Shown here one piece after another: positions 1 to 64,000 of a stretch of DNA of 64,000 nucleotides. The notes under the pieces were generated by a model that saw only the letters and a list, made by a program, of their open reading frames with translations, made no database searches and was not told the DNA's origin. The DNA lies in NCBI RefSeq assembly GCF_030915525.1, contig NZ_CP133269.1:3879001-3943000 (forward strand), written 5' to 3'. Position 1 is the first letter of the stretch, and each line of letters begins with the position of its first letter. This DNA comes from Neobacillus sp. PS2-9 (lineage in GTDB: Bacteria; Bacillota; Bacilli; Bacillales; Cytobacillaceae). A program made the position numbers and the translations under genes.

Positions 1-316
1 TTATGGAATGGTTTGAAGGTGTGTAGATGCCACCTGTAATTTCTATTCTTTTCCTAGTGTATTGTATCGTAGATAATACACAAGTTATAAAACCGATAAC
101 ACACGCAAAGATTCCAAGAATGATGACTAAGGTATTAATGTAGGGATTGGAACTAATTTTAATTGTAAAATGTAATGAAGTTGTTAAAAAACCTACTCCT
201 GTTATCGATATAGCCGTACGAATCCATGCAAGATACGTTCTTTCATTTGCTAAATGTTGCTGTGCATACTTTACACTATCTCCTGATGACTCTTCTATTC
301 TATATAAAGCTTTCAT
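1..316 (-). CDS. YidH/DUF202 family small membrane protein (3' end outside window)
   Basis: An open frame of 105 codons runs off the left edge with no stop, so the C-terminus is missing. Near the N-terminus is a QQHLANERTYLAWIRTA segment, the hallmark of the DUF202/YidH family of small multi-spanning membrane proteins. Two hydrophobic segments follow, at about residues 33-57 and 64-85. The ATG lies 7 bp past the phaC stop, with an AAGGGG ribosome site inside the phaC end, so it is probably co-transcribed with phaC. Its biochemical role is unknown. The family call is fairly firm; a role in PHA metabolism is only suggested by position. Confidence 0.75.
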   Translation of the reverse strand, partial: MKALYRIEESSGDSVKYAQQHLANERTYLAWIRTAISITGVGFLTTSLHFTIKISSNPYINTLVIILGIFACVIGFITCVLSTIQYTRKRIEITGGIYTPSNHSI

Positions 317-322
317 TAATGA

Positions 323-1390
323 TTAAATCCCCTTCATTTCCTCTGATCGAGCCGAAAGCCACTTATCCCAAACTTCAGCGAATACCCCGGTCAATGCTAG
401 TGAAACATGTCCACCTTCAAAAACCTCATAAGTTTTATCCTTACTTGAAACAAGGTCCATCACCGGAAGACTTTGCTTATCTAATATAATTGTGTCACGT
501 GAGCAAGAGAAGACAAATAGCGGGCAGTTTATATTCTTTAAATCCACATTCCTGCCACCAATCACCAATTCTCCCTTTAAGAGTTTATTCTCTTGATAGA
601 GATCGTTAAACATCTGTTTGAATGCAGCACCTGCAAACGAAGCAGAGTCATTCGTCCACTTATCCATTCGGCGCCACTTTTCTACATATTTCTCATCATG
701 TGCACGGGTGACGAGATTGATCTTAGAACTTGCAAAACCAGGTGATACCATCCTATATATCAAATGCATAATTTCTGATGGAATGGTCCCATGTGCTTCA
801 GCAAAACGGTCAAGACTTAGCTGCCCTTTTTGTAGTGCTTCCAGCAATTTATCAGGAAAGATGCCGATACTAAAATCGATTGGTACGGCCGCAAGGGATA
901 AATTCTTAATTGGCAATTCCGTTATGGAAGCCAAGATGGCTGCAATGGTTCCACCCAGGCAATAGCCGGCAAGGGATATTTCCTTTGCACCTGAATGTCT
1001 TAAAGCTCGTTTAAGGGCGTTCTCCAAATAATCAATGATATAATTATCAAGAGTGATATCAGAATCTTCAAGCCCAGGGGAGCCCCAGTCCAATAGGTAG
1101 ACATCATAGCCGCGCTCGGTAAGTCCGCCTACAACGCTGCTTCCTTCCCCGATGTCAAGAATGTACGCCTTATTTAACAAGGAGTATACAAGAAATAACG
1201 GGATCGCATGTCTTTTTTCCTTTGCAGGATGATACCATACGGTTGCTTTATTTTTCTTCCAGACAGTCTGTCTCGGTGTAGGTACAATATCTGGCTTTGG
1301 CTCGGTCATAATTTTATATAGCTGGTTCCACCGTTTCGCTTCTTTTTCTAAGTTTAAGATAGGAAAAAGGTTTGTTCCTACTGCTTTCAT
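323..1390 (-). CDS. phaC: Poly(3-hydroxyalkanoate) synthase catalytic subunit PhaC (class III/IV)
   Basis: PhaC polymerises (R)-3-hydroxyacyl-CoA into PHA on the surface of cytoplasmic granules. The protein has 355 residues, the usual size for class III/IV synthases. The lipase-like box GYCLGG places the nucleophile at about Cys144. The downstream FSCSRDTI and EGGHVSLALTG stretches supply the expected Asp and His of the triad. The ATG at 1390 is preferred over an upstream TTG because GAGAGGAG lies at good spacing before it. It follows phaR directly (23 bp), as in Bacillus class IV phaRC synthases. Confidence is high; substrate chain length cannot be read from sequence. Confidence 0.92.
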   Translation of the reverse strand: MKAVGTNLFPILNLEKEAKRWNQLYKIMTEPKPDIVPTPRQTVWKKNKATVWYHPAKEKRHAIPLFLVYSLLNKAYILDIGEGSSVVGGLTERGYDVYLLDWGSPGLEDSDITLDNYIIDYLENALKRALRHSGAKEISLAGYCLGGTIAAILASITELPIKNLSLAAVPIDFSIGIFPDKLLEALQKGQLSLDRFAEAHGTIPSEIMHLIYRMVSPGFASSKINLVTRAHDEKYVEKWRRMDKWTNDSASFAGAAFKQMFNDLYQENKLLKGELVIGGRNVDLKNINCPLFVFSCSRDTIILDKQSLPVMDLVSSKDKTYEVFEGGHVSLALTGVFAEVWDKWLSARSEEMKGI

Positions 1391-1413
1391 TATTATCACT
1401 CCTCTCTTCAATG

Positions 1414-1959
1414 TTATTTAATACCGGTAAGCACTAGATCTTTATCCTGCTTTTTTTCCGATACTTTTTTATGCTTTTCCTGCTCTATTCCGATGAGGCC
1501 TCTCTCTATTTCTTTCCGCAATTCCTGAAGGTCGGCATTCATTTTTTGCGTTTCCGCCAGCCCTTGGGCTATCTTTTGGAATTCATTCTTCATTTGCATG
1601 ACAATATTGACTACTTCTTCGAACATTCCTGAATTTTCTTTAGTAATGGAGCTTACACTTTCTTGTAATTTCCAAATTTGTTCTTCTAACAAATCAATTT
1701 TTTCTTCTGTCTGAATAGATAGCTTTGCGGCATTAGCGACATCTTTCTTTGTCGGGATATTCATTAGTGCCGCAATTTGCTCTTGGTGCTTTCTAAGTCG
1801 CTCTAGGTAAAATGAATAGGTGTTTAGGCCTGAACTTGCTGTGCGAACAAATTCTTTGTTGTCTGTTAGGTTATATAATAGGCCCGTTACTTGTTTGTCC
1901 CACATTTCACTCAATTGGTTAAATCCAACAAATGGATCAAAGATTTTTTCATTTGACAT
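1414..1959 (-). CDS. phaR: PHA synthase accessory subunit PhaR/PhaE-like
   Basis: A 181-residue, alpha-helical, charged protein directly upstream of phaC. It matches the PhaE/PhaR-type synthase subunit pattern: an N-terminal FDPFxxF segment, a helical middle part, LMNIPTKKDVANAA at about 64-78, then a coiled coil with EEKIDLLEEQIWKL. Class III/IV PhaC enzymes need such a partner for activity. The start has AAGGAGAG 7-8 bp upstream. A PhaE assignment cannot be ruled out, but the short length and Bacillus context favour PhaR. Confidence 0.8.
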   Translation of the reverse strand: MSNEKIFDPFVGFNQLSEMWDKQVTGLLYNLTDNKEFVRTASSGLNTYSFYLERLRKHQEQIAALMNIPTKKDVANAAKLSIQTEEKIDLLEEQIWKLQESVSSITKENSGMFEEVVNIVMQMKNEFQKIAQGLAETQKMNADLQELRKEIERGLIGIEQEKHKKVSEKKQDKDLVLTGIK

Positions 1960-1977
1960 ATTGTTTCTCTCCTTAAA

Positions 1978-2688
1978 TTATGATTTTGAAGGTTCTTCCG
2001 TTTTTTCCATATATTTATTTAGCGGTAAGATAAGTTCTTTGAATTGTGCTGTAAACAGATTGACAAATCCTTTTTGAAATTCATATAGCGGATTTCCAGT
2101 TTGTTTAACAGTATTAATATATTGCATTCTCCCTTTTTTCCTAAGCTCAATATAATGCTCCATCATTTCTACATATTTCTCAATCGATTGGTAGTTTGCA
2201 ATAGTTCGGAACGGTGTACTTAAGAGTGACAATATTGTCTTTTGAATTTGATTCATTTGCGCATTCATTTCCTCATAAGACTGAACCGGAAAGAAATGCT
2301 GTAAGATGGTGGTTGACATTAAAAATTCATCTCGAACAGTCTTCTCCCATTCAGTAAATTCCTTTGTAAATTGCTCTGCTATTGCTATTTTATTTCCCTG
2401 ATTCCGTTGTACACTTTCAGAGAATCGTCTCACCTCTTCTAAAAAGACTTCGTCGCGATGTTCAGCACACTTTACCCATTCATCAAATTCCTGATATGCA
2501 AATCTCCAGAGCAGGTCTAGGCTAGAAACCGATGCTTCTTTTTCACCATCGACAGTGATTTCTTCGTCCTGTTTATCCTCTAGTAAAGGTTCATTTACAG
2601 TTTCAACCGTTTCGTTAACTTCTTGTTTTTTCTTTCGCGTTATTGTTTCTTTCAATGATTCTTTCAGATTATCTTTTTTTTCAGCCAT
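1978..2688 (-). CDS. Coiled-coil/phasin-like protein of the pha operon, function unknown
   Basis: I do not recognise this 236-residue protein firmly. Residues 1-60 are very charged (runs of Lys and Glu) and probably disordered. Residues about 65-235 are helical and amphipathic, with many Gln and Glu residues and no membrane segment or signal peptide. It ends 18 bp before phaR, so it is the first gene of a phaX-phaR-phaC unit. Size and character would suit a granule-associated phasin or a second PhaE-like subunit, but that is inference from position. The ATG at 2688 is chosen over the GTG at 2697 because AAAGGA sits too close to the GTG. Confidence 0.6.
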   Translation of the reverse strand: MAEKKDNLKESLKETITRKKKQEVNETVETVNEPLLEDKQDEEITVDGEKEASVSSLDLLWRFAYQEFDEWVKCAEHRDEVFLEEVRRFSESVQRNQGNKIAIAEQFTKEFTEWEKTVRDEFLMSTTILQHFFPVQSYEEMNAQMNQIQKTILSLLSTPFRTIANYQSIEKYVEMMEHYIELRKKGRMQYINTVKQTGNPLYEFQKGFVNLFTAQFKELILPLNKYMEKTEEPSKS

Positions 2689-2731
2689 ATTTCGCACATC
2701 CTTTTAAAATTTTTTTAAATCAAAGTTGCCA

Positions 2732-4003
2732 TTAGAGGTTCACTATTCTTTTATCATTCTCAGTTGAGATTCGTTGTTTTGGTTTTCCGAAAAGGTATAT
2801 GAGTATAGCTGCAATCACCATACCAACTGCCATCCCATAAATGGATGTACTAAAACCACCTCCTGGATTTGAACCAGAAGCTTGGATGAGTTTTCCAAAA
2901 ATAATTGGAGAAATTATACCTGATGAAGACATTACTCCATAATAAGTACCTGTCATAACACCTCTTCGCTGTGGGAGTAAACTAGTTACTGCTGTAGGAT
3001 TAAGTGTGTTTATTGTGACTACTAATGTATTTACTAAAGAAAGAATAATGATGATCGAACCCGAAGCATTTACTAGGGGATACATGGAGTACAAAATCCC
3101 TGCTAGAATAGCACAAATGGCAGTAAATAGAGTTCGCGACTTCCACAAACTTTGAGTTTTTTTGTATAAACGATCTGAAATGATGGCTAGTACCATTCCA
3201 AGAATCGCTCCCATTAATCCGGAAATGGCAATAACCATTGCAGACTGTTGTTCAGACAATCCCTTTACTTTCATTAGGTATGCAGGATTAAAGGTGAGTC
3301 CAAAGACAATCAAAGAATAAGCAACAAATGAAGATAGGGTTGTAAAAATAAAAATAGGAGATCGTAAAGCTTTCCAGATATCTTTCCCATTAAAATTTTG
3401 TTTGTTTTCCTGTTTAAATACTTCTTCTTCAAAAGAAACAGCTGGTTTCAGCCGTCCCAGCCAAAGCCAACATAGTAACCAGACAAAGCTTAAAATACCA
3501 AAAATAAAAAATGCTTGTTTCCAACCATAATTTGAGATTAGAAAAACCACAATTGGGGCTGTAACAGCGATCCCCACAACATTGCCAAAATTTATAATCG
3601 AGATGGCAAGTCCACGTGATTCCGGTTTAAACCATTTACTAAGATGACTGATTGCGGTTGCAGAAAAAGCACCTTCTCCTGCACCTAGTAATACTCTACT
3701 AAATATAAGCATTGGTAGACTTGATACAAACAACATCATAGATTGCGTAATTGTCCAAATAATCGCCATAATAGCCAGTAATTTCCCAGTTCCAAAACGA
3801 TCAGATAAAGAAGCCCCTATTATTCCAACTATTGAAAACAACCAAAAAAAACTGCTGCCAACAATGCCAAACTGAATGGAGGTTAGATTCAAATCCTCCA
3901 TAATATGAATTCCGGCTAAACCTGTAATGGATTTGTCAGCAAAATTAATAATAGACATAATAAAAAGTGCAAATAAAATAATCCATTTCGTCCAACTTTT
4001 CAT
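2732..4003 (-). CDS. MFS transporter (organic-anion type)
   Basis: A 423-residue integral membrane protein with about 12 hydrophobic helices and a charged central loop near residues 190-215. The N-terminal half carries the MFS signature (GASLSDRFGTGK at about 63-74) and LLGAGEGAFSATAISHLSKW, typical of the anion:cation symporter branch. The start has CAGGAG at good spacing. It lies between the alkyl sulfatase and the pha genes on the same strand. The sulfatase has no visible signal peptide, so this carrier is a reasonable candidate for alkyl-sulfate or other organic-anion uptake. The family is firm; the substrate is inference. Confidence 0.85.
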   Translation of the reverse strand: MKSWTKWIILFALFIMSIINFADKSITGLAGIHIMEDLNLTSIQFGIVGSSFFWLFSIVGIIGASLSDRFGTGKLLAIMAIIWTITQSMMLFVSSLPMLIFSRVLLGAGEGAFSATAISHLSKWFKPESRGLAISIINFGNVVGIAVTAPIVVFLISNYGWKQAFFIFGILSFVWLLCWLWLGRLKPAVSFEEEVFKQENKQNFNGKDIWKALRSPIFIFTTLSSFVAYSLIVFGLTFNPAYLMKVKGLSEQQSAMVIAISGLMGAILGMVLAIISDRLYKKTQSLWKSRTLFTAICAILAGILYSMYPLVNASGSIIIILSLVNTLVVTINTLNPTAVTSLLPQRRGVMTGTYYGVMSSSGIISPIIFGKLIQASGSNPGGGFSTSIYGMAVGMVIAAILIYLFGKPKQRISTENDKRIVNL

Positions 4004-4074
4004 TCAAACTCCTGCCTCTCACCAAATATATTCATTTTTTTCGATAAAAATTAGAAATCATACCTAAGGAGTAA

Positions 4075-4125
4075 AACACCTGCTTTGCCCGCATTAATAG
4101 CGAGTAAGATTGAACAGGTGCTTAT
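4075..4125 (-). terminator. Possible terminator/hairpin between alkyl sulfatase and MFS gene
   Basis: CACCTG and CAGGTG arms flank a loop of about 30 bases; read on the minus strand, TTTTAC follows. The stem is short and the loop long, so this is weak. It lies in the gap of about 160 bp between the two genes. Confidence 0.3.
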
Positions 4126-4165
4126 TGTGAAAAAAATTGAATCATAAATGATTTTTCTCAGTTAA

Positions 4166-6070
4166 TTAAGGAGTTACGATATTTGGAAGACGGTCGAACT
4201 CATCCAATAGTGATAAAAATTCATTCAATTTTGTTTGGTCACCAGAAATGAATACTTTACCTGCTGCTACTGCTTGTTCTGGTGAAAGCAGACCAAGCCC
4301 AATTCCATAGAATGTGAATTGATCAATAGTTAAGGAAACATCTGGATCAGCATTTAACTTACCAGATTTATATATTAAGACAGAATTTTCTAAATAAATA
4401 GCGTATTCTTGGTTGGAATTTGATAACGTTACATTCAACGCTATTTTTTTACCATCTGCTTTTGGGCCGTTTAGTTTAACAGCGATCAGCTTTAAAAATT
4501 CTTCTACTGGCATATTTTTAATGATTCCAGAAACATCTAATGGGGAATTATCTTTATTAATTCCATTCCTTAGTTCTGATGCACCAACAAGATAAATATT
4601 ACGCCAATTGGCTGATTCGGCTTGGTATCCTAATTGTTCGAATGCATCTGCTAATAAATTTTTTGCTTCCGAATTTTCCGGGTCGGCCATTACGACATTT
4701 TTTAATACTTGAGCTACCCAGCGATACTCACCATTTTCAAAGTCAGCTTTTGCTTGTTTCAAAATGTTAGCCGCTCCACCCATGTATTCTACATATTTAA
4801 GACCCGCTTCCACTTGTGGTAATGGATCTAAATCTGAAGGATGAGCACTATAATAACCTAAGTAAAAATTGTATACGCCCTTTGAGTTATGCTTTAACGT
4901 GCCATAATACCCACGATTCCCCCAATAAGTATCTAATGCTTTTGGAAGCTTGATTGTCTCAGCAATTTCATCCATCGTATATCCCTGATTGGCTAAACGC
5001 ACTGTCTGATCGTGCATATATTTATATAAATCACGTTGCAATTTCAAGTGGTTTAATGCCTGATTTTTGCCCCAAACAGGCCATGCATGAATCATGAGCA
5101 AGGCATCAATCTCTTCATTTTCAAATAAATCGATTGTTTTATTGAGTGAATTAGCCCAATGAAGAGCATCCCGCGTTTTTGCCCCTCTTACCGTATAAAT
5201 TTGATGCATCAATTTATTGGCGTTCTCTGATACGAATAATGCTTTGTACTCTTCGATATAAAAATGCATTTCAGCTGGTGCTTCTGTGTTTGGAGTTAAT
5301 AAAAATTGAAAGGTTACCCCATCGATTTCCATCGTTTGGATTTCGTTTACTATTTCAACAGTAGGTTTCTCAAAACTCATCGTCCCTGAACTCATCGTAT
5401 TACCTATACCTATAGATACGGAGCCCTTCGTACCGTCTGGTAAATTTTTACCAAACTGATACTCTGCTCTTCTCGCCATGATTGTGCCTAAAAGCACATT
5501 TTCACTTAACGCTTCTTCTGTAAAATATTGGGGAGCTATAATTGGAATATCTGGATTCTCTGCATATTTTAGAACTGCTTGAATACCGCCAAAATGGTCC
5601 GCATGACTTTGACTAATAATGATGGCTGAAACTGGCTTTCTTGGTCGATGATTATAATATAATTCCATTGCAGCTTCAGCGGATTCATTACTTCCTAATG
5701 CATCACAGACAATGACTCCTTGTTTACCTTCGAAAAAGAAAGTGGTGGCGATTGATTGTCCACGAATTTGATAAACCCCTTCTACAACTTCAAACAAACC
5801 AGAGATAGCCTGTAATTGTGCATTTCTCCATAAACTTGGGTTCACTGTCTCAGGAGCAGTGTCGTTTAGAAATTCTAACTTATCGATGTCCCAGATGATT
5901 TCCCCAGAATTATCCTTAATCATGGTGGATTCTAAAGGTGCAATAAAGCCTCGGTTTGCATCTACGAAATCCTGTAAATCATCAAAATTTAGAGATTCGT
6001 ACACTGCTAAATTTGCCTTTTTTGTAAAAGAAGTTGCGGACATAGGTTGAGTTGAAACTTTACTTTTCAT
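4166..6070 (-). CDS. Alkyl/aryl sulfatase, metallo-beta-lactamase fold (SdsA/BDS1 type)
   Basis: A 634-residue protein with the family layout: an N-terminal metallo-beta-lactamase domain (about 90-340), an alkyl-sulfatase dimerisation domain, and a C-terminal SCP2-like sterol-carrier domain (about 520-634). The family hydrolyses primary alkyl sulfates such as dodecyl sulfate to alcohol plus sulfate using two zinc ions. The metal motif reads SQSHADHFGG, so the first His of HxHxDH is Gln154; His156, Asp158 and His159 are present. SENANKLMHQIYTVRGA and IHAWPVWG are family hallmarks. There is no signal peptide, unlike secreted SdsA1. The ATG at 6070 is chosen because the upstream ATG (6082) overlaps the ribosome site GGAGG. 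Confidence 0.9.
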   Translation of the reverse strand: MKSKVSTQPMSATSFTKKANLAVYESLNFDDLQDFVDANRGFIAPLESTMIKDNSGEIIWDIDKLEFLNDTAPETVNPSLWRNAQLQAISGLFEVVEGVYQIRGQSIATTFFFEGKQGVIVCDALGSNESAEAAMELYYNHRPRKPVSAIIISQSHADHFGGIQAVLKYAENPDIPIIAPQYFTEEALSENVLLGTIMARRAEYQFGKNLPDGTKGSVSIGIGNTMSSGTMSFEKPTVEIVNEIQTMEIDGVTFQFLLTPNTEAPAEMHFYIEEYKALFVSENANKLMHQIYTVRGAKTRDALHWANSLNKTIDLFENEEIDALLMIHAWPVWGKNQALNHLKLQRDLYKYMHDQTVRLANQGYTMDEIAETIKLPKALDTYWGNRGYYGTLKHNSKGVYNFYLGYYSAHPSDLDPLPQVEAGLKYVEYMGGAANILKQAKADFENGEYRWVAQVLKNVVMADPENSEAKNLLADAFEQLGYQAESANWRNIYLVGASELRNGINKDNSPLDVSGIIKNMPVEEFLKLIAVKLNGPKADGKKIALNVTLSNSNQEYAIYLENSVLIYKSGKLNADPDVSLTIDQFTFYGIGLGLLSPEQAVAAGKVFISGDQTKLNEFLSLLDEFDRLPNIVTP

Positions 6071-6103
6071 ACAAACCTCCAAGGATTATTATTTTTAAAT
6101 TTT

Positions 6104-6286
6104 GGCTGTGTTAAATAACATTGTTGCTTTTTATACCCTGTTGATTGGAGCGGAAGGAGCGAAGACTCCTGTGGGAGTACGGGTCTGGGGAGACCCCGCA
6201 GGCGCAAGCGCCGAGGAGGCTCGCCGAAACGCCCACGGAAAGCGAAGCTCCTGGAGCGGAAATCAACAGACAAGTTTAACAAAGCA
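6104..6286. mobile_element. 183-bp MITE-like palindromic repeat, copy 1
   Basis: The ends are GGCTGTGTTAAA and, inverted, TGCTTTGTTAAA (10 of 12 match). The 8-bp sequence TAAATTTT flanks both sides (6096-6103 and 6287-6294) as a target duplication. The inside is GC-rich and folds back on itself (TGTTGATT near 6139, AATCAACA near 6261). It has no gene; the open frames across it are artefacts. A second 183-bp copy lies at 35799-35981 in the opposite orientation. It sits directly upstream of the alkyl sulfatase start and may separate it from the dehydrogenase operon. Confidence 0.8.
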
Positions 6287-6301
6287 TAAATTTTAAAAAA
6301 A

Positions 6302-6377
6302 GGAAAACACTTTTGACTACCTGGCTATAATGTCAGTTCACCAACCAAACATTAAGAGGAGTTTTCAAGTGTTTTCC
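6302..6377. repeat. Inverted repeat GGAAAACACTT ... AAGTGTTTTCC
   Basis: Perfect 11-bp inverted arms lie about 54 bp apart, and similarity continues a few bases inward. The loop is too long for a normal terminator. It could be the collapsed remains of an insertion sequence or a shared terminator region after the alcohol dehydrogenase gene. No coding frame lies inside. Confidence 0.4.
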
Positions 6378-6438
6378 ATATAACTAGATTGCCAGATTAT
6401 GAAATGTAAAATTAGCGTTTTACATCTTGTAAACGAGA

Positions 6439-7647
6439 TTAAGCCTTTATCGCAGGTACCTCGAAAACTTCATTTATTACTTTGGTGATAATCGTGGCTG
6501 GTATCTTATAGAAAACTCCGGCAGGGTCATTATGAACAGCTGGTACCAAATGTTGAAGCGTCTCTTCGTTACATTCAAATTCACCAAAAGTGTCTGGCAA
6601 ATTCACTGCTTTGCGGAGATCTCTTATATATTGGACAACTTCCGCTAAACATTTCTCTGGTTGCTCTGATGGATTTGCGATTCCCAACGCTTGGGCAAAC
6701 CCCGTAATTCTTGGCAAATAGTACGTCGGCAGGGACTCCATTACATTCGGCAACAATACAGCGTTTGCAAGCCCGTGCGGGATATGAAATTTTGCCCCTA
6801 ACGCATGTGCCATGTTATGGACTGGAACCGCATTCATCGCAAGGCAAAAAGCAGAAATAGCCATCGAACTTGCCATCAGCATATTCGCTCTTGCTGAAAG
6901 ATCGTCCCCTTTTCGAACAGCAGTTTCTAAATTGTCTACAATCATTCGAATCGATTGAATTGCATAGGCGTCTGTCATCGGATTGGCCTTTTGTGAAAAA
7001 TAAGCCTCCACTGCATGAGTTAATGCGTCAAATCCTGTAAAGGCAGTGATTTTAGGAGGAAGCCCTACAGTTAAATCCGGATCCAGAATCGCCATATCTG
7101 CATTGATAAATGGATGAAGAAGATTTGTTTTTATTCCAATCTTTTCATTAAGGATAACGGCTACTGGTGATACTTCAGCACCCGTACCCGCCGTTGTCGC
7201 AATAGCTACATGCGGAATAAAAATATATTGGGCTTCTGGCCACCACTCCATCACATTTCCGGTAAGAAGGGAATCACGTATATCATTCAAACCTTTATGG
7301 AGCATCCACTTGATCCCTTTTACCGTATCCAAAACGCTGCCGCCACCAAGAGCAATTAAGGAATCACCGTTGCATTCTTTAAAGAAACGAGCTCCTCGAT
7401 TAATAATTTCACCTTTTGCATCCTGTTCGATATCTTCAAACACCCCAACCAGCTCAGGCGTACCCGGCATGATTTCAAATAATTCTTTAATTTGAGCTGT
7501 AATTCCGGCCTGGGTTAAACCCTTATCCGTGAAAAGTACTGCTCGTTTACCCCCAAGCCCTTTTATCATCTCAGGAAGCAAAGTTCTTGATCCCGCCCCG
7601 CTATTTACAACCGTTCGAACAGAAAATTGAAAAAATGATGTCGACAT
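6439..7647 (-). CDS. Iron-containing (group III) alcohol dehydrogenase
   Basis: A 402-residue NAD(P)-dependent alcohol dehydrogenase of the iron family. Visible are the GGGSVLDTVKG nucleotide-binding motif (about 100), TTAGTGAEVSP, GFDALTHAVEAY (about 206-217) and HNMAHALGAKFHIPHG (about 275-290) with the iron-binding His residues. The start has AGGTGA at good spacing. It is last in an operon with an acyl-CoA synthetase and an aldehyde dehydrogenase (gaps 45-75 bp). Oxidation of a fatty alcohol released by the neighbouring sulfatase is therefore a plausible job. The family is firm; the substrate is inferred. Confidence 0.9.
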   Translation of the reverse strand: MSTSFFQFSVRTVVNSGAGSRTLLPEMIKGLGGKRAVLFTDKGLTQAGITAQIKELFEIMPGTPELVGVFEDIEQDAKGEIINRGARFFKECNGDSLIALGGGSVLDTVKGIKWMLHKGLNDIRDSLLTGNVMEWWPEAQYIFIPHVAIATTAGTGAEVSPVAVILNEKIGIKTNLLHPFINADMAILDPDLTVGLPPKITAFTGFDALTHAVEAYFSQKANPMTDAYAIQSIRMIVDNLETAVRKGDDLSARANMLMASSMAISAFCLAMNAVPVHNMAHALGAKFHIPHGLANAVLLPNVMESLPTYYLPRITGFAQALGIANPSEQPEKCLAEVVQYIRDLRKAVNLPDTFGEFECNEETLQHLVPAVHNDPAGVFYKIPATIITKVINEVFEVPAIKA

Positions 7648-7692
7648 AGAATCACCTGCTTTTTTATTTTTGTATTAATAAATGAATCTGTA

Positions 7693-9213
7693 TTATCCCA
7701 ATAATATTTGGTACCAATGTTTTTGGCTTACTTCAGGTACAAGTGAACAGTGAACATGCTTTAGCTGCGAATATTCGTCCAGTGCATGGCGGCCTAGCTC
7801 TCGCCCGAAACCGCTTTGCTTGTATCCCCCAAATGGAGCATCACTGCGGAGCATATGCCAATCATTGATCCAGATCGTTCCAGCCTTTAATTCACGGGCT
7901 ATTTTCATTCCTTTATTTACATCTTTTGTCCAAACTCCACCTGCTAATCCATAAATCGTATCATTCGCTATTTCGATTGCTTCCTCAATTGTGGAGTAAC
8001 GGATGACTGAGAGCACAGGACCGAAGATTTCTTCTCTAGCAATCTTCATGTCATTATGAACATCGGCAAAAATGGTAGGCTCAATATAATAGCCATTTTC
8101 AAATCCTTCAACAATTGCACGCTTTCCTCCGCAAATCAATCGTGCCCCTTCTTGAATTCCGGATTCAATATAAGAAAGTACGGTATCCAATTGTTGCTGA
8201 GATACCATCGGTCCCATTCCTGTTGCGATATCTAATGGATTTCCAATTTTAATCGTGCTGGCAAGTTCAGCTAATTGTTCAATTACTTGTTCATAAATGG
8301 AATCATGTACTAATACACGCGTACCGGATTCACAAACTTGTCCAGAGTGTGTCAAGAATCCGAATAAAATGCCAGGAATGGTAATGCTCATGTCAGCATC
8401 AGGCAATACGATTGCCGGTGATTTCCCGCCTAACTCAAGCGTGACACGTTTCACCGTTTTAGATGCCTGCTCCATAATGCGGCTCCCTACTTCTGTAGAA
8501 CCGGTAAATGCTACTTTGTCTACACTTGGATGCGTGACAAGTGCTTCTCCAATGCTGGCACCAGGGCCAGGTACAACATTGAATACACCTGCCGGGATTC
8601 CAGCTTGAGCAGCCAATTCAGCTAATTTCAAGGTAGATAACGGAGTATTGGATGCTGGTTTAACTACGATCGAGTTCCCCATAGCTAACGCAGGAGCAAT
8701 TTTCCACATTGCTAAAATCATTGGAAAGTTCCAAGCAGTTATAGCTGCTACCACCCCAAGCGGCTCTCGCCAAACTTGATTATTACTTGGTCCAGGAAAT
8801 GGGACAGTAGGAAGAGACTCAACATACGGATACTCGACAGTAAACTTTGCAGTTTGCTGTAAGAGATCCACAATGGATAGGATGTCTAAGTTTGAAATCC
8901 GTCGAACGGTAGCTCCCGAACTAATAGACTCTAAGTAACCCAATTCTTCAGCATGTTCAATGATCTTATTTCCAAATTGGACAAGTACGTGAGCACGTTC
9001 TTGTGGAGATTTTTTAGACCATACTCCTGACTCAAAAGCCTGGCGGGCAGATGAAACAGCTGCCTCTACATCTTCTTTCCCAGCTTTCGCCACCTTAGCC
9101 GCGACTTCACCAGTTGCAGGGTTTATTACATTAAACGTTTCTCCGCTTATAGCTGGCTTCCACTCTCCATTTAAAAAGAGTGGAAATTCCAATGCTTGCA
9201 CTGTTGATACCAT
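7693..9213 (-). CDS. NAD(P)-dependent aldehyde dehydrogenase
   Basis: A 506-residue ALDH-superfamily enzyme oxidising an aldehyde to the acid. The catalytic Cys is in GQVCESGTR (Cys294), the general-base Glu is in VTLELGGKSP (Glu260), and the cofactor-site FTGSTEVG is at about 236-243. It has normal family length and an AAGGAGG ribosome site. It is the middle gene of the ligase-ALDH-ADH operon, so it would turn a fatty aldehyde from the alcohol dehydrogenase into a fatty acid for the ligase. Chain-length preference cannot be told from sequence. Confidence 0.93.
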   Translation of the reverse strand: MVSTVQALEFPLFLNGEWKPAISGETFNVINPATGEVAAKVAKAGKEDVEAAVSSARQAFESGVWSKKSPQERAHVLVQFGNKIIEHAEELGYLESISSGATVRRISNLDILSIVDLLQQTAKFTVEYPYVESLPTVPFPGPSNNQVWREPLGVVAAITAWNFPMILAMWKIAPALAMGNSIVVKPASNTPLSTLKLAELAAQAGIPAGVFNVVPGPGASIGEALVTHPSVDKVAFTGSTEVGSRIMEQASKTVKRVTLELGGKSPAIVLPDADMSITIPGILFGFLTHSGQVCESGTRVLVHDSIYEQVIEQLAELASTIKIGNPLDIATGMGPMVSQQQLDTVLSYIESGIQEGARLICGGKRAIVEGFENGYYIEPTIFADVHNDMKIAREEIFGPVLSVIRYSTIEEAIEIANDTIYGLAGGVWTKDVNKGMKIARELKAGTIWINDWHMLRSDAPFGGYKQSGFGRELGRHALDEYSQLKHVHCSLVPEVSQKHWYQILLG

Positions 9214-9286
9214 AAAAATTCCTCCTTGTTATTTACTCATTAAAAATCCACCAATTGTTTTTTAGACAAGTTCTTTATCAAACTTA

Positions 9287-10801
9287 TTAAACTTCCACTG
9301 GTTCAACACGCAAAGCTCTTCTCAAAATTTTACCTGTACTGTTCTTAGGTAATTCCTTCATAAATTCCACTAGCTTTGGAAGCTTGTACTTTGCAAGCTT
9401 GTCCTGGCAGAAATGCAAGATGTCATCCATCGTTAAACATTCATCGTTAGATACAACGAAAGCCTTTACAATCTCTCCATATTCTGTATCGATAATCCCT
9501 ATTACAGCTGCTTCCACAATAGCCGGGTGTTGATATAATACTTCTTCCACTTCTCTCGGATAGACGTTGTACCCGCCAACAAGGATCATATCTTTTTTAC
9601 GGTCCACGATATATATGTATCCTTCTTCATCCATTCGGGCCAAATCACCTGTATAAAACCATCCATCTTTCAAGGCTGAAAATGTAGCTTCCGGCATTCC
9701 TAAATACCCCATCATCACATTCGGACCTTTTACAATCAATTCTCCGACTTCTCCTCTTGGAACTTCCATTCCATCCGGATCCACCACTTTGTTCTTTACA
9801 TCTGGTATATCTATACCAACAGAACCAGGTTTACGTGTTCCCCGCAATGGGTTGAAAGCTGTAACAGGGGCAGTTTCAGAAAGCCCATAGCCTTCTATAA
9901 TTTGTACGTTATACTTTTCTTCAAATCGATGAAGCAGTTCAACCGGAATCGAAGCACCACCTGAAAAACAAGCGCGAATAGAAGAGAAATCTGCTGCTGT
10001 TGTCTCGGGCAACTGAAGCATGAAGCTAAACATGGTTGGAACCCCAGCAAACAAGGTCGCTTTCTCTCTTCTAATCGTTTTTATTACCTCAGCAGGACTA
10101 AATTTCGGAACAATGACAATTGTTGCCCCACAGGCAATGGGCAAGTTGATACAAACCGACATAGAAAACACATGGAACATTGGAAGAACAGTAATCATAC
10201 GGTCTCCTTCTGTGAACTCTGTAAGCTTAGATAATGATTCAACATTGGACGCCATATTTCGATGGGATAGCATGGCGCCTTTCGGCTTTCCAGTTGTTCC
10301 GGAAGTATAGAGAATGACTGCCAGATCATCCTCATGGATAGAAGGGCTTACAAAAATATCATTTGTTTCTTGAAAGAGAACCTCCCATGACAATTCAGAC
10401 TTGATCGATTCTGTATAGATGACCATCTTCAAATGTTCTAATTGCTCTTTCAATGGAGAAATTGTTGACTCTAAAGGAGAATCAGTAATCACAGCTTTCG
10501 CATGGCTATTTGATAAAATATAAGAAATTTCTGCTGAAGTGTAGGTTGGATTAATTGGAACAACTACTGCACCTGCACGAAGAATCCCATAGTAAGCAGT
10601 TACAAACTCAGGGCAATTTCCAAGGAGTAAAGCAACTTTGTCCCCTTTTCTGAGTCCTATTGAAGATAACCCCGCTGCAACACAATCTACCTCATTATCA
10701 AGATCTGCATACGTTATACTTTGGTACAAAAACGTATAGGCTATATTACTTGGATATCTTTCTGCACTGTTCTTTAAATTCTCATTCAAATTCAAAACCA
10801 T
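9287..10801 (-). CDS. Long-chain fatty-acid--CoA ligase / AMP-binding acyl-CoA synthetase
   Basis: A 504-residue member of the adenylate-forming family. The P-loop-like YTSGTTGKPKGAMLSH motif is at about 165-180, GYGLSET at about 297-303, the hinge YTGDLARMDEEGYIYIVDRKKD at about 378-400, and the C-terminal catalytic Lys lies in PKNSTGKILRR. It makes acyl-CoA from a carboxylic acid, ATP and CoA. It is the first gene of the operon that continues with ALDH and ADH. It is divergent from the LysR regulator across 142 bp, which makes that regulator the likely controller. The acid used is inferred to be fatty from the neighbourhood. Confidence 0.9.
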   Translation of the reverse strand: MVLNLNENLKNSAERYPSNIAYTFLYQSITYADLDNEVDCVAAGLSSIGLRKGDKVALLLGNCPEFVTAYYGILRAGAVVVPINPTYTSAEISYILSNSHAKAVITDSPLESTISPLKEQLEHLKMVIYTESIKSELSWEVLFQETNDIFVSPSIHEDDLAVILYTSGTTGKPKGAMLSHRNMASNVESLSKLTEFTEGDRMITVLPMFHVFSMSVCINLPIACGATIVIVPKFSPAEVIKTIRREKATLFAGVPTMFSFMLQLPETTAADFSSIRACFSGGASIPVELLHRFEEKYNVQIIEGYGLSETAPVTAFNPLRGTRKPGSVGIDIPDVKNKVVDPDGMEVPRGEVGELIVKGPNVMMGYLGMPEATFSALKDGWFYTGDLARMDEEGYIYIVDRKKDMILVGGYNVYPREVEEVLYQHPAIVEAAVIGIIDTEYGEIVKAFVVSNDECLTMDDILHFCQDKLAKYKLPKLVEFMKELPKNSTGKILRRALRVEPVEV

Positions 10802-10844
10802 TCTTTTCTTACTCCCCCACTCTTTTAAAGTTTAAGAAAATTAA

Positions 10845-10880
10845 GAATTACTTGAATTTATTATATATATAATTTACACT
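10845..10880. promoter_or_regulatory. Divergent promoter region between ligase operon and LysR gene
   Basis: The shared intergenic region contains a perfect 14-bp palindrome, ATTATATATATAAT (10860-10873). It offers TATAAT-like -10 elements in both directions, with TTGAAT upstream for the LysR side. A near copy of this whole region occurs at 15605-15717. Sites for the LysR protein would be expected here, but I cannot assign the box with confidence. Confidence 0.5.
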
Positions 10881-10943
10881 GAAATAAATCAACTGTTAAT
10901 GAAGTATATAGAAGCTAGACTTCTATATTTGAAGGAGAAAACT

Positions 10944-11855
10944 ATGCATATTGAACAATTGGAATACATTGTAAAGGTTGCCGAAACAGGAACAATTTCT
11001 ATAGCAGCAGAAAACCTGCATGTTTCTCAATCGGGAATCAGTCAATCTATTACTAGATTAGAAGATGAACTAGGTGTTAAAATATTTAAACGCCATCGAC
11101 GACTTGGCGCTGTTCCAACTGATGAAGGAAAAGCCTTAATTAAAAAGGCATATGAAGTATTAACAAAACTTCAAGAATTTAAAGATGAAGCCCAAGCCTA
11201 TAACACTGTATTTTCTGGAAATTTAAAATTATCAGCTATACCTGGCTTTATGCTGTTCCTATTAAAACCTTTATCTTCTTTTAAAAACGCCTATCCAAAT
11301 GTGAATATAGAAATTTCAGAAAAAGCTGTCCAGCATATTATAGAAAATGTCCAAAATAAACAGATTGATATTGGCCTAATCACGGTTTACGAAGATTTAT
11401 TAAAAAAAAGAGAGGATCTACTATTTGAGGTGGTACTTGAAGGTAAGATGCAGGTGTACGTCGGCCAAACCTCACCATTAGCTAAATATAAATCTATAAC
11501 TCCCCAACAACTAATCACACAAAACGTTGTTCTCTATAATGGTGATTATGTGAAACGATTTGCCAATAACCTTATTAGTAAATTTGGACCCATGAACATT
11601 GTATTTACCTCTGATAATACAGAAGTAATAAAAAAAGCAATCATTGAAGGATTAGGAATAAGCTTCGGGCCCGACTTTTCCATAAAAAATGATCCTTCTG
11701 TTTTAAAAGGCGAGATTGTCTCTCTCGACATAATAGATTACGAACAGGTAAATGTAGGTTTAGCATGGATACGCTCAGATAATAATCATTTTTCAATAAA
11801 CGCAAAGAAATTTTTAGAACATTTTAAATTCCACTCTCGAATGCTGACACATTAA
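10944..11855 (+). CDS. LysR-family transcriptional regulator
   Basis: A 303-residue LysR regulator. The N-terminal winged helix-turn-helix (about 1-60, MHIEQLEYIVKVAETGTISI then AAENLHVSQSGISQSI) is followed by a periplasmic-binding-like effector domain (about 90-295). The ATG at 10944 follows GAAGGAG and matches the family start; an in-frame ATG 45 bp upstream has no ribosome site. It diverges from the acyl-CoA ligase-ALDH-ADH operon. In Pseudomonas a LysR regulator (SdsB) controls the SdsA alkyl sulfatase, so a similar role is plausible. The effector is unknown. Confidence 0.9.
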   Translation: MHIEQLEYIVKVAETGTISIAAENLHVSQSGISQSITRLEDELGVKIFKRHRRLGAVPTDEGKALIKKAYEVLTKLQEFKDEAQAYNTVFSGNLKLSAIPGFMLFLLKPLSSFKNAYPNVNIEISEKAVQHIIENVQNKQIDIGLITVYEDLLKKREDLLFEVVLEGKMQVYVGQTSPLAKYKSITPQQLITQNVVLYNGDYVKRFANNLISKFGPMNIVFTSDNTEVIKKAIIEGLGISFGPDFSIKNDPSVLKGEIVSLDIIDYEQVNVGLAWIRSDNNHFSINAKKFLEHFKFHSRMLTH

Positions 11856-11979
11856 CCTCGTAATGATTAATGGGAAAAAGGCCTTAAATTCAAGAAAAGC
11901 GCCTTTTAATGGACTAACCAAAATAGAAACACAGATGTAAATAAGCCTACCATCTTTAACTAACATCACTCATTAATTC

Positions 11980-12024
11980 ACATACTAGGTTCGTAAAGCC
12001 TCCTGCTTTACGAACCTAGTATGT
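11980..12024. terminator. Perfect 20-bp hairpin, probable bidirectional terminator
   Basis: Two perfectly complementary 20-base arms (11980-11999 and 12005-12024) flank the 5-base loop CTCCT. It lies between the end of the LysR gene and the end of the acyl-CoA dehydrogenase pseudogene, whose old stop codon falls inside the right arm. Neither side has a strong T-run, so ordinary intrinsic termination is not certain. A stem this long and perfect is unusual. Confidence 0.55.
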
Positions 12025-12310
12025 CCTTACTTATAATTTCTTTCATAATTTCAGATGTGCCCCCCCCATCTCAGCAATTTTGTGTCGAATAACTTGTTGT
12101 TTACTAAGTGGTTTTCCGAAAGCTTCTCTTTCATGAAGATATTTAATCGTGATCTCCAGAGCCCATTCCATTGCTCCATATGCTGCAACAGCCAGAATAG
12201 CCTTTTCAAGTGGTAATTCTTGCATCAATGTAATAAACCAATAGCACCAACGAGTTCCCCAGAAGCCATTTTTTTCATTGCAAATGACTCTCCAAATTTC
12301 CTTTTAAAAA
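12008..12310 (-). pseudogene. Acyl-CoA dehydrogenase remnant
   Basis: Fragments of a fatty acyl-CoA dehydrogenase can be read on the minus strand. There is KKMASGELVGAIGL near 12275, then MQELPLEKAILAVAAYGAME to RHKIAEM (12064-12228), a mid-to-late part of the fold. A run of seven G follows (near 12064). In the next frame comes GGTSEIMKEIISKDILG and a stop at 12008, the canonical C-terminus. About 100 residues are missing between the last two pieces, and most of the N-terminus is gone. The enzyme is therefore dead. It lies downstream of the thiolase gene, so the cluster once encoded the first beta-oxidation step. Confidence 0.8.
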
Positions 12311-12312
12311 TT

Positions 12313-13452
12313 TTAGTCAAGTCGTTCAATAATTAATGCATTGGCCATTCCAAGACCTTCGCACATTGTTTGCAACCCATATCGCCCACCTATTCTTTCT
12401 AACTCATTAAGCATTGTCACGAACAGTCTAGCTCCACTAGCCCCTAAAGGATGACCTAATGCGATTGCACCACCGTTAGGATTTAATTTCTTCGGATCTG
12501 CCCCTGTTTCCTTCAACCATGAAATTGGAACAGATGCGAAGGCCTCATTTACCTCAAAAATATCAATATCTTCTAACGATAGACCTGCTTTATTTAGTAC
12601 TTTTTCTGTAGCAGGTATCGGTCCCGTCAGCATCAATGTTGGATCGGAACCTACCACTGTTCGAGCGATGATCCGACAGCGTGGTTTAAGACCTAATTCA
12701 TTAGCCTTCTCACGTGACATAATTAAGACAGCAGCTGCCCCGTCGCTAATAGGACTAGATATTCCTGGATGTATAAATCCATTTTTTTTAAAGGATGGAC
12801 TTAGCTTACGAAGGTCCCCGAGGGTAGAATTTGATCGTGGGCATTCGTCCTGATTGAAGACTTGGCCATCTTCACCGAAAATCGGTATAATCTCCCTTTC
12901 AAAGCGACCCTCTCTAATTGCTTGAATAGCCTTTTGATGGCTGCCCACCGCAAATTGATTCATGTCATCTTGACTTATATTCCATTTTTCTGCAATTAAC
13001 TCTGCGGACAAACCTTGGTTGATTATTTCATAGTTTGAGGTCAAGCCCTTACTCAATTCCGCTCCTTGTATGGATGAAAACATCGGTACACGGCTCATAT
13101 TCTCCACTCCGGCTGCAACAACCACGTCCATATCTCCAGAAATGATCGCTTGAGCGGCAAAATGAACGGCTTGTTGGCTGGATCCACATTGGCGGTCGAT
13201 CGTTGTTCCTGGCACTGTGATAGGATATCCGGCAATCAGTGCTGCAACCCTCCCGATATCCCCTGACTGTTCACTAACTTGTGACACACATCCCATAATG
13301 ACATCTTCAATACTCTCTGCTGAAATCTGCGTCCTCCGAACAAGTTCCTGTAAAACTTGCGCTACTAAATCATCGGAACGAATATTTTTAAAAATTCCTT
13401 TCCGCTTACCTATTGGTGTCCGTACAGCTTCAACGACTACAGCTTCTCTCAT
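12313..13452 (-). CDS. Thiolase (acetyl-CoA C-acyltransferase)
   Basis: A 379-residue thiolase. The acyl-accepting Cys is in TIDRQCGSSQQAVH (Cys89). GGAIALGHPLGASGARL carries the catalytic His and CEGLGMANA the second Cys. The family either cleaves 3-ketoacyl-CoA in beta-oxidation or condenses acetyl-CoA; the context with ligase, crotonase and dehydrogenase remnants favours fatty or related acyl-CoA degradation. The start has GGAGAG at good spacing. It follows a broken acyl-CoA ligase. Confidence 0.9.
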   Translation of the reverse strand: MREAVVVEAVRTPIGKRKGIFKNIRSDDLVAQVLQELVRRTQISAESIEDVIMGCVSQVSEQSGDIGRVAALIAGYPITVPGTTIDRQCGSSQQAVHFAAQAIISGDMDVVVAAGVENMSRVPMFSSIQGAELSKGLTSNYEIINQGLSAELIAEKWNISQDDMNQFAVGSHQKAIQAIREGRFEREIIPIFGEDGQVFNQDECPRSNSTLGDLRKLSPSFKKNGFIHPGISSPISDGAAAVLIMSREKANELGLKPRCRIIARTVVGSDPTLMLTGPIPATEKVLNKAGLSLEDIDIFEVNEAFASVPISWLKETGADPKKLNPNGGAIALGHPLGASGARLFVTMLNELERIGGRYGLQTMCEGLGMANALIIERLD

Positions 13453-13478
13453 ATATTCAACTCTCCATTTCGATTAAA

Positions 13479-13747
13479 TTAATATTCTGTAGTCATCACG
13501 TGCAAAACCTGGGGCATTTCTAATTTGATTTCATCAGTCATCGGTTTTAATTCTGGAATCAAAATGACTGTATCTACTCTAGCATTTTTAAAAATATAGC
13601 TAATCTTTGTTGATTCTTCAACATGCATAAATAAACGGGATAAACTCAGGGAATTTTCCAACAGCAACACTACATGATTTCCTTTTTCAACACCTTTTTG
13701 TTTCAAACCATTGGCGATTCTTCATACTGATTGAATTCGTGGTATCC
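13479..13747 (-). pseudogene. Acyl-CoA synthetase (AMP-binding) N-terminal remnant
   Basis: The readable part begins near 13720 with IANGLKQKGVEKGNHVVLLL, the usual N-terminal lobe of AMP-binding ligases. It continues to a stop at 13479 through ISYIFKNARVDTVILIPEL. Just upstream YHEFNQ and YEE lie in a different frame with a stop between, so at least one frameshift is needed. A segment also seems missing after LLLENS, and the catalytic core is absent. It sits between the SDR and thiolase genes and is presumably a relic of a ligase once in this operon. Confidence 0.7.
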
Positions 13748-14551
13748 CTACATATAAATACCACCATTTACTTGTAAGACGGCTCCATTCACATAGTTTG
13801 ACATTGGGGAAGTGAGATAATAGATTGCATCCGCAGCTTCTTCGATTGTTCCTGGACGCTTCTGAGGAATGGCTCTTGTCAATTGTTCACGCACGTTCTT
13901 AGGGATGCCAAGTGGAATGCCGCTGATGGATTCCCCTTGTTCTTTTGGTTGGGTTAATCGTGTATCCATAACTCCAAAAGCTATTGCGTTGCAGTTGATG
14001 TTGAACTGCCCCCATTCTTTTGCTACTGACTTAGTTAAGCCAAAAAGACCAGCCTTAGCTGATGCATAATTCGTTTGTCCGACATTTCCTGTCAATCCAG
14101 CAATCGAAGACACATTAATAATTTTTCTGTAATGGTTAATCCCTTGTTCGATCTCTTTTTTTGCCGCATCCCTCATATAGGGTGCTGCTTCTCTTATAAG
14201 ACGGAAAGGTGCCACTAAATGAACTTCCATTATTTTCCGAAATTGTTCATCCGTCATCTTGTGAACAAGTCCGTCCCATGTATATCCTGCATTATTGACC
14301 AAAACATCCAATCGCCCAAAGGAGTATACAGCCTCTGCTACAAGCATGGAAGGGAACTCGTTTTCTGTTACATCCCCTGAAAAGGCAATGGCTTCCCCAC
14401 CTAATTCAACAATTTTAGATCTTACTGTTTCTACCCGTTCTTGATCTATGTCAGTTAGAACTACTTTTACTCCTTGTCTTGCTAATTTTTCTGCAGTTGC
14501 TTCACCAATTCCTCGTCCTGCCCCAGTAATAATAGCTACATTTCCTTCCAT
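13748..14551 (-). CDS. Short-chain dehydrogenase/reductase (FabG-like)
   Basis: A 267-residue classical SDR. The NAD(P) motif TGAGRGIGEATAEKL is at about 10-24 and NNAGY at about 86-90. The catalytic Ser-Tyr-Lys set is in NVSSIAGLTGNVGQTNYASAKAG in shortened form (S about 151, Y about 164, K about 168). It is likely a 3-hydroxyacyl-CoA/3-oxoacyl reductase or dehydrogenase. Beside PHA synthase genes a PhaB-like role (making (R)-3-hydroxyacyl-CoA) is possible, but so is a beta-oxidation role. The ribosome site is AAAGGAGG. It lies between the crotonase gene and the ligase remnant. Confidence 0.88.
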   Translation of the reverse strand: MEGNVAIITGAGRGIGEATAEKLARQGVKVVLTDIDQERVETVRSKIVELGGEAIAFSGDVTENEFPSMLVAEAVYSFGRLDVLVNNAGYTWDGLVHKMTDEQFRKIMEVHLVAPFRLIREAAPYMRDAAKKEIEQGINHYRKIINVSSIAGLTGNVGQTNYASAKAGLFGLTKSVAKEWGQFNINCNAIAFGVMDTRLTQPKEQGESISGIPLGIPKNVREQLTRAIPQKRPGTIEEAADAIYYLTSPMSNYVNGAVLQVNGGIYM

Positions 14552-14629
14552 TTCTCTCGTCCTCCTTTAATTTAATAGAAAATCAACTTCTATTAGTCTC
14601 ACTATTTATGAAATTCATTCTACTTCTCA

Positions 14630-15403
14630 TTAATTATTAAAAATCCCATGTTTGCCATGCCCTTGAGCGAAGCGTTTAGCACCATTCTTGGATTCACCAC
14701 TTTGTACAACAATCATTCCTAAAGTGAATTCTAACTGCATTGCTTTCTCAAAATCTAAATCAAATCCTTCATAAACTGCTTTTCGGTCATTTTTCATACA
14801 TAATTGAGGATACTGAGCAATCTGAGCTGCTAGTTTTTCAGCTTCTTCTTTCACAGTTCCTACTTCGACGATTCGATTGGCAAGCCCCATTGAGAGTGCT
14901 TCCTCAGCCCCAACTGGTCGACCAGTTAAAATCATATCGAGTGCACGGCTCATACCGATTAAGCGAGGTAATCGTTGGGTTCCACCATCTATAAGTGGCA
15001 CACCAAAACGACGGCAAAAAACACCGAATATTGCGTCTCTTTCAACTATACGAAGATCGCACCAAATTGCTAACTCTAACCCTCCTGCAACAGCGTGACC
15101 TGATACTGCAGCAATGACAGGCTTTGATAAGTTCATTCGACTAGGACCCATAGGACCATCCTTCGACATATCTATTTCCAAACGATTGCCATCGTCTATT
15201 GAGAACGCTTTTAGATCAGCACCTGCACAGAACGTACCTCCCATACCATACAGTACAGCTACATTTAGATTTTCATCATTTTCAAAATCACGAAGTGCTT
15301 CAGCTAGCTGTTGTGCTGTCTCACGGTCAACGGCATTTCTAACATTAGGTCGATTGATTTGAATCGTACAGATTTTTTCTTTTTTTTCTACTAATACTTT
15401 CAT
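14630..15403 (-). CDS. Enoyl-CoA hydratase/isomerase (crotonase family)
   Basis: A 257-residue crotonase-fold protein with the oxyanion-hole motifs GTFCAGADL (about 56-64) and AVSGHAVAGGLELAIWCDLR (about 99-118). The usual catalytic Glu region reads CRRFGVPLIDGGTQRLPR, so exact activity (hydratase, isomerase or other) is not certain. It is the first gene of the crotonase-SDR-thiolase run, with GTGAGG as ribosome site. Upstream lies a duplicated copy of the LysR promoter region. Confidence 0.85.
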   Translation of the reverse strand: MKVLVEKKEKICTIQINRPNVRNAVDRETAQQLAEALRDFENDENLNVAVLYGMGGTFCAGADLKAFSIDDGNRLEIDMSKDGPMGPSRMNLSKPVIAAVSGHAVAGGLELAIWCDLRIVERDAIFGVFCRRFGVPLIDGGTQRLPRLIGMSRALDMILTGRPVGAEEALSMGLANRIVEVGTVKEEAEKLAAQIAQYPQLCMKNDRKAVYEGFDLDFEKAMQLEFTLGMIVVQSGESKNGAKRFAQGHGKHGIFNN

Positions 15404-15604
15404 TAAAAATTACCTCACAAGTTAAAATTTACGTATTTGTACTGCAAATTTCCGTACGGCCCCTCTTTCGACGGTATTTCGTACAGCGTTTGATCTCTTT
15501 ACTATATATTCTCGAAACATCTTTTTCAGCTCAACTATCTATCTTACTTTTGAATTACCCACCCCGACGAAAATCTCACTAATTCCAGTTCTACCTTTTA
15601 TTTT

Positions 15605-15832
15605 CAGAAAATTAGAAATTACGTGAATTTATTATATATATAATTTACACTTAAATAAATTTACTACTAGTGCAGTAAATATAATCTAGACTTCTATATT
15701 TTAAGGAGAAAACTATGTATATCGAAAAATTAATAAGTTTTTGGACGCCAGGTTTTAAATTAAGCCACATGTCTGTTTTTGTATTGTATACAATCTTAAA
15801 AGGATGCCTTTTATCAAAAGGCACCCTCTTTT
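15605..15832 (+). pseudogene. Duplicated LysR promoter region with dead LysR start
   Basis: Positions 15605-15740 closely resemble 10840-10965. They share the AT palindrome (15631-15644), CTAGACTTCTATATTTT, the AAGGAGAAAACTATG ribosome site and start, and the first residues (MYIEKL against MHIEQL). After about five codons the similarity to LysR stops. The rest of the 429-bp gap (15404-15604) shows no gene. The copy is best explained as the 5' remnant of a second LysR gene, or a rearrangement that copied the promoter. Confidence 0.7.
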
Positions 15833-15834
15833 TT
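15803..15834. terminator. Terminator after subtilase gene
   Basis: TGCCTTTT and AAAAGGCA arms with a 3-base loop. A T-run follows on the plus strand and TTTT on the minus strand. It ends the subtilase transcript at 15833 and could also stop read-through from the LysR relic. Confidence 0.8.
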
Positions 15835-18800
15835 AATTAAAACTTTTTTTCAATTCTTCTAAGGATAGTTTTTCCGTTTTTTCAACCGGCTTATTGGATG
15901 TTGGGACATAAGGATTAATAGTCATGAAGTTCTTCTCAATATAGTTGAAATCAACAATATCAACGACTCCATCTTTATTAAGATCTTCTTTCAATCTATC
16001 CCCTGAAATTCCAGCATTGTTTGCAACAAGCTTTGCGTCATAAATATCGATTACATTATCTCCGTTGACATCACCAGCAGCAGCCGTATCCGTATAGACA
16101 TTATAGAAAATACCTTGGACTACTCCATCGATCGTCCTGCTTAAAGTTACTTTTTTGTTGTATTGGAAATGCCCAGGAATATCGACGATTAACGTATATT
16201 CATCCTTCGTTGCAGGAATATCCGTTATTGTCATATAACCATTTTCTGAAATATATGCAGAGTACTTTTTACCTTTTTTATCTACCAGATAAGCTTTTGT
16301 CCCAATCTTTGAATAGTCTAAATCATAATTATCTAAATTAACTGCTTCACCATGATAGTACCCTTCGAACCATGAGTGCTGGGAAATGAATTTAAACCTT
16401 TCAGCAAATGTTGGTAAAGAAGACTTACTACCTGAGCTTGTTTGATAGGAAGATTCTTGATAATAGAATCCACTTTCTACAAAGTAATTATGGTCATCGA
16501 CTACTTTTAATGTGATATCCAATAAATCAATATCATCATTAATTGAAACTGGTAATTGTGTTTTTTTGTCTGATATATCTACAGCAAATGTTGAAATATT
16601 AGACCAAGTGTTTTCTGTAATTTGTGGCTTTGCAACGTGAATTGTCCAATTATTTTTCTTTGCAAGATCCTCTAGCTGTTTAGATGGCTTAACGTCTACA
16701 ACTTTATAGAAATCAGGGACATCGATTGTTACAGAAGCACTTGTTAAATCTAAAGCGTTTTGAACAGTAAATGTATTTACAAACTCCGATCCAAGACTTA
16801 CACCTTTTGTATTGTTTTTTATTAAGGAATAATTACTTCCTTTATTAATAAAAGTAAAGTCTGGGAAAGTCGGATTTCCTGCTGTAGCGTAATCATAAGT
16901 ATATATGGCTACATTTGTTGGATAGTTTGCATATTCTTCTGGTAAGACACCAAATTTAAATTCACCATTTGCATTTGGGAAAAATTCAGCTGTTGGCCAA
17001 AAAGAATCTTGATAAGCATACGCGGTATTTGCCTCTTGAGTGATGTCATGACCTCTACTTTTTAAATAATCAATCGTATCGTCATACAATTTTCCATGCA
17101 CCCAATATGCTGTATAATCTTGTCCGTCATAACTTTCAGTTGTTAAATCTGAACTAGAAAGTTCATGGATTCCTGTTTTCTTATCAAATTCCAGTGTTGG
17201 AGCGGTATTATCGATCACCATGTCATTATCAATCTTATATGTTTTACCATCTACCCCTGTACCAATATAAGAAACGATGTATTTACCTTCTTTAAGTGAT
17301 TCATATTCTAGTGCTAACGGTTTATTCGGATCACCTGTAAAATGCTTTACTTCACCTGAAAATCCGAAGAAAATTAAGTAATCCGTATCAACTGACGCAT
17401 TTTCTAAATTAAATGTGCCATAAAACCCAATTGGTTTTCCTTCAAGATCGCTAACCACGACATCAATCGTTTTCATATGACTATTTAACTTGAATTCGAC
17501 TGGTGTAAACGGCTCGATGTATGGATGAAAATTACTAAGGTCATTCGTTATTGCATGTTTAAAAAATTTAAGCTTTTCAAATCCAGGTTTAGAATAACGA
17601 ACATGGAAAGGAATTTGATATTCTGCAGTTTTGGAATCATTTTCAATATAAATATATCCCTCATATATACCAAATTCTGCATTAGCTGGAATTGATATTT
17701 CTGCATTAATATTTTTACTCTCATTACCATTCACTTCAATCGTCGATGGTAGTTGAAGCGTCACACCGCTCTTGATTGCATCTCTTGAAACACCATCGAT
17801 TGTTAAAAATTCTACTCTTGTATGATATGTTTCTAGTTCACTACTTAAATTCTTAATAGAAATCGAGGTTGTTCTATTTTGCGTCTCACTTGATTGTGCA
17901 ATACTACCAAAAGGTATAGATCCTGAAATGTCATCGATTTCTATTTTGGATCCATTTTCATCTAAGGAAGTCGTCTTATTTTGTACTTCCAATAACGTTG
18001 TATTGTGTACTGCCTCATAAGCATCTACACGTCCTGCTCCAACTTCATTCACATTGTACATACGACCTTTTAAAGGATCAGCAGTATTCATAAGCGCTGC
18101 CTTTACATCTGCAACTGTATAATCTGGATGTGATTGTAATAATAAGGCTGCAACTCCAGCAACATGTGGTGTTGCCATGGATGTTCCACTTAAACTCGCA
18201 TAACCACTAGAATAATCGACACCATCTTCTGGACTATTAATATACTCTGGAACAGTAGAGAAAGTAGACACCCCAGGTGCTACCACATCTGGCTTAATAT
18301 CAAAGTTATTATTTACTGGTCCACGTGAGCTAAAATCGGCTAACACATCACCAGAGGTCATATTTGAATGTAAATCTGATATTTTAAGTTTAGTAGTTGG
18401 ATCCGCTTTTAATTTATCTGAAAGTTTTACTCCATCACCTTGTAACATTTTAAATGTTGGGACATAGCCATGATTTTCACCCAAGAAATATGGAATTTCT
18501 CCATCCTCATTATTGTAAATCAATACAGCTACAGCACCTTTATCATGAGCTCGTCGGATTTTTTCATCAAATGAAATAGTACCACGAGAAATTAATGCCA
18601 TTTTCCCATTAATGTCTTTGTCAGTATAATCCTCTTCAGTACCAATTCCTACTTCAACAACATCATACTCTTTATCAATTAATTGTAGATAATCCTTACC
18701 AAGGCCATGCCCCATTAAAGTATTTTGAACTGAGATATCTGCTAAACTTGCTTTAACGGTTGGAATATCAGTCGGCACATCACTAGCACCCACAGTGATT

Positions 18801-19975
18801 GCTAGTGGAGAAGCACCTGGTGAACCTAACGTACCAGGAGTTGGCCCTGCATTTCCTCCGGCTATAACTGGTATGACCCCTTTTAATGCTGCATTGTTGA
18901 TGGCTACAGATGTTGCGTCTAAGGAATGATTATTACCATTACCTAATGATAGATTTATTACGTCCATTCCATCTTCTACCGCTCTTTCTATTCCTGCGAT
19001 AACCATTGAATCATATCCTGATCCATATTCTCCTAATACTCGATATGCGTACAAGTCAACATTCGGAGCTACACCAGTCATGGCATATTCAACATCATTT
19101 TTAGGGTTAGATGCGATTGTTCCAGCAACATGAGTTCCGTGTTCTGTATAGTATGAACTACCATCTATCGTTTCAGGTTGACCAGATCCAAGCCATTTCG
19201 CTCTAGTTGTTTCCATTGGATCAGAATCATTATCGACACAATCATAGCCGCCTTTATAAACATCTTTTAAATCAGGGTGATTATAGTCAATCCCTGTATC
19301 AAGTACCCCAACTTTTATCCCTTGTCCTTTTAAGCCCTCATTATGTAAACGATCAACTCCTATATGAGGGAGCGCTGGTGGAATTATTTTTCCAGTTGTT
19401 GGTTCTTGAGTAGTAGTCGATTCATTTATCGGTAAACTAACGACATTGTCTTTCCAAATCCTTTTAACTACACCAGTCTCAAGCAATGTATTAATTTCAT
19501 TTGTAGGAATCGTCATAGCCATTCCATTAAATACATTCTGATAAGTTTGTTTAATTTGATATTTAATTGAATTTTCTTTTATATTTTTGTTTAACTCTTC
19601 CTTTTTCTTAAAAATTTCAGTTAATCGTTGTTTAAAATATTCTTGTTCCCCTTTTATCTTTTCTGCTTTATTTTTAGATGTACCTTTTGTTTTTGATTGC
19701 TGAGCATTTTCGACCGGAGCTGTTTTGAACTCAACAATGACATTTGCGGTTTTATCTTTAAGTGACAATAATCTTGGATCAATAATAAACCCTTCTTGTG
19801 GAGTTAATCTCTTAATAGATTGTGTTTGTTCTTCTGTCAGGCCTTTTAAAATCGATTCAACAGAATTTGATATAGCATACGTTTTTTGCTGAGGCATTAA
19901 ATAAGATGTAAGTAAACTGGATGCTATTACACCTGATGCCATTACATTTAGGAATTGTTTCTTTCGAATTTTCAT
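15833..19975 (-). CDS. Secreted S8 subtilisin-like protease with PA and dockerin domains
   Basis: A 1380-residue Vpr/lactocepin-like protease. There is a signal peptide (about 1-34) and an I9 propeptide (about 75-190). The catalytic triad is Asp226 in VLDTGIDYNHPDL, His282 in HGTHVAGT and Ser599 in GTSMATPHVAG. A PA domain is inserted between His and Ser (about 440-530), and beta-sandwich domains fill the long middle. At about 1300-1350 there are two calcium-loop repeats, GDVNGDNVIDIYD and EDLNKDGVVDIVD, which form a type I dockerin. Dockerins bind cohesins; in other bacteria this anchors enzymes to scaffolds, and no cohesin is visible here. The ribosome site is AGAAGGAG. It is divergent from an RNPP regulator. 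Confidence 0.9.
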   Translation of the reverse strand: MKIRKKQFLNVMASGVIASSLLTSYLMPQQKTYAISNSVESILKGLTEEQTQSIKRLTPQEGFIIDPRLLSLKDKTANVIVEFKTAPVENAQQSKTKGTSKNKAEKIKGEQEYFKQRLTEIFKKKEELNKNIKENSIKYQIKQTYQNVFNGMAMTIPTNEINTLLETGVVKRIWKDNVVSLPINESTTTQEPTTGKIIPPALPHIGVDRLHNEGLKGQGIKVGVLDTGIDYNHPDLKDVYKGGYDCVDNDSDPMETTRAKWLGSGQPETIDGSSYYTEHGTHVAGTIASNPKNDVEYAMTGVAPNVDLYAYRVLGEYGSGYDSMVIAGIERAVEDGMDVINLSLGNGNNHSLDATSVAINNAALKGVIPVIAGGNAGPTPGTLGSPGASPLAITVGASDVPTDIPTVKASLADISVQNTLMGHGLGKDYLQLIDKEYDVVEVGIGTEEDYTDKDINGKMALISRGTISFDEKIRRAHDKGAVAVLIYNNEDGEIPYFLGENHGYVPTFKMLQGDGVKLSDKLKADPTTKLKISDLHSNMTSGDVLADFSSRGPVNNNFDIKPDVVAPGVSTFSTVPEYINSPEDGVDYSSGYASLSGTSMATPHVAGVAALLLQSHPDYTVADVKAALMNTADPLKGRMYNVNEVGAGRVDAYEAVHNTTLLEVQNKTTSLDENGSKIEIDDISGSIPFGSIAQSSETQNRTTSISIKNLSSELETYHTRVEFLTIDGVSRDAIKSGVTLQLPSTIEVNGNESKNINAEISIPANAEFGIYEGYIYIENDSKTAEYQIPFHVRYSKPGFEKLKFFKHAITNDLSNFHPYIEPFTPVEFKLNSHMKTIDVVVSDLEGKPIGFYGTFNLENASVDTDYLIFFGFSGEVKHFTGDPNKPLALEYESLKEGKYIVSYIGTGVDGKTYKIDNDMVIDNTAPTLEFDKKTGIHELSSSDLTTESYDGQDYTAYWVHGKLYDDTIDYLKSRGHDITQEANTAYAYQDSFWPTAEFFPNANGEFKFGVLPEEYANYPTNVAIYTYDYATAGNPTFPDFTFINKGSNYSLIKNNTKGVSLGSEFVNTFTVQNALDLTSASVTIDVPDFYKVVDVKPSKQLEDLAKKNNWTIHVAKPQITENTWSNISTFAVDISDKKTQLPVSINDDIDLLDITLKVVDDHNYFVESGFYYQESSYQTSSGSKSSLPTFAERFKFISQHSWFEGYYHGEAVNLDNYDLDYSKIGTKAYLVDKKGKKYSAYISENGYMTITDIPATKDEYTLIVDIPGHFQYNKKVTLSRTIDGVVQGIFYNVYTDTAAAGDVNGDNVIDIYDAKLVANNAGISGDRLKEDLNKDGVVDIVDFNYIEKNFMTINPYVPTSNKPVEKTEKLSLEELKKSFN

Positions 19976-20387
19976 TACTCAACGCTCCTTCTACTGTTTT
20001 GATTTCAGCTACAAATTTTAAACCTATTACTTTTTAAAAATAAGAATCTAACAGGTTACCTCTCAAAAAAATGGTTACATTTCACTTAGAGCATCGCTTT
20101 CCTCCTGATAGAATGATAGTGTAAAATAAGAGTGTGAATAATTAGATAACTCTATTAATTCATATTCTACTTGAGCTTTTATTCTCGGTAAATTGGGGGA
20201 ATAGTTCAACATGTTGTTCTAATTCCGCTACATAATTCTTCAAAAATATCATTAAATACATCGAATTTTGGAGAATTAAACAATTTTTAGTAATATATAT
20301 CGAAAAAATATCTTTGTACTTGGGGGAATCATGGTTTTCTAATGCTCAAACACATCAAAGAAAATTTATCTAAAGGAGAATTTCATT
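19976..20387. promoter_or_regulatory. 412-bp divergent control region between protease and RNPP regulator
   Basis: AT-rich with no convincing gene and no pheromone-like open frame. It holds two related motifs. At 20193-20223 TTGGGGGAAT is followed by ATG and TTCTAAT. At 20320-20343 TTGGGGGAAT is again followed by ATG and TTCTAAT with shorter spacing. They may be operator copies for the adjacent regulator. Confidence 0.4.
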
Positions 20388-21608
20388 ATGGATGAGGGGA
20401 AAATCATTAGGTTTTATCGCGAAAAATACCAATTAACTCAAGAGCAATTAGGAAAAGGGATTTGTTCTGGAACACATATTAGTAAAATTGAGCGTTTACA
20501 TACTGAATATGCACCTGAAATAATCACTCTTTTATCAGATCGTCTAGGAATAAATATCGAAAATGAAATAGCAAAACTTAATAATATAAAAAAGCGCTTA
20601 AGCCATTGGCATAATGTTCTTATCATGCAATTATTTGACGAAATGGATCTTATTAATTATGAACTTGAGCAGGAAGATTTAATTCAGATCTCTGATTATA
20701 TTTATTTTTACAAATTACTTCGGGTTAAGTATTTACTAATGCATAATTTGACTGACGAAGCATTTACCATCATCAAGGAAATCCAAAAGAAAGAACATAA
20801 ATTATCTGTCTATGAAGCTAATTTGTTCAAACACGTTTTAGGAGTTTACTATTTAGCAAAACATGAAAATCTCAAAGCCATTCAAGTATTAAAATCAATA
20901 AATGACACAGATTACAATAACAAGGAATATACCTATTATTTAGCAGTTGCGTATCATTCGATCGAATCACCAGCTATGGCTTATTTTTTCGCAGATAAAT
21001 CGCGTCAATTTTTTAAAGAAATTAATAACTATCTCAGAGTGATTGATGCAGAAATGCTTATGGTGATTCAAGTAAAAGATGATGGAGATTTTAAGGAGAC
21101 CATTCAGAGGTTTGAAAGCTTAATCAAAAGCTGTGACCTTTGTAATTCACCCGATCGAAAAGCAAAGGTATTACACAACTTAGCTTTTGAATACTTTAGA
21201 AGAAAAAATTATGAACTAGCCAATAAATACTATAAGGAGTCAATGTCTCTTAAAAATAATGAATCAAGTCCTTATTTACTTTCTTTAGAAGGGTATATAC
21301 GAAGTGCATATTATGGGAGTTTACTTCCAATAGATGAATTATTACAACTTGTTAATGGAGGACTTGAAAAAGCTCTAAAGAAAAATGAACAATTATATTT
21401 AATCTTATTTACCTTACTTAGTTATTTACTTCAAAATAAAGAACACGAATACTATCAATACTTGTTCGATACTTCATTACCTTTCTTTAAAAAATTTGGT
21501 TTTGTCTATTTAATTAAACGTTCCCAAAAAGAATTATTTAATTATTATTATAAACAGAAAAAAAATGGTAAGGCCTTAAAAATGGCCCATGTATTGATTA
21601 ATCATTAA
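20388..21608 (+). CDS. RNPP-type regulator: XRE helix-turn-helix plus TPR repeats
   Basis: A 406-residue cytoplasmic regulator. The N-terminal XRE helix-turn-helix (about 5-60, with YQLTQEQLGKGICSGTHISKIE) is followed by about 330 residues of TPR-like helix pairs. This layout is that of PlcR, NprR and Rgg/ComR-type proteins, which sense short re-imported peptides. The ATG at 20388 has AAAGGAG upstream. It is divergent from the secreted protease gene, as NprR-type regulators often sit near protease targets. I find no peptide gene next to it, so it may be an orphan or use a peptide encoded elsewhere. The family is firm; ligand and targets are unknown. Confidence 0.85.
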   Translation: MDEGKIIRFYREKYQLTQEQLGKGICSGTHISKIERLHTEYAPEIITLLSDRLGINIENEIAKLNNIKKRLSHWHNVLIMQLFDEMDLINYELEQEDLIQISDYIYFYKLLRVKYLLMHNLTDEAFTIIKEIQKKEHKLSVYEANLFKHVLGVYYLAKHENLKAIQVLKSINDTDYNNKEYTYYLAVAYHSIESPAMAYFFADKSRQFFKEINNYLRVIDAEMLMVIQVKDDGDFKETIQRFESLIKSCDLCNSPDRKAKVLHNLAFEYFRRKNYELANKYYKESMSLKNNESSPYLLSLEGYIRSAYYGSLLPIDELLQLVNGGLEKALKKNEQLYLILFTLLSYLLQNKEHEYYQYLFDTSLPFFKKFGFVYLIKRSQKELFNYYYKQKKNGKALKMAHVLINH

Positions 21609-21660
21609 ATAGAAAATGCCTTTTTTATTATTTAGAGACATCCCAATAGTTACCGACAAT

Positions 21661-21701
21661 ATCTGCAGATCCTCTCTTTAAAGGGTCTGCAGATTTTTTT
21701 T
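21661..21701 (+). terminator. Terminator of the RNPP regulator gene
   Basis: A 12-bp stem (ATCTGCAGATCC with GGGTCTGCAGAT, one T-G pair) with a 10-base loop, followed by eight T. Confidence 0.9.
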
Positions 21702-21787
21702 GAGGCACAAATAAATACCCTAACTCTGTCAAGGTTGTAAAGTTCAACTTTTATTTAACCCTTCAAATGTTTAAAAATGATTCATAC

Positions 21788-21816
21788 GCATAAAATTCCC
21801 GGTTCTACACATAATG
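21788..21816 (+). promoter_or_regulatory. Candidate sigma-G promoter for the ger operon
   Basis: GCATA and CATAATG are 17 bp apart, close to the forespore sigma-G consensus (GMATA, CATNMTA). It lies 27 bp before the gerA-type start. ger operons are normally sigma-G dependent, so the match is meaningful though short. Confidence 0.5.
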
Positions 21817-21842
21817 AGAAAAAATTATGTTGAGGGATACAG

Positions 21843-23333
21843 ATGAAGTTACAAAACAATGATACGGAACAGGAATCCCAAAATTCACCCGAACAAAACT
21901 GGATTGAACGCTTTTCTAAATCCAATGATTTTGTTCATGAGCATACCTCTCTACTAGATAAGGAGCCCTTTTGGCTTTCCTATTTTCGTACCCTCATATC
22001 ATCAGACATTTTACATAAAGATGTGTTGCCATATTTACAGGAACAGCTAAGCCTCGAAGAATTGAAAAGCAAAATACCCGTACAAGGGATTTCTTTTACT
22101 AATGATAAATCTCAAATCACCCAAAACCTTCTAAATGGATATATAGCTGTTCAAAAGAATCAATACGATCAAGAATGTTTATTAATTAATATTGCGAACA
22201 GTAAATTTCGCGATGTCGGCATTCCGACCATGGAATCCTCAGCATTAGGTCCACAAGTTGGCTTTATTGAAGAATTAGACACCAACATCAATCTGATTCG
22301 AAAAAGATTACCAGCTGCTGAACTACTTGTAAAAGAAATGAAAGTCGGGGAACTGTCAAAAACTAGAGTAGCGGTCATTTATATGGACGGGATCGCTGAT
22401 CCAGAAAACGTAAACACGGTGATTCAACGAATTGAGGATATCCAGTATGATCAAATTTTAGACAGTTCCTATATTGCGTCTATGATAGAGGATAATTCTC
22501 ACTCCTTGTTTCCTCAATCAATTTCAACTGAGAGAGTCGATCGGGTTGCGGCAGGACTCCCTGAAGGGAAAATTATTATCGCGGCTGACGGGTCACCGAA
22601 TCTTGTCATCGCACCTGTTACTTTAATTGAATCCTTAATAGCCATGGAGGATTATAGTTTCTCATGGATCATTTCTAATTTTTTCCGCTTATTACGATTT
22701 TTTTCTATTTTCATATCAAGTCTTGTCAGTCCTTTATACGTCGCGGCTCTGACCTATCATTATGAATTGATACCTTCAAAATTATTAGAAAATTTGGTTG
22801 GTTCAAGGGTAGCCGTTCCATTCTCTCCTTTTTTAGAGGCTCTATTTTTAGAAATTATGATAGAAATGGTGAAAGAAGCTGGTATTCGTTTACCTACGAA
22901 AATTGGACAATCCCTTGGCGTTGTTGGTGGCATTGTCATCGGTCAAGCCGTCGTTGAAGCAGGCTTAACCAGTAATGTTTTGCTTATTTTAGTAGGTCTT
23001 GGAACCTTAGCATCCTATATAGCACCTGTCTATAAATTTAGCAACACCATTAGATTTATTAAATTCCCATTAATCTTTCTTGCCCAATTCTTAGGTTTAT
23101 TTGGGGTGTTTGTGGGATTATTATTTACCGTTTTACATGTGCTGCGACTTACCTCACTTGGGCGTCCATATGTAAGCGTGTACCCCTTAAGGAAAACGGC
23201 CTTCCAAGATCTATGGATTAGACTTCCTTTTTCTAAGCAAAAAGAGAATCCGCAATTCCTTAGGCCGCAAAAAAAGAGAAAGTCTACTGGAAGTGGAAAG
23301 AACCCAGAGCCCATGAATGATTTCTATGAATAA
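21843..23333 (+). CDS. Spore germination receptor subunit A (GerA/GerXA family)
   Basis: A 496-residue GerA-family protein with a hydrophilic N-terminal half (about 1-250) and several membrane helices in about 280-450. Hallmarks are YMDGIADPENVNTVIQRI (about 179-196) and ESLIAMEDYSFSW. It is part of the inner-membrane nutrient receptor of dormant spores. A GAGGGA ribosome site precedes the ATG. It is followed 18 bp later by the B subunit. The nutrient recognised cannot be predicted. Confidence 0.93.
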   Translation: MKLQNNDTEQESQNSPEQNWIERFSKSNDFVHEHTSLLDKEPFWLSYFRTLISSDILHKDVLPYLQEQLSLEELKSKIPVQGISFTNDKSQITQNLLNGYIAVQKNQYDQECLLINIANSKFRDVGIPTMESSALGPQVGFIEELDTNINLIRKRLPAAELLVKEMKVGELSKTRVAVIYMDGIADPENVNTVIQRIEDIQYDQILDSSYIASMIEDNSHSLFPQSISTERVDRVAAGLPEGKIIIAADGSPNLVIAPVTLIESLIAMEDYSFSWIISNFFRLLRFFSIFISSLVSPLYVAALTYHYELIPSKLLENLVGSRVAVPFSPFLEALFLEIMIEMVKEAGIRLPTKIGQSLGVVGGIVIGQAVVEAGLTSNVLLILVGLGTLASYIAPVYKFSNTIRFIKFPLIFLAQFLGLFGVFVGLLFTVLHVLRLTSLGRPYVSVYPLRKTAFQDLWIRLPFSKQKENPQFLRPQKKRKSTGSGKNPEPMNDFYE

Positions 23334-23351
23334 AGAAGGGGGATATTTTTT

Positions 23352-24437
23352 ATGCAAATTGATAAAAGGCATCAAATTTCTCCCTATTTAGTCTTTTTTA
23401 CGATCTATAGTTCACAGGTTGGTGTGGGGATTTTAAGTTTTCAACGAATCATTGCAAAAAAGGCCGGTTATGATGCTTGGATTGGCATTTTACTGGCTGG
23501 ATGCTTTGTTCAACTTTTTATCTGGATGATGTATAAGCTTTTAGCAAAAGCCGAGGGGGATATTGTCGATGTCCATTCTATGGTGTTTGGTAAAATCATT
23601 GGCAACAGTTTCAGCTTGATTATTATGTTGTATTACTGGTTAGCTAGTGTATCCGTTTTGCTTGGTTACATTGAAATCATTCAGGTCTGGATGTTTCCCA
23701 ATTTGTCGGCATGGATTCTTTCCCTTATTATATTGGTACTTGTTTATTATTGTGTGTCCGGAGGGTTTCGAGTCGTCGTTGGAATCTCATTTTTATCTTT
23801 TATGTATCCACAAATTTATCTCATCATTCTCTATGTTTTTCCAATAAAAATGGCTCATTTTTCAAATTTATTACCAATTATGAATCATTCCTTTATGGAT
23901 TTATTGGATTCTGTCAAAAGCTCCATGTACACATTAGCGGGAACGGAAACGTTGCTCATGTTTTATCCTTTTATAAAAAATGGATACTCATCAAGAAAAT
24001 TTGCTCATTTAGGAGCCCTATTTACGACCCTGCTCTACACCTTTTCTGCCATTGTCTCGTTTTCCTTTTATAGTGAAAAACAATTAGCATCAACCATTTG
24101 GCCAGAGCTGTCTTTAACTAAAATCATGAAGTTTTCTTACTTGGAAAGATTTGAGTACTTATATATTTCTATGTATTTAGTCATTGTTACTTCCTTACTC
24201 GCACTCTTACTATGGTGTTCTAGCAGGGGTCTTAAGAAAATTTTTAATAAAAAGCAAAAATACACCTTAATTGTCCTTAGCTTTACTAGTGTCCTACTAT
24301 GCCAATTGATCAAAGACCCTTATAAAGATCTGTTAGATAAATATATTATACAAATGAATTTATGGTTCTTTTATGCTTATATCCCTATTCTACTTCTAGT
24401 CCTTACCATATTAAAAAGGGGTAATAAAAATGGATAA
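23352..24437 (+). CDS. Spore germination receptor subunit B (permease-like)
   Basis: A 361-residue integral membrane protein with about 10 helices, of the GerB branch of the amino acid-polyamine-organocation superfamily. It has the early QVGVGILSFQRIIAKKAG pattern typical of GerXB. This subunit is thought to bind the germinant. Its last 8 bp overlap the C-subunit start, so the three genes are translationally coupled. Confidence 0.92.
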   Translation: MQIDKRHQISPYLVFFTIYSSQVGVGILSFQRIIAKKAGYDAWIGILLAGCFVQLFIWMMYKLLAKAEGDIVDVHSMVFGKIIGNSFSLIIMLYYWLASVSVLLGYIEIIQVWMFPNLSAWILSLIILVLVYYCVSGGFRVVVGISFLSFMYPQIYLIILYVFPIKMAHFSNLLPIMNHSFMDLLDSVKSSMYTLAGTETLLMFYPFIKNGYSSRKFAHLGALFTTLLYTFSAIVSFSFYSEKQLASTIWPELSLTKIMKFSYLERFEYLYISMYLVIVTSLLALLLWCSSRGLKKIFNKKQKYTLIVLSFTSVLLCQLIKDPYKDLLDKYIIQMNLWFFYAYIPILLLVLTILKRGNKNG

Positions 24438-25512
24438 GCGTTCTGTAGTTGGATTGATTATTCCACTATTTCTAACGGGTTGTTCCCTGATCCCTCCCAC
24501 CATTGTCAATGAAATAAATATGGCACAGGGCGTAGGGTATGATGTGGCTTCTAAAAACAGAATAAAAGAGACGATCGTATTTCCTATTTTTAAAAAAGAC
24601 AAATCTTCCTCTACCGAAATCAAAGCAAGTGTTGGGCGATCGAGCAAAGAGATTCGTGCCATCTTAAATAACGAGACTAGATATCCTTTACTAAGTGGGC
24701 AGCTTCGTTTAGCTCTCTATGGAAAGGAACTGTCAAAAAGAGGAATTAATGATTTTGTAGATACCCTAAACCGTGATCCCTCCATAGGAAACCTTGTTCA
24801 ACTGGCCATTGTAGATGGTGATTCATTTGATTTATTATCAACGGATAAATTAAAAACAGAGAACACCTCCTTATTTATACATGAATTACTGGAGCAAAAT
24901 ATGAAATCCGGTCAGCTTACTCGGTCTAATTTACACAGCTTTCTCTTTCAATTTTCTCAGATTGGGCAGGATCCCTATTTGCCACTAATCAAGAAGGAAA
25001 AAGATACAATTAAGATCAATGGGTTGGCCATTTTTAAGGATGATCGATTTGTCACAGCTTTATCGATGGACGATTTGTTTATTTTTAAAGGGCTGGTTGA
25101 TACATACAACCACGGGCTACACCAATTTATTTTAAGTAATGGTGAGAAGGTCGTTTTAGATATTCTTCATTCAAATGCAAAATACAAAGTGAAAATAGTA
25201 AAGGGTAGACCAGTATTTACGATCTACTTAAAAATGAACACTAGACTTCAAGAGTTCTCTTCTCCAAAGAAACAAAGGGTACCTATTGATAAACCAAAAC
25301 TTCAAAAGGGAGTGGAACAGATTTTAGAAAAGGGTTCCTTGAAAATAGTCAATCGATTTCAGGACCATCAAGTGGATCCATTAGGTCTAGGAGCAAAATA
25401 TAAAGAACATTATCGTAAATTTAATGAGAAGTCATGGAATTTAATTTACCCTCAAGTAAAGGTCCTTGTTCATGCTAAAGTTGAAATTAAACAAACGGGA
25501 ATTGTTGAATAA
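24430..25512 (+). CDS. Spore germination receptor lipoprotein subunit C (Ger(x)C)
   Basis: A 360-residue lipoprotein: signal peptide with lipobox LTGC (Cys18), then the Ger(x)C fold. Family traits include IVNEINMAQGVGYD near the N-terminus and a C-terminal GLGAKYKEHYRKFNEKSW segment. It is the outer-face partner of the A and B subunits. The start overlaps the gerB stop; the ribosome site AAGGGG is inside gerB. Confidence 0.92.
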   Translation: MDKRSVVGLIIPLFLTGCSLIPPTIVNEINMAQGVGYDVASKNRIKETIVFPIFKKDKSSSTEIKASVGRSSKEIRAILNNETRYPLLSGQLRLALYGKELSKRGINDFVDTLNRDPSIGNLVQLAIVDGDSFDLLSTDKLKTENTSLFIHELLEQNMKSGQLTRSNLHSFLFQFSQIGQDPYLPLIKKEKDTIKINGLAIFKDDRFVTALSMDDLFIFKGLVDTYNHGLHQFILSNGEKVVLDILHSNAKYKVKIVKGRPVFTIYLKMNTRLQEFSSPKKQRVPIDKPKLQKGVEQILEKGSLKIVNRFQDHQVDPLGLGAKYKEHYRKFNEKSWNLIYPQVKVLVHAKVEIKQTGIVE

Positions 25513-25533
25513 TACTCTTCAGGATTATTCAAC
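25504..25533 (+). terminator. Hairpin at the end of the ger operon
   Basis: Perfect 10-bp arms GTTGAATAAT and ATTATTCAAC with a 10-base loop; the gerC stop lies in the left arm. The following T-run is poor, so termination efficiency is uncertain. Confidence 0.5.
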
Positions 25534-25598
25534 TAAGTTATTTCATACTAATTTTCCTGTTATATAAAGCCTTGATAACACAGCGGATACCAAGGTTT

Positions 25599-25652
25599 TG
25601 TATGTATGATCTGTAAGGGTAACGAACCCCCGACCTCAACCCTTTAAAGGTG
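25599..25652 (-). repeat. Degenerate copy of tRNA-Val 3' end (possible att remnant)
   Basis: About 50 bases match the tRNA-Val(GAC) gene and its 3' flank at 29358-29408 in the same orientation, with about seven mismatches. GAACCCCCGACCTCAACCCT is identical. The match stops at the anticodon region, so it is not a tRNA gene. The surrounding 25534-26075 holds nothing else I can support. Confidence 0.75.
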
Positions 25653-26075
25653 AAACAACCTGGTTTTATAGTTTTAATTATAATTGGAAAGACCGTATTT
25701 AATTGAAAAATGTTTTTATATCAAGCTTTTGTTAATTTAAACATTTATAAGTTTATACCTAATATATTGAAGGTCACCAAAATTGGCACCAATAACCCCC
25801 CCCCTATAGGTTGTAGTAACATGCTTCTGTACCTAAGAAAAGGGAGATTAAAAATGAACAAAAATGCAATAAGGACAGATTTTGAAACTCTTCATCCCGT
25901 TTAAGTACACCTTTCAAAATCATAAGTAAACAATCAATTCTTGAGACTCAGCAAATGAGACCTTAAAGCATTTCAAAATTTCCTTGTATATATCACATTC
26001 AATTTTCAAAAAATATTTACACTACATATGAAAAGGAAAATCCATTATATTTTTCATAAAAGGATGTGATACTAT

Positions 26076-27047
26076 TTGAAAATAAAAATCATTATCTCTC
26101 TAATTTGCTTATTAATATTACCCTCTTGCAGCTTTCAACATGGAGTAGATACTAAACAAAAAGAAAAAAATATTGCAGTATTATTAAGTAAAATGGAAGA
26201 AGCAAGTAAAAAGAAAACGAAGAAACCCTTTAATGGACAAAAAGATGCAAATGGAAAAATTAATGTCCTAATAATCGGTATTGATTCCCGTGGAGAAAAA
26301 AAATCCCGTTCGGATGCTATTATGGTCGCTCAATATGATCCTCATATTAAAATGGGCAAAATTGTGACCATTATGCGTGATTCATACGTCGAAATTCCAA
26401 GTGAAAACCGACATTATAATAAAATCAATAACGCTTATTACTTAGGCGGTCCTGAATTATTACGACAAACCATTAAAAATAATTTTGATATTGATGTGAA
26501 ACATTTTATCACAATTGACTTTATAGGATTCATTAAGGTGATTGATATGGTTGCTCCAAAAGGCATCGAAGTAAATGTTGATCAAAAAATAATCGAGGAC
26601 ATGAGACTTAATATAAAACCTGGTGTACAAAGACTACATGGTAAAGAATTATTATCATATGTTCGATTCCGTCATGATAAATTAAGCGATTTTGGCCGAG
26701 TCCAAAGACAACAGGAAGTCCTTGCCTCGTTGAAAAATGAATTTACGGAACAATTAAGTTCTGTAAACGGTGTTATGAAATTGCCAACAATAGGAGAAGA
26801 AATGATTCATTATATTGATACAGATATGGACTTTAAAACATTTGTCTCTCTTTGCGGCAATGTATTGTTTAACCAAGTTAAAGATGTCGAAACCATACGT
26901 ATTCCTGTTCCAACAGGATATTCTAATATGCAGTATCCTCATTCTGGACAAGTGCTACAAATCGATTTTGCCAAAAATAAAGAAGCGATGAAAGAGTTCT
27001 TGGGCGATAAACCCACCCCTGTAACAAAAGAAAAACGCCAAAAGTAA
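26076..27047 (+). CDS. LytR-CpsA-Psr (LCP) family protein with lipoprotein signal
   Basis: A 323-residue LCP-family protein; such enzymes transfer undecaprenyl-linked wall polymers to peptidoglycan. The LCP core starts with NVLIIGIDSRGEKKSRSDAI (about 65-84) and includes TIMRDSYVEIP and YVRFRHDKLSDFGRVQRQQE with the conserved Arg and Asp residues. The N-terminus is a lipoprotein signal with lipobox LPSC (Cys17) instead of the usual transmembrane anchor. The start is TTG, with AAGGATGTGA upstream. It lies inside the tRNA-flanked remnant region. Confidence 0.85.
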   Translation: MKIKIIISLICLLILPSCSFQHGVDTKQKEKNIAVLLSKMEEASKKKTKKPFNGQKDANGKINVLIIGIDSRGEKKSRSDAIMVAQYDPHIKMGKIVTIMRDSYVEIPSENRHYNKINNAYYLGGPELLRQTIKNNFDIDVKHFITIDFIGFIKVIDMVAPKGIEVNVDQKIIEDMRLNIKPGVQRLHGKELLSYVRFRHDKLSDFGRVQRQQEVLASLKNEFTEQLSSVNGVMKLPTIGEEMIHYIDTDMDFKTFVSLCGNVLFNQVKDVETIRIPVPTGYSNMQYPHSGQVLQIDFAKNKEAMKEFLGDKPTPVTKEKRQK

Positions 27048-27077
27048 GAGAGAAACAACTTTTAGTTTCTCTCTTTT
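27047..27077 (+). terminator. Terminator of the LCP gene
   Basis: Perfect 10-bp arms AGAGAGAAAC and GTTTCTCTCT with an 8-base loop, followed by TTTC. Confidence 0.8.
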
Positions 27078-27120
27078 CACGCGCCATTCAAACTATCATT
27101 GATTAGAATGTTGATTGAAG

Positions 27121-28116
27121 CTAAAATCTGTGTGTAACAGAAATTTCTTTCATTTTGCGTATCACTAGTGGGTAAAAATAAGTCTTTGCACTTATCGTAG
27201 TATTTCCGCCAAAAAAACCAGTTCCAGGGCATGTTTTAACCTGAAATGGTTTGCTGTTATCTAACACCCTTGCCTGTGTCCCGTAATTCCACCAATGATG
27301 ATAAGTGATACTATCAATGGATGGGGTTAACCCGAATCTTAAACAAAGCAAAGCTGTAATATAAACGATGGTTTCTTTTTGTTCCTTTGTCATGACATCA
27401 TGACCAATATCAAAGTTTCCAACATTTTCAATCGCAATTCCTGTAGAATTGGCCTTAAAACCAATTGAGCCTTCAGGGGCCATGTCAAACGGTCTAGAAA
27501 CAGCTAATTTCCCATCAGGAAACGTCGTGATATTTTGGGCAATATTCTTCCAACCCTTTTTTCTCACATGATACGTTTCCATCCCTTTCAACATGTTAAA
27601 ATGATTGTTGCCATAAAAATGCTTGTAGGAAGGTGCCCATGTGTGATGTTCTTGGATTAAAGTTATTTTCCGGGAAAATTGATGGTGGAATAACCACTCC
27701 CCGAATTCCTCCTTTGTAAAAAGAATATACTGTCCTTGCATTGCAAGTCTTTTAGGAGGAATTTTTAATATCTGCCCTGTATTTATTTGTTCTGATGATA
27801 GTCGATTTACTTCTTTTATTATATCGACTGAAGCATTATAGGCAATTGCAATGTCCTTAAGTGTATCCCCTGCTACAACTTCATATAAAATTGGAACCAA
27901 TAATTTCTCACCAGCAAATAATGAATTGGATTGCAATCCGTTTGTTACTTTTAGCTCTTCAACTGTTGTTTCATATTTAGTTGCAATTCCTGGTAAAGTA
28001 TCACCTAATTTTACGACATAGATATTGCTAGGATATTTTCCAGCTGCTTGAAGAGGAACTATGTTGATAAACATATTTAAAAACAAGATAAATACAACCA
28101 TCAAATTTATTCTCAT
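27121..28116 (-). CDS. Secreted LysM N-acetylmuramoyl-L-alanine amidase
   Basis: A 331-residue exported protein: a signal peptide (about 1-25), two LysM repeats (about 33-75, YVVKLGDTLPGIATKY; and 79-122, YEVVAGDTLKDIAIAY), then an amidase-2-like domain (about 130-320). The domain has the zinc-site pattern EHHTWAPSYKHF, IAIENVGNFD and a late TYHHWWNYGTQARVCPG-like part (TCPGTGFFGG). It should bind and cleave peptidoglycan. The ATG at 28116 is chosen because AAAGGGG precedes it; an upstream TTG overlaps that site. Confidence 0.88.
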   Translation of the reverse strand: MRINLMVVFILFLNMFINIVPLQAAGKYPSNIYVVKLGDTLPGIATKYETTVEELKVTNGLQSNSLFAGEKLLVPILYEVVAGDTLKDIAIAYNASVDIIKEVNRLSSEQINTGQILKIPPKRLAMQGQYILFTKEEFGEWLFHHQFSRKITLIQEHHTWAPSYKHFYGNNHFNMLKGMETYHVRKKGWKNIAQNITTFPDGKLAVSRPFDMAPEGSIGFKANSTGIAIENVGNFDIGHDVMTKEQKETIVYITALLCLRFGLTPSIDSITYHHWWNYGTQARVLDNSKPFQVKTCPGTGFFGGNTTISAKTYFYPLVIRKMKEISVTHRF

Positions 28117-28258
28117 TGTTCTTACCCCTTTCAAATAAAATCTGTTTTTGGCAGCGTTTATAAACAGTTATTATTTAATTTTTATTATTCATAGTTTGTT
28201 GTACAGTAATGAGATTATTCTTCGGTAATTTATTTTTTGTATAGTCGCTTTCTCTGTT

Positions 28259-28531
28259 TTACTCAAGAGTTGCATCATCCATCACATTGACTCTTCTATG
28301 TTTTCTTAAAAAATCTAAGGATTTATTCACAACAATCCTATAAAACCAACTTTTTAGTTTTTGTTGATCCTTTAGACTGTCTATTTTTAAGATAGCCTTT
28401 TGAATAGATTCCTGAACGACATCTAATGCATCCTCTTTATTTTTCACATAACTAAAAGCTAACCGATAAATATTCTCCTTATTTTCTGTGATCAATTGAA
28501 TAAGTGCTTGTTCCTGATTAGAATTCTTCAT
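28259..28531 (-). pseudogene. Truncated ECF-type sigma factor (region 2 only)
   Basis: 90 residues containing sigma region 2: YRLAFSYVKNKEDALDVVQESIQKAI and LKSWFYRIVVNKSLDFLRKHRR. The frame stops at 28259 and region 4 (promoter -35 recognition) is not found in any frame downstream. A complete ECF factor has about 160-190 residues. It probably cannot act as a normal sigma factor. It lies upstream of the amidase gene on the same strand and may once have controlled it. Confidence 0.75.
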
Positions 28532-28639
28532 ACCTTTAGAGCTCCTTTAGATACGTATCCTTTTGTTACAAATGAAAGACGCATGTCAATGCAAAAAGTT
28601 GTTTCAACTTAAAATTTTTATTATAGAGTGCAACTAAAG

Positions 28640-29255
28640 ATTTGATACATGGACAAAAGATGAAGTAAGCCAATTCTTAATATGTATCAGAAGTGAATCA
28701 ATTTATATAGCCTTAGTTATCGCTATATATACAGGTTTATGGAGAGGTGGTGTACTAGGAATAAATGAGAGGATATTATTATAAAACCCACGTGATTAAT
28801 ATTCGTAGATCCCTTGCCTGAACAGATAATGGTTTAATTCTTAAGGAAGTTAAGACTAAAAGTTCGAGAAGACAAATATCTATTTCACCAATTGTCATTA
28901 ACGAGTATTAGCACATAAAGAACACCGGATATTTAAAGAAACGATTGGGCTTAATTTTTAAAGATGAGGACTTAGTTGTACAGTTGAATTAGGCGGGAGA
29001 AAGGATCCAAGAAATCTACTAAGACAAATGGAACGATTATCAAAAGAAGCAGGGGTAAAAAAGATATCCTTTCATGGAATAAAGCATACACATGCGAACT
29101 TGATGTTAACAAATGGAGAAAACATTAAAGTGGTCGCCGACCGCTTAGGACATAACCGGGTATCCACAAAGCTTAATTTCTATGCTCACTGTATTCCTGC
29201 TATGGATACAAACGTTGCAATCTCTTTTGAAAACTTTTTAAATATTGATTGTTAG
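28640..29255 (+). pseudogene. Tyrosine recombinase (phage-type integrase) remnant
   Basis: An integrase catalytic domain can be followed through several stops. WTKDEVSQFL begins near 28655, then IAIYTGLWRGGVLGI (normally GLRRGE). Stops follow in the middle, for example after RRSLA near 28817 and at 28908. An open C-terminal part runs from 29028 to 29255 with HGIKHTHANLML (normally HDLRHTHA) and the Tyr region TKLNFYAH. Two catalytic Arg positions are replaced and the frame is broken, so it is inactive. It abuts the 3' end of tRNA-Val, the usual place for an integrase next to its att site. Confidence 0.85.
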
Positions 29256-29307
29256 CAAATTGTTAGCATAGAGAAATTCTTAGCATCACTTACGACATTC
29301 TAGGCAA

Positions 29308-29350
29308 AACAAAAAGGCTAAAAACCTTGATTAAACAAAGCTTTTAGCCT
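29308..29350 (-). terminator. Terminator of tRNA-Val
   Basis: AGGCTAAAA arms extended through a mostly paired 15-bp stem. Read on the minus strand it is followed by TTTTTG, 12 bp past the tRNA end. Confidence 0.85.
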
Positions 29351-29361
29351 CTCAAAATGTA

Positions 29362-29434
29362 TGACCTGTGAGGGGTTCGAACCCCCGACCTCAACCCTGT
29401 CAAGGTTGCGCTCTCCCAACTGAGCTAACAGATC
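29362..29434 (-). tRNA. tRNA-Val (anticodon GAC)
   Basis: A 73-nt cloverleaf. The acceptor stem GATCTGT/ACAGGTC has one T-G pair. The D arm is GCTCAGTTGGGAGAGC, the anticodon stem CAACC/GGTTG with loop TTGACAG gives anticodon GAC, and the T arm is GGGGGTTCGAACCCC. CCA is not encoded. Its 3' half served as the apparent integration site for the element remnant to the left. Confidence 0.95.
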
Positions 29435-29510
29435 GTAAGCTACATATCTAATTATAGTAATATTGTAGCAAAAGTCAATATTTAATTTCCAATATATAAC
29501 CCCAAAAACA

Positions 29511-29562
29511 GGAACGTTAGTTCTTGTTTTAGTTGAATAAAGAACTAATGTTCGGTTATAAT
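29511..29562 (+). promoter_or_regulatory. SOS-type promoter with two LexA boxes
   Basis: TTGAAT (29533-29538) and TATAAT (29557-29562) are spaced 18 bp. Box 1, GGAACGTTAGTTCT (29511-29524), and box 2, AGAACTAATGTTCG (29541-29554), both fit the Bacillus LexA/DinR pattern CGAAC-N4-GTTCG with one or two mismatches. Box 2 lies exactly between -35 and -10, where LexA would block the polymerase. Confidence 0.75.
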
Positions 29563-29590
29563 AATAGTATAAAAGAAAGGAGTGATTTAC

Positions 29591-29815
29591 ATGGATGGGC
29601 TTTTTATTCGTTCAATTGAAGAAAACATGCCTTTGGAAATGATTTACCTTGCCGATAACCAAGAAATTTCACAACGAAAACTAATTGTGAAGGAAATAAA
29701 TGACGACTATATCCGTGGGTACTGTTTGCTTCGGAAACAGATGCGCACCTTTAAACGTGAAAATATCCTATCCCTTTTGCCCGAATCTCAATCGAAAAAG
29801 CGATATCTTCATTAA
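29591..29815 (+). CDS. Small WYL-like/SH3-like protein, probably SOS-controlled
   Basis: A 74-residue protein with a compact beta-rich pattern: PLEMIYLADNQEISQRKLIV, then YIRGYCLLRKQMRTFKRENI. This resembles one WYL-domain unit (an SH3-like barrel in DNA-damage and phage-defence regulators). No DNA-binding domain is present. The ATG at 29591 is chosen because AAAGGAG lies 8 bp before it; a GTG at 29582 overlaps the site. The promoter carries two LexA-type boxes. The function is not known; the WYL link is a pattern judgement. Confidence 0.7.
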   Translation: MDGLFIRSIEENMPLEMIYLADNQEISQRKLIVKEINDDYIRGYCLLRKQMRTFKRENILSLLPESQSKKRYLH

Positions 29816-29928
29816 TTCCTCTGACCACTTAACAGCAAACCAATCCCTCTATTCCCCGTTGTGAAAGCATTTCCAGTCGAGTTATGGTAAAATTCTAATG
29901 TATCTACTGAATATGGGGGTTTTATCAC

Positions 29929-30651
29929 ATGGAATTTCCAAAAGGCACGATTAAAGAACTTACCTTTCACAGTAAAGAGCTGGGAGAGGAAATACTACTT
30001 CTCGTTTACCTTCCAGCAAACTTCTCACCACTCTATAAATACTCTCTGCTGATTGCCCAGGATGGCCGGGATTATTTTCAACTTGGCAGAATTGGCCGAT
30101 TAGCAGATGAGTTTCTTTATAACAGAGAAATTGAAAATTTAATTATTGTTGGGGTACCCTATAAAGATGTTGCCGATCGCCGCAGAAAATATCATCCAAA
30201 TGGTGATCAAAATGAGCAATATATACGCTTCCTAGCACATGAATTAGTGCAATTTCTTGATACGGAGTTTCCAACCTATCAAATGGGTACAACCCGAGCA
30301 CTTATTGGTGATTCTCTAGGGGCCACCGTCTCTTTAATGACAGCGATTCAATATCCACATACATTTGGAAAGGTGCTTTTGCAATCACCCTATGTGAATC
30401 AAAAGGTCTTAGGATTAGTGGAAGATTTTAAAGATACTCAGCTGCTAGAGATTTATCACGTAATCGGAACCCATGAAACGGAAGTACCAACGACAGATGG
30501 ACAAGTTAAGAACTTTTTACGCCCTAATAGGGAACTATCAAAAATCATTTCAGATAAACCATTTACATACTTTTATGAAGAATTTAATGGTGATCATACG
30601 TGGACCTATTGGCAGCCAGATTTAAGACGAGCACTGAAAATGTTCTTCTAA
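29929..30651 (+). CDS. yjcH: Esterase-family alpha/beta hydrolase (YjcH-like)
   Basis: A 240-residue protein of the putative esterase (enterochelin-esterase-like) family. The nucleophile elbow is GDSLGA (Ser about 128), Asp/Glu candidates lie in GTHETEVPTTDG, and the catalytic His in FNGDHTWTYWQ. It is cytoplasmic with no signal peptide. It precedes yjcG and yjcF, the same trio as in B. subtilis. Substrate unknown. Confidence 0.88.
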   Translation: MEFPKGTIKELTFHSKELGEEILLLVYLPANFSPLYKYSLLIAQDGRDYFQLGRIGRLADEFLYNREIENLIIVGVPYKDVADRRRKYHPNGDQNEQYIRFLAHELVQFLDTEFPTYQMGTTRALIGDSLGATVSLMTAIQYPHTFGKVLLQSPYVNQKVLGLVEDFKDTQLLEIYHVIGTHETEVPTTDGQVKNFLRPNRELSKIISDKPFTYFYEEFNGDHTWTYWQPDLRRALKMFF

Positions 30652-30782
30652 CACATATTAACAAAAGTTTGAGTATTTTCTATTATTTAATAAAGTTAGA
30701 AAATTTGCTATAATAGTAAGAAGGCTGTTATGAGTATTATTTTTCTATTAAAATAATTTTTTAAAAACGGAGGTATATACGT

Positions 30783-31295
30783 ATGAAATTTGGAGTTGTC
30801 ATTTTTCCATCAAAAAAGCTTCAAGATTTAGTGAATTCTTACCGTAAACGTTATGATCCACACTATTCACTTATTCCTCCACACTTAACATTAAAAAATG
30901 CCTTTGAAGCAACTGAAGAGAATGCAAAGGATGTAGCAAATAAGTTACTGCAAATCGCTCAAAATACCCATCCATTTTCTTTAAAAACTTCAAAGATCAG
31001 CTCTTTTCAACCTGTAAATAACGTGATTTATTTTAAAGTTGATCCGACAGAAGAACTAATAAATCTGCATTCCGAAATCAATCAAACTTTTAGCGACTCA
31101 CCATTAGAGTATGCCTTTGTCCCACATATTACGATTGGTCAAAAACTCTCTAATGACGAACACTCCGATGTCTTTGGTTCACTCCGAATGACAAAAATTA
31201 ATCACGAAGAAACCATTGACCGATTCCACCTTCTCTATCAATTAGAAAATGGTTCTTGGACCGTATATGAAACATTTCGTCTTGGAAAGGAATAG
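30783..31295 (+). CDS. yjcG: 2H-phosphoesterase / 2'-5' RNA ligase-like protein YjcG
   Basis: A 170-residue protein with two HxT motifs, [10 protein letters not shown] (about 40) and [10 protein letters not shown] (about 117), that define the 2H phosphoesterase superfamily. The ribosome site is GGAGG. It is directly followed by the GNAT gene with 5 bp between. The physiological substrate is unknown; cyclic phosphates or RNA ends are typical for the superfamily. Confidence 0.9.
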
Positions 31296-31300
31296 GTAAA

Positions 31301-31723
31301 GTGAAGCTTAAAGTGGTTGAAAATCAAAAAGAACTAGAAGATGCATTTTCAATTCGAAAGACTGTATTTGTTGAAGAACAACACGTTCCTCTTGAAGAGG
31401 AAATCGATCAATTCGAAGATGAGGCTGTTCATTTTGTCCTGTATAACGATGGTTCTTCAATAGGTGCAGGTCGATTCCGTGTAGTTGATGGATATGGAAA
31501 AGTAGAACGAATTTGTGTATTAAAGGAAGCAAGAAAGACGGGTGCTGGAAATGCCATCATGAATGGTATTGAGGAGCATGCTCGTGAACAAGGGCTTCAT
31601 AAGTTAAAACTTAATGCCCAAACACAAGCCATCCCCTTTTATGCTCGTCTTGGATATGAAGTTGTCTCTGAAGAATTCCTGGATGCAGGCATTCCTCATA
31701 AAACAATGATGAAAGAAATGTAA
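31301..31723 (+). CDS. yjcF: GNAT family N-acetyltransferase YjcF
   Basis: A 140-residue GNAT-fold enzyme. The acetyl-CoA loop is VLKEARKTGAGNAIMNGI (about 68-85) and a late IPFYARLGYEV stretch is family-typical. The start is GTG with AAAGGAATAGG upstream. It is last in yjcHGF. Its terminator hairpin is now split by the IS element. Confidence 0.9.
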   Translation: MKLKVVENQKELEDAFSIRKTVFVEEQHVPLEEEIDQFEDEAVHFVLYNDGSSIGAGRFRVVDGYGKVERICVLKEARKTGAGNAIMNGIEEHAREQGLHKLKLNAQTQAIPFYARLGYEVVSEEFLDAGIPHKTMMKEM

Positions 31724-31780
31724 CATACGAACCACTTGCCAAAGAAAATGATCTGAACCCGAAAAGTTGGACAAATAAAT

Positions 31781-32566
31781 TTAGGCAGCTACTTGGGCAT
31801 GAGTTCGGTATTGGACTGGACTCATGCCCTCTAGTTTTACCTTAATTCGTTTGTGATTATAGTAATAAATATATTTCTCTAATTCTACTTTAAAATGCTC
31901 CATACTTTCAAAATCTTTTAAATAGAGTAGTTCAGACTTTAATAGGCCAAAGAAATTCTCCATGACCGCATTATCTAAACAATTCCCCTTACGTGACATA
32001 CTTTGAGTAATACCATGTTCTTTTAATGCATGTTGGTAATGCTTCATTTGATAGTGCCAACCTTGGTCAGAATGGAGAATGGGGGCGTCTCCCTCTGCTA
32101 AACGCTCAAAAGCTTTGTCCAACATTTTTGAAACAAGTAGATAAACAGGACGTTTTTCTATGTTATAAGCGATGATTTCTCCGTTGTATAAATCTAAAAC
32201 GGGGGATAAATATAGCTTTTCTCCGTGTAAATGGAATTCTGTTACATCTGTTACCCACTTCTCATTTGGCTTTGACGCTTTAAAATTGCGCTCCAAAATA
32301 TTAGGGGCAATTTTCCCTACATTTCCACGATAAGAACGATATTTTTTCATGCGTACAAGACATTTTATCCCCATTTCATTCATCAAGTGTCGGACTGTTT
32401 TATGATTAATTTTTAAGTCCCGTTTACGCAATTCTAATGTGATTCGACGATATCCATAACGTCCTTGATGTTCATCAAAGATCTCCTGAATCAATTCTTT
32501 GACCTCCTTATACTTATCTGGACGATCCATTTGTTTAACCCAATAGTAATACGTACTACGCGCCAT
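31781..32566 (-). CDS. IS150-type transposase OrfB (DDE integrase domain)
   Basis: 261 residues from the first Met. The reading frame is open further upstream and overlaps orfA, so a -1 frameshift product is expected. The rve domain shows the DDE set: WVTDVTEFHLHGEKLYLSPV, LHSDQGWHYQ and SRKGNCLDNAVMENFFGLLK. All key residues are present, so the element looks active. A-rich sequence GGAAAAATT before the orfA stop is a candidate slip site. Confidence 0.92.
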   Translation of the reverse strand: MARSTYYYWVKQMDRPDKYKEVKELIQEIFDEHQGRYGYRRITLELRKRDLKINHKTVRHLMNEMGIKCLVRMKKYRSYRGNVGKIAPNILERNFKASKPNEKWVTDVTEFHLHGEKLYLSPVLDLYNGEIIAYNIEKRPVYLLVSKMLDKAFERLAEGDAPILHSDQGWHYQMKHYQHALKEHGITQSMSRKGNCLDNAVMENFFGLLKSELLYLKDFESMEHFKVELEKYIYYYNHKRIKVKLEGMSPVQYRTHAQVAA

Positions 32567-32619
32567 ACCAGCGACCTTTACTAGATCGATTACTTTAAAT
32601 TCATGCCTTAATTCATAGA

Positions 32620-33129
32620 TTATTTGCGCTTTGTCCTGTTCTGTAATTTTTCCTTTTCTTGAATTAAGGCTTGTAACTTTTTTAAGTAAGCAATCTCCAT
32701 ACGTAAACGCTCATTTTCAGCTCTTAGTGCTTCGTCAGATCCTTCCACTGGTTGAGGTTTGTTTGTTTCCTTTTTCATAGGTGAACGCCCCTTTTGTGTT
32801 GTTTTTAGGGCATCTATTCCATTTGATTCGAAACCTTTTAACCATTTTTGAATGGTGCTATGTGTTGCAATATTAAAAATTGCAGCAGTTTCCCTTATAG
32901 ACGTCCCTGTCTCTTTTATATAATTTAGTACGTCTAGTTTAAACTCTGTTGTGTAGGATGTATAGGGATTTTTAAAGGCATCTTCACCGTGGTGTTCATA
33001 TTGTTTTATCCAATTTAGTAAGACAGTATGATGTACTCCTATGGATTTAGCTATAAATTTTACCCCTTCCGATCCCTGGTGATATCGAATAACTGCTTCT
33101 AGTTTTTCCTCAATAGTAAATTTAGACAT
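32620..33129 (-). CDS. IS150-type transposase OrfA (helix-turn-helix)
   Basis: 169 residues from an ATG with GGAGGTG upstream. Two helix-turn-helix units are visible (KLEAVIRYHQGSEGVKFIAK and LDVLNYIKETGTSIRETAAI), followed by a C-terminal coiled coil (EALRAENERLRMEIAYLKKL). It binds the IS ends and fuses to OrfB by frameshift. Confidence 0.9.
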   Translation of the reverse strand: MSKFTIEEKLEAVIRYHQGSEGVKFIAKSIGVHHTVLLNWIKQYEHHGEDAFKNPYTSYTTEFKLDVLNYIKETGTSIRETAAIFNIATHSTIQKWLKGFESNGIDALKTTQKGRSPMKKETNKPQPVEGSDEALRAENERLRMEIAYLKKLQALIQEKEKLQNRTKRK

Positions 33130-33203
33130 ATAAAAACTGCACCTCCAATTGTTAGCTGTGTGTCTAACAATTCGGGTGCAGTTCAAAAACGGCAAGTGGT
33201 TTT

Positions 33204-33367
33204 TTTACATAAATAAGAAAGTATAAAATTCGACTTCGAGAATTGTCCAGCTCCAACGCCTAGCCCCTCGGGTCAAATAACCTTCTGCAAGAAAAGTCAA
33301 AGAGAGCAACTTTTATTGCAGAAGAACATTTGCCTGTCGGGGCTGACCAAGGCGCTTCCGCTTTTCT
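33204..33367 (-). repeat. Fold-back dispersed repeat, copy A
   Basis: About 164 bp. Outer arms with AGCGCC and GGCGCTT, and AGCCCC with GGGGCT, pair around a second inner inverted repeat (CTTCTGCAA with TTGCAGAAG). Same family, opposite orientation, as the copies near 53.2, 54.9 and 57.2 kb. It lies just before yjcD. No gene inside. Confidence 0.85.
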
Positions 33368-33459
33368 TTATGAATGGTTAATATATGAAACACTTTCCGT
33401 CCCTATCAGGTTTTGTTATGATAGAACAGTCGTATTTATTGAAATTGAGGTTTTACTAT

Positions 33460-35757
33460 ATGAAAACTGCTATCTACCAAAATCAAACCATTGAACTTGA
33501 GCAACTAACCAGGGAACAATATCAAAAGATATTCCTTGCTGGTAAAAATGGAGAGCTCCTTTGTCCTGCTTGCAAGGAAAAGGTGCAACTGTTTTTAGGG
33601 ATTCAAGATCATCCACATTTTTTTCATGCACATGCTCCTAAAAAAGCTTGTTTGGAACCAAGTTCTCCAGTAACCCAATTAGATGACACACCAACCTATA
33701 TTGAACGGAACGGCTTTAAAATACCGCAAGGCAGAACTATTACAGAAGCCCCCAAAGATGTTGAACTTTTCAAGTCTGCAAAACAAATAGAGTATCAGAT
33801 ACCATTTAAACCAGCAGATGCCATACAAAAAAATCAGCGCCCTTCTTACCTTCAGCAACTCGAAAGCCAAGGTGTGGTCCTGGATGATAGCCAGGCGGCG
33901 GCTGTTATGGAAACGGAAGGCTCTTTGCTAGTCCTAGCTGGTGCCGGCAGTGGGAAAACTCGGGTGTTAACTGCCAGGACAGCTTATATGATGGAAGTAG
34001 AACAAACGGATCCCCGATCGATTATGCTTGTTACCTTCACATCAAAAGCAGCTGCGGAAATGAAGCATCGTTTGCTCTCTTATCCAGAAATAAACCGCGA
34101 GAAGATTAACTTACTGGTTACAGGAACTTTTCACAGCATCTTTTACCGTATTCTAATGTTTCATGATTCAGTGAATTGGTCGGCTAATAAACTATTGAAA
34201 AAAGAATGGCAGCGGGACAAAATCCTGAAGGAAGCAGGTAAAGAGCTTGATTTATCGGAGAAAGAATTTGCCTATGACCTGGCTCTTCAGCAAATTGGAC
34301 TTTGGAAAAACTCCCTACTCCTGCCTCACGAAGTTACACCTTCAACAGAGTGGGAAGAGAAAGTTGTCTTTTTATATACAAAATATGAAGAGTTCAAACA
34401 AAGAGAAGGTTTATTTGACTTTGATGACATGCTTATCGGCTGTTATCAGCTTCTCAAAACATCTCCAGCACTTCTTCAACAATATCAAGATCGTTTTCAC
34501 TATTTTTTAATTGATGAGTTTCAGGATATTAATAAAGTGCAATACGAGCTAGTTAAGCTTTTATCAGGAAAAAACAAAAACGTCTGCGCAGTGGGTGATG
34601 ATGATCAGGCAATTTATAGCTTCAGAGGCAGTGACCCTAGCTATTTACTGGAGTTTGAGAAAGACTTTCCCTATGCAAAATTGGTAACACTAGACCAAAA
34701 TTATCGATCCTCTCATGAGATTGTTTCGGCAGCCAATCAAATGATTTCAGCCAATAAATTAAGAAGAACGAAGAAAATGAAGGCTCAATTCTCAGCGGGA
34801 ATACTGCCAAAGTTATTTTTCCCCTATGATGAAGAAGAAGAAGCAACCATGATTGTTACAGACATTCAAGAGAAAATTGCAGCAGGAGCGAACCCTTCCG
34901 AATTTGCGATTCTTTATCGCACCAATGCTGGCTCTAGAGCTGTGTTTGAACGATTAGCGAACTCAAACCTTCCATTTAAAATTGATTTGGACGCAGACTC
35001 TTTTTACGACCGCTATATAGTAAGAAGCACCCTTTCCTTTCTAAGAGTGAGTTTAAATGAAGATGACCCCCAAGCAATTGCTGACATCTTACCTTTTCTG
35101 TTTTTAAAACAGTCTGTACTTAAAGAAATAAAAGCACAAAGCATCCTAAAAGACTGTAGTTTTCTTGAGTCTCTTTCACACTTGAAAACAACACATGCTT
35201 TTCAAGAAAAGAAATTAAAAAAAGCAGTGACACTCATTCGCGGGTTAAAACACTTGTCTCCGATTAAGGCTCTTGAACAGATTGAAAAGGATATTGGTTT
35301 TCTTGATTTTCTTAAGAAACGTGGAAATGAATCGAGTAAGCTGGAAAAAGGATCAGATGACCTAAAGGACCTGAAAGTGGCGGCAAGAAGCTTCGAAACC
35401 ATTGAAGCATTATTAGTACATGCAGAGCATATGTCGGCCATGAATAAGGAAATTAAAAACTTAAGTAAACATTTTACCGATGCCATTAGCCTAAGCACTA
35501 TTCACCGGGCGAAAGGTCTGGAGTATCAAACTGTCTATATGCTTGGTGCTGTCGATGGCAGTCTCCCGCATGATTACGCGCTTGAAACATATAGAAACGG
35601 GGATTTCACTGCTTTAGAGGAAGAACGAAGATTATTTTATGTGGCCATGACCCGTGCACAGAATCAGCTGTTTATTTCCGTTCCCCAGCATAGAAGAGGG
35701 AAAAAAGCGTACCCATCGCGTTTTTTAACACCCCTTAACAAAAAGAAGAGAGGCTGA
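33460..35757 (+). CDS. yjcD: UvrD/Rep-type superfamily 1 helicase YjcD with CoiA-like N-terminal zinc motif
   Basis: 765 residues. Residues about 33-64 carry CPACKEKVQLFLG then FFHAH and a Cys, the same CPxC...FxH arrangement as in CoiA. The SF1A helicase core follows: Walker A AGAGSGKTR (about 163), DEFQDIN (Walker B), GDDDQAIYSFRG, and late motifs LSTIHRAKGLEYQTVYM and RRLFYVAMTRAQNQL. It unwinds DNA using ATP, presumably in repair or recombination. The ATG at 33460 has TTGAGGT upstream and begins the conserved part; an upstream in-frame ATG at 33385 is not favoured. Confidence 0.9.
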   Translation: MKTAIYQNQTIELEQLTREQYQKIFLAGKNGELLCPACKEKVQLFLGIQDHPHFFHAHAPKKACLEPSSPVTQLDDTPTYIERNGFKIPQGRTITEAPKDVELFKSAKQIEYQIPFKPADAIQKNQRPSYLQQLESQGVVLDDSQAAAVMETEGSLLVLAGAGSGKTRVLTARTAYMMEVEQTDPRSIMLVTFTSKAAAEMKHRLLSYPEINREKINLLVTGTFHSIFYRILMFHDSVNWSANKLLKKEWQRDKILKEAGKELDLSEKEFAYDLALQQIGLWKNSLLLPHEVTPSTEWEEKVVFLYTKYEEFKQREGLFDFDDMLIGCYQLLKTSPALLQQYQDRFHYFLIDEFQDINKVQYELVKLLSGKNKNVCAVGDDDQAIYSFRGSDPSYLLEFEKDFPYAKLVTLDQNYRSSHEIVSAANQMISANKLRRTKKMKAQFSAGILPKLFFPYDEEEEATMIVTDIQEKIAAGANPSEFAILYRTNAGSRAVFERLANSNLPFKIDLDADSFYDRYIVRSTLSFLRVSLNEDDPQAIADILPFLFLKQSVLKEIKAQSILKDCSFLESLSHLKTTHAFQEKKLKKAVTLIRGLKHLSPIKALEQIEKDIGFLDFLKKRGNESSKLEKGSDDLKDLKVAARSFETIEALLVHAEHMSAMNKEIKNLSKHFTDAISLSTIHRAKGLEYQTVYMLGAVDGSLPHDYALETYRNGDFTALEEERRLFYVAMTRAQNQLFISVPQHRRGKKAYPSRFLTPLNKKKRG

Positions 35758-35790
35758 CCATTTTGATGTGTTCAGCCTCTCTTCTCTTTG
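35744..35790 (+). terminator. yjcD terminator
   Basis: A perfect 14-bp stem, AGAAGAGAGGCTGA with TCAGCCTCTCTTCT; the yjcD stop TGA is inside the left arm. It probably also ended the convergent spoVIF transcript before the repeat inserted between them. Confidence 0.85.
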
Positions 35791-35798
35791 TATTTTTT

Positions 35799-35981
35799 GG
35801 CTCTGTTAACCTTGCCTGTTGATTTCCACTCCAGACGCTTCGCTTTCCGTGGGTGTTTCGGCGAGCCTCCTCGGCGCTTGCGCCTGCGGGGTCTCCCCTG
35901 AACCATACTCCCACAGGAGTCTTCGCGTCTTCCGTTCCAATCAACAGGGAATAAAAATCAACAAACTTCTTTAACACAGCC
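35799..35981. mobile_element. 183-bp MITE-like palindromic repeat, copy 2
   Basis: The ends are GGCTCTGTTAA and, inverted, GGCTGTGTTAA (10 of 11). The exact 8-bp direct repeat TATTTTTT lies on both sides (35791-35798, 35982-35989). Length equals copy 1 at 6104-6286; orientation is opposite. It inserted at the 3' end of spoVIF and supplies the last base of that gene's stop codon. Confidence 0.88.
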
Positions 35982-36235
35982 TATTTTTTATTCATCATTT
36001 TGGTGATTGTATTGAAGTCAAGCTGCTTACCATCATTCACAATTGATTTTACAATTTGATCTTCCATATCCTTACTTACCGGTTTATTGGCAATTTGGGA
36101 AACTCTTCTAATCACATTACGGACAGTTTTTTCATCTTTAAAATTCGCATTTTGCAGAGAATTAGCAAGGTCGAAAATATCCTTCATATTTACGCCCGTT
36201 TTGTTTTCTATATTTTTAAAGAAACCATTATCCAT
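35981..36235 (-). CDS. spoVIF: Stage VI sporulation protein F (SpoVIF)
   Basis: An 84-residue small protein needed for spore coat assembly in B. subtilis. The family pattern is clear: FFKNIENKTGVNMKDIFDLANSLQNANFKDEKTVR in overall layout, then DGKQLDFNTITKMMN. The ATG at 36235 is favoured; AAGGAGTG lies upstream, and a further ATG at 36256 has no site. The stop TAG uses two bases of the MITE target duplication and one base of the MITE. Before insertion the frame would have read on for a few codons. Confidence 0.88.
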   Translation of the reverse strand: MDNGFFKNIENKTGVNMKDIFDLANSLQNANFKDEKTVRNVIRRVSQIANKPVSKDMEDQIVKSIVNDGKQLDFNTITKMMNKK

Positions 36236-36245
36236 CGAAAATTCA

Positions 36246-36282
36246 CACTCCTTCATAAACTACTTTATTGTATGAAGGAGTG
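36246..36282. repeat. 12-bp inverted repeat between spoVIF and a tiny plus-strand frame
   Basis: CACTCCTTCATA and TATGAAGGAGTG are exact inverted arms 13 bp apart. Each arm contains the ribosome site (GGAGTG) of one of two divergent frames, so the two leaders mirror each other. Confidence 0.6.
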
Positions 36283-36287
36283 TTAAA

Positions 36288-36350
36288 ATGGTGAATAAAA
36301 TGGGAAAAGCTAAAAAGAAACAAGTGTTAAGAAAGGGTCGGCCATATTAA
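36288..36350 (+). CDS. Possible 20-residue basic peptide
   Basis: A short frame MVNKMGKAKKKQVLRKGRPY with a good ribosome site GAAGGAG 7-8 bp before the ATG. It is strongly basic and unrelated to anything I know. It lies divergent from spoVIF, and its end overlaps the yjcZ terminator arm. It could be a real small spore peptide or a chance frame. Confidence 0.35.
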   Translation: MVNKMGKAKKKQVLRKGRPY

Positions 36351-36366
36351 TGGGCCAACCCTTTCC
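36326..36366 (-). terminator. Terminator of the YjcZ gene
   Basis: On the minus strand AAAGGGTTGGCC and GGCCGACCCTTT pair fully over 12 bp with a 9-base loop; the T-run after it is short. Confidence 0.65.
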
Positions 36367-36388
36367 TTCAGTTTAAGCTCCATATTTC

Positions 36389-36508
36389 TTAATAGAAGCT
36401 TGCACCAACAATGATTAAAAGGATGAACAATACGACGATTAGAACAAAAGTTGAACCGCCGCCGTATCCACCGCCGTAGCCGTAGCCGCCGCCATATCCA
36501 CACCACAT
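36389..36508 (-). CDS. YjcZ-family small sporulation membrane protein
   Basis: 39 residues: a Gly/Tyr-rich head ([16 protein letters not shown]) followed by one hydrophobic helix ([15 protein letters not shown]). This is the YjcZ family signature. A perfect GAGGTGA ribosome site lies 4 bp before the ATG. Family members are made during sporulation; their role is unclear. Confidence 0.92.
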
Positions 36509-36613
36509 AGACTGTCACCTCACTTTTGTAATCTCACTAATAACATATGAAAGTACATAAAAAAGTGTATAGGCATGACAGACTAAACAAGAAAAACAGG
36601 TAAAATTGTGTTT

Positions 36614-36970
36614 TTACCCTTTTGGCTTAAAAATAAGTGCGCCGATAAATCCAAAAATAATGGCAGCCGAAATTCCAGAGCTTGTCACTTGGAACATCCC
36701 CGTTAATACTCCAATAATTCCATGTGCCTTGGCATCCTGTAAGGCTCCATGGACGAGGGCATTACCAAAACTGGTAATTGGAATGGTTGCCCCTGCCCCG
36801 GCGAAGTCGACCAATGGCTCATACAACCCGAAACCATCCAGAACTGCACCGGCAACAACGAGCAAGCTTAAAGTATGACCTGGAGTCAGTTTAGCTACAT
36901 CAAATAATAGTTGTCCAATGACGCAGATTATTCCACCCACTACAAAGGCCCAGAAAAACATCGCTAACAC
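36614..36970 (-). CDS. spoVAE: Stage V sporulation protein AE (SpoVAE/SpoVAEb)
   Basis: A 118-residue membrane protein with about 4 helices and the family segment [30 protein letters not shown]. SpoVA proteins form the dipicolinic-acid channel of spores. The GTG start at 36970 follows GGGGTGA in the end of spoVAD. It is the last gene of a four-gene spoVA-type operon. Confidence 0.92.
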
Positions 36971-36976
36971 AAAGGC

Positions 36977-38002
36977 TCACCCCATCTCTCCATTCATTTC
37001 TATTGCCACAGCGTGTGCAATACACGGGATTGATTCATTCTGCTGGAAACTTAACGGTGACAATAAAGCCCCTGTTGCAACAACTAAAATTCTTCTATAT
37101 TGCCCTTTTTTCATTTGATTTAATAAGTGACCATATAAAACGGTTGCTGAGCATCCTGCACCGCTTCCCCCTGATTGTGCAGGTTGGTCTTCCTTGTAAA
37201 TCAATAAACCACAATCTTGGAATTGTCTTCGCTCCAATTTAAGGCCGCTTTTGTTTAATAATTCAAAGGCAGTATCATGTCCGATTCTTCCAAGGTCGCC
37301 GGTAACAATTAAATCATAATAGGATGGGTCCAACTCTAAGTCACGAAAATGAGCCATGATGGTATCTGCCGCAGCTGGCGCCATTGCCCCACCCATGTTA
37401 AATGGATCGGTTAAGCCCATATCAATCACTTTTCCGATGGTTGCTGCAGTTGTCACAGGTTCGAAACGATCAGGTTCATTAGGCTGCACAAGTGCTACTC
37501 CTGCACCCGTAATGGTCCATTGCGCGGTAGGAGGTTTTTGACCACCATATTCAGTTGGATACCGAAACTGTTTCTCTACTGCTGCGTTATGGCTTGATGC
37601 ACCTGTAAGGACGTATTTAGCTCCCTGGTAGTTCACCACGAAAGAAGACAGCGCTAAGCCTTCCATGGAAGTCGAGCAAGCGCCAAACAGACCAAAGTAT
37701 GGAATCTGCATCGTCCGTGCCGCAAAACTCGTCGGTGTGATTTGATTGATCAAATCTCCTGCAAATAAAAATTGGATTTGTTCTTTTTGAACTTTTCCTT
37801 TATCCAAGGCAACCTTAATTGCTTCTTCAAGTAATAATCTATGGGCCTTTTCATAGGACTCTTTTCCCATCCATAAGTCTTCATACAATAAATCAAAATC
37901 ATTGGCCAATTTTCCATTTGCTTCAAATGGTCCACCCGTTACGCCAGTTGCTGTGATCATTGGGCGGTTTGCGAACACCCATGATTGATGCCCTTTTAAC
38001 AA
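36977..38002 (-). CDS. spoVAD: Stage V sporulation protein AD (SpoVAD)
   Basis: 341 residues with a thiolase/ketosynthase-like fold. Family traits include ASSHNAAVEKQFRYPTEYGG and FGACSTSMEGLALS. It binds dipicolinate in the SpoVA channel complex. It starts with TTG directly after the spoVAC stop (TAATTG), with GGGGGG inside spoVAC as ribosome site, so translation is coupled. Confidence 0.94.
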   Translation of the reverse strand: MLKGHQSWVFANRPMITATGVTGGPFEANGKLANDFDLLYEDLWMGKESYEKAHRLLLEEAIKVALDKGKVQKEQIQFLFAGDLINQITPTSFAARTMQIPYFGLFGACSTSMEGLALSSFVVNYQGAKYVLTGASSHNAAVEKQFRYPTEYGGQKPPTAQWTITGAGVALVQPNEPDRFEPVTTAATIGKVIDMGLTDPFNMGGAMAPAAADTIMAHFRDLELDPSYYDLIVTGDLGRIGHDTAFELLNKSGLKLERRQFQDCGLLIYKEDQPAQSGGSGAGCSATVLYGHLLNQMKKGQYRRILVVATGALLSPLSFQQNESIPCIAHAVAIEMNGEMG

Positions 38003-38482
38003 TTACAAAACCCCCCACATCACAAGTAGCGTTTTAATTAATGCAACTACAAAAGCGGAAAAAACTCCGAAGAGAATGACCGATCCAGCCAATTTAAACA
38101 TATTTCCACCAACTCCAAGAACAAACCCTTCTGTCCGGTGCTCAATGGCAGCCGAGATGACTGCATTACCAAAACCAGTTACCGGCACAGCACTCCCTGC
38201 TCCTGCAAATTGACCTAATCGATCGTAAACGCCAAACCCAGTTAATAGCATTGAAAAAAAGACCATAGTTGCGACTGTTGGGTTTCCAACGCTCTGTTCA
38301 GTAAAATTAAAAAAGTAAATATAAAAATAACTAACAGCTTGACCAATTACACAAATGAGCCCACCTACAAAAAAAGCTTTTATACAATTCTTTAAGACCG
38401 GTCTCTTTATTTCATGTTTTTGCTGTAGTTGTTGATAGTTTCGCTGCTGAAGTGTGGTGTTTTTTTGTTTGTTACTCGGCAT
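38003..38482 (-). CDS. spoVAC: Stage V sporulation protein AC (SpoVAC)
   Basis: A 159-residue membrane protein with a polar N-terminus and about 4 helices; GVYDRLGQFAGAGSAVPVTGFGNAV is typical. SpoVAC acts as the mechanosensitive dipicolinate channel. The ribosome site is AAGGGGAG. It shares the same fold with SpoVAE downstream, which shows similar GAGxxxPxTxFGNA sequence. Confidence 0.94.
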   Translation of the reverse strand: MPSNKQKNTTLQQRNYQQLQQKHEIKRPVLKNCIKAFFVGGLICVIGQAVSYFYIYFFNFTEQSVGNPTVATMVFFSMLLTGFGVYDRLGQFAGAGSAVPVTGFGNAVISAAIEHRTEGFVLGVGGNMFKLAGSVILFGVFSAFVVALIKTLLVMWGVL

Positions 38483-38497
38483 CGTATTCTCCCCTTC

Positions 38498-38965
38498 TTA
38501 CTTCATATCTTCTGTCATTTTTACAATTTCATTAAAGCGTTTTTCAGCTTTCTGGTCAGAGAAATCAGATGATTTAATATGTTCCTTTAGTCTCACAGCT
38601 TCTAAAAATACCTTATAATCGCTTGAAACTGTAAAGTTTTCTTTTGGGTATTTTTCCTCCAGCATCTTATTTACATTTTTTTCTATCGCTTTCATTCGAA
38701 AACGATGTAAATGTTTAACTTTATAAACAACTAAAGTATCTTTCTTACCCTTGACCACAGCAACATCGTAAAGCTCTGGATGAGAACTAACATCCTTTTT
38801 AATTTCTTCCACTCGGTCACTATGCTTCTTATTAGAAATAATAACCGGCTTAGGATTAGTTGTTTTCATGAGAGCTAACTGGCTATCCTTGACCGGCTCA
38901 TTATTCCTACAAGCGGAAAGTAAAATTAGACAGGCGAATAATATAAATCGATAAAAAGTGATCAT
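38498..38965 (-). CDS. YhcN/YlaJ-family sporulation lipoprotein
   Basis: 155 residues; signal peptide with lipobox LSAC (Cys about 18), then a mixed domain of the YhcN/YlaJ type. The ATG at 38965 is chosen over the longer frame (39013) because AAGGAAGGGG precedes it and it gives a clean signal peptide. It leads the operon before spoVAC, the same order found in second or mobile spoVA operons of Bacillus spores. Confidence 0.8.
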   Translation of the reverse strand: MITFYRFILFACLILLSACRNNEPVKDSQLALMKTTNPKPVIISNKKHSDRVEEIKKDVSSHPELYDVAVVKGKKDTLVVYKVKHLHRFRMKAIEKNVNKMLEEKYPKENFTVSSDYKVFLEAVRLKEHIKSSDFSDQKAEKRFNEIVKMTEDMK

Positions 38966-39075
38966 TTGATTCCCCTTCCTTATTCCATTATTTATTATTA
39001 GTTTTTTCGACAAAGCCCAAAATTATGACAACATCATCTTTATTTTTACTAATAACCCTTTGAGTAAAATAAAAA

Positions 39076-39103
39076 AAACTGCCAGATTAACTAGCAGTTT
39101 TTC
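39076..39103. terminator. Hairpin terminator upstream of YhcN gene / after small basic gene
   Basis: AAAAACTGC... pairs with GCAGTTTTT: arms AAAACTGC and GCAGTTTT around 10-11 bases, with T or A runs on both sides. It ends the small gene at 39106 on the minus strand. Confidence 0.75.
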
Positions 39104-39105
39104 AA

Positions 39106-39225
39106 TCACTTTGAAGTTTTCTTTCCACATCCGCAGCCTTTTTTCTTAATCTTATTGGACGGTTTATAAGATTGAATTGTTTGTGTGGTTTGTGTTGATT
39201 GTGTATTTTTCTTATTCGTATCCAT
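39106..39225 (-). CDS. Small basic Cys-containing protein (39 residues), unknown
   Basis: An unrecognised short gene with a strong ribosome site (AGGAGAGAGG). Residues 1-22 are rich in Thr, Gln and Asn; the end is Lys-rich with GCGCGKK. It has its own terminator and lies among spore coat genes, so a spore role is plausible but unproven. Unlike random frames it has a well-placed site, a clean stop and a terminator. Confidence 0.55.
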   Translation of the reverse strand: MDTNKKNTQSTQTTQTIQSYKPSNKIKKKGCGCGKKTSK

Positions 39226-39304
39226 CTACCTCTCTCCTTTTGTCGAAAAAATTTCTACTAAGATAGAATATGAACGACAACTATGTCTTGTCTCAGCGAA
39301 ACAA

Positions 39305-39661
39305 TTAATTTCTGATAAATTGCTGAACAAATAGTTCTAAAATGGAAGCCAACCCGGCTATCGCCAATATAAGAGTAATAGGTTCCGATACAACAGGGTA
39401 AAAATAATTGAATCCTATTATGAATGCTGCTGCCCAAATGCCAGTACACCAATAACAACTTAATAGTTCACCCATAAATTTCTTTATCCCTGTTCTTTTC
39501 GTAATATAATAAACCTCTATCTCCCCGTCCTCATTCTTCTCACTTATTTCATCAAAAAAGGGTTGACGAATAAATTCAGTTATCTTATCGAATACAAGTA
39601 ATCGTGTTAACCGAAAGCTAGCCAAGGATAAGACTAAGAAGCTGAGAAACGTTATTTTCAT
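39305..39661 (-). CDS. DUF1360 sporulation membrane protein (YjcA-like)
   Basis: 118 residues with an N-terminal helix containing FRLTRLLVFDKI, a middle polar part, then ELLSCYWCTGIWAA (Cys pair) and a C-terminal helix. This pattern is DUF1360, which includes B. subtilis YjcA beside cotZ. The ribosome site is AAAGGGTGA. Function unknown. Confidence 0.85.
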   Translation of the reverse strand: MKITFLSFLVLSLASFRLTRLLVFDKITEFIRQPFFDEISEKNEDGEIEVYYITKRTGIKKFMGELLSCYWCTGIWAAAFIIGFNYFYPVVSEPITLILAIAGLASILELFVQQFIRN

Positions 39662-39812
39662 GGTTATTCACCCTTTCCTTTTCGAAAACCCTGCGGAAAT
39701 TCCTCATTATACGCCTAATTTAGCTAAAACAGGCTATTGTCCGTAACCCAAAACCGCTCTGTTAAATATGTTAGTAGTGTAAGACATATCACGAATAAGG
39801 AGGAAAAAATAA

Positions 39813-40322
39813 ATGGGTTGTGGAAGAAATCATCATGACAATGACAGTGCAAACTGTGTTTGCCAAGTAGTTCGTGCCATTAAAGACATCCAAGATAATG
39901 CTGTAGAAGAAGAGTGTGCTGAATGTACCAGCTGTTTTACTGAACCACTAGGTACGCTAGTATCACCATCTAGGAGAGATCCGGTTGATACTCGTGTATT
40001 TGTGTTAAGTACAGCAGACGGTTCACCATTCCATGCGTTCTTTAGCAACGAAAGTAATGCTTGTGTGTCCATCTACTTCCGAGTAGAAGACGTATTCGAT
40101 AACTGCTGTGCAACACTTCGTGTTTTAGTACCAGGCAAACGTGATGGCGGAAACTTCTGTCCAGTAAACTTAGTTTCTGGCGGAGATAAATGCTGTATTG
40201 ACCTTACAAAGGTTTGCCAGGTTGAACGCTTCCGTGCAAGCAACGACTGTATTACAGTTGATTTAAGCTGCTTCTGTGCAGTACAATGTATCGCAGACGT
40301 TAACCTAGGTATCTGTAACTAA
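39813..40322 (+). CDS. cotZ: Spore coat crust protein CotZ/CotY family
   Basis: A 169-residue Cys-rich protein (about 16 Cys) starting MGCGRNHHD. CVCQVVRAIKDIQ, FESNACVSIYFRVEDV-like and CCATLRVLVP segments are typical of CotZ/CotY/ExsY. These proteins build the disulfide-linked crust or exosporium base. The ribosome site is AAGGAGG. It is convergent with cotO, as expected at this locus. CotY versus CotZ cannot be separated by eye. Confidence 0.92.
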   Translation: MGCGRNHHDNDSANCVCQVVRAIKDIQDNAVEEECAECTSCFTEPLGTLVSPSRRDPVDTRVFVLSTADGSPFHAFFSNESNACVSIYFRVEDVFDNCCATLRVLVPGKRDGGNFCPVNLVSGGDKCCIDLTKVCQVERFRASNDCITVDLSCFCAVQCIADVNLGICN

Positions 40323-40342
40323 GAAATCAAAAAATGTATATT

Positions 40343-40371
40343 AGCCAGTCGTTTATCGGCTGGCTTTTTTA
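40343..40371. terminator. Terminator between cotZ and cotO
   Basis: AGCCAG and CTGGCT arms, with partial inner pairing, followed by six T. It serves convergent cotZ and possibly cotO. Confidence 0.85.
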
Positions 40372-40869
40372 TTATCTTTTTATACCAATCATAATAATGT
40401 CCTTTAACTCCACTAAAGGAATATCTATCGTTGATTGGTCATGAAATTGAATGGTAATCTGACCGTCATCATAGGCAGTTAAGTAACCGGTATAATTCTC
40501 TTCTTTTGTATAAAAGACACAAGGAACTGGCGGTAATACTTTAGGAAAATTAATTAAATAATCCAATCGTTCTTTAATATTCAAATCTTTAAAGGGTTTT
40601 ACCCTTTTAAAAGATGATTTTGGTTCTTGCTGGTGAAGGTTGTCTGAGGATGGAAGTGTGGCTTCTTTTTTTGTTTCAGCTTCTTGCACGATTTCTTTTT
40701 TAGCAAGAGATATTTTCATCTTACTTTCTGTTTCAACCAGTTTCTCTTCCTCTAGGTCCTCTTGGTCCCCTTTACTAATATAAATTTCTTGCATGTTTGT
40801 ATTAGAAGGAGTTCTAGAAAATGGCTGATTAACATATAAAAGCGGTCCTTGATTCTTCTTAGTTGACAT
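40372..40869 (-). CDS. cotO: Spore coat protein CotO
   Basis: 165 residues. The N-terminus reads GPLLYVNQP as in CotO, the centre is acidic and low-complexity, and the C-terminal half (IKERLDYLINFPKVLPPVPC, then a beta-rich part with TGYLTAYDDGQITIQF) is the conserved domain. It is an outer-coat morphogenetic protein. The ribosome site is AGGAGG. Confidence 0.9.
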   Translation of the reverse strand: MSTKKNQGPLLYVNQPFSRTPSNTNMQEIYISKGDQEDLEEEKLVETESKMKISLAKKEIVQEAETKKEATLPSSDNLHQQEPKSSFKRVKPFKDLNIKERLDYLINFPKVLPPVPCVFYTKEENYTGYLTAYDDGQITIQFHDQSTIDIPLVELKDIIMIGIKR

Positions 40870-40956
40870 GTACAGTACCTCCTATCGCGTAATTCTACAC
40901 TTTATATGTATGCGAAAAGCCTACACGCGTTCATGCTAAATAGGTAAATCCCCATA

Positions 40957-40985
40957 TAAAAAGCCCGCTTTGGCAGCGGGCTTCT
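40957..40985 (-). terminator. fabI terminator
   Basis: GCCCGCT and AGCGGGC arms, loop of 5, followed on the minus strand by TTTTTAT. Confidence 0.9.
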
Positions 40986-40989
40986 TATA

Positions 40990-41760
40990 TTATAGAATAT
41001 GGAATCCAGAATCAACGTGAATGTTTTCCCCAGTTATTCCTCTAGCCAGGTCACTAAATAGGAATAGAGCTGTATCTCCAACTTCTTCAGGAGTTGTTGG
41101 TCTGCGTAATGGTGCTTTTTCTTCGATTTCTTTTAAGATCGAGTTAAAATCACTTACACCCTTAGCAGAAAGTGTACGAATTGGACCAGCTGATATTGAA
41201 TTGACACGAATGTTTTCTTTTCCAAGGTCTGCTGCTAAGTAACGGACACTTGCATCCAATGAAGCTTTTGCTACACCCATTACATTATAGTTTGGTATAG
41301 CTCTTTCGCCGCCAAGGTACGTCAAGGTTACAATGCTACCGCCTTCTGCCATTAATCCTCTTGCCTCTTTGGCAACAGCTGTTAATGAATAAGCACTAAT
41401 ATTGTGAGCAAGTAAGAAGCCCTCTCTTGTTGTATTCATATATTCACCTTGAAGCTCTTCTTTGTTAGCAAAAGCGATACAGTGGGCAACACCTTGAATA
41501 GTGCCAACCGCTTCCTTTATTTCAGCAAAACATTTTGCCACGTCTTCATCTTTTGTTACGTCACAAGGAAGTACAAGTGTCCCTTCTGATTCTAAAGAGT
41601 TCGCTAATTCACGAACACTACTTTCTAATCTTTCTCCCGCATACGTAAAAATTAATCTTGCGCCTGCATTGTGGAGGGAGCGGGCAATTCCCCATGCAAT
41701 ACTGCGTTTATTGGCAACACCCATTACCACATATGTTTTTCCAGCTAATGAAAGATTCAT
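40990..41760 (-). CDS. fabI: Enoyl-[acyl-carrier-protein] reductase FabI
   Basis: 256 residues, NADH-dependent last step of fatty acid elongation. The start MNLSLAGKTYVVMGVANKRS shows the divergent Gly-rich motif (GVANKRSIAWGIA). The catalytic pair is in SAYSLTAVAKEARGLM (Tyr-X6-Lys). The product GENIHVDSGFHIL end is typical. The ribosome site is AGGAGG. A perfect FapR operator lies 34 bp upstream, so repression relieved by malonyl-CoA is expected. Confidence 0.95.
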   Translation of the reverse strand: MNLSLAGKTYVVMGVANKRSIAWGIARSLHNAGARLIFTYAGERLESSVRELANSLESEGTLVLPCDVTKDEDVAKCFAEIKEAVGTIQGVAHCIAFANKEELQGEYMNTTREGFLLAHNISAYSLTAVAKEARGLMAEGGSIVTLTYLGGERAIPNYNVMGVAKASLDASVRYLAADLGKENIRVNSISAGPIRTLSAKGVSDFNSILKEIEEKAPLRRPTTPEEVGDTALFLFSDLARGITGENIHVDSGFHIL

Positions 41761-41793
41761 ATTGAAAATTCCTCCTACAATAATTACGAGTTA

Positions 41794-41810
41794 TTAGTAC
41801 TTGGTACTAA
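41794..41810 (-). promoter_or_regulatory. FapR operator upstream of fabI
   Basis: TTAGTACTTGGTACTAA is a perfect 7-3-7 palindrome matching the known FapR site TTAGTAC-N3-GTACTAA. fabI is a member of the FapR regulon in B. subtilis. Confidence 0.88.
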
Positions 41811-41840
41811 GTTTACACTAAATTGTCACAAATGAAAAGT

Positions 41841-41894
41841 ATAGAATCCTACTTCGAGCATTGTCTAGCTCCAGCACATAGGCTTCCGCTTTCT
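41841..41894 (-). repeat. Collapsed fold-back repeat remnant, copy E
   Basis: ATTGTCTAGCTCCAGC and GGCTTCCGCTTTC correspond to the two ends of the fold-back repeat (copy A) with the internal hairpin deleted. It lies just past the yjbQ stop. Confidence 0.7.
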
Positions 41895-41897
41895 TAA

Positions 41898-43757
41898 TTA
41901 ACATGTTTCACAGAATTCAAGTTCCCTTTTTAACTCATCTACATATTCCTTGGTACCAGTAACGATTAAGCGATCATGCATCTGTAGTTCCGTATCACCA
42001 TGTGGAACAATTGAATCCTTCCCTCTGAAAATCCGTACAAAAATAATATCACCCGTAAACGGGAATCTTCTTAGAAGCATACCATCAAAATGAGTATTCA
42101 TCATAACAATTTCGTATAATCCCGCTTCTTGGTTTGTTAAAATGTTAATTAAAGTTGGTGACTCAATCATAGCCCGTAGCAAAGCTTTTGATGACATAAA
42201 TGCTGAGAATACCTCAATATCATGCTCTCTTAAGTTTTGCTCTAAATCAGGACTTTCAATGCGTGCTATAACCCTTGGAACGCCCTTTTCTTTAGCTGCA
42301 ATGGAAAGAGTAGAGTTTAGCTCCTCATCTCCTGTCGAAATAACAACAATCTCTGATTGATACACCTTCGTGTTTTCAATCGTTTTCATTGAATAATCAG
42401 GAAGCTCTACAATTTCAAATAGTGAATCAGCAATTTGTTTGTCTGATTTATCCATTTTCGTATGATACAATACAGGGTCATAAAGGCCAGATTTTAATTC
42501 CCGAGATACAGGCAGAGTAACCTGGTTCGCCCCAAGGAAAGATACGCTGACTTTTTTACCCCCGGCCACTTCTTTTGGAAACAGCTTTTTAAATACAATG
42601 GGCGTAAAAATGGACGTAATCACGGCCACCAGGATCAATGTCCCTTTCATTTGTTCCGTAATAACTCCAATCCTTTCTCCAATTGTTGATGCAGCGATGA
42701 CAAGCGACAGGGTCGATGTGAGTAGAAAACCAGATGCAAAAACCGTTTTTGTATCATACCAAATTTTTAAAAAGTAGACTGGAATAAGCTTTGATAACAA
42801 GAGTCCGATTAAAAGAAGGGGAATTAATAACAAAAGCTTTTTCTCACTAAAAAGTGACCAAACATCAAGATTTACACCAACCATAACAAAAAAGATTGGA
42901 ATCAAAAATCCATAGCCAAAGGAATCCAGTTTATGTACCAACTCCTGGTTTGGCGATAGCAACGAGACGAGTACACCAGCGAGAAATGCCCCAAGGATAT
43001 TTTCGGCTCCCACTGTTTCCGATAATCCAACTAAGACGATAATAAGGGTAAACACAGCTCTAGTACCAATCTGAACGGTCCCTGTAGATAAGCTCTCAAT
43101 GATGGAGCGATTTTTAAATCTTTTACCTACGAAATATAGAATGACTCCTGCCGCAAATAAAATTAAAAGAAGCCATGTGTTCCCGTGCCCTGCTTCATAA
43201 AGTGAGACAAAAATAGCTAGTAAGATCATCGTCACCAAATCGGCAATAACTGCTACTAGTAAAATGATTTGGCCAATGACTGTTTTCATGAGATGTGCTT
43301 CTTTGAGGGTTGGTACGACAACTCCTAGGGAAATGGTTGAAATGATTAGGGTCATTAAGAAGGCATTATCAATAAAGCCAGCCATTACAAACAAATACGA
43401 TAAGCCGAGTGAAAAGATAAATATACCAGCAAAAATAACCGTTGCCACGACAAATGTATTGGGTTCCATTTTACCGTTTGGAAGCCGGTCCCGTTTTTTA
43501 CTTCCCGTGAAAGCAGTAAAATCAATTTCCAGTCCACTTAAAAACATAAGGAAAATAAATCCGAGAGTAGAGAGTGTAGAAAGCCACATATCTTCATGAA
43601 CCACATTAAAACCGCTTTTTCCAATAATCAATCCCACAATAATTTCAGCTACAACTACAGGAATAAAATTCATTTTAAAGCGATGTAGGAAAATGGGTGT
43701 TAAAAATGCCATGGTGACAACAATGAGCAAAGAAATTACTGAAACATGCTGTTCCAT
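41898..43757 (-). CDS. yjbQ: Monovalent cation:proton antiporter YjbQ (CPA2, with TrkA-N/C domains)
   Basis: 619 residues. About 12 membrane helices (1-390) form a CPA2 antiporter. A nucleotide-binding-like part follows (about 400-530), then a TrkA-C domain (about 540-615, ending [18 protein letters not shown]). It likely exports K+ or Na+ in exchange for H+. The ribosome site is GAGGAGG. It is divergent from prpE as in B. subtilis. Confidence 0.9.
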
Positions 43758-43773
43758 TCTTGTTCCTCCTCTC

Positions 43774-43804
43774 GAATCCTTTTAAGGATAAGGATTCTTT
43801 TTTT
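43774..43804 (+). terminator. Intrinsic terminator in the prpE leader
   Basis: Arms GAATCCTT and AAGGATTC, 8-base loop, followed by seven T. No plus-strand gene ends upstream, so it either stops antisense reading or acts as a leader terminator 48 bp before prpE. Confidence 0.7.
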
Positions 43805-43852
43805 ATAAAAATGAACAATTTCACAAAAAATAAGCATAAAGGGGTGTTTCTT

Positions 43853-44593
43853 ATGAAAATAGATATTATTGGTGATATTCATGGATGCTTCCATGAATTT
43901 AAAGATCTTACCTTAGAACTAGGATACAATTGGGACAATGGGATTCCTATTCATCCAAAAGGAAGAGTACTTGGGTTTGTTGGTGATTTAACGGACCGAG
44001 GACCTGAATCATTAAAAGTAATTGAAATTGTTTGGCAGCTCGTCATTAAACAGAGTAAAGCCTTCTATACACCTGGAAACCATTGCAATAAATTGTACCG
44101 TTTCTTTCTAGGGAATAAAGTTCAAATCGCACACGGCCTTGAAACTACTGTTGCAGAATATGAATCATTATATAAGAAAGAGCAAGAGTCCATTCGTAAA
44201 AAATTTATGGAATTGTATGAAAAGGCGCCTCTTTACTTAGTATTAGACAAACAAAAACTTGTAATCGCTCACGCAGGAATTAAACAAGAATTTATCGGAC
44301 AAACCCATTCAAAAGTAAAAGAATTCGTCCTCTATGGTGATATTTCGGGTGAAAAGCATCCTGATGGCTCACCAGTCAGAAGGGATTGGGCAAAAAAGTA
44401 TCATGGCGATCCTTGTATTGTGTACGGACATACTCCCGTTAAAGAGCCGCGTGTAATCAACAATACATATAATATCGATACCGGGGCTGTGTTTGGTGGA
44501 AAACTAACTGCAATAAGGTATCCTGAAATGGAACTTGTTTCTGTTCCTTCTACTATGCCATACATTGAAGAAAAATTTAAACAATTTGATTAA
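43853..44593 (+). CDS. prpE: Bis(5'-nucleosyl)-tetraphosphatase PrpE (metallophosphatase)
   Basis: 246 residues. Calcineurin-like metal motifs appear in order: GDIHGCF (about 6-12), [10 protein letters not shown] (about 42-51), GNHCNKL (about 75), HAGI and YGHTPVKEP. PrpE hydrolyses Ap4A and, in B. subtilis, affects spore germination. The ATG at 43853 has AAGGGGTG upstream; the frame is open further up but has no ribosome site. Confidence 0.92.
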
Positions 44594-44616
44594 GGAAAAA
44601 TGAAGGAGGCTGACCT

Positions 44617-45519
44617 CTACATGTCAGCCTCCTTCATAATTGCATAGATATCCGGTGGAAGTGGTGCTAAAAATGACATTTCCGTTCCCAGGATAGGGTG
44701 CTTAAACTGGATTCCTTTGCAATGAAGAGCCTGCCTACTAAGTAATGAGGTATCTCCTCCATATAAATCATCGCCAAGTAATGGATGACCAATAAAGGAC
44801 ATATGCACCCTAATTTGATGGGTCCGTCCAGTTTCCAAGTTTAATTTAACATGTGTAAAAGTTGGATACCTCTTAATTACCTGAAAATGTGTACAGGCGT
44901 ATTGTCCGTCATCACGGACCTCTCTTTCAATAATACTATCTTCTTTTCGTCCAATAGGTACCTTAATCGTTCCGCCCTCAGACAACACAACACCACCTGT
45001 AAGTGCTTCATAGGTCCGCTTCACTAAACCCTTCTGCTGCATCATGCTAAAAAGATGATGAACATGTCGATGTTTAGCTACTAAAACCATTCCGGAAGTA
45101 TCTCTATCCAGACGAGTGACTATATGCGATGTAGCCTGAAGCCCTATCTGCTGATAATAGCCTACCAATGCATTGGCAAGACTCCCCACGGGGTGCTCTC
45201 TAGATGGGATTGTATTCATCCCTGACGGCTTATTCACAACCAGTAAAAACTCATCTTCAAACAGAATGTCCAAGGGAATTGCTTCTCCCTTACCCCCTTC
45301 GCTTGGGCTTTCAAGAGGAAATAAGAGCCGTAACTCATCACCCGTTCTCAATTTATAACGGACATTTACCTCTTCTCTATTTACCTGAATACTACCGCCC
45401 TTAAACTTTATGTCAGTTAAGGCAGTTCGAGAAACCTCTTCCTTTTTTAGAAAATCTTTAATGAGCATGCCAGTATGGTCATCATCAATGAACCACTTTA
45501 ATTGAAAACGAGAATCCAT
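44617..45519 (-). CDS. RluA-family pseudouridine synthase (YjbO-like)
   Basis: 300 residues with an S4-like N-terminal part (about 1-70) and the catalytic core VTRLDRDTSGMVLVAK with the essential Asp (about 134). GRTHQIRVHMSFIGHPLLGD is also present. It modifies uridines in rRNA or tRNA; the exact site is unknown. It follows nadK with 15 bp between, as in B. subtilis. Confidence 0.92.
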   Translation of the reverse strand: MDSRFQLKWFIDDDHTGMLIKDFLKKEEVSRTALTDIKFKGGSIQVNREEVNVRYKLRTGDELRLLFPLESPSEGGKGEAIPLDILFEDEFLLVVNKPSGMNTIPSREHPVGSLANALVGYYQQIGLQATSHIVTRLDRDTSGMVLVAKHRHVHHLFSMMQQKGLVKRTYEALTGGVVLSEGGTIKVPIGRKEDSIIEREVRDDGQYACTHFQVIKRYPTFTHVKLNLETGRTHQIRVHMSFIGHPLLGDDLYGGDTSLLSRQALHCKGIQFKHPILGTEMSFLAPLPPDIYAIMKEADM

Positions 45520-45534
45520 TATTCTCCCTCCGGC

Positions 45535-46329
45535 TTAATCAGAAATAAATGAGTCATGCACTCTTTTCCAGAAAGGAAACGGCCGGAAGCGGGCAAAACG
45601 TATTTTTTCGTCAGGTACTCTAAATTGAATGGATTTGACATCCTTATGCAGAAGCGTTAAATGATCAACAGTTATTTGAAAATCAGTTCGATTGACAGGT
45701 TTTAGCATACAGGTATGGTGTGCTGGAAGGATTAAAGGCGAGCCAACTGTTCTAAAAACCTTATTATTAATGGATGCCATTTCTGCCACTTGAATAGCAG
45801 AGATAGACGGATGAATGATGGCTCCCCCCAATGCCTTATTGTAAGCCGTGCTACCAGAAGGGGTAGAAACACACAAACCGTCCCCACGGAACCGTTCAAA
45901 ATGCTGTCCACGTATTTCTACATCCATAACAAGTGTTCCCTCGACACTTTTAACTGTAGATTCGTTTAAAGCTAAATATCTTGATTCTTTACCAGCGTGT
46001 GTATAACGAATAATTACTTCAAGAAGCGGATATTCCACTACCTGATATGGAGTTTTAGCGATGGCAATAACCAGCTTTTCAATTTCATCAGGGATCCAAT
46101 CTGCATAAAAACCAAGATGTCCTGTATGAATTCCGACAAATGCCGTTTTATCAAGACGACTACTATAACGGTGGAAAGCGTAAAGCAGCGTTCCGTCGCC
46201 CCCAATGGAGACAACGATATCCGGTTGGTCTTCATCGTACGTTAGATCAAAATCAAGTAAATACGTTCTCATCTTGTGCATCAAAATATTGGATTTTTGA
46301 TCTCCTTTTGATGTAATGGCAAATTTCAT
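45535..46329 (-). CDS. nadK: NAD kinase
   Basis: 264 residues. [13 protein letters not shown] (about 45-57) is the GGDGT motif; NESTVKS and [20 protein letters not shown] complete the fold. It makes NADP from NAD and ATP. The ATG at 46329 is favoured by AAGGAG upstream; a longer frame has no site. It is probably co-transcribed with relQ and the pseudouridine synthase. Confidence 0.94.
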
Positions 46330-46375
46330 ATTATTTTGCTCCTTGTATGAATGGGATTCAAAAGGCATCTGTGGA

Positions 46376-47014
46376 TTAGTTTTTTTCTTCCTGCTTTAAT
46401 TCTTTTTTCCTTGAGAAAAAAGCCTGTGCTTCTTGGATTTCCCCACGAATTAAGGACATTTCCTCGTCCAATCGGAAAGCAGCTTCTGCTGCTCGTTGCA
46501 GTCTCATCATGATATCACTTGGAAAAATCCCTTTATATTTATAGTTTAACGTATGTTCAATGGTTGCCCAAAAGTTCATTGCTAGTGTTCTGATTTGGAT
46601 TTCAGCTAAAATTTTCTTTTCCCCATGAATCGTTTGAACAGGATAGCAAATTACGACATGATAGGAACGATAACCGCTTGTTTTTTTATGTGAGATATAA
46701 TCCCTCTCTTCCACAATTTCAAAGTCATTCCTATTTCTTAACAAATCAACTACCGTATGAATATCATCGACAAACTGACACATAATGCGCATTCCCGCAA
46801 TATCCTGCATTTCTTCTTCTAGACGTTCAAGCGGAATTCCTTTTTGGTTGGCCTTATCTAAAATACTCGCAATTGGTTTAACTCTTCCTGTAACAAATTC
46901 AATAGGTGAATGAGTAGAATCCAGATCAAATTGACCTCTCATCCCCTTTAATTTTATTTTTAGCTCTGCCACCGCTTGTTTATATGGCGCTAAAAATAGG
47001 TCCCAATGCTTCAT
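46376..47014 (-). CDS. relQ: Small alarmone synthetase RelQ (GTP pyrophosphokinase)
   Basis: 212 residues. The RelA/SpoT synthetase core is shown by [33 protein letters not shown] and [18 protein letters not shown]. No hydrolase or TGS/ACT domains are present, so it is a small alarmone synthetase making (p)ppGpp. The ATG at 47014 follows GAGGGTGG. It is YjbM in B. subtilis (same neighbours). Confidence 0.93.
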
Positions 47015-47032
47015 GATTCCACCCTCAATCAA

Positions 47033-47392
47033 CTAAAATAAGCTCTCTACTTTCGTAACCATTTCGCTGCCATAGTTACTGTTTCCTTTAATATTATTAA
47101 TGACATAATCTAATTCTTCATGAAAATTAATCAATTCTATTTGTTGCTCAGTTGTGGAAATCCATGCCGGCATCTTTTCTTCTAGAGCTTGCTTTAAATA
47201 AGGCCAGATTTGTTCTGGTAAAACAATGTATGTATAATCTTCTTGTTGCTCCATTAAATAAATAAAAGAATAATGATCAGAGTCCACTAGAATTTGCTCA
47301 CAAGGCACTAATCCATTAATGGTCTCATTTGTTTCCAATATTAGCTTTTCTTCTGTTATGATTGCGTTTAGTATTGTCATTCTTTTTTTCAT
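47033..47392 (-). CDS. UPF0738 family protein (YjbL-like)
   Basis: 119 residues, cytoplasmic, acidic, no known catalytic motif. LETNETINGLVPCEQILVDSD and WPYLKQALEE are family-like. The ATG at 47392 follows GGAGG. It lies 18 bp before relQ. Position matches B. subtilis yjbL. Function unknown. Confidence 0.8.
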   Translation of the reverse strand: MKKRMTILNAIITEEKLILETNETINGLVPCEQILVDSDHYSFIYLMEQQEDYTYIVLPEQIWPYLKQALEEKMPAWISTTEQQIELINFHEELDYVINNIKGNSNYGSEMVTKVESLF

Positions 47393-47510
47393 TGTTCGAC
47401 CTCCATTTTTCACCCTCTTATTTTAGCATAATTCGTTCATTTCTCCCAAGGATTGCAGTCGAGGATGAAGAGTTAATAAAAATTAATTGATTAATCGAAA
47501 GGAATCAGCT

Positions 47511-48095
47511 ATGTCACAAAATATTGAGATTGAATTTAAAAATTTACTCACTGAATCAGAATATAAAAGACTTTTAAATGAACTCGAAATAGCTCAAACA
47601 CAAATCTTTTCACAGGAAAATCATTACTTTGATACTCCCAGTTTTTCCTTAAAGGAAGCAGGCTCAGCACTTAGAATCCGAAAAAAGAAGCATCATTTTG
47701 AGATGACTTTAAAACAACCAGCCGCTATCGGTCTTTTAGAAACTAATCAAATCCTTACAGAAGATGAAGTAACTACGGCACTTCAATCTGGAAAGTTACC
47801 AACGGGGGTTATTCAACAACTAATTGAAGCTAATGGAATACCTTTTTCTAAAATTGAGTATTTTGGTAGTCTGTTAACGAATAGAGTAGAAATTCCTTAC
47901 AAGAACGGCTTATTAGTCCTTGATCATAGCTCATATCTAAACAAAGAAGATTATGAATTAGAGTATGAAGTGGAAGACTACAAAGAAGGTCAGCTTATTT
48001 TCCGGGAATTCTTGTCTTTCTTAAAGATTCCAGAACGGAAAACGGAGAATAAAATTCGTCGTTTTTATATGCAAAAATATAAAATGAATGAGTAG
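47511..48095 (+). CDS. yjbK: CYTH domain protein YjbK (inorganic triphosphatase-like)
   Basis: 194 residues. The CYTH signature EIEFKN (ExExK) is at about 5-10, ALRIRKKKHHFEMTLKQP adds the basic strand residues, and ELEYEVEDY the acidic ones. CYTH enzymes bind triphosphates in a beta tunnel. The ATG at 47511 has AAAGGA upstream. Confidence 0.9.
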   Translation: MSQNIEIEFKNLLTESEYKRLLNELEIAQTQIFSQENHYFDTPSFSLKEAGSALRIRKKKHHFEMTLKQPAAIGLLETNQILTEDEVTTALQSGKLPTGVIQQLIEANGIPFSKIEYFGSLLTNRVEIPYKNGLLVLDHSSYLNKEDYELEYEVEDYKEGQLIFREFLSFLKIPERKTENKIRRFYMQKYKMNE

Positions 48096-48194
48096 TATGA
48101 ATCTAAAATTCCTTTTTTTAAAGCAATAAATTTGTGCTATGAAAACGGCATTGATAAAATTAAAAATACAAAAGGGTAAAAAGGAGTTGTCAAC

Positions 48195-48605
48195 ATGAAT
48201 GAGAAAAAGCTAACACCATATGAGGCTATTGGTGAAGGAACACTACACCAATTAATTGACACATTTTATGGCCTTGTTGCACAACATCCTGATCTTGCAC
48301 CGATTTTCCCAAATGAATTCACAGAAATTGCTAGAAAGCAAAAGCAATTTTTAACTCAATATTTAGGTGGACCAGCTCTCTATACAGAAGAACATGGGCA
48401 TCCAATGATGCGAGCACGCCATTTGCCTTTCCCTGTTACACCAAAACGGGCTAAAGCTTGGTTAGCTTGTATGACAAAAGCAATGGACGAAGTTGGATTA
48501 CATGGTCCGATAAGAGATGATTTTTACTCCAGGCTTTATCTTACTGCTCAACACATGATAAACACGCCAGACGGCGATGAGATTTCAGGTGAAAATCGTG
48601 AGTAA
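48195..48605 (+). CDS. yjbI: Truncated haemoglobin (YjbI, group II)
   Basis: 136 residues. The 2/2 globin pattern is seen in [36 protein letters not shown] and [10 protein letters not shown] with the proximal His (about 76). It binds haem and oxygen. The ribosome site is AAGGAG. It overlaps the spxH start by 8 bp, so both are coupled, as in B. subtilis where YjbI and YjbH are neighbours. Confidence 0.92.
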
Positions 48606-49467
48606 TTCAAATTCAAATAGTTCCAAGCAACGATGTGGCGGAATTGAAAAAAAGCCAATCGAAATCTATATGTTTATAGATCCGTTATGTCCCGAATGCT
48701 GGGCTATTGAACCTATACTAAAAAAACTAAAAATTGAATACGGTCGATATTTTTCAATAAAGCATGTATTAAGTGGACGGTTGGCCGATTTAAATTTGAG
48801 TAAAAAGAAGAACTATGAAACCATTGCAGATTTATGGGAAAAGACTGCAAGCCGTTCAGGCATGTCGTGTGATGGCACCCTATGGTTGGAGAATCCGGTC
48901 GATACACCATTTACCGTATCCATTGCCATAAAAGCAGCTGAGTTACAAGGAAGACGAGCTGGAATACGCTTTTTTCGAAGAATTCAGGAGATGTTGTTTT
49001 TAGAAAAACAAAATATATCTAATTTAGAGGTATTAAAGGATTGTGCAAAGACATCAGGCCTAGATGTGGAAGAATTTCTAAGTGACATTCATTCCGAAAG
49101 TGCTGCTAAGGCCTTTCAATGTGACCTTAAAATCACTTCAGAAATGGATGTCACTGAAATTCCAACTTTGGTTTTCTTTAATGAAAACGCTGAGGATGAA
49201 GGTATTAAGATAACAGGAACATATCCTTACGAGGTCTATGTGCAGATATTAGAGGAAATGCTTTCTGAGAAGCCTGTATTATCCCCTCCACCACCATTAG
49301 AAACATTTATGAAGTTTTTTAAGTTTGTAGCATCTAAAGAAATTGCAGTGGTTTATAATATGTCCATTTCACAGATTGAACGAGAAATGAAAAAATTGCT
49401 TCTTAAACAGGTTGTTGAGCAAATTCCCGCTAAATACGGAACGTTTTGGAGATATATTGAAGACTAA
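48598..49467 (+). CDS. spxH: ClpXP adaptor SpxH (YjbH), DsbA-like
   Basis: 289 residues from the GTG at 48598. That start overlaps the yjbI stop and follows AGGTGA; the ATG 21 bp upstream has no site. The thioredoxin-fold part has [16 protein letters not shown] with a CxxC motif, then the helical insertion. It delivers Spx to ClpXP. Spx itself is encoded 7 kb away in this window. Confidence 0.93.
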
Positions 49468-49508
49468 GACAGGTGCAGGCTAACCATCCAGCACTTGTTG
49501 TTTTTTTG
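49468..49508 (+). terminator. Terminator of spxH
   Basis: ACAGGTGC and GCACTTGT arms around a 14-base loop, followed by TTGTTTTTTT. Confidence 0.7.
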
Positions 49509-49515
49509 TATAAAC

Positions 49516-49552
49516 AAAAATGCCTTGCAGATTCTGACTGCAAGGCATTTTT
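49516..49552. terminator. Strong bidirectional hairpin
   Basis: A perfect 15-bp stem AAAAATGCCTTGCAG / CTGCAAGGCATTTTT, loop of 7. Both strands end in T-runs. The 49553-49766 stretch after it holds only a 9-bp inverted repeat TGACAATAA/TTATTGTCA (49662-49698) and no gene. Confidence 0.85.
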
Positions 49553-49766
49553 CTATAATACGAACAAAGGGGATGGGAGAAATTTTTCACGGTCAAACAA
49601 AGGGGTATATGTTTGTAGTGATCAACTTCACGCATTTAATATACCATGCATTCAAAGTTAGTGACAATAAGTTTGTGTGTTATTTCACATTATTGTCAAT
49701 AAATCATAATTTCACGAAATGGACAATAGACATATAACAAGAAACCATTAAAGGTGGGCTATCCCT

Positions 49767-49940
49767 GTGGCTAAATTTCCCGTTATAGTTATGATCCTTT
49801 TTGTCTTTGGAGCGTTTTTTCTTCATTTGTTAGCTTTACTCAATGTCTTCCCACTCCTACTCAGTACGCCAATTTTATTTGTTGCCATATTGATTATTGT
49901 CATTTACATTAATGACCGAAAAAGATTTAGAGGATTTTAA
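49767..49940 (+). CDS. Small two-helix membrane protein, unknown
   Basis: 57 residues, GTG start with AAAGGTGGG upstream. Two hydrophobic helices (about 4-25 and 28-47) end in a basic tail NDRKRFRGF. Too small for most gene finders. It is followed at once by a terminator. Convergent to pepF. Function unknown. Confidence 0.6.
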   Translation: MAKFPVIVMILFVFGAFFLHLLALLNVFPLLLSTPILFVAILIIVIYINDRKRFRGF

Positions 49941-49976
49941 AAGGATGCTGCTATACATAGCAACATCCTTTTTCTT
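49939..49976. terminator. Terminator between small membrane gene and pepF
   Basis: AAAGGATG...CATCCTTT outer arms with inner pairing CTGCTAT/ATAGCA, T-run on both sides. Confidence 0.85.
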
Positions 49977-49977
49977 G

Positions 49978-51795
49978 TTATGATAATAATTTTTCTAGCT
50001 CATTTAATTTTTCTTCAAATACTTTACATGCATTTTTAACTGGCTCTGCACTTGTCATATCGACTCCTGCCTTCTTTAACACTTCAATTGGATAATCAGA
50101 ACTTCCGGCACTTAGGAAATCGATATAACGTTTGACAGCAGGCTCTCCTTCTTCTAAGATTTGCTTGCTGAGCGCAGTTGCAGCGCTGAAACCTGTTGCA
50201 TATTGATAGACATAATAATTGTAATAGAAATGTGGGATTCTTGCCCACTCCAAACCAATTTCCTCGTCAATGACGATATCTTCTTCACCAAAATATTTCT
50301 TGTTCAAAGCGTAATAGCTTTCAGTTAACGCCTCAGCTGTTAAAGCCTCATTGTTTTGAGCTTTTTGATGGATTAAATGTTCGAATTCAGCAAACATGGT
50401 TTGTCTGAAAACCGTACCTCTAAAACCTTCTAGGTAGTGATTTAGAAGATAAATCCGCTTTTGCTCGTCATCAATAGTCTTTAATAAATAATCATTAAGT
50501 AAAGCTTCATTACAGGTTGAGGCAACCTCTGCAACAAAAATAGAATAGTTTCCATACGGATACGGCTGTGATTTGCGTGTATAATAGCTATGCACCGAAT
50601 GACCAAATTCATGCGCAAGGGTAAATAAGTTATTCACGTTGTCTTGCCAGTTCATTAAGATGTATGGATGTGTCCCATAAGCACCCGAAGAATAAGCACC
50701 ACTCCGCTTTCCTTTATTCTCATGAACATCTACCCAGCGGCTTTCAAAACCTGTCTTCAGGATTTCGCCATACTCCTCACCTAACGGAGCTAAACCCTTT
50801 ATGATTATATCCTTTGCTTCTTCATACTTAATGTCCATTTTCACATCTTTCACAAGTGGTGTATAAAGATCATACATATGAAGCTCATTTAAGCCTAAGA
50901 CTTTTTTCCGAAGCTTCACATACCGATGCAATAGATGCAGATTTTCACTAACTGTATTTACCAGATTATCGTATACACTTTCTGGAATATTGTTTGCTGC
51001 CAGTGCTGCATGTCTAGCTGAATCATATTTTCTGATCCGTGCATTGAAATTGTCCTTTTTTACATTGCCGCTTAATGTACTAGAAAAGGTATTTTGAAAA
51101 CTTCCATACGTCTTATACACGGCTTTAAAGGCATCACGTCTTACACGCTGGTCCCCACTTTCCAAGAAACGAATATAACGACCATGGGTAATTTCAACCT
51201 CTTCCCCATTTTCATCTTTAATAGAAGGGAATTCTATGTCTGCGTTATTAAGCATGCCAAAAGTATTACTAGAAGCATTCATTATTTCGCTTGCTTCAGC
51301 TAGTAATGCTTCTTGTTCAGCAGTTAGGACATGTGCACGCTGCAGATTAATCTCAGCAATGGCGTGTTCATAAAGTTTTAGCTCTGGTTTCTCATTCAAG
51401 AAACTTGCAACCTTCTCTTCCTCGATAGAAAGGATTTCAGGTACAATAAATGCTAGCTGACTACCTGCCTGGGAATAAAGATTTTTCATCCGATCATCTA
51501 AACCCTGATAGAAGGAATTAGTAGTATCCTGATCGTAGCGCATATGTGAATATGTATAAAGCTTTCCAATCCGTTCCAATAGCCTATCTTGGAATTGAAG
51601 AGCTTTATAAAGTGTCTCTGCACTTTCACCTAATTTTCCTTCATATTCTTTAATTCCAGAAATTTGATTTTTGACGTCTTGAAATTCGTTCTCCCAGTCC
51701 TGATCACTAGCAAAAATATCCTCTAATTTCCAAGTATCCTCTACGGGGATATCATTTCTAGTTGGTAGTGATTTTACGGCAGTTTCATTTGACAT
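49978..51795 (-). CDS. pepF: Oligoendopeptidase F
   Basis: 605 residues, M3B zinc peptidase. The zinc motif is LAHEFGHSVHSYY (about 387-399), with the second Glu ligand in VAEVASTCNEALL. It acts on cytosolic oligopeptides, such as those imported by Opp. The ATG at 51795 is chosen because GGAGG lies just upstream. Confidence 0.94.
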   Translation of the reverse strand: MSNETAVKSLPTRNDIPVEDTWKLEDIFASDQDWENEFQDVKNQISGIKEYEGKLGESAETLYKALQFQDRLLERIGKLYTYSHMRYDQDTTNSFYQGLDDRMKNLYSQAGSQLAFIVPEILSIEEEKVASFLNEKPELKLYEHAIAEINLQRAHVLTAEQEALLAEASEIMNASSNTFGMLNNADIEFPSIKDENGEEVEITHGRYIRFLESGDQRVRRDAFKAVYKTYGSFQNTFSSTLSGNVKKDNFNARIRKYDSARHAALAANNIPESVYDNLVNTVSENLHLLHRYVKLRKKVLGLNELHMYDLYTPLVKDVKMDIKYEEAKDIIIKGLAPLGEEYGEILKTGFESRWVDVHENKGKRSGAYSSGAYGTHPYILMNWQDNVNNLFTLAHEFGHSVHSYYTRKSQPYPYGNYSIFVAEVASTCNEALLNDYLLKTIDDEQKRIYLLNHYLEGFRGTVFRQTMFAEFEHLIHQKAQNNEALTAEALTESYYALNKKYFGEEDIVIDEEIGLEWARIPHFYYNYYVYQYATGFSAATALSKQILEEGEPAVKRYIDFLSAGSSDYPIEVLKKAGVDMTSAEPVKNACKVFEEKLNELEKLLS

Positions 51796-51923
51796 CTTCC
51801 ATCCTCCATTCAAATGTAGATTTACAAAAAGCTTCCACTCCTAATAATATTCTCCTAATTTTTCAAATTTCCTTTACAATCGTTAGAAAAGAACGACCAT
51901 ACTCACTATATTATGCCCATCTA

Positions 51924-53129
51924 CTAATTTTCATTTATGATTTTACAAAGTGAACCATGTTTTTGGTTAAACCGAACCATGCTTTCATCTCTTTCCCTAT
52001 TAGAGTGAGGAATCCATATTTTCTCTTTCACTTGAAAACAGGTTTCACCCACTTTTGAAAGGATACCTAGCTTTGTTAAGTAAAGGAGATATTCAATAAC
52101 TGCAAGCAAAGGATTCAGATGGCTCACCTGCGGTAAGTGTCTGCTTACCACTTCATGTCTTTTCACTCTCCTATTTAAATGCTCCTTCATTTCTTGCATG
52201 GTAATAAAATCACTTGGTTTTTTATGGGATAGTAAATCAAGATATACATACGTCTGCCAAATAACGGGTGGTGTTTGGATGAGTATCGAGTGAGGGACAG
52301 GGAGGCCTATTTCTGGTGGAAGTAAAAATGGATTGAGGCAATTATTGTAGATTTCAAGAAGGAACTTTTTTTTATGTTGATCTGAATAACGTATCATATT
52401 TTGAATGATCCTATCCATTTCTGTTTTCCACTTTGGCATGTAAATCCTTTTTTGAGGTTTTGGGGTGAGTAAACTAGATATTTCTAATCTATCAGGTGAG
52501 TAAAAGGAATGTTGGGTAAAAGCATTTTTTATCGAGAAGGGTGTAATGGATTCCACTAGATGAAAGTGTTGCTTTTCGGGGCAATAAGATGGAATAAAAA
52601 AGGTGCCTGGTAAAGAAGATCGTAAAAATAAGTAATGAAAGTTAGATAAAGTATCGATGTCTCTCTGCTTTAGTTGCAAATGCCTGCTTGCAATAATCCA
52701 TAATGGAATGTAATCATTCTCAAGATATGTTTTTGTTCTCTTACTAAAAATTTCTTCAGGTATCGGTGAGCACTGATATTCTAACGCGTATTTCTTACCG
52801 TTAAATTTGAACAGAATGTCTGGACGCTGTTGGATTTCCTTATCAAAGTACTCCAATACTGCGGGTATATTTTGTTTAATAAGCCACTGATACAGCTGTC
52901 GTTTACCATCCAAGTGATAGATGGATTCATGGTCATAAAATTCCCGGCAAGTTCCACCTCTTTTATGTGCAAAATGAAAAATACGATGATCGCCTAATTT
53001 TAACAAAACACTTTCCCCACAAATAGGGCAAAAAAAGTCTTCTTTACTCCGAAGGGACAAGAGGCTCTCCTTCTTATAATCATAACCAAGACAAAGTTTT
53101 TTACCATTTTTTGTTATGGCAGTTAACAA
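51924..53129 (-). CDS. coiA: Competence protein CoiA
   Basis: 401 residues. An N-terminal zinc-like motif FFCPICGESVLLKLG then FHFAH and Cys is followed by a nuclease-like region RPDILFKFNGKKYALEYQCS (PD-(D/E)xK pattern, about 105-125). CoiA is needed for recombination during transformation. It starts with TTG, with GGAGGAG upstream. It shares its N-terminal motif with YjcD (33460). Confidence 0.88.
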   Translation of the reverse strand: MLTAITKNGKKLCLGYDYKKESLLSLRSKEDFFCPICGESVLLKLGDHRIFHFAHKRGGTCREFYDHESIYHLDGKRQLYQWLIKQNIPAVLEYFDKEIQQRPDILFKFNGKKYALEYQCSPIPEEIFSKRTKTYLENDYIPLWIIASRHLQLKQRDIDTLSNFHYLFLRSSLPGTFFIPSYCPEKQHFHLVESITPFSIKNAFTQHSFYSPDRLEISSLLTPKPQKRIYMPKWKTEMDRIIQNMIRYSDQHKKKFLLEIYNNCLNPFLLPPEIGLPVPHSILIQTPPVIWQTYVYLDLLSHKKPSDFITMQEMKEHLNRRVKRHEVVSRHLPQVSHLNPLLAVIEYLLYLTKLGILSKVGETCFQVKEKIWIPHSNRERDESMVRFNQKHGSLCKIINEN

Positions 53130-53228
53130 TCAAACATCTCCTCCTTTTTTTGTATATATTTCGCCATATTTTGCAAAAATCCTCTAAGAAATAAGAAAAG
53201 ACTCGCCAAAAAATTGACGAGTTAATAA

Positions 53229-53362
53229 GAAAAGCACAAGCGCCTTGATCAGCCCCGACAGGCAAATGTTCTTCGGCAAGAAAAGTCCGCCTTTTGACTT
53301 TTATTGCCGAAGGTTATTTGACCCGAGGGGCTAGGCGCTGGAGTTGGACAATTCACGAAGAC
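53229..53362 (+). repeat. Fold-back dispersed repeat, copy B
   Basis: AGCGCCTTGATCAGCCCC at 53238 pairs with GGGGCTAGGCGCT at the other end; an inner hairpin CTTCGGCAA/TTGCCGAAG is present. It lies between cls and coiA. No gene. Confidence 0.85.
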
Positions 53363-53370
53363 GCGCTCGA

Positions 53371-54891
53371 TTATAAAAGAGGAGATAGCAGCCTTGCCGT
53401 TGACTCTAAAATCCGCAAACCAAAATGCCGTTTTTGAAATGTGAGTAGATTGAGCTCCTTGGCATTTTTGAGATCATTTAAATATTCCATAACGAGTTTC
53501 TCCGTACTATTCGTTCGGAATAAAAATGCATTTACTTCAAAATTTAAATGAAAACTCCGCATATCCATGTTCGATGTGCCGATAGAGGCAAGTTCACCGT
53601 CGACAATAACAATTTTACTATGCATAAATCCTCTTTCATATTCGTACACCTTTACCCCAGCTTCCAATAATTCAGGAAAATAGGACCTTGAGGCATGAAA
53701 AACAATTCGTTTATCAGGACGGTTGGGAACAAGCAACCTGACATCCACACCGCTTAAAGCTGCCACTTTTATTGCCGAAAAGATATCTTCATCTGGAATA
53801 AAATACGGTGATGCAATCCAGACATTTTTTTTAGCCGATGTAATCATAGCGAAAAATATATTTTTTATAACACTCCACTCATTATCAGGACCACCAGCAA
53901 TCAATTGAACCCCGCCATGACTTTTATCATCAAGTTGTGGTGATAAATATTCCGCTGTTAGAAAACTGTGGTTCGTCATGTAGTACCAGTCCTGCAAAAA
54001 AATGAGTTGGAGGGTACGAACGGCTTCTCCCTTTAACATCAAATGTGTATCCCGCCAGAAACCTATTTCTTTGTCCCTTCCTAAATATTCATCACCAATA
54101 TTTAATCCGCCAACAAAGCCAATCGTTCCATCAATTACGATAATTTTTCTATGATTACGGAAATTAAATTTATTATTTAAAAATGGTAATCTTACTGGTC
54201 CAAATGGAACGGTTTCAATACCAGCTCCTCGTAAATCATTAATGTATGCTTTTGATAATTTCCAGGAACCAACTGCGTCGAAAAGGAATCTTACTTTAAC
54301 ACCTTGATTCGCCTTTTCAATCAAGATATCCTTGATTTCCTGGCCAATATGGTCATGTCGAACAATATAATATTCTAGATGAATATGGTGCCTTGCTCTT
54401 TTCAACTCATCAATAATGTTCCGGAAAGTCTCTTCTCCATTAGTCAGTACTTTTGTAGAAGTATCAAAAGAGATAGGGCTGTTCCCAAGCTTATGTGCAA
54501 GTGTAAATAATCTTCCTTGGTGCTCTCCGAGTAATCGGCGCTTCTCTTCACTTCTCGGATCGTCTTCCCCTTCAACCGTTAGAAAAGCCTGCTTATCTAA
54601 GAAATACTTCTTCCTAAACATTCTCTCCTTTCGATAATTACGTCCAAATAAAAGATAAAAGAAAAAACCAATTAGCGGAAAGCTTCCTAATACCACTAAC
54701 CATGTGATGGTTTGCGTAGGATGTCGGTTTTCGAAGAAAATAACGATCCCAATAAAAATGACCGAAAACGTTATGAAGATACTTAAAAAACCAAATACTC
54801 CACCTTGTAATTGGTCACGAAAGAAAAACCATAGTACGGATAATACGGCTACAAACACTATAACCCTTACTGTGTTTTTCAGATTACTCAC
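53371..54891 (-). CDS. cls: Cardiolipin synthase
   Basis: 506 residues. Two N-terminal membrane helices (about 8-60) are followed by two phospholipase-D repeats, NHRKIIVIDGTIGFVGGLNI (about 230) and MHSKIVIVDGELASIGTSNM (about 415), each HxKx4D. It makes cardiolipin from two phosphatidylglycerols. The GTG start is supported by alignment with family N-termini, but the ribosome site is weak (AAGG about 14 bp upstream). Confidence 0.93.
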   Translation of the reverse strand: MSNLKNTVRVIVFVAVLSVLWFFFRDQLQGGVFGFLSIFITFSVIFIGIVIFFENRHPTQTITWLVVLGSFPLIGFFFYLLFGRNYRKERMFRKKYFLDKQAFLTVEGEDDPRSEEKRRLLGEHQGRLFTLAHKLGNSPISFDTSTKVLTNGEETFRNIIDELKRARHHIHLEYYIVRHDHIGQEIKDILIEKANQGVKVRFLFDAVGSWKLSKAYINDLRGAGIETVPFGPVRLPFLNNKFNFRNHRKIIVIDGTIGFVGGLNIGDEYLGRDKEIGFWRDTHLMLKGEAVRTLQLIFLQDWYYMTNHSFLTAEYLSPQLDDKSHGGVQLIAGGPDNEWSVIKNIFFAMITSAKKNVWIASPYFIPDEDIFSAIKVAALSGVDVRLLVPNRPDKRIVFHASRSYFPELLEAGVKVYEYERGFMHSKIVIVDGELASIGTSNMDMRSFHLNFEVNAFLFRTNSTEKLVMEYLNDLKNAKELNLLTFQKRHFGLRILESTARLLSPLL

Positions 54892-54923
54892 CTGCCAAAA
54901 TATACCTTATTTAATCATGATAT

Positions 54924-55081
54924 GAAAAGCATAAGCGCCTTGATCAGCCCCGACAGGCAAATGTTCTTCTGCAAGAAAAGTCGCTCTTTGACTTTCTTGC
55001 AGAAGGTTATTTGACCCGAGGGGCTAGGCGCTGGAGCTGGACAATTCTCAAAGTCGAATTTTATACTTTCTTATTATGTAA
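54924..55081 (+). repeat. Fold-back dispersed repeat, copy C
   Basis: About 158 bp, the most complete plus-oriented copy, with outer arms (AGCGCCTTGATCAGCCCC and GGGGCTAGGCGCT) and the tail TCGAATTTTATACTTTC shared with copy A. It lies between cls and mecA. Confidence 0.85.
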
Positions 55082-55110
55082 AAAAACCGATTTCAGTTTT
55101 GAAATCGGTA
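55082..55110 (-). terminator. mecA terminator
   Basis: ACCGATTTC/GAAATCGGT arms, 6-base loop, followed by TTTTTTT on the minus strand. Confidence 0.85.
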
Positions 55111-55116
55111 TGCAAA

Positions 55117-55791
55117 CTAGCCAAAATGTTTTCGTAATTCAGCAAAGACATTTTCGGAGATTATTTCTTTCCCATATTCTTGTACACGATGAATGGTTAT
55201 CTGTGTTTCATATCCATATTCGAGTAAAATACTTAGAATGTCATCAATTTGATCTTCTTCAAACACATCTTCAGGAAATTCTGTATATAAATAGTACTTA
55301 CCTTCAAAATGATAAAGTTTAGTCACTAAATCATCTAACCCTGGACGGCTTGAAAGCATAATAATATCTTCAAAATCTTTAAAAACGAGAAGAAATTCTA
55401 GAGTCTCTTCCTCTAAGAGGATCTCTTCTTCCTCTAAATGTTGTGGATTGAAATGTTGGTCTAAAAGTTCTTCAATTTTTTCATCCACCGGAATATCTTT
55501 CATTTTATCACTAGGAAGTGGGAGCTCGAACTTTTGCCCATCTTTAGAAAGCTGTGCTTTAGTAACCAGAACCTCTAACCCCTTCTCTAGAGCCTGAACC
55601 TGTATCCAAAGCGGACCTTCAACCACAAATTCTTCTTCGCCATGCACTTCATCCATCATTTCCCAAAAGAGTTCTTCACTTCGTTCACGATTGTACCATA
55701 TTTCTTCACGGTCAAATCCTCTTTCCTCAATATCTCCATAGGAAATGTAAAATTTAACAGTATTTTCGTTAATACGTTCAATCTCCACCAT
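55117..55791 (-). CDS. mecA: ClpC adaptor protein MecA
   Basis: 224 residues. The start MVEIERINENTVKFYISYGD is the conserved MecA N-terminus (substrate binding), then an acidic linker (about 95-135) and the C-terminal ClpC-binding domain. It targets ComK and others to ClpCP. The ATG at 55791 follows GGGAGAGG; the longer frame is not needed. Confidence 0.93.
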   Translation of the reverse strand: MVEIERINENTVKFYISYGDIEERGFDREEIWYNRERSEELFWEMMDEVHGEEEFVVEGPLWIQVQALEKGLEVLVTKAQLSKDGQKFELPLPSDKMKDIPVDEKIEELLDQHFNPQHLEEEEILLEEETLEFLLVFKDFEDIIMLSSRPGLDDLVTKLYHFEGKYYLYTEFPEDVFEEDQIDDILSILLEYGYETQITIHRVQEYGKEIISENVFAELRKHFG

Positions 55792-56033
55792 AACCTCTCC
55801 CTTCCGTTTACCATATTGAAGGGACAAAATACCCCCAAGCAGATAATTCATCCTATTTGCCTTCATAAAAAAGGAAATATTCTTGTACTTTCATTTTATG
55901 ACAAAAGCACTAATATGGGAAATAAAAAAGGTTAAAAACTAAAAAACCATTATAATGCCTATCGTTATTATTATGATAGTTTATTTATTGTAGCAAAATG
56001 CCTCTAAAAGAACAAATTTTTTGGATTAAATAC

Positions 56034-56062
56034 AAAAAAGACCTCCTAATTATGAAGGTCTT
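56034..56062 (-). terminator. spxA terminator
   Basis: AAGACCT and AGGTCTT arms, followed by TTTTTG on the minus strand. Confidence 0.8.
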
Positions 56063-56067
56063 ATGAT

Positions 56068-56463
56068 TTAATTAACCATCCGCTGCGCTTCCCTTAGTTG
56101 GAATGTACGCACTTTTCTTGGAAGAAACCGTCTAATTTCATCTTCGTTATATCCAACCTGTAACCGTTTTTCATCAATAATTATAGGTCGACGTAACAAG
56201 CCTGGATTTTCTTTAATTAATCCAAACAAATCCTGAAGCGGCATTGAATCTAAGTTGACATTCAATTTTTGGAATGTCTTTGATCTGGTTGAAATAATTT
56301 CGTCTGTCCCATCTTCCGTCATACGAAGAATTGCTTTAATCTCCTCCATGGATAGGGGCTCAGAGAATATATTTCTTTCAGAGTATGGAATCTCATGCTC
56401 TTCTAACCATGATTTTGCTTTACGACATGATGTACAACTTGGTGAAGTGTATAGTGTTACCAT
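56068..56463 (-). CDS. spxA: Redox-sensing regulator Spx
   Basis: 131 residues, ArsC-like fold. The redox switch CTSC is at residues 10-13, [27 protein letters not shown] is in the C-terminal part, and Arg/Pro of the RPI motif are present. It binds RNA polymerase alpha subunit and controls thiol stress genes. The ribosome site is GAGGAGTG. Confidence 0.95.
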
Positions 56464-57042
56464 CCTAATTCACACTCCTCTATTATTTACGGATGTAATA
56501 CTCTTATCAATATATAGAAATAAAACTATTTTTAACTTAAATTTTATAATTGTAACACAGTTGTAATTAAAATGATTATAAATAAGGAATTTCTATAATT
56601 ATTATACACCACTGATACTAAAAAAGGTATCCCTTTTTCCAAATATTATAGAAAGGAAAGAAATACATGACTCATATTATATTAGACGAATGATGTGAAG
56701 AAAAGTTTCAATAAATTTACGATTTTACATTTAAATTTACCCAATCCATTTATTTTCTATGTAATAATATTCGTTTCTATTGTCCTTTTTTTTGTGGGTT
56801 TCTATGTATAATATCGAATTTATCCTTTGCTAAACAATTTTTTTATGGTAACAATTATTTTATCAGGGTTATATTCTCAATTAAGGAATGGAAATGAAAA
56901 CGCATTCATTTTTTTCATAATCTTTGTCTGATTTCAGCATTTACTCTTTCAATAAAGCCTAAGTTCTTTTAAAATAAGGTATAGGGGATATTTACAAAGG
57001 TTGACCATTATTTTGATTTATAAAAATGGAGGGATTTTTATC
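56464..57042. other. 579-bp AT-rich gap with one possible small frame
   Basis: No conserved gene. The only notable coding sign is a 38-residue GTG frame (56695-56811) that ends in a hydrophobic helix; it lacks a convincing ribosome site. B. subtilis has other genes next to spx here. Confidence 0.5.
56695..56811 (+). CDS. Possible 38-residue single-helix peptide
   Basis: KKSFNKFTILHLNLPNP followed by a hydrophobic helix FIFYVIIFVSIVLFFVGFYV. It starts at GTG with a poor site. It could be real or a chance frame in AT-rich DNA. Confidence 0.25.
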   Translation: MKKSFNKFTILHLNLPNPFIFYVIIFVSIVLFFVGFYV

Positions 57043-57228
57043 ATGGCTGGATACATAACAGATCTAACAATGGTTGCTTTATTAATTGTCGGAATCACTG
57101 CCTTAATGGGTGTTATTACAAATGGTATTGGTGAAAAAGTGTTCGGTGGCAAAAACCGTAGTGAATATGTAGACGAAAGTGCAAAATACCAAACAGGCTG
57201 GAAGGCTGTTGGGGGAAAAAGAAAATAA
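57043..57228 (+). CDS. Small single-helix membrane protein, unknown
   Basis: 61 residues with GGAGGG upstream of the ATG at 57043. One membrane helix (about 8-28) is followed by a polar tail with FGGKNRSEYVDESAKYQTGW. A good site and its own gap suggest a real gene. It lies between spxA and the opp operon, facing it. Function unknown. Confidence 0.65.
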   Translation: MAGYITDLTMVALLIVGITALMGVITNGIGEKVFGGKNRSEYVDESAKYQTGWKAVGGKRK

Positions 57229-57231
57229 TTA

Positions 57232-57360
57232 GAAAAGCGTAAGTGCCTTGTTCAGCCCCGACAGGCAAATGTTCTTTGACTTTTATTGCCGAAGGTTATT
57301 TGACCCGAGGGGCTAGGCACTGGAGCTGGACAGTTCTCGAAGTCGAATTTTAAACTTTTT
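57232..57360 (+). repeat. Fold-back dispersed repeat, copy D (internally deleted)
   Basis: Same ends as copies B and C, but about 25 bp of one inner arm (the CTTCGGCAAGAAAAGTC side) are missing, so the inner hairpin cannot form. Outer arms remain. Confidence 0.85.
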
Positions 57361-57374
57361 AAATTATATTATAA

Positions 57375-57413
57375 GGAAAAAACGATCTCAACTAGCGAGA
57401 TCGTTTTTTTTTA
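57375..57413. terminator. Terminator after oppF
   Basis: AACGATCTC and GAGATCGTT arms, 7-base loop. T-runs on both strands. Confidence 0.88.
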
Positions 57414-58349
57414 ATGCTTAGATTGTGCCTGATATTGTTTGAACTCTTTTTCTGAGCATAAAACAAAATGACCTGGGGTAACTTCTCTAAATTCAACTGC
57501 TTCGTTACCATCATAATTATGGGAAGCTGGATCATATGATTTACGCTTTCTAGTCCGCTCACTGATTGGATCTGGAGCAGGAATTGCTGACAATAATGAT
57601 TGAGTATATGGGTGAAGAGGATTTTTATAAAGCTCTTCTGCCGGTGCAAGCTCAACCATCTTACCGAAGTACATTACACCAATACGATCACTAATGTATT
57701 TAACCATTGAAAGGTCATGTGCGATAAAAAGGTAGGTTAGACCTTTCTCTTTTTGCAATTTCTTCATAAGATTTACAACCTGTGCCTGAATGGAAACATC
57801 CAACGCTGAAATAGGCTCGTCTGCAATGATGAATTCCGGTTGAACCGCAAGTGCTCTCGCGATACCTATCCTTTGACGTTGACCGCCACTAAACTCATGT
57901 GGATAACGATTGGCATGTTCTCTATTCAAACCAACTGTTTCTAATAGCTTATATACCTGTTCCATACGATCTTGCTTTGATGTTGCCAAACCGTGAATAT
58001 CAATTCCCTCGGCAATAACATCAGCAATTTTCAATCTCGGATTAAGAGATGCATATGGATCTTGGAAAATCATTTGCATCTTACGGTTAAAGTCTTTTAA
58101 TTGTTTTTTAGACTTTTTCCCATGAACGTTAACACCGTCATATAAGACTTCTCCACCTGTTGCATCGTATAGGCGGATAATCGTACGCCCAGTAGTAGAC
58201 TTACCACAACCAGACTCACCAACTAGTCCCATAACTTCCCCTTTGTAAATATCAAATGAGACGTTATCAACGGCTTTTACTTCGTTCGCTTTACCTTCGT
58301 TAAAATACTGCTTTAAATTTTTAATTTCAAGTAATTTATCTTGAGCCAT
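57411..58349 (-). CDS. oppF: Oligopeptide ABC transporter ATPase OppF
   Basis: 312 residues. Walker A is GESGCGKSTTGR (about 43), the signature is FSGGQRQRIGIARAL, Walker B is FIIADEPISALD, and an OppF-type C-terminal extension is present. With OppD it powers peptide import. The ribosome site AAGGAGGG is in the oppD end. Confidence 0.94.
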   Translation of the reverse strand: MAQDKLLEIKNLKQYFNEGKANEVKAVDNVSFDIYKGEVMGLVGESGCGKSTTGRTIIRLYDATGGEVLYDGVNVHGKKSKKQLKDFNRKMQMIFQDPYASLNPRLKIADVIAEGIDIHGLATSKQDRMEQVYKLLETVGLNREHANRYPHEFSGGQRQRIGIARALAVQPEFIIADEPISALDVSIQAQVVNLMKKLQKEKGLTYLFIAHDLSMVKYISDRIGVMYFGKMVELAPAEELYKNPLHPYTQSLLSAIPAPDPISERTRKRKSYDPASHNYDGNEAVEFREVTPGHFVLCSEKEFKQYQAQSKH

Positions 58350-59444
58350 TTAGTTTCCCTCCTTTTTTCCAGGGAATTGCCCAGTGGTCACTTTTTCTAA
58401 TGTAGCCACACCTGCATTACCAACATATTGATTCTGACGTCTCTTAACAGCTTCCGGTGGTTCAACCTTTGGTGCATCCGGATGTAATAACCACGTAGCA
58501 GCATAGTGTGTATCAGAAACTTTAAAAAATGGTGGTTCTTGCTCTAGGTCAATCTTCATTACAAATGGGTTACGTGGTGCGAACGCATCACCCTTTGGTG
58601 GATCTAATAAATCTGGAGGTGTTCCCGGAATAGAGAATAACTCCTCGTCATGTGTATCCATGTCCGGCATAGAACTAATTAATCCCCAAGTATATGGATG
58701 TTGTGGATTATAAAAAATTTCATCAGCCGTTCCAATTTCAACAATTTTCCCACCATACATAACAGCAACACGATCAGCCACATTTGCAACAACACCAAGA
58801 TCATGTGTTATGAAAATAATGGATGTGTCGATTTTCTTTTGTAAATCTTTCATTAATTCAAGAATTTGCGCCTGAATTGTTACGTCCAACGCAGTTGTTG
58901 GTTCATCGGCAATAAGAACTTTTGGATTACACGCCAGTGCAATTGCAATAACAACACGTTGTCTCATACCACCTGAGAATTGGTGTGGGTATTGGTTTAT
59001 GCGAATTTCAGGTTTAGGAATACCAACGAGCTTCAATAAATCAAGTGCTCTTTCTTTTGCAGCATGCTTACTCATATTTTGATGTTTAATTAGCGGTTCC
59101 ATTATTTGGTTGCCAATTTTCATAGTTGGATTTAAAGAAGTCATAGGATCCTGGAAAATCATTGAAATATCTTTTCCGCGAATTTTTTGCATCTCTCTAT
59201 CTTTAAGCTTTGTTAAATCTTTTCCGTCAAAAAGGATTTCACCGCTTTTTATCTCTGAATTGTGTTCAGGAAGTAGACGCATTATTGACTTAGTTGTTAC
59301 TGATTTTCCAGAACCTGATTCACCAACGATTGCAAGAGTTTCACCTTTAAGAAGGTCGAAACTCACACCACGAATCGCTTGAACTTCACCAGAAAATGTA
59401 TGGAATGAGATATTTAAATCTTTAACTTGTAATATTTTCTCCAT
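58350..59444 (-). CDS. oppD: Oligopeptide ABC transporter ATPase OppD
   Basis: 364 residues. Walker A is GESGSGKSVTTK, the signature is FSGGMRQRVVIAIAL and Walker B is VLIADEPTTALD. The C-terminal oligopeptide-transporter segment with Pro-rich text (PGTPPDLLDPPKGDAF) includes a cysteine-free variant. It pairs with OppF and is directly adjacent to it. Confidence 0.94.
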   Translation of the reverse strand: MEKILQVKDLNISFHTFSGEVQAIRGVSFDLLKGETLAIVGESGSGKSVTTKSIMRLLPEHNSEIKSGEILFDGKDLTKLKDREMQKIRGKDISMIFQDPMTSLNPTMKIGNQIMEPLIKHQNMSKHAAKERALDLLKLVGIPKPEIRINQYPHQFSGGMRQRVVIAIALACNPKVLIADEPTTALDVTIQAQILELMKDLQKKIDTSIIFITHDLGVVANVADRVAVMYGGKIVEIGTADEIFYNPQHPYTWGLISSMPDMDTHDEELFSIPGTPPDLLDPPKGDAFAPRNPFVMKIDLEQEPPFFKVSDTHYAATWLLHPDAPKVEPPEAVKRRQNQYVGNAGVATLEKVTTGQFPGKKEGN

Positions 59445-59460
59445 TCAGTTCACCCGCCTT

Positions 59461-60489
59461 TTAATCACGCATTTTTGGATCAAGAGCATCACGTAATCCA
59501 TCAGCTACTAAGTTAAAGCATACCATAATCAAAGCAATCATAATGGAAGGAATGATCATTTGATATGGGAATGCAATCATTGCTTTATATCCTTCATTTA
59601 CCAATGTTCCTAGCGATGCATTTGGCTCCTGGAGACCTAATCCAATAAAGCTTAAGAAAGCTTCAAAGAAAATCGCATTAGGAATAGAGAACATGGTGTT
59701 AATGATTATGACACCAAACATATTTGGAATCATGTGTTTAAAAATAATTGAGCTATCTGATGCTCCAAGTGTTTTAGCTGCTAAAACAAATTCCTGGCCC
59801 TTAAATTTTAATACCTGTGCACGCACTACTCGGGCCATACTAGTCCAACCAGTGATTGTTAAGGCAATAATAATCGGGATGATACCAGGCTTTAGAACAA
59901 GAATCATTAATACAACGACAATCAGGTTAGGTATACCAACGATAACCTCAATAATCCTCTGCATAAATCCATCGACTTTACCACCTAAATATCCAGAAAC
60001 CGCACCGTAGGTCACACCAATCAACATATCAATTAATGCCGCCATAAAAGCAATGAAAAGGGAAACTTGTGTACCTTTCCAGACACGTGCAAAAAGATCA
60101 CGACCTAAATTGTCTGTACCAAACCAATAATAAGCATCGACTTTACGTACTTCATATGCGTTATATTCTGTTCCGTCTCTGCGCGTTAATGTTCCATCAA
60201 ATGGCAGCCAGTGAACATTTTCTATACCTTGTATCCGCGGTGGAAGGTTATTATGTTTAGTTGTTTGTGTATCGTAAGCATATGGCGTTATTAGAGGACC
60301 AATGAACGCCATTAAAATTAATATGACAAGGACAACTAAACTGATAACCGCACCTCTATTTTTACGGACACGCATCCAAGAATCCTGCCAAAAACTCAAA
60401 CTTGGCTTAGAAATCTTTTCACTTTTTGATGGGTCTACATGAGCAGGAGCAAACATATCCTTTGAGATGATCATTTCTTTATTGCTCAT
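59461..60489 (-). CDS. oppC: Oligopeptide ABC transporter permease OppC
   Basis: 342 residues. A long cytoplasmic N-terminus, a first helix (about 42-65), a loop outside (NNLPPRIQGIENVHWLPFDG), then the permease domain with EAA loop AKTLGASDSSIIFKHMIPN. It overlaps oppB by 4 bp (ATGA). Confidence 0.94.
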   Translation of the reverse strand: MSNKEMIISKDMFAPAHVDPSKSEKISKPSLSFWQDSWMRVRKNRGAVISLVVLVILILMAFIGPLITPYAYDTQTTKHNNLPPRIQGIENVHWLPFDGTLTRRDGTEYNAYEVRKVDAYYWFGTDNLGRDLFARVWKGTQVSLFIAFMAALIDMLIGVTYGAVSGYLGGKVDGFMQRIIEVIVGIPNLIVVVLMILVLKPGIIPIIIALTITGWTSMARVVRAQVLKFKGQEFVLAAKTLGASDSSIIFKHMIPNMFGVIIINTMFSIPNAIFFEAFLSFIGLGLQEPNASLGTLVNEGYKAMIAFPYQMIIPSIMIALIMVCFNLVADGLRDALDPKMRD

Positions 60490-61418
60490 TTAGTTTTCCC
60501 CCCCGAAATACGAATACGTGGGTCGATAATTCCGTAAAGAATATCAACGACTAATATAATAACTACGAATAGAACGGCAAATAAAATATTTGTACCCATA
60601 ATTACTGGATAATCATTTACACTGATCGATTTAACAAACTGTTCACCTAAGCCAGGAATACCAAAGATTCTTTCAATAACTAGTGAACCAGTCATTAAAC
60701 CTACAGCCAATGGTCCCAAAACGGTAACAACAGGGATTAATGCATTTCTAAGAGCATGCTTTACACTAATTTGCCAAAAGCTTGCCCCTTTTGCTTTAGC
60801 AAGTGTAATATAGTCAGACCCTAGCACTTCAATCATTTCAGTACGCATAAACCGCGCTGCGATTGAAATAGGGAACATTGCTAACGCTATAGTCGGAAGG
60901 ATCGTATACTCTGGTCCTCTCCAAAACATTACTGGTAACCATCCTAGTTTAACTGCAACGTAATACTGAAGCAGTCCAGCAAAAATAAATGATGGAACAG
61001 ATTTACCTACTACAGCAATAAAAGTAGAACCATAATCCATCCAGGTATTTTGCTTCAATGCAGCAACTACACCTAGGAAAATTCCAATTAATGCACCAAA
61101 AATCATGGCTTCCAATCCAAGTGTTGCGGATGGTCCAATACGATTAGCGAGAAGTTCTGTTACAGGGGTATTATCAAATTGAAAGGAAACTCCTAGATCA
61201 CCTTTTACCATTGCACCTAAATACTTAAAAAACTGAACAGGCACGGGGTCATTTAACCCATATTTCTCTAGCAAAAGGGTACGCTGGAATTCTGAGAGTT
61301 TTTCAAAGTTATTAAATGGACTTCCAGGAATTAATTTCATGAGGAAAAAAGTAATTGATATAACAATGAAAAGTGTAATTAACATATAAATCACACGTTG
61401 CACGAGATATTTTGCCAT
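60486..61418 (-). CDS. oppB: Oligopeptide ABC transporter permease OppB
   Basis: 310 residues with 6 helices. Conserved start YLVQRVIYMLITLFIVISIT, EAA loop AKAKGASFWQISVKHALRN. The ribosome site is AGGAGG. It follows a terminator-like hairpin after oppA. Confidence 0.94.
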   Translation of the reverse strand: MAKYLVQRVIYMLITLFIVISITFFLMKLIPGSPFNNFEKLSEFQRTLLLEKYGLNDPVPVQFFKYLGAMVKGDLGVSFQFDNTPVTELLANRIGPSATLGLEAMIFGALIGIFLGVVAALKQNTWMDYGSTFIAVVGKSVPSFIFAGLLQYYVAVKLGWLPVMFWRGPEYTILPTIALAMFPISIAARFMRTEMIEVLGSDYITLAKAKGASFWQISVKHALRNALIPVVTVLGPLAVGLMTGSLVIERIFGIPGLGEQFVKSISVNDYPVIMGTNILFAVLFVVIILVVDILYGIIDPRIRISGGKTK

Positions 61419-61480
61419 GCCTACACCTCCTAATTGATGAAATCTTCAACATTTTTCGACAATTCTCATACAGGTAAAAA

Positions 61481-61512
61481 GAGAGTATATTGATGAAATA
61501 TACTCTCTTCCT
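61481..61512 (-). terminator. Hairpin between oppA and oppB (attenuator-type)
   Basis: A perfect 12-bp stem AGAGAGTATATT / AATATACTCTCT, 5-base loop. TTTTTA follows on the minus strand. It probably lowers oppB-F expression relative to the binding protein. Confidence 0.85.
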
Positions 61513-61530
61513 ATTTGATTAGTATAGTTA

Positions 61531-63225
61531 CTATTTTGTGATTTTAATCCACTGGTAACTATAATCTGCACCAAATGCATGGTGAGCAAAACCTTTAACT
61601 TTTGGATTAATTAACAAGTTAACAGAACGTTGGTAAAGTGGTGCAATTGCTGCATCATCTTCTAACAAGATTTTTTCTGCATCTTGTAATGCTTTCCAGC
61701 GCTCTTGTGGCTTATCAACTAAATCTTCACTTGCAGCTTTGATCAACTTATCAAATTCTGGATTTGAGTAATCCATATGTTGTTGTTCTCCGCCAGTAAT
61801 CCAAAGATCCATGTATGTCATTGGGTCAGCATAGTCTGGTCCCCAACCACCCATTAATAAATCATATTCAAATTTATTTTCACGAGCGATACGGATTTTG
61901 AACGGTACGCTTTCAATTGTAAGCTTTAATCCAGGAAGATTTTTCTCTAACTGGTCTTTAATGAATGCATCTGTAGTTTTAGCAGTTTCAGTGTCTTGAC
62001 CAACATAAGTGAACTTCACTTCTTTAACACCTAGTTCAGCTAAACCTTTATCCCAATATTTCTTAGCTTCTTCTTTGTTTGTCTTAGACCATTGGCCAGC
62101 CGTATCACGGAAGTCTTTTCCATCTAAGAAAGCAAAACCTTTTGGTACTAAGAAATCAGCTTCGATAGAACCGTTTGCTAATACATCGTCAACTAATGCC
62201 TTTTTGTCCACAGACAATGCAATCGCTTTACGGATGTTTTTGTTTTTCAAAGCAGGGTTCTTTTCGTTCATTTTTAACCACCAGATTGATGGCTCTTGGT
62301 AACGTAATAATTCATCTGATCCTTCATATTGTGAAAGGATTGCAGCTTGTGCAAGCTTTGGTGTAATGTCAGTTTCACCAGCAGTAAATGCATTAGCAGA
62401 TGCTTGTGGGTCTTTTGACACGTTGAAGTTGATTTTTGTTAAAGTAACGTCTTTAGCATTTGTATAAGTTTCGTTCTTTTCTAATACCCACTCAGTAGCA
62501 GTTGGGCCATCCCACTTAGTCATTTTGAAAGGACCATTGTAAAGTAAGTGAGAAGCATCTTTCGCATAGTCAGCGCCTTGTGCTTCAACAAACTTTTGGT
62601 TTTGTGGGTAGAATAATTGGAAAGTGATATAAGACTCGATGTAAGGTAATGCTCTTACTAGAGTAATTTCCACTGTATAATCATCTAGAGCTTTAATTCC
62701 AAGATCTTCAAGCTTTGCTTTACCTTCAGAAATTTCAGTTGCATTTTTGATTTTGCCCATCATGAAGTATGGACCATAAGGTGAAGCAGTTTCTGGATTG
62801 ATTGCACGTTGCCATGCGTATACAAAATCATGAGCAGTTACAGGGTCACCATTTGACCATTTTGCATCTTGTCTTAATTTAATAGTTAAGACTGTTTTGT
62901 CGTCGTTGTATTTTGGCATACCATCAGCTACACCTGGAACAACCTTTTGGTCTGCATCTAAACGATATAAACCTTCGTTAGTAGCGTTTAACATTGTAAA
63001 GCCCATTACGTCCTCAGCCATTACACTGTCCATCGTTGGGATCTCAGCAGATTCTAAAACGTTAAGAACTTGCTCATCCGCTAATTTCTCTTCAGATCCA
63101 GCATTATTTTTGCCTTCATTTTTGGTTTTGCCTTCGTTTTTATCACCGCCGCCTGAACATGCTGCTAGGAACATGCTAAGTACTAGTGATAAAACTAAAA
63201 GTAGTGAAAGTTTTGATTTCTTCAC
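61531..63225 (-). CDS. oppA: Oligopeptide-binding lipoprotein OppA
   Basis: 564 residues, solute-binding protein family 5. Lipobox LAAC (Cys about 23), then a Gly/Lys/Glu linker and a binding domain with typical LRQDAKWSNGDPVTAHDFVYAWQR in its layout. The GTG start has AAAGGGAGG upstream. It carries peptides to OppBCDF; in Bacillus this importer also feeds signalling peptides to RNPP and Rap proteins. Confidence 0.94.
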   Translation of the reverse strand: MKKSKLSLLLVLSLVLSMFLAACSGGGDKNEGKTKNEGKNNAGSEEKLADEQVLNVLESAEIPTMDSVMAEDVMGFTMLNATNEGLYRLDADQKVVPGVADGMPKYNDDKTVLTIKLRQDAKWSNGDPVTAHDFVYAWQRAINPETASPYGPYFMMGKIKNATEISEGKAKLEDLGIKALDDYTVEITLVRALPYIESYITFQLFYPQNQKFVEAQGADYAKDASHLLYNGPFKMTKWDGPTATEWVLEKNETYTNAKDVTLTKINFNVSKDPQASANAFTAGETDITPKLAQAAILSQYEGSDELLRYQEPSIWWLKMNEKNPALKNKNIRKAIALSVDKKALVDDVLANGSIEADFLVPKGFAFLDGKDFRDTAGQWSKTNKEEAKKYWDKGLAELGVKEVKFTYVGQDTETAKTTDAFIKDQLEKNLPGLKLTIESVPFKIRIARENKFEYDLLMGGWGPDYADPMTYMDLWITGGEQQHMDYSNPEFDKLIKAASEDLVDKPQERWKALQDAEKILLEDDAAIAPLYQRSVNLLINPKVKGFAHHAFGADYSYQWIKITK

Positions 63226-63272
63226 TTGTAGACCTCCCTTTTCTATTATTCTGAAAAATTACTACATTCTCT

Positions 63273-63300
63273 ATTATACATATTTTGAATTAATTGTACA
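63273..63300 (-). promoter_or_regulatory. Candidate sigma-A promoter of oppA
   Basis: On the minus strand TGTACA and TATAAT are spaced 16 bp, 48 bp before the GTG. The -10 is perfect, the -35 4 of 6. Confidence 0.5.
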
Positions 63301-63372
63301 TTATTTTTTATAATTTAATTTACAAGTTAGAAACAATTTTTACGTAATCATTACAAATAGCTATGATATAAT

Positions 63373-63401
63373 TTAGACTTATACAGATTTTCATGTATAA
63401 T
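63373..63401 (+). promoter_or_regulatory. Candidate sigma-A promoter of the DUF3899 gene
   Basis: TTAGAC, 17 bp, TATAAT. The -10 is perfect; 46 bp before the GTG. Confidence 0.55.
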
Positions 63402-63446
63402 ATTCGGTAGTTTCCCTTATTAAATCAATGATTTGGAGGTAATCTA

Positions 63447-63812
63447 GTGAATCCTAGATTTAAGAAGAAATTTGTTGTTCTTGGACTAACACAGTTGTTA
63501 ATAGTAATAATTTCCTTCATTTCCAATATGGAAATTTCCTTACTTAGCTATATCAATATATCTTTTTACATTTCCTCTCTACTTCTGTTAACATCGTTGC
63601 TTCTCTACACGATTCATTCCGGCTTTTACGATGTAATAGGTAAATCCTTTAATCTTGCTTTTTCAAGAGGAGAAAACAAGAGAAAGTTGGAGGAAATTCC
63701 AGCACTATCTGAGTTAATCACTATCGATCAGAAGCCCCTCCTTTTTTACGGATTGGTCAATGGATTACTCATGTTAGGAGCTCTTTGCCTCTATTATTAT
63801 TTGCAGACTTGA
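63447..63812 (+). CDS. DUF3899 membrane protein
   Basis: 121 residues. Two N-terminal helices (about 11-27 and 33-56), a cytoplasmic loop with SGFYDVIGKSFNLAFSRGENKRK, and a C-terminal helix (about 97-118). The layout is that of DUF3899. The GTG start has GGAGG at good spacing. It lies divergent from oppA. Function unknown. Confidence 0.8.
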   Translation: MNPRFKKKFVVLGLTQLLIVIISFISNMEISLLSYINISFYISSLLLLTSLLLYTIHSGFYDVIGKSFNLAFSRGENKRKLEEIPALSELITIDQKPLLFYGLVNGLLMLGALCLYYYLQT

Positions 63813-63838
63813 AACTGGTTATGTTCTTCATTTATAAT
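63809..63838 (+). promoter_or_regulatory. Candidate promoter of the T-box transcript
   Basis: TTGAAA and TATAAT spaced 18 bp. The -35 overlaps the DUF3899 stop. A start near 63845 would place the T-box at the 5' end of the RNA. Confidence 0.6.
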
Positions 63839-63864
63839 TAGCATAATCAAATATAAGATGTTTA

Positions 63865-64000
63865 GCGATGATAAAGATTAGTACGTATTTTCATTCGGTT
63901 AAGAGAGTTTGTGGCTGGTGAAAACAAACGCGAAAAAATACGGAATGGACTTTTGAGCTTCTATCTGAACCTTCTATTTAGGAAAATAGAAGTAGTAGGA
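63865..64000 (+). promoter_or_regulatory. T-box riboswitch, tryptophan specifier (cut by the window edge)
   Basis: Stem I features are in order: AGTA (63880-63883), AGAGAG (63902-63907), GGCTGGTG (63913-63920), then GAATGGAC with UGG specifier (63946-63948). The antiterminator part lies outside the window. UGG is the Trp codon, and trpS neighbours opp in B. subtilis, so trpS should follow. The T-box would sense uncharged tRNA-Trp. Confidence 0.8.

Follow-up and report, generated by a model that had tools for sequence, protein, structure and literature searches.

A putative alkyl-sulfate catabolic operon and its polyhydroxyalkanoate synthase genes in Neobacillus

The gene island and its conservation

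The window, that is the whole stretch of 64,000 nucleotides analysed here, belongs to the chromosome of Neobacillus sp. PS2-9. At 323-10801 on the reverse strand lie, all with open frames, the genes for an acyl-CoA ligase, an aldehyde dehydrogenase (ALDH), an iron-containing alcohol dehydrogenase (Fe-ADH), an alkyl-sulfatase homologue, an MFS carrier and the polyhydroxyalkanoate (PHA) proteins PhaX, PhaR and PhaC. The initial annotation had placed these genes together on one strand, with a lysR gene divergent from them, and the observation is confirmed on both counts; its first interpretation, as discussed below, is partly supported. The features are as follows.

1..316, reverse: DUF202 membrane protein gene (PF02656), cut by the window edge (full gene G000:C1:3878921-3879316)
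323..1411, reverse: PhaC-like PHA synthase (TIGR01836, 287.9 bits, cut-off 365.3; Cys-Asp-His positions kept)
1414..1959, reverse: PhaR-like PHA synthase subunit (TIGR02132, 47.4 bits, cut-off 148.4)
1978..2697, reverse: PhaX (no Pfam or NCBIfam match; adjoins phaR and/or phaC in the loci examined)
2732..4003, reverse: MFS carrier (PF07690, MFS_1, 194 bits; best NCBIfam model 2A0114, TIGR00893)
4166..6070, reverse: alkyl-sulfatase homologue, Gln type, 634 aa, SQSHADH (PF14863, PF14864, PF00753)
6142..6264, reverse: 123-bp dispersed repeat, downstream of the hairpin and upstream of the sulfatase gene
6297..6377, reverse: terminator-like hairpin with U run in the adh-sulfatase gap (11-bp stem, loop of about 60 nt)
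6439..7647, reverse: iron-containing alcohol dehydrogenase, adh (PF00465 and PF25137)
7693..9213, reverse: aldehyde dehydrogenase, aldh (PF00171, 597 bits)
9287..10801, reverse: acyl-CoA ligase, acs (PF00501 and PF13193; NF004837 over cut-off)
10851..10893, no strand: conserved lysR-acs intergenic block (alignment of nine intergenic regions)
10899..11855, forward: LysR-type regulator (PF00126 and PF03466)
12313..15403, reverse: thiolase, FabG-like SDR and enoyl-CoA hydratase neighbours (Pfam/NCBIfam), not a fixed part of the island

Two starts need comment. The open reading frame listing gives TTG 6082 for the sulfatase, which sits inside TTGGAGGTTTGTATG, a ribosome-binding site followed by ATG; because the TTG falls within the ribosome-binding-site stretch, the start was put at the ATG (6070), and the resulting 634 aa are the length of most sulfatase homologues among the matches listed. 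The LysR start is probably nearer 10944 than 10899, since NCBIfam models mostly align from residue 16. The block 10851..10893 is conserved and contains an ATTTA-N8-TAAAT inverted repeat (10872-10889) of the T-N11-A form, which we take to be the rule for LysR operators; the block is presumed to be a LysR operator and promoter. Scanning for consensus promoters yielded no more sites than shuffled sequence (46 against 47.9), and scanning for terminators yielded 14 against 11.1. Neither scan was informative, except for a 20-pair stem-loop at 11980-12024, after lysR.

Is this order of genes a coincidence? Among 61 Neobacillus genomes searched, nine carry a sulfatase at least 84% identical and are counted here as island genomes, and all nine have the same gene order with the divergent lysR. 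The sulfatase-adh-aldh-mfs core, without pha genes, recurs at 12 further loci in other genera; acs is absent from two of these core loci (L007, L009) and is a mere fragment, at the locus edge, in L014. The search for the same order in relatives, which the initial annotation had proposed as a check, was positive, so the refuting case named there, absence of the order from every relative, did not arise, and the conserved order is more than chance. The dN/dS values are those of purifying selection on the island genes (adh, 0.07-0.10 in eight comparisons; aldh, 0.06-0.12; sulfatase, 0.14-0.16; phaC, 0.16-0.24).

The ech-sdr-thl genes beyond lysR behave differently. Two Gottfriedia loci (L008, L010) have ech and sdr after the island; ech occurs in eight of the 61 Neobacillus genomes at 1e-60, and of the six with ech at least 74% identical only two (G000, G051) have the island. 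Consequently, these genes were rejected as a fixed island part, since the distribution of ech does not track it; they may contribute to converting acyl-CoA into 3-hydroxyacyl-CoA.

The mfs and phaX genes stand 34 bp apart in the window and from 6 to 85 bp apart in seven other islands, the exception being G057, whose mfs frame is shortened (322 aa, against 423 in the window), which counts against the operon model. The DUF202 gene adjoins phaC in 6/9 islands and stands after mfs in 6/7 Gottfriedia-type loci; phaXRC was therefore probably inserted, between mfs and DUF202, into an older operon. In addition, island PhaC (100/99) and PhaX (100/98) each form a single clade nested among the copies of a genus-wide locus A, and these trees indicate that phaXRC joined the older operon once. 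The catabolic genes appear to have moved as well. The window shares 92-97% of nucleotides with G057 and G019 in the sulfatase gene, adh and aldh, compared with 79% and 74%, respectively, in adhE of locus A, whereas G054 matches the window at 96-99% in the pha A and B loci (three mispaired hydrolase rows left out) and at 82-86% from acs to mfs; these values indicate that Neobacillus species have exchanged the catabolic genes.

One feature may divide the island. The gap between adh and the sulfatase gene, both on the same strand, is 368 bp long and holds the terminator-like hairpin, which is kept in all nine Neobacillus islands and also in L003, L005, L007, L009 and L032. Its fold has a z of -3.3, with an equally good one in 1/200 shuffles, and RNAalifold gave two-sided changes in 2/18 pairs, none within the long stem. 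Covariance-model matches (0.001) were found in 22 of 193 genomes, with several copies in some (10 in G025, of which one is another copy read in reverse, 7 in G071 and 10 in G087), and open reading frames or pieces of the same transposase lie beside them at 17 of the 20 places examined, judged from sequence starts; the other three (L139, L154, L155) had no transposase frame beside the copy. One of these transposases, when scanned, belongs to the ISL3 family. A new riboswitch or attenuator was rejected in view of these multi-copy matches beside transposase genes, by which the hairpin is to be read as IS-derived. It may still act as a terminator, and with its U run it could split transcription into acs-aldh-adh and sulfatase-mfs-phaXRC, which counts against a single unit. 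The adjacent 123-bp repeat has at least 40 matches in the genome (all 40 scored, of 226 candidates) and is absent from the corresponding position of the eight remaining islands, as seen in the alignment of the nine gaps.

The sulfatase homologue and its metal site

The sulfatase homologue has the metallo-beta-lactamase (MBL), dimerisation and SCP2-like C-terminal domains (PF00753, PF14863, PF14864), all over cut-off, scores 610 bits against YjcS (4pdx), and aligns over nearly its full length to all six distinct solved type III alkylsulfatase sequences. The gene content given in the initial annotation is supported, but its statement that each family is clear by motif goes too far in the case of the sulfatase, where HxHxDH with both zinc His reads SQSHADH. 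For this reason the protein is filed as a member of a Gln-type clade of the SdsA1 Pfam family, and as a putative alkyl sulfatase, rather than as a canonical SdsA1 enzyme. With Gln in place of one zinc His, the name rests on homology and the activity is only putative.

The replacement is a property of the clade. Where SdsAP has His192, the first zinc His of HxHxDH, 150 of the 174 aligned homologues have Gln (Gln158 of the window protein in the numbering of the open reading frame listing), zinc-ligand roles being taken from the available text on SdsAP (PMC5426288). Sampling of the Gln type covered the best 120 of 7997 scored matches, drawn from at most 8000 candidates, and the 174-row alignment counts near-duplicates and leaves out loci without a full frame (L024, L025, L026, L032, L043). 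Of the six remaining zinc ligands, five are kept in 150/150 Gln-type proteins and one in 149/150, as are His293 (149/150) and Arg299 (150/150). The window sulfatase has six of the seven zinc ligands of SdsA1, SdsAP, Pisa1 and YjcS, as well as the Arg and His close to the site, and differs at the first zinc position, which is His in five of the six solved sequences, SdsA1 lying outside this comparison. The clade also differs from these enzymes at two fixed positions adjoining the metal site, Ser285 (150/150, against Ala in 22/24 of the His type) and Gln294 (150/150, against Asn in 23/24), and in the N-terminal segment. By a crude hydropathy measure, a strongly hydrophobic one is found in 0/150 Gln-type and 12/24 His-type homologues; the earlier statement that the sulfatase lacks a signal peptide and would depend on the carrier is in line with this measure and with the adjoining carrier gene. 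A plasmid origin of the Gln type was rejected, the close type being absent among the 160 plasmid records with a sulfatase match, every one below 60% identity.

Could the homologue have ceased to be a hydrolase, serving as a binding or regulatory protein while the operon oxidises an alcohol imported as such? The His-to-Gln change itself speaks for this, and in G018 phaR-phaX is adjoined by two other alkyl-sulfatase family proteins whose motifs, HWHYT and HNHYA, have no Asp-His half. However, the other zinc ligands, His293 and Arg299 are kept, the dN/dS of the gene is low, and P0119, nested inside the Gln clade, has His again at the position. Moreover, Gln is compatible with catalysis in GOB-type (B3-Q) metallo-beta-lactamases, which according to the available text (PMC10318434) are active with Gln at the first HxHxDH His. 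Both groups have this Gln as a lineage trait, the GOB enzymes retaining activity, and the comparison, across different subfamilies and reactions, concerns only how such a site works. Loss of hydrolysis is thus quite improbable.

A second question is which ester the protein would cleave. In the available text of PMC5426288, SdsAP requires Tyr246 for SDS; this position is Phe in the window, in 137/150 of the Gln type and in 16/24 of the His type, a point that also weighs against the preferred pathway. Natural alkyl sulfates are older than detergents. The core might serve another sulfate ester, such as short branched, secondary or hydroxylated alkyl sulfates of plants and algae, with SDS-like surfactants as fortuitous substrates and the polymer genes storing the resulting acyl-CoA. 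The altered metal site with Ser285 and Gln294 suits this reading, and so do the dehydrogenases, since no NCBIfam model is over cut-off for ALDH among the matches listed (25 of 43) or for Fe-ADH (0/15). On the other hand, a Gly essential to SdsAP for SDS (Gly263, placed at Gly227 through alignment to the solved sequences and the primers given in PMC5426288) is kept in 150/150 Gln-type proteins, and the ligase is over the cut-off of the long-chain acyl-CoA ligase model NF004837 (550.6, cut-off 476). We regard another ester as rather unlikely; dodecyl sulfate as the substrate is itself a guess, the chain length not being readable from the sequence.

The polyhydroxyalkanoate genes

Alignment of the PhaC-like protein with solved synthases covers GYC.GGT, D and GH, and the protein matches PF00561 (alpha/beta hydrolase fold), but both PhaC (TIGR01836) and PhaR (TIGR02132) miss the curated cut-offs, which counts against the PHA reading. 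As in class III/IV synthases (PhaE-PhaC; PhaR-PhaC of Bacillus), a Cys-Asp-His PhaC has a PhaR-like partner directly upstream; the low scores and the linkage to catabolic genes set the island apart. In Bacillus megaterium, other pha genes stand where the island has PhaX. PhaX, present in 51/61 Neobacillus genomes, has no Pfam or NCBIfam model at 1e-3 and no solved relative in PDB at E 1, and is presumed to be a phasin or a third synthase subunit; a divergent PhaR was rejected (profile comparison probability 0.2%, from shallow alignments).

The initial annotation led from alkyl sulfate through acyl-CoA straight to polymer. The enzyme set and order agree with this, whereas the last step does not hold as drawn: no phaJ- or phaB-like gene was identified inside the island, so that (R)-3-hydroxyacyl-CoA must come from genes other than those recognised in the island and acyl-CoA does not reach the polymer directly. 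Outside the island, the genome has two genes for MaoC-type hydratases.

Are the pha genes then passengers, a triplet duplicated into the operon for general storage under its own control, with no metabolic tie to alkyl sulfates? The genus commonly has further phaX loci, both phaX and phaC are found beside different genes as well (e.g., Etf-like and biotin carboxylase-like genes, judged from start sequences), and the U-run hairpin lies upstream in the unit. However, the triplet is co-directional with mfs and closely spaced in 8/9 islands and jointly present in 9/9. An acyl-CoA ligase gene lies in the same stretch for 28 of 40 phaX loci, a chosen part of the copies with the window copy uncounted, and in 3/9 island genomes locus A, in the stretches examined, has phaX and phaR without phaC. 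Weighing these points, we give the passengers a minor share of the probability.

Proposed pathway and its significance

The reading we prefer is a chromosomal, probably inducible alkyl-sulfate catabolic operon with an inserted PHA synthase triplet (probability about 0.6). The sequences themselves establish which genes it has, their order and conservation, and the purifying selection on them. The MFS protein would import an amphiphilic sulfate ester; its best model, TIGR00893 (2A0114, D-galactonate transporter family), gives 183 bits, below the cut-off of 395, and it is presumed to be an importer of an organic anion. The cytoplasmic Gln-type sulfatase, with its altered but conserved metal site, would free the alcohol, Fe-ADH and ALDH would convert it to the acid, and the ligase to acyl-CoA. 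This would feed beta-oxidation, through genes located elsewhere or through the neighbouring ech-sdr-thl. A share might be diverted as (R)-3-hydroxyacyl-CoA, from which PhaRC would make polymer, PhaX being a granule or accessory protein. LysR would sense the substrate or an intermediate. The initial annotation compared it with SdsB, the regulator of SdsA in Pseudomonas; what the two share here is a lysR gene divergent from the sulfatase operon.

The pathway is likely because the order is conserved and because Psychrobacter breaks down SDS with an equivalent set of enzymes (PMC10779009, in its available text). There, slfRCHSL of plasmid pP62BP1 is an operon, SDS decomposition is transferable to E. 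coli, and SlfS is 57% identical to SdsA1 (available text of PMC3346939 and PMC10779009). Both systems have a tandem sulfatase, alcohol dehydrogenase, aldehyde dehydrogenase and acyl-CoA ligase with a divergent regulator gene. In the same text, slf has a GMC-type alcohol dehydrogenase, an AraC-type repressor and a plasmid location, in contrast to Fe-ADH, LysR and the chromosome here, and five genes, with no carrier or PHA gene described; the island has both. An alkyl-sulfate-to-acyl-CoA operon as such is therefore not new. Its combination with PHA synthase genes was not found among the titles and abstract beginnings listed in searches of open-licence PMC papers. Both kinds of terms co-occur, for example, in PMC6107682, PMC8230428, PMC12857086 and PMC3596284. 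For an isolate of Neobacillus niacini, mcl-PHA from oil is reported (PMC11314287, available text); the island is present in another N. niacini strain (L016).

A broader possibility, which we put forward tentatively and hold to be less probable than the operon itself, is that phaX-phaR-phaC is a plug-in copied into several operons (adhE-ligase, ligase-SDR, alkyl sulfate, ligase-carrier and others), giving one storage branch per feedstock, the alkyl-sulfate case being served by a cytoplasmic His-to-Gln sulfatase of GOB-like geometry. If the preferred reading is true, the breakdown of a common class of pollutants would be tied to bioplastic storage within one gene unit of spore formers, and an apparently unstudied metal-site variant of alkylsulfatases would be a constant feature of a large protein clade drawn mainly from Bacillota. 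It would also suggest that a PHA synthase can be reserved for one particular substrate.

Gene order and recurrence of the island

The window corresponds to positions 3879001-3943000 of a single-contig genome of 5.19 Mb, and in sequence searches the closest named relatives, among the matches listed, are mostly Neobacillus. The features considered here are as follows.

323-10801, minus strand: island, running 5' to 3' acs (acyl-CoA ligase), aldh, adh (Fe-ADH), sulf (alkyl-sulfatase homologue), mfs (carrier), phaX, phaR, phaC, with lysR divergent
6142-6264, minus strand: 123-bp dispersed repeat
6297-6377, minus strand: adh-sulf hairpin
10872-10889: ATTTA-N8-TAAAT inverted repeat
12313-15403: thiolase, SDR and enoyl-CoA hydratase genes adjoining lysR
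15833-23333: S8 peptidase, XRE-TPR regulator and gerA-type germination genes
49516-49631, minus strand: RsaE/RoxS small RNA (99.2 bits)

The gene island claimed in the initial annotation, from acs to phaC with the divergent lysR, is present, and its families were assigned by Pfam and NCBIfam for all members but PhaX, which received a family from neither. The successive intergenic gaps are 73, 45, 368, 162, 34, 18 and 2 bp, and a DUF202 gene, truncated at the window edge, directly follows phaC. In a profile search of the genome, the alkyl-sulfatase dimerisation domain matched once; the PhaC-like matches comprised three near-full-length ones, none of which reaches the cut-off of the PhaC model, and two weak partial ones.

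Among 61 genomes of the genus searched for the sulfatase at a threshold of 1e-100, 17 gave a match, and nine of these proteins (the window's own included) are 84-100% identical to the window's. The order of lysR, acs, aldh, adh, sulf, mfs, phaX, phaR and phaC, whose absence from all relatives had been set beforehand as a refutation, is the same in all nine genomes; mfs is shortened in genome G057, where the order is otherwise as in the other eight. Sulfatase identity falls to 68% in G045, to 69% in G025 (gene broken), and to 39-59% in G020, G058, G002, G027, G007 and G003; phaX is absent from the fetched sulfatase stretches of G045 and G025. Second homologues occur in G025 (38%) and G051 (55%).

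Outside the genus, sulf, aldh, adh and an mfs gene occur together in 12 loci (L003, L005, L007, L009, L014 and the Gottfriedia-type L008, L010, L011, L013, L019, L020 and L022). No pha genes were found in their fetched flanks, the L005 stretch stopping 733 bp past mfs. L007 and L009 have no acs gene, and L014 has just a piece of one at its edge; the mfs products of L003, L007 and L009 are 42% identical. At more distant loci with the same sulfatase type (Gln type, see below), aldh/adh/mfs-type neighbours were not found (L015, L017, L018, L024), or adh and aldh genes are present but are other ones (L021, L023). Therefore, the catabolic core is a recurrent unit, not the rule for the whole clade.

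As for the neighbouring genes, counterparts of the window's ech (enoyl-CoA hydratase; 90-92% identity) and sdr (84-86%) come immediately after the sulfatase unit in Gottfriedia L008 and L010; beside the other eight Neobacillus islands, neither gene was found in the fetched stretches. The S8 peptidase, XRE-TPR and gerA-type genes (assigned by Pfam in the window, and by sequence starts in L007, L008, L010, L022 and L074-L076) turn up repeatedly near the island in several genera, in varying order, as if the site were a shared neighbourhood or hotspot.

A sulfatase homologue with an altered zinc motif

Almost the entire length of the sulfatase aligns with YjcS (610 bits), PSdsA, Pisa1 and SdsA1. 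For SdsAP, the consulted part of the source gives the zinc ligands as Asp196, His197, His367, Glu322 / His192, His194, Glu303, Glu322 (PMC5426288). We aligned 174 homologues, near-duplicates counted: the window protein, 53 ORFs from the loci and the best 120 of 7997 database hits. At the His192 position, the first zinc His of HxHxDH, 150 of them carry Gln (Gln type) and 24 His (His type), while the remaining ligands are intact in all 150 Gln-type proteins, except for one Asp at the Glu322 equivalent. Ser285 and Gln294, which adjoin the Glu322 equivalent and the conserved His293, respectively, are fixed in the Gln type; we take this His to be the general acid of Pisa1. A review, in the part consulted, has a histidine giving a proton to the sulfate (PMC3920027).

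In a quick tree (69 rows, His/Gln column omitted, no bootstrap), the Gln type forms one clade (SH-aLRT 100), within which P0119 is the single member reverted to His. Named members, among the matches listed, are nearly all Bacillota, with one labelled Rhodococcus. On this evidence, the His-to-Gln change is old and maintained under selection. The SdsAP substrate residue Gly263 is conserved in 150/150 Gln-type proteins, and Tyr246 is Phe in 137/150 of the Gln type and 16/24 of the His type. Two Gln-type genes are broken: L024 8986-10878, with a stop inside the zinc motif, and L032 (G025:C2:57519-58610), with an interrupted frame.

By a crude hydropathy cut, a hydrophobic N-terminus is seen in 0/150 Gln-type versus 12/24 His-type proteins, which is in keeping with the earlier remark that the sulfatase lacks a signal peptide and would fit a cytoplasmic enzyme requiring a carrier. 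His-type proteins with such an N-terminus also occur in Bacillaceae (L022 15474-17474, P0120, L083, L085); in L022 this gene lies near a Gln-type gene, possibly as a secreted/cytoplasmic pair.

The lysR-acs gap contains a block conserved across the nine island genomes, with the inverted repeat as part of it. The adh-sulf hairpin, GGAAAACACTT...AAGTGTTTTCC with U residues after it, occurs in all nine Neobacillus islands and in L003, L005, L007, L009 and L032, with no Rfam match at gathering score. Its relatives are multi-copy in other genomes (including G025, G071 and G087), and an ISL3-type transposase ORF or pieces of one lie beside them at 17 of 20 examined places. Consequently, the hairpin is an IS-derived piece that several genera have retained at one place 5' of the sulfatase gene, apparently by exaptation, and it may act as a terminator. 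The dispersed repeat after it has at least 40 genome copies (40 of 226 candidates scored).

Probable origin of the pha genes and probable exchange between species

Of the seven Gottfriedia-type loci, six have a DUF202 gene (41-43% identical) directly after mfs; in the Neobacillus islands, DUF202 comes after phaC in six of nine. The simplest history would be that phaXRC was inserted at the junction of mfs and DUF202. Two further pha loci occur in the window's genome, locus A (PEP carboxylase-adhE-acs-phaX-phaR-phaC) and locus B (acs-sdr-phaR2-phaX-phaR-phaC); the fetched relatives have similar ones, and PhaX occurs in 51/61 genus genomes. In trees of loci with a found ORF, the nine island PhaC copies form a single clade (27 rows, 100/99) nested among locus-A copies, and PhaX agrees (30 rows, 100/98). 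In the fetched locus A of three of the nine island genomes (G019, G035, G047), phaX and phaR are present and phaC was not found; G006, G049 and G042, the three island-less genomes with a fetched locus A, have phaC there.

Compared with G054, the window's genome is 96-99% identical in nucleotides at loci A and B (leaving out three rows at 42-68%, in which different hydrolase paralogues were paired), and 98% and 97% in island phaC and phaR, but 82-86% from acs to mfs. The latter stretch is 83-97% identical to that of G057 and 91-95% to that of G019, whereas locus-A adhE is 79% and 74% identical, respectively. These opposing affinities indicate an exchange of the catabolic genes between species with the unit left intact. 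Values of dN/dS range from 0.06 to 0.33 across the catabolic genes and phaC; they are 0.15-0.21 in lysR and 0.22-0.54 in phaR and phaX.

The island as a putative pathway

Modules bearing phaX are found in several catabolic settings. We looked at 40 phaX loci within fetched stretches, selected from the copies listed for the genus: an acyl-CoA ligase gene shares the stretch with phaX in 28 cases and is missing in 12. In G018 (L105, 1067-13615), an MFS gene and an acyl-CoA ligase gene flank phaR and phaX, and two further alkyl-sulfatase family genes are close by; the products of these two carry HWHYT and HNHYA, lacking the Asp-His part of the motif for zinc, and phaC was not found in this stretch. 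Even so, sulfatase family, carrier, ligase and pha genes come together here for a second time, which supports a putative functional link. L156-L166 contain more phaX or phaC modules in further catabolic contexts, for example alongside thiolase, Etf-like and biotin carboxylase-like genes (the latter two judged from start sequences). One PhaX homologue (P0124), with no Pfam domain listed, is named 'CHASE3 domain sensor protein' in one source, probably a misannotation.

In Psychrobacter, according to the part of the report consulted, the slf module was shown to be an operon; it enables E. coli to decompose SDS, and lauryl aldehyde acts as its inducer (PMC10779009). As far as that part goes, it has the same four enzyme activities as are predicted for the island, while Fe-ADH, LysR, the carrier, the Gln-type sulfatase and the PHA genes set the island apart. 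The initial proposal, a route from alkyl sulfate through acyl-CoA to stored polymer (PHA), is thus a likely reading of the island.
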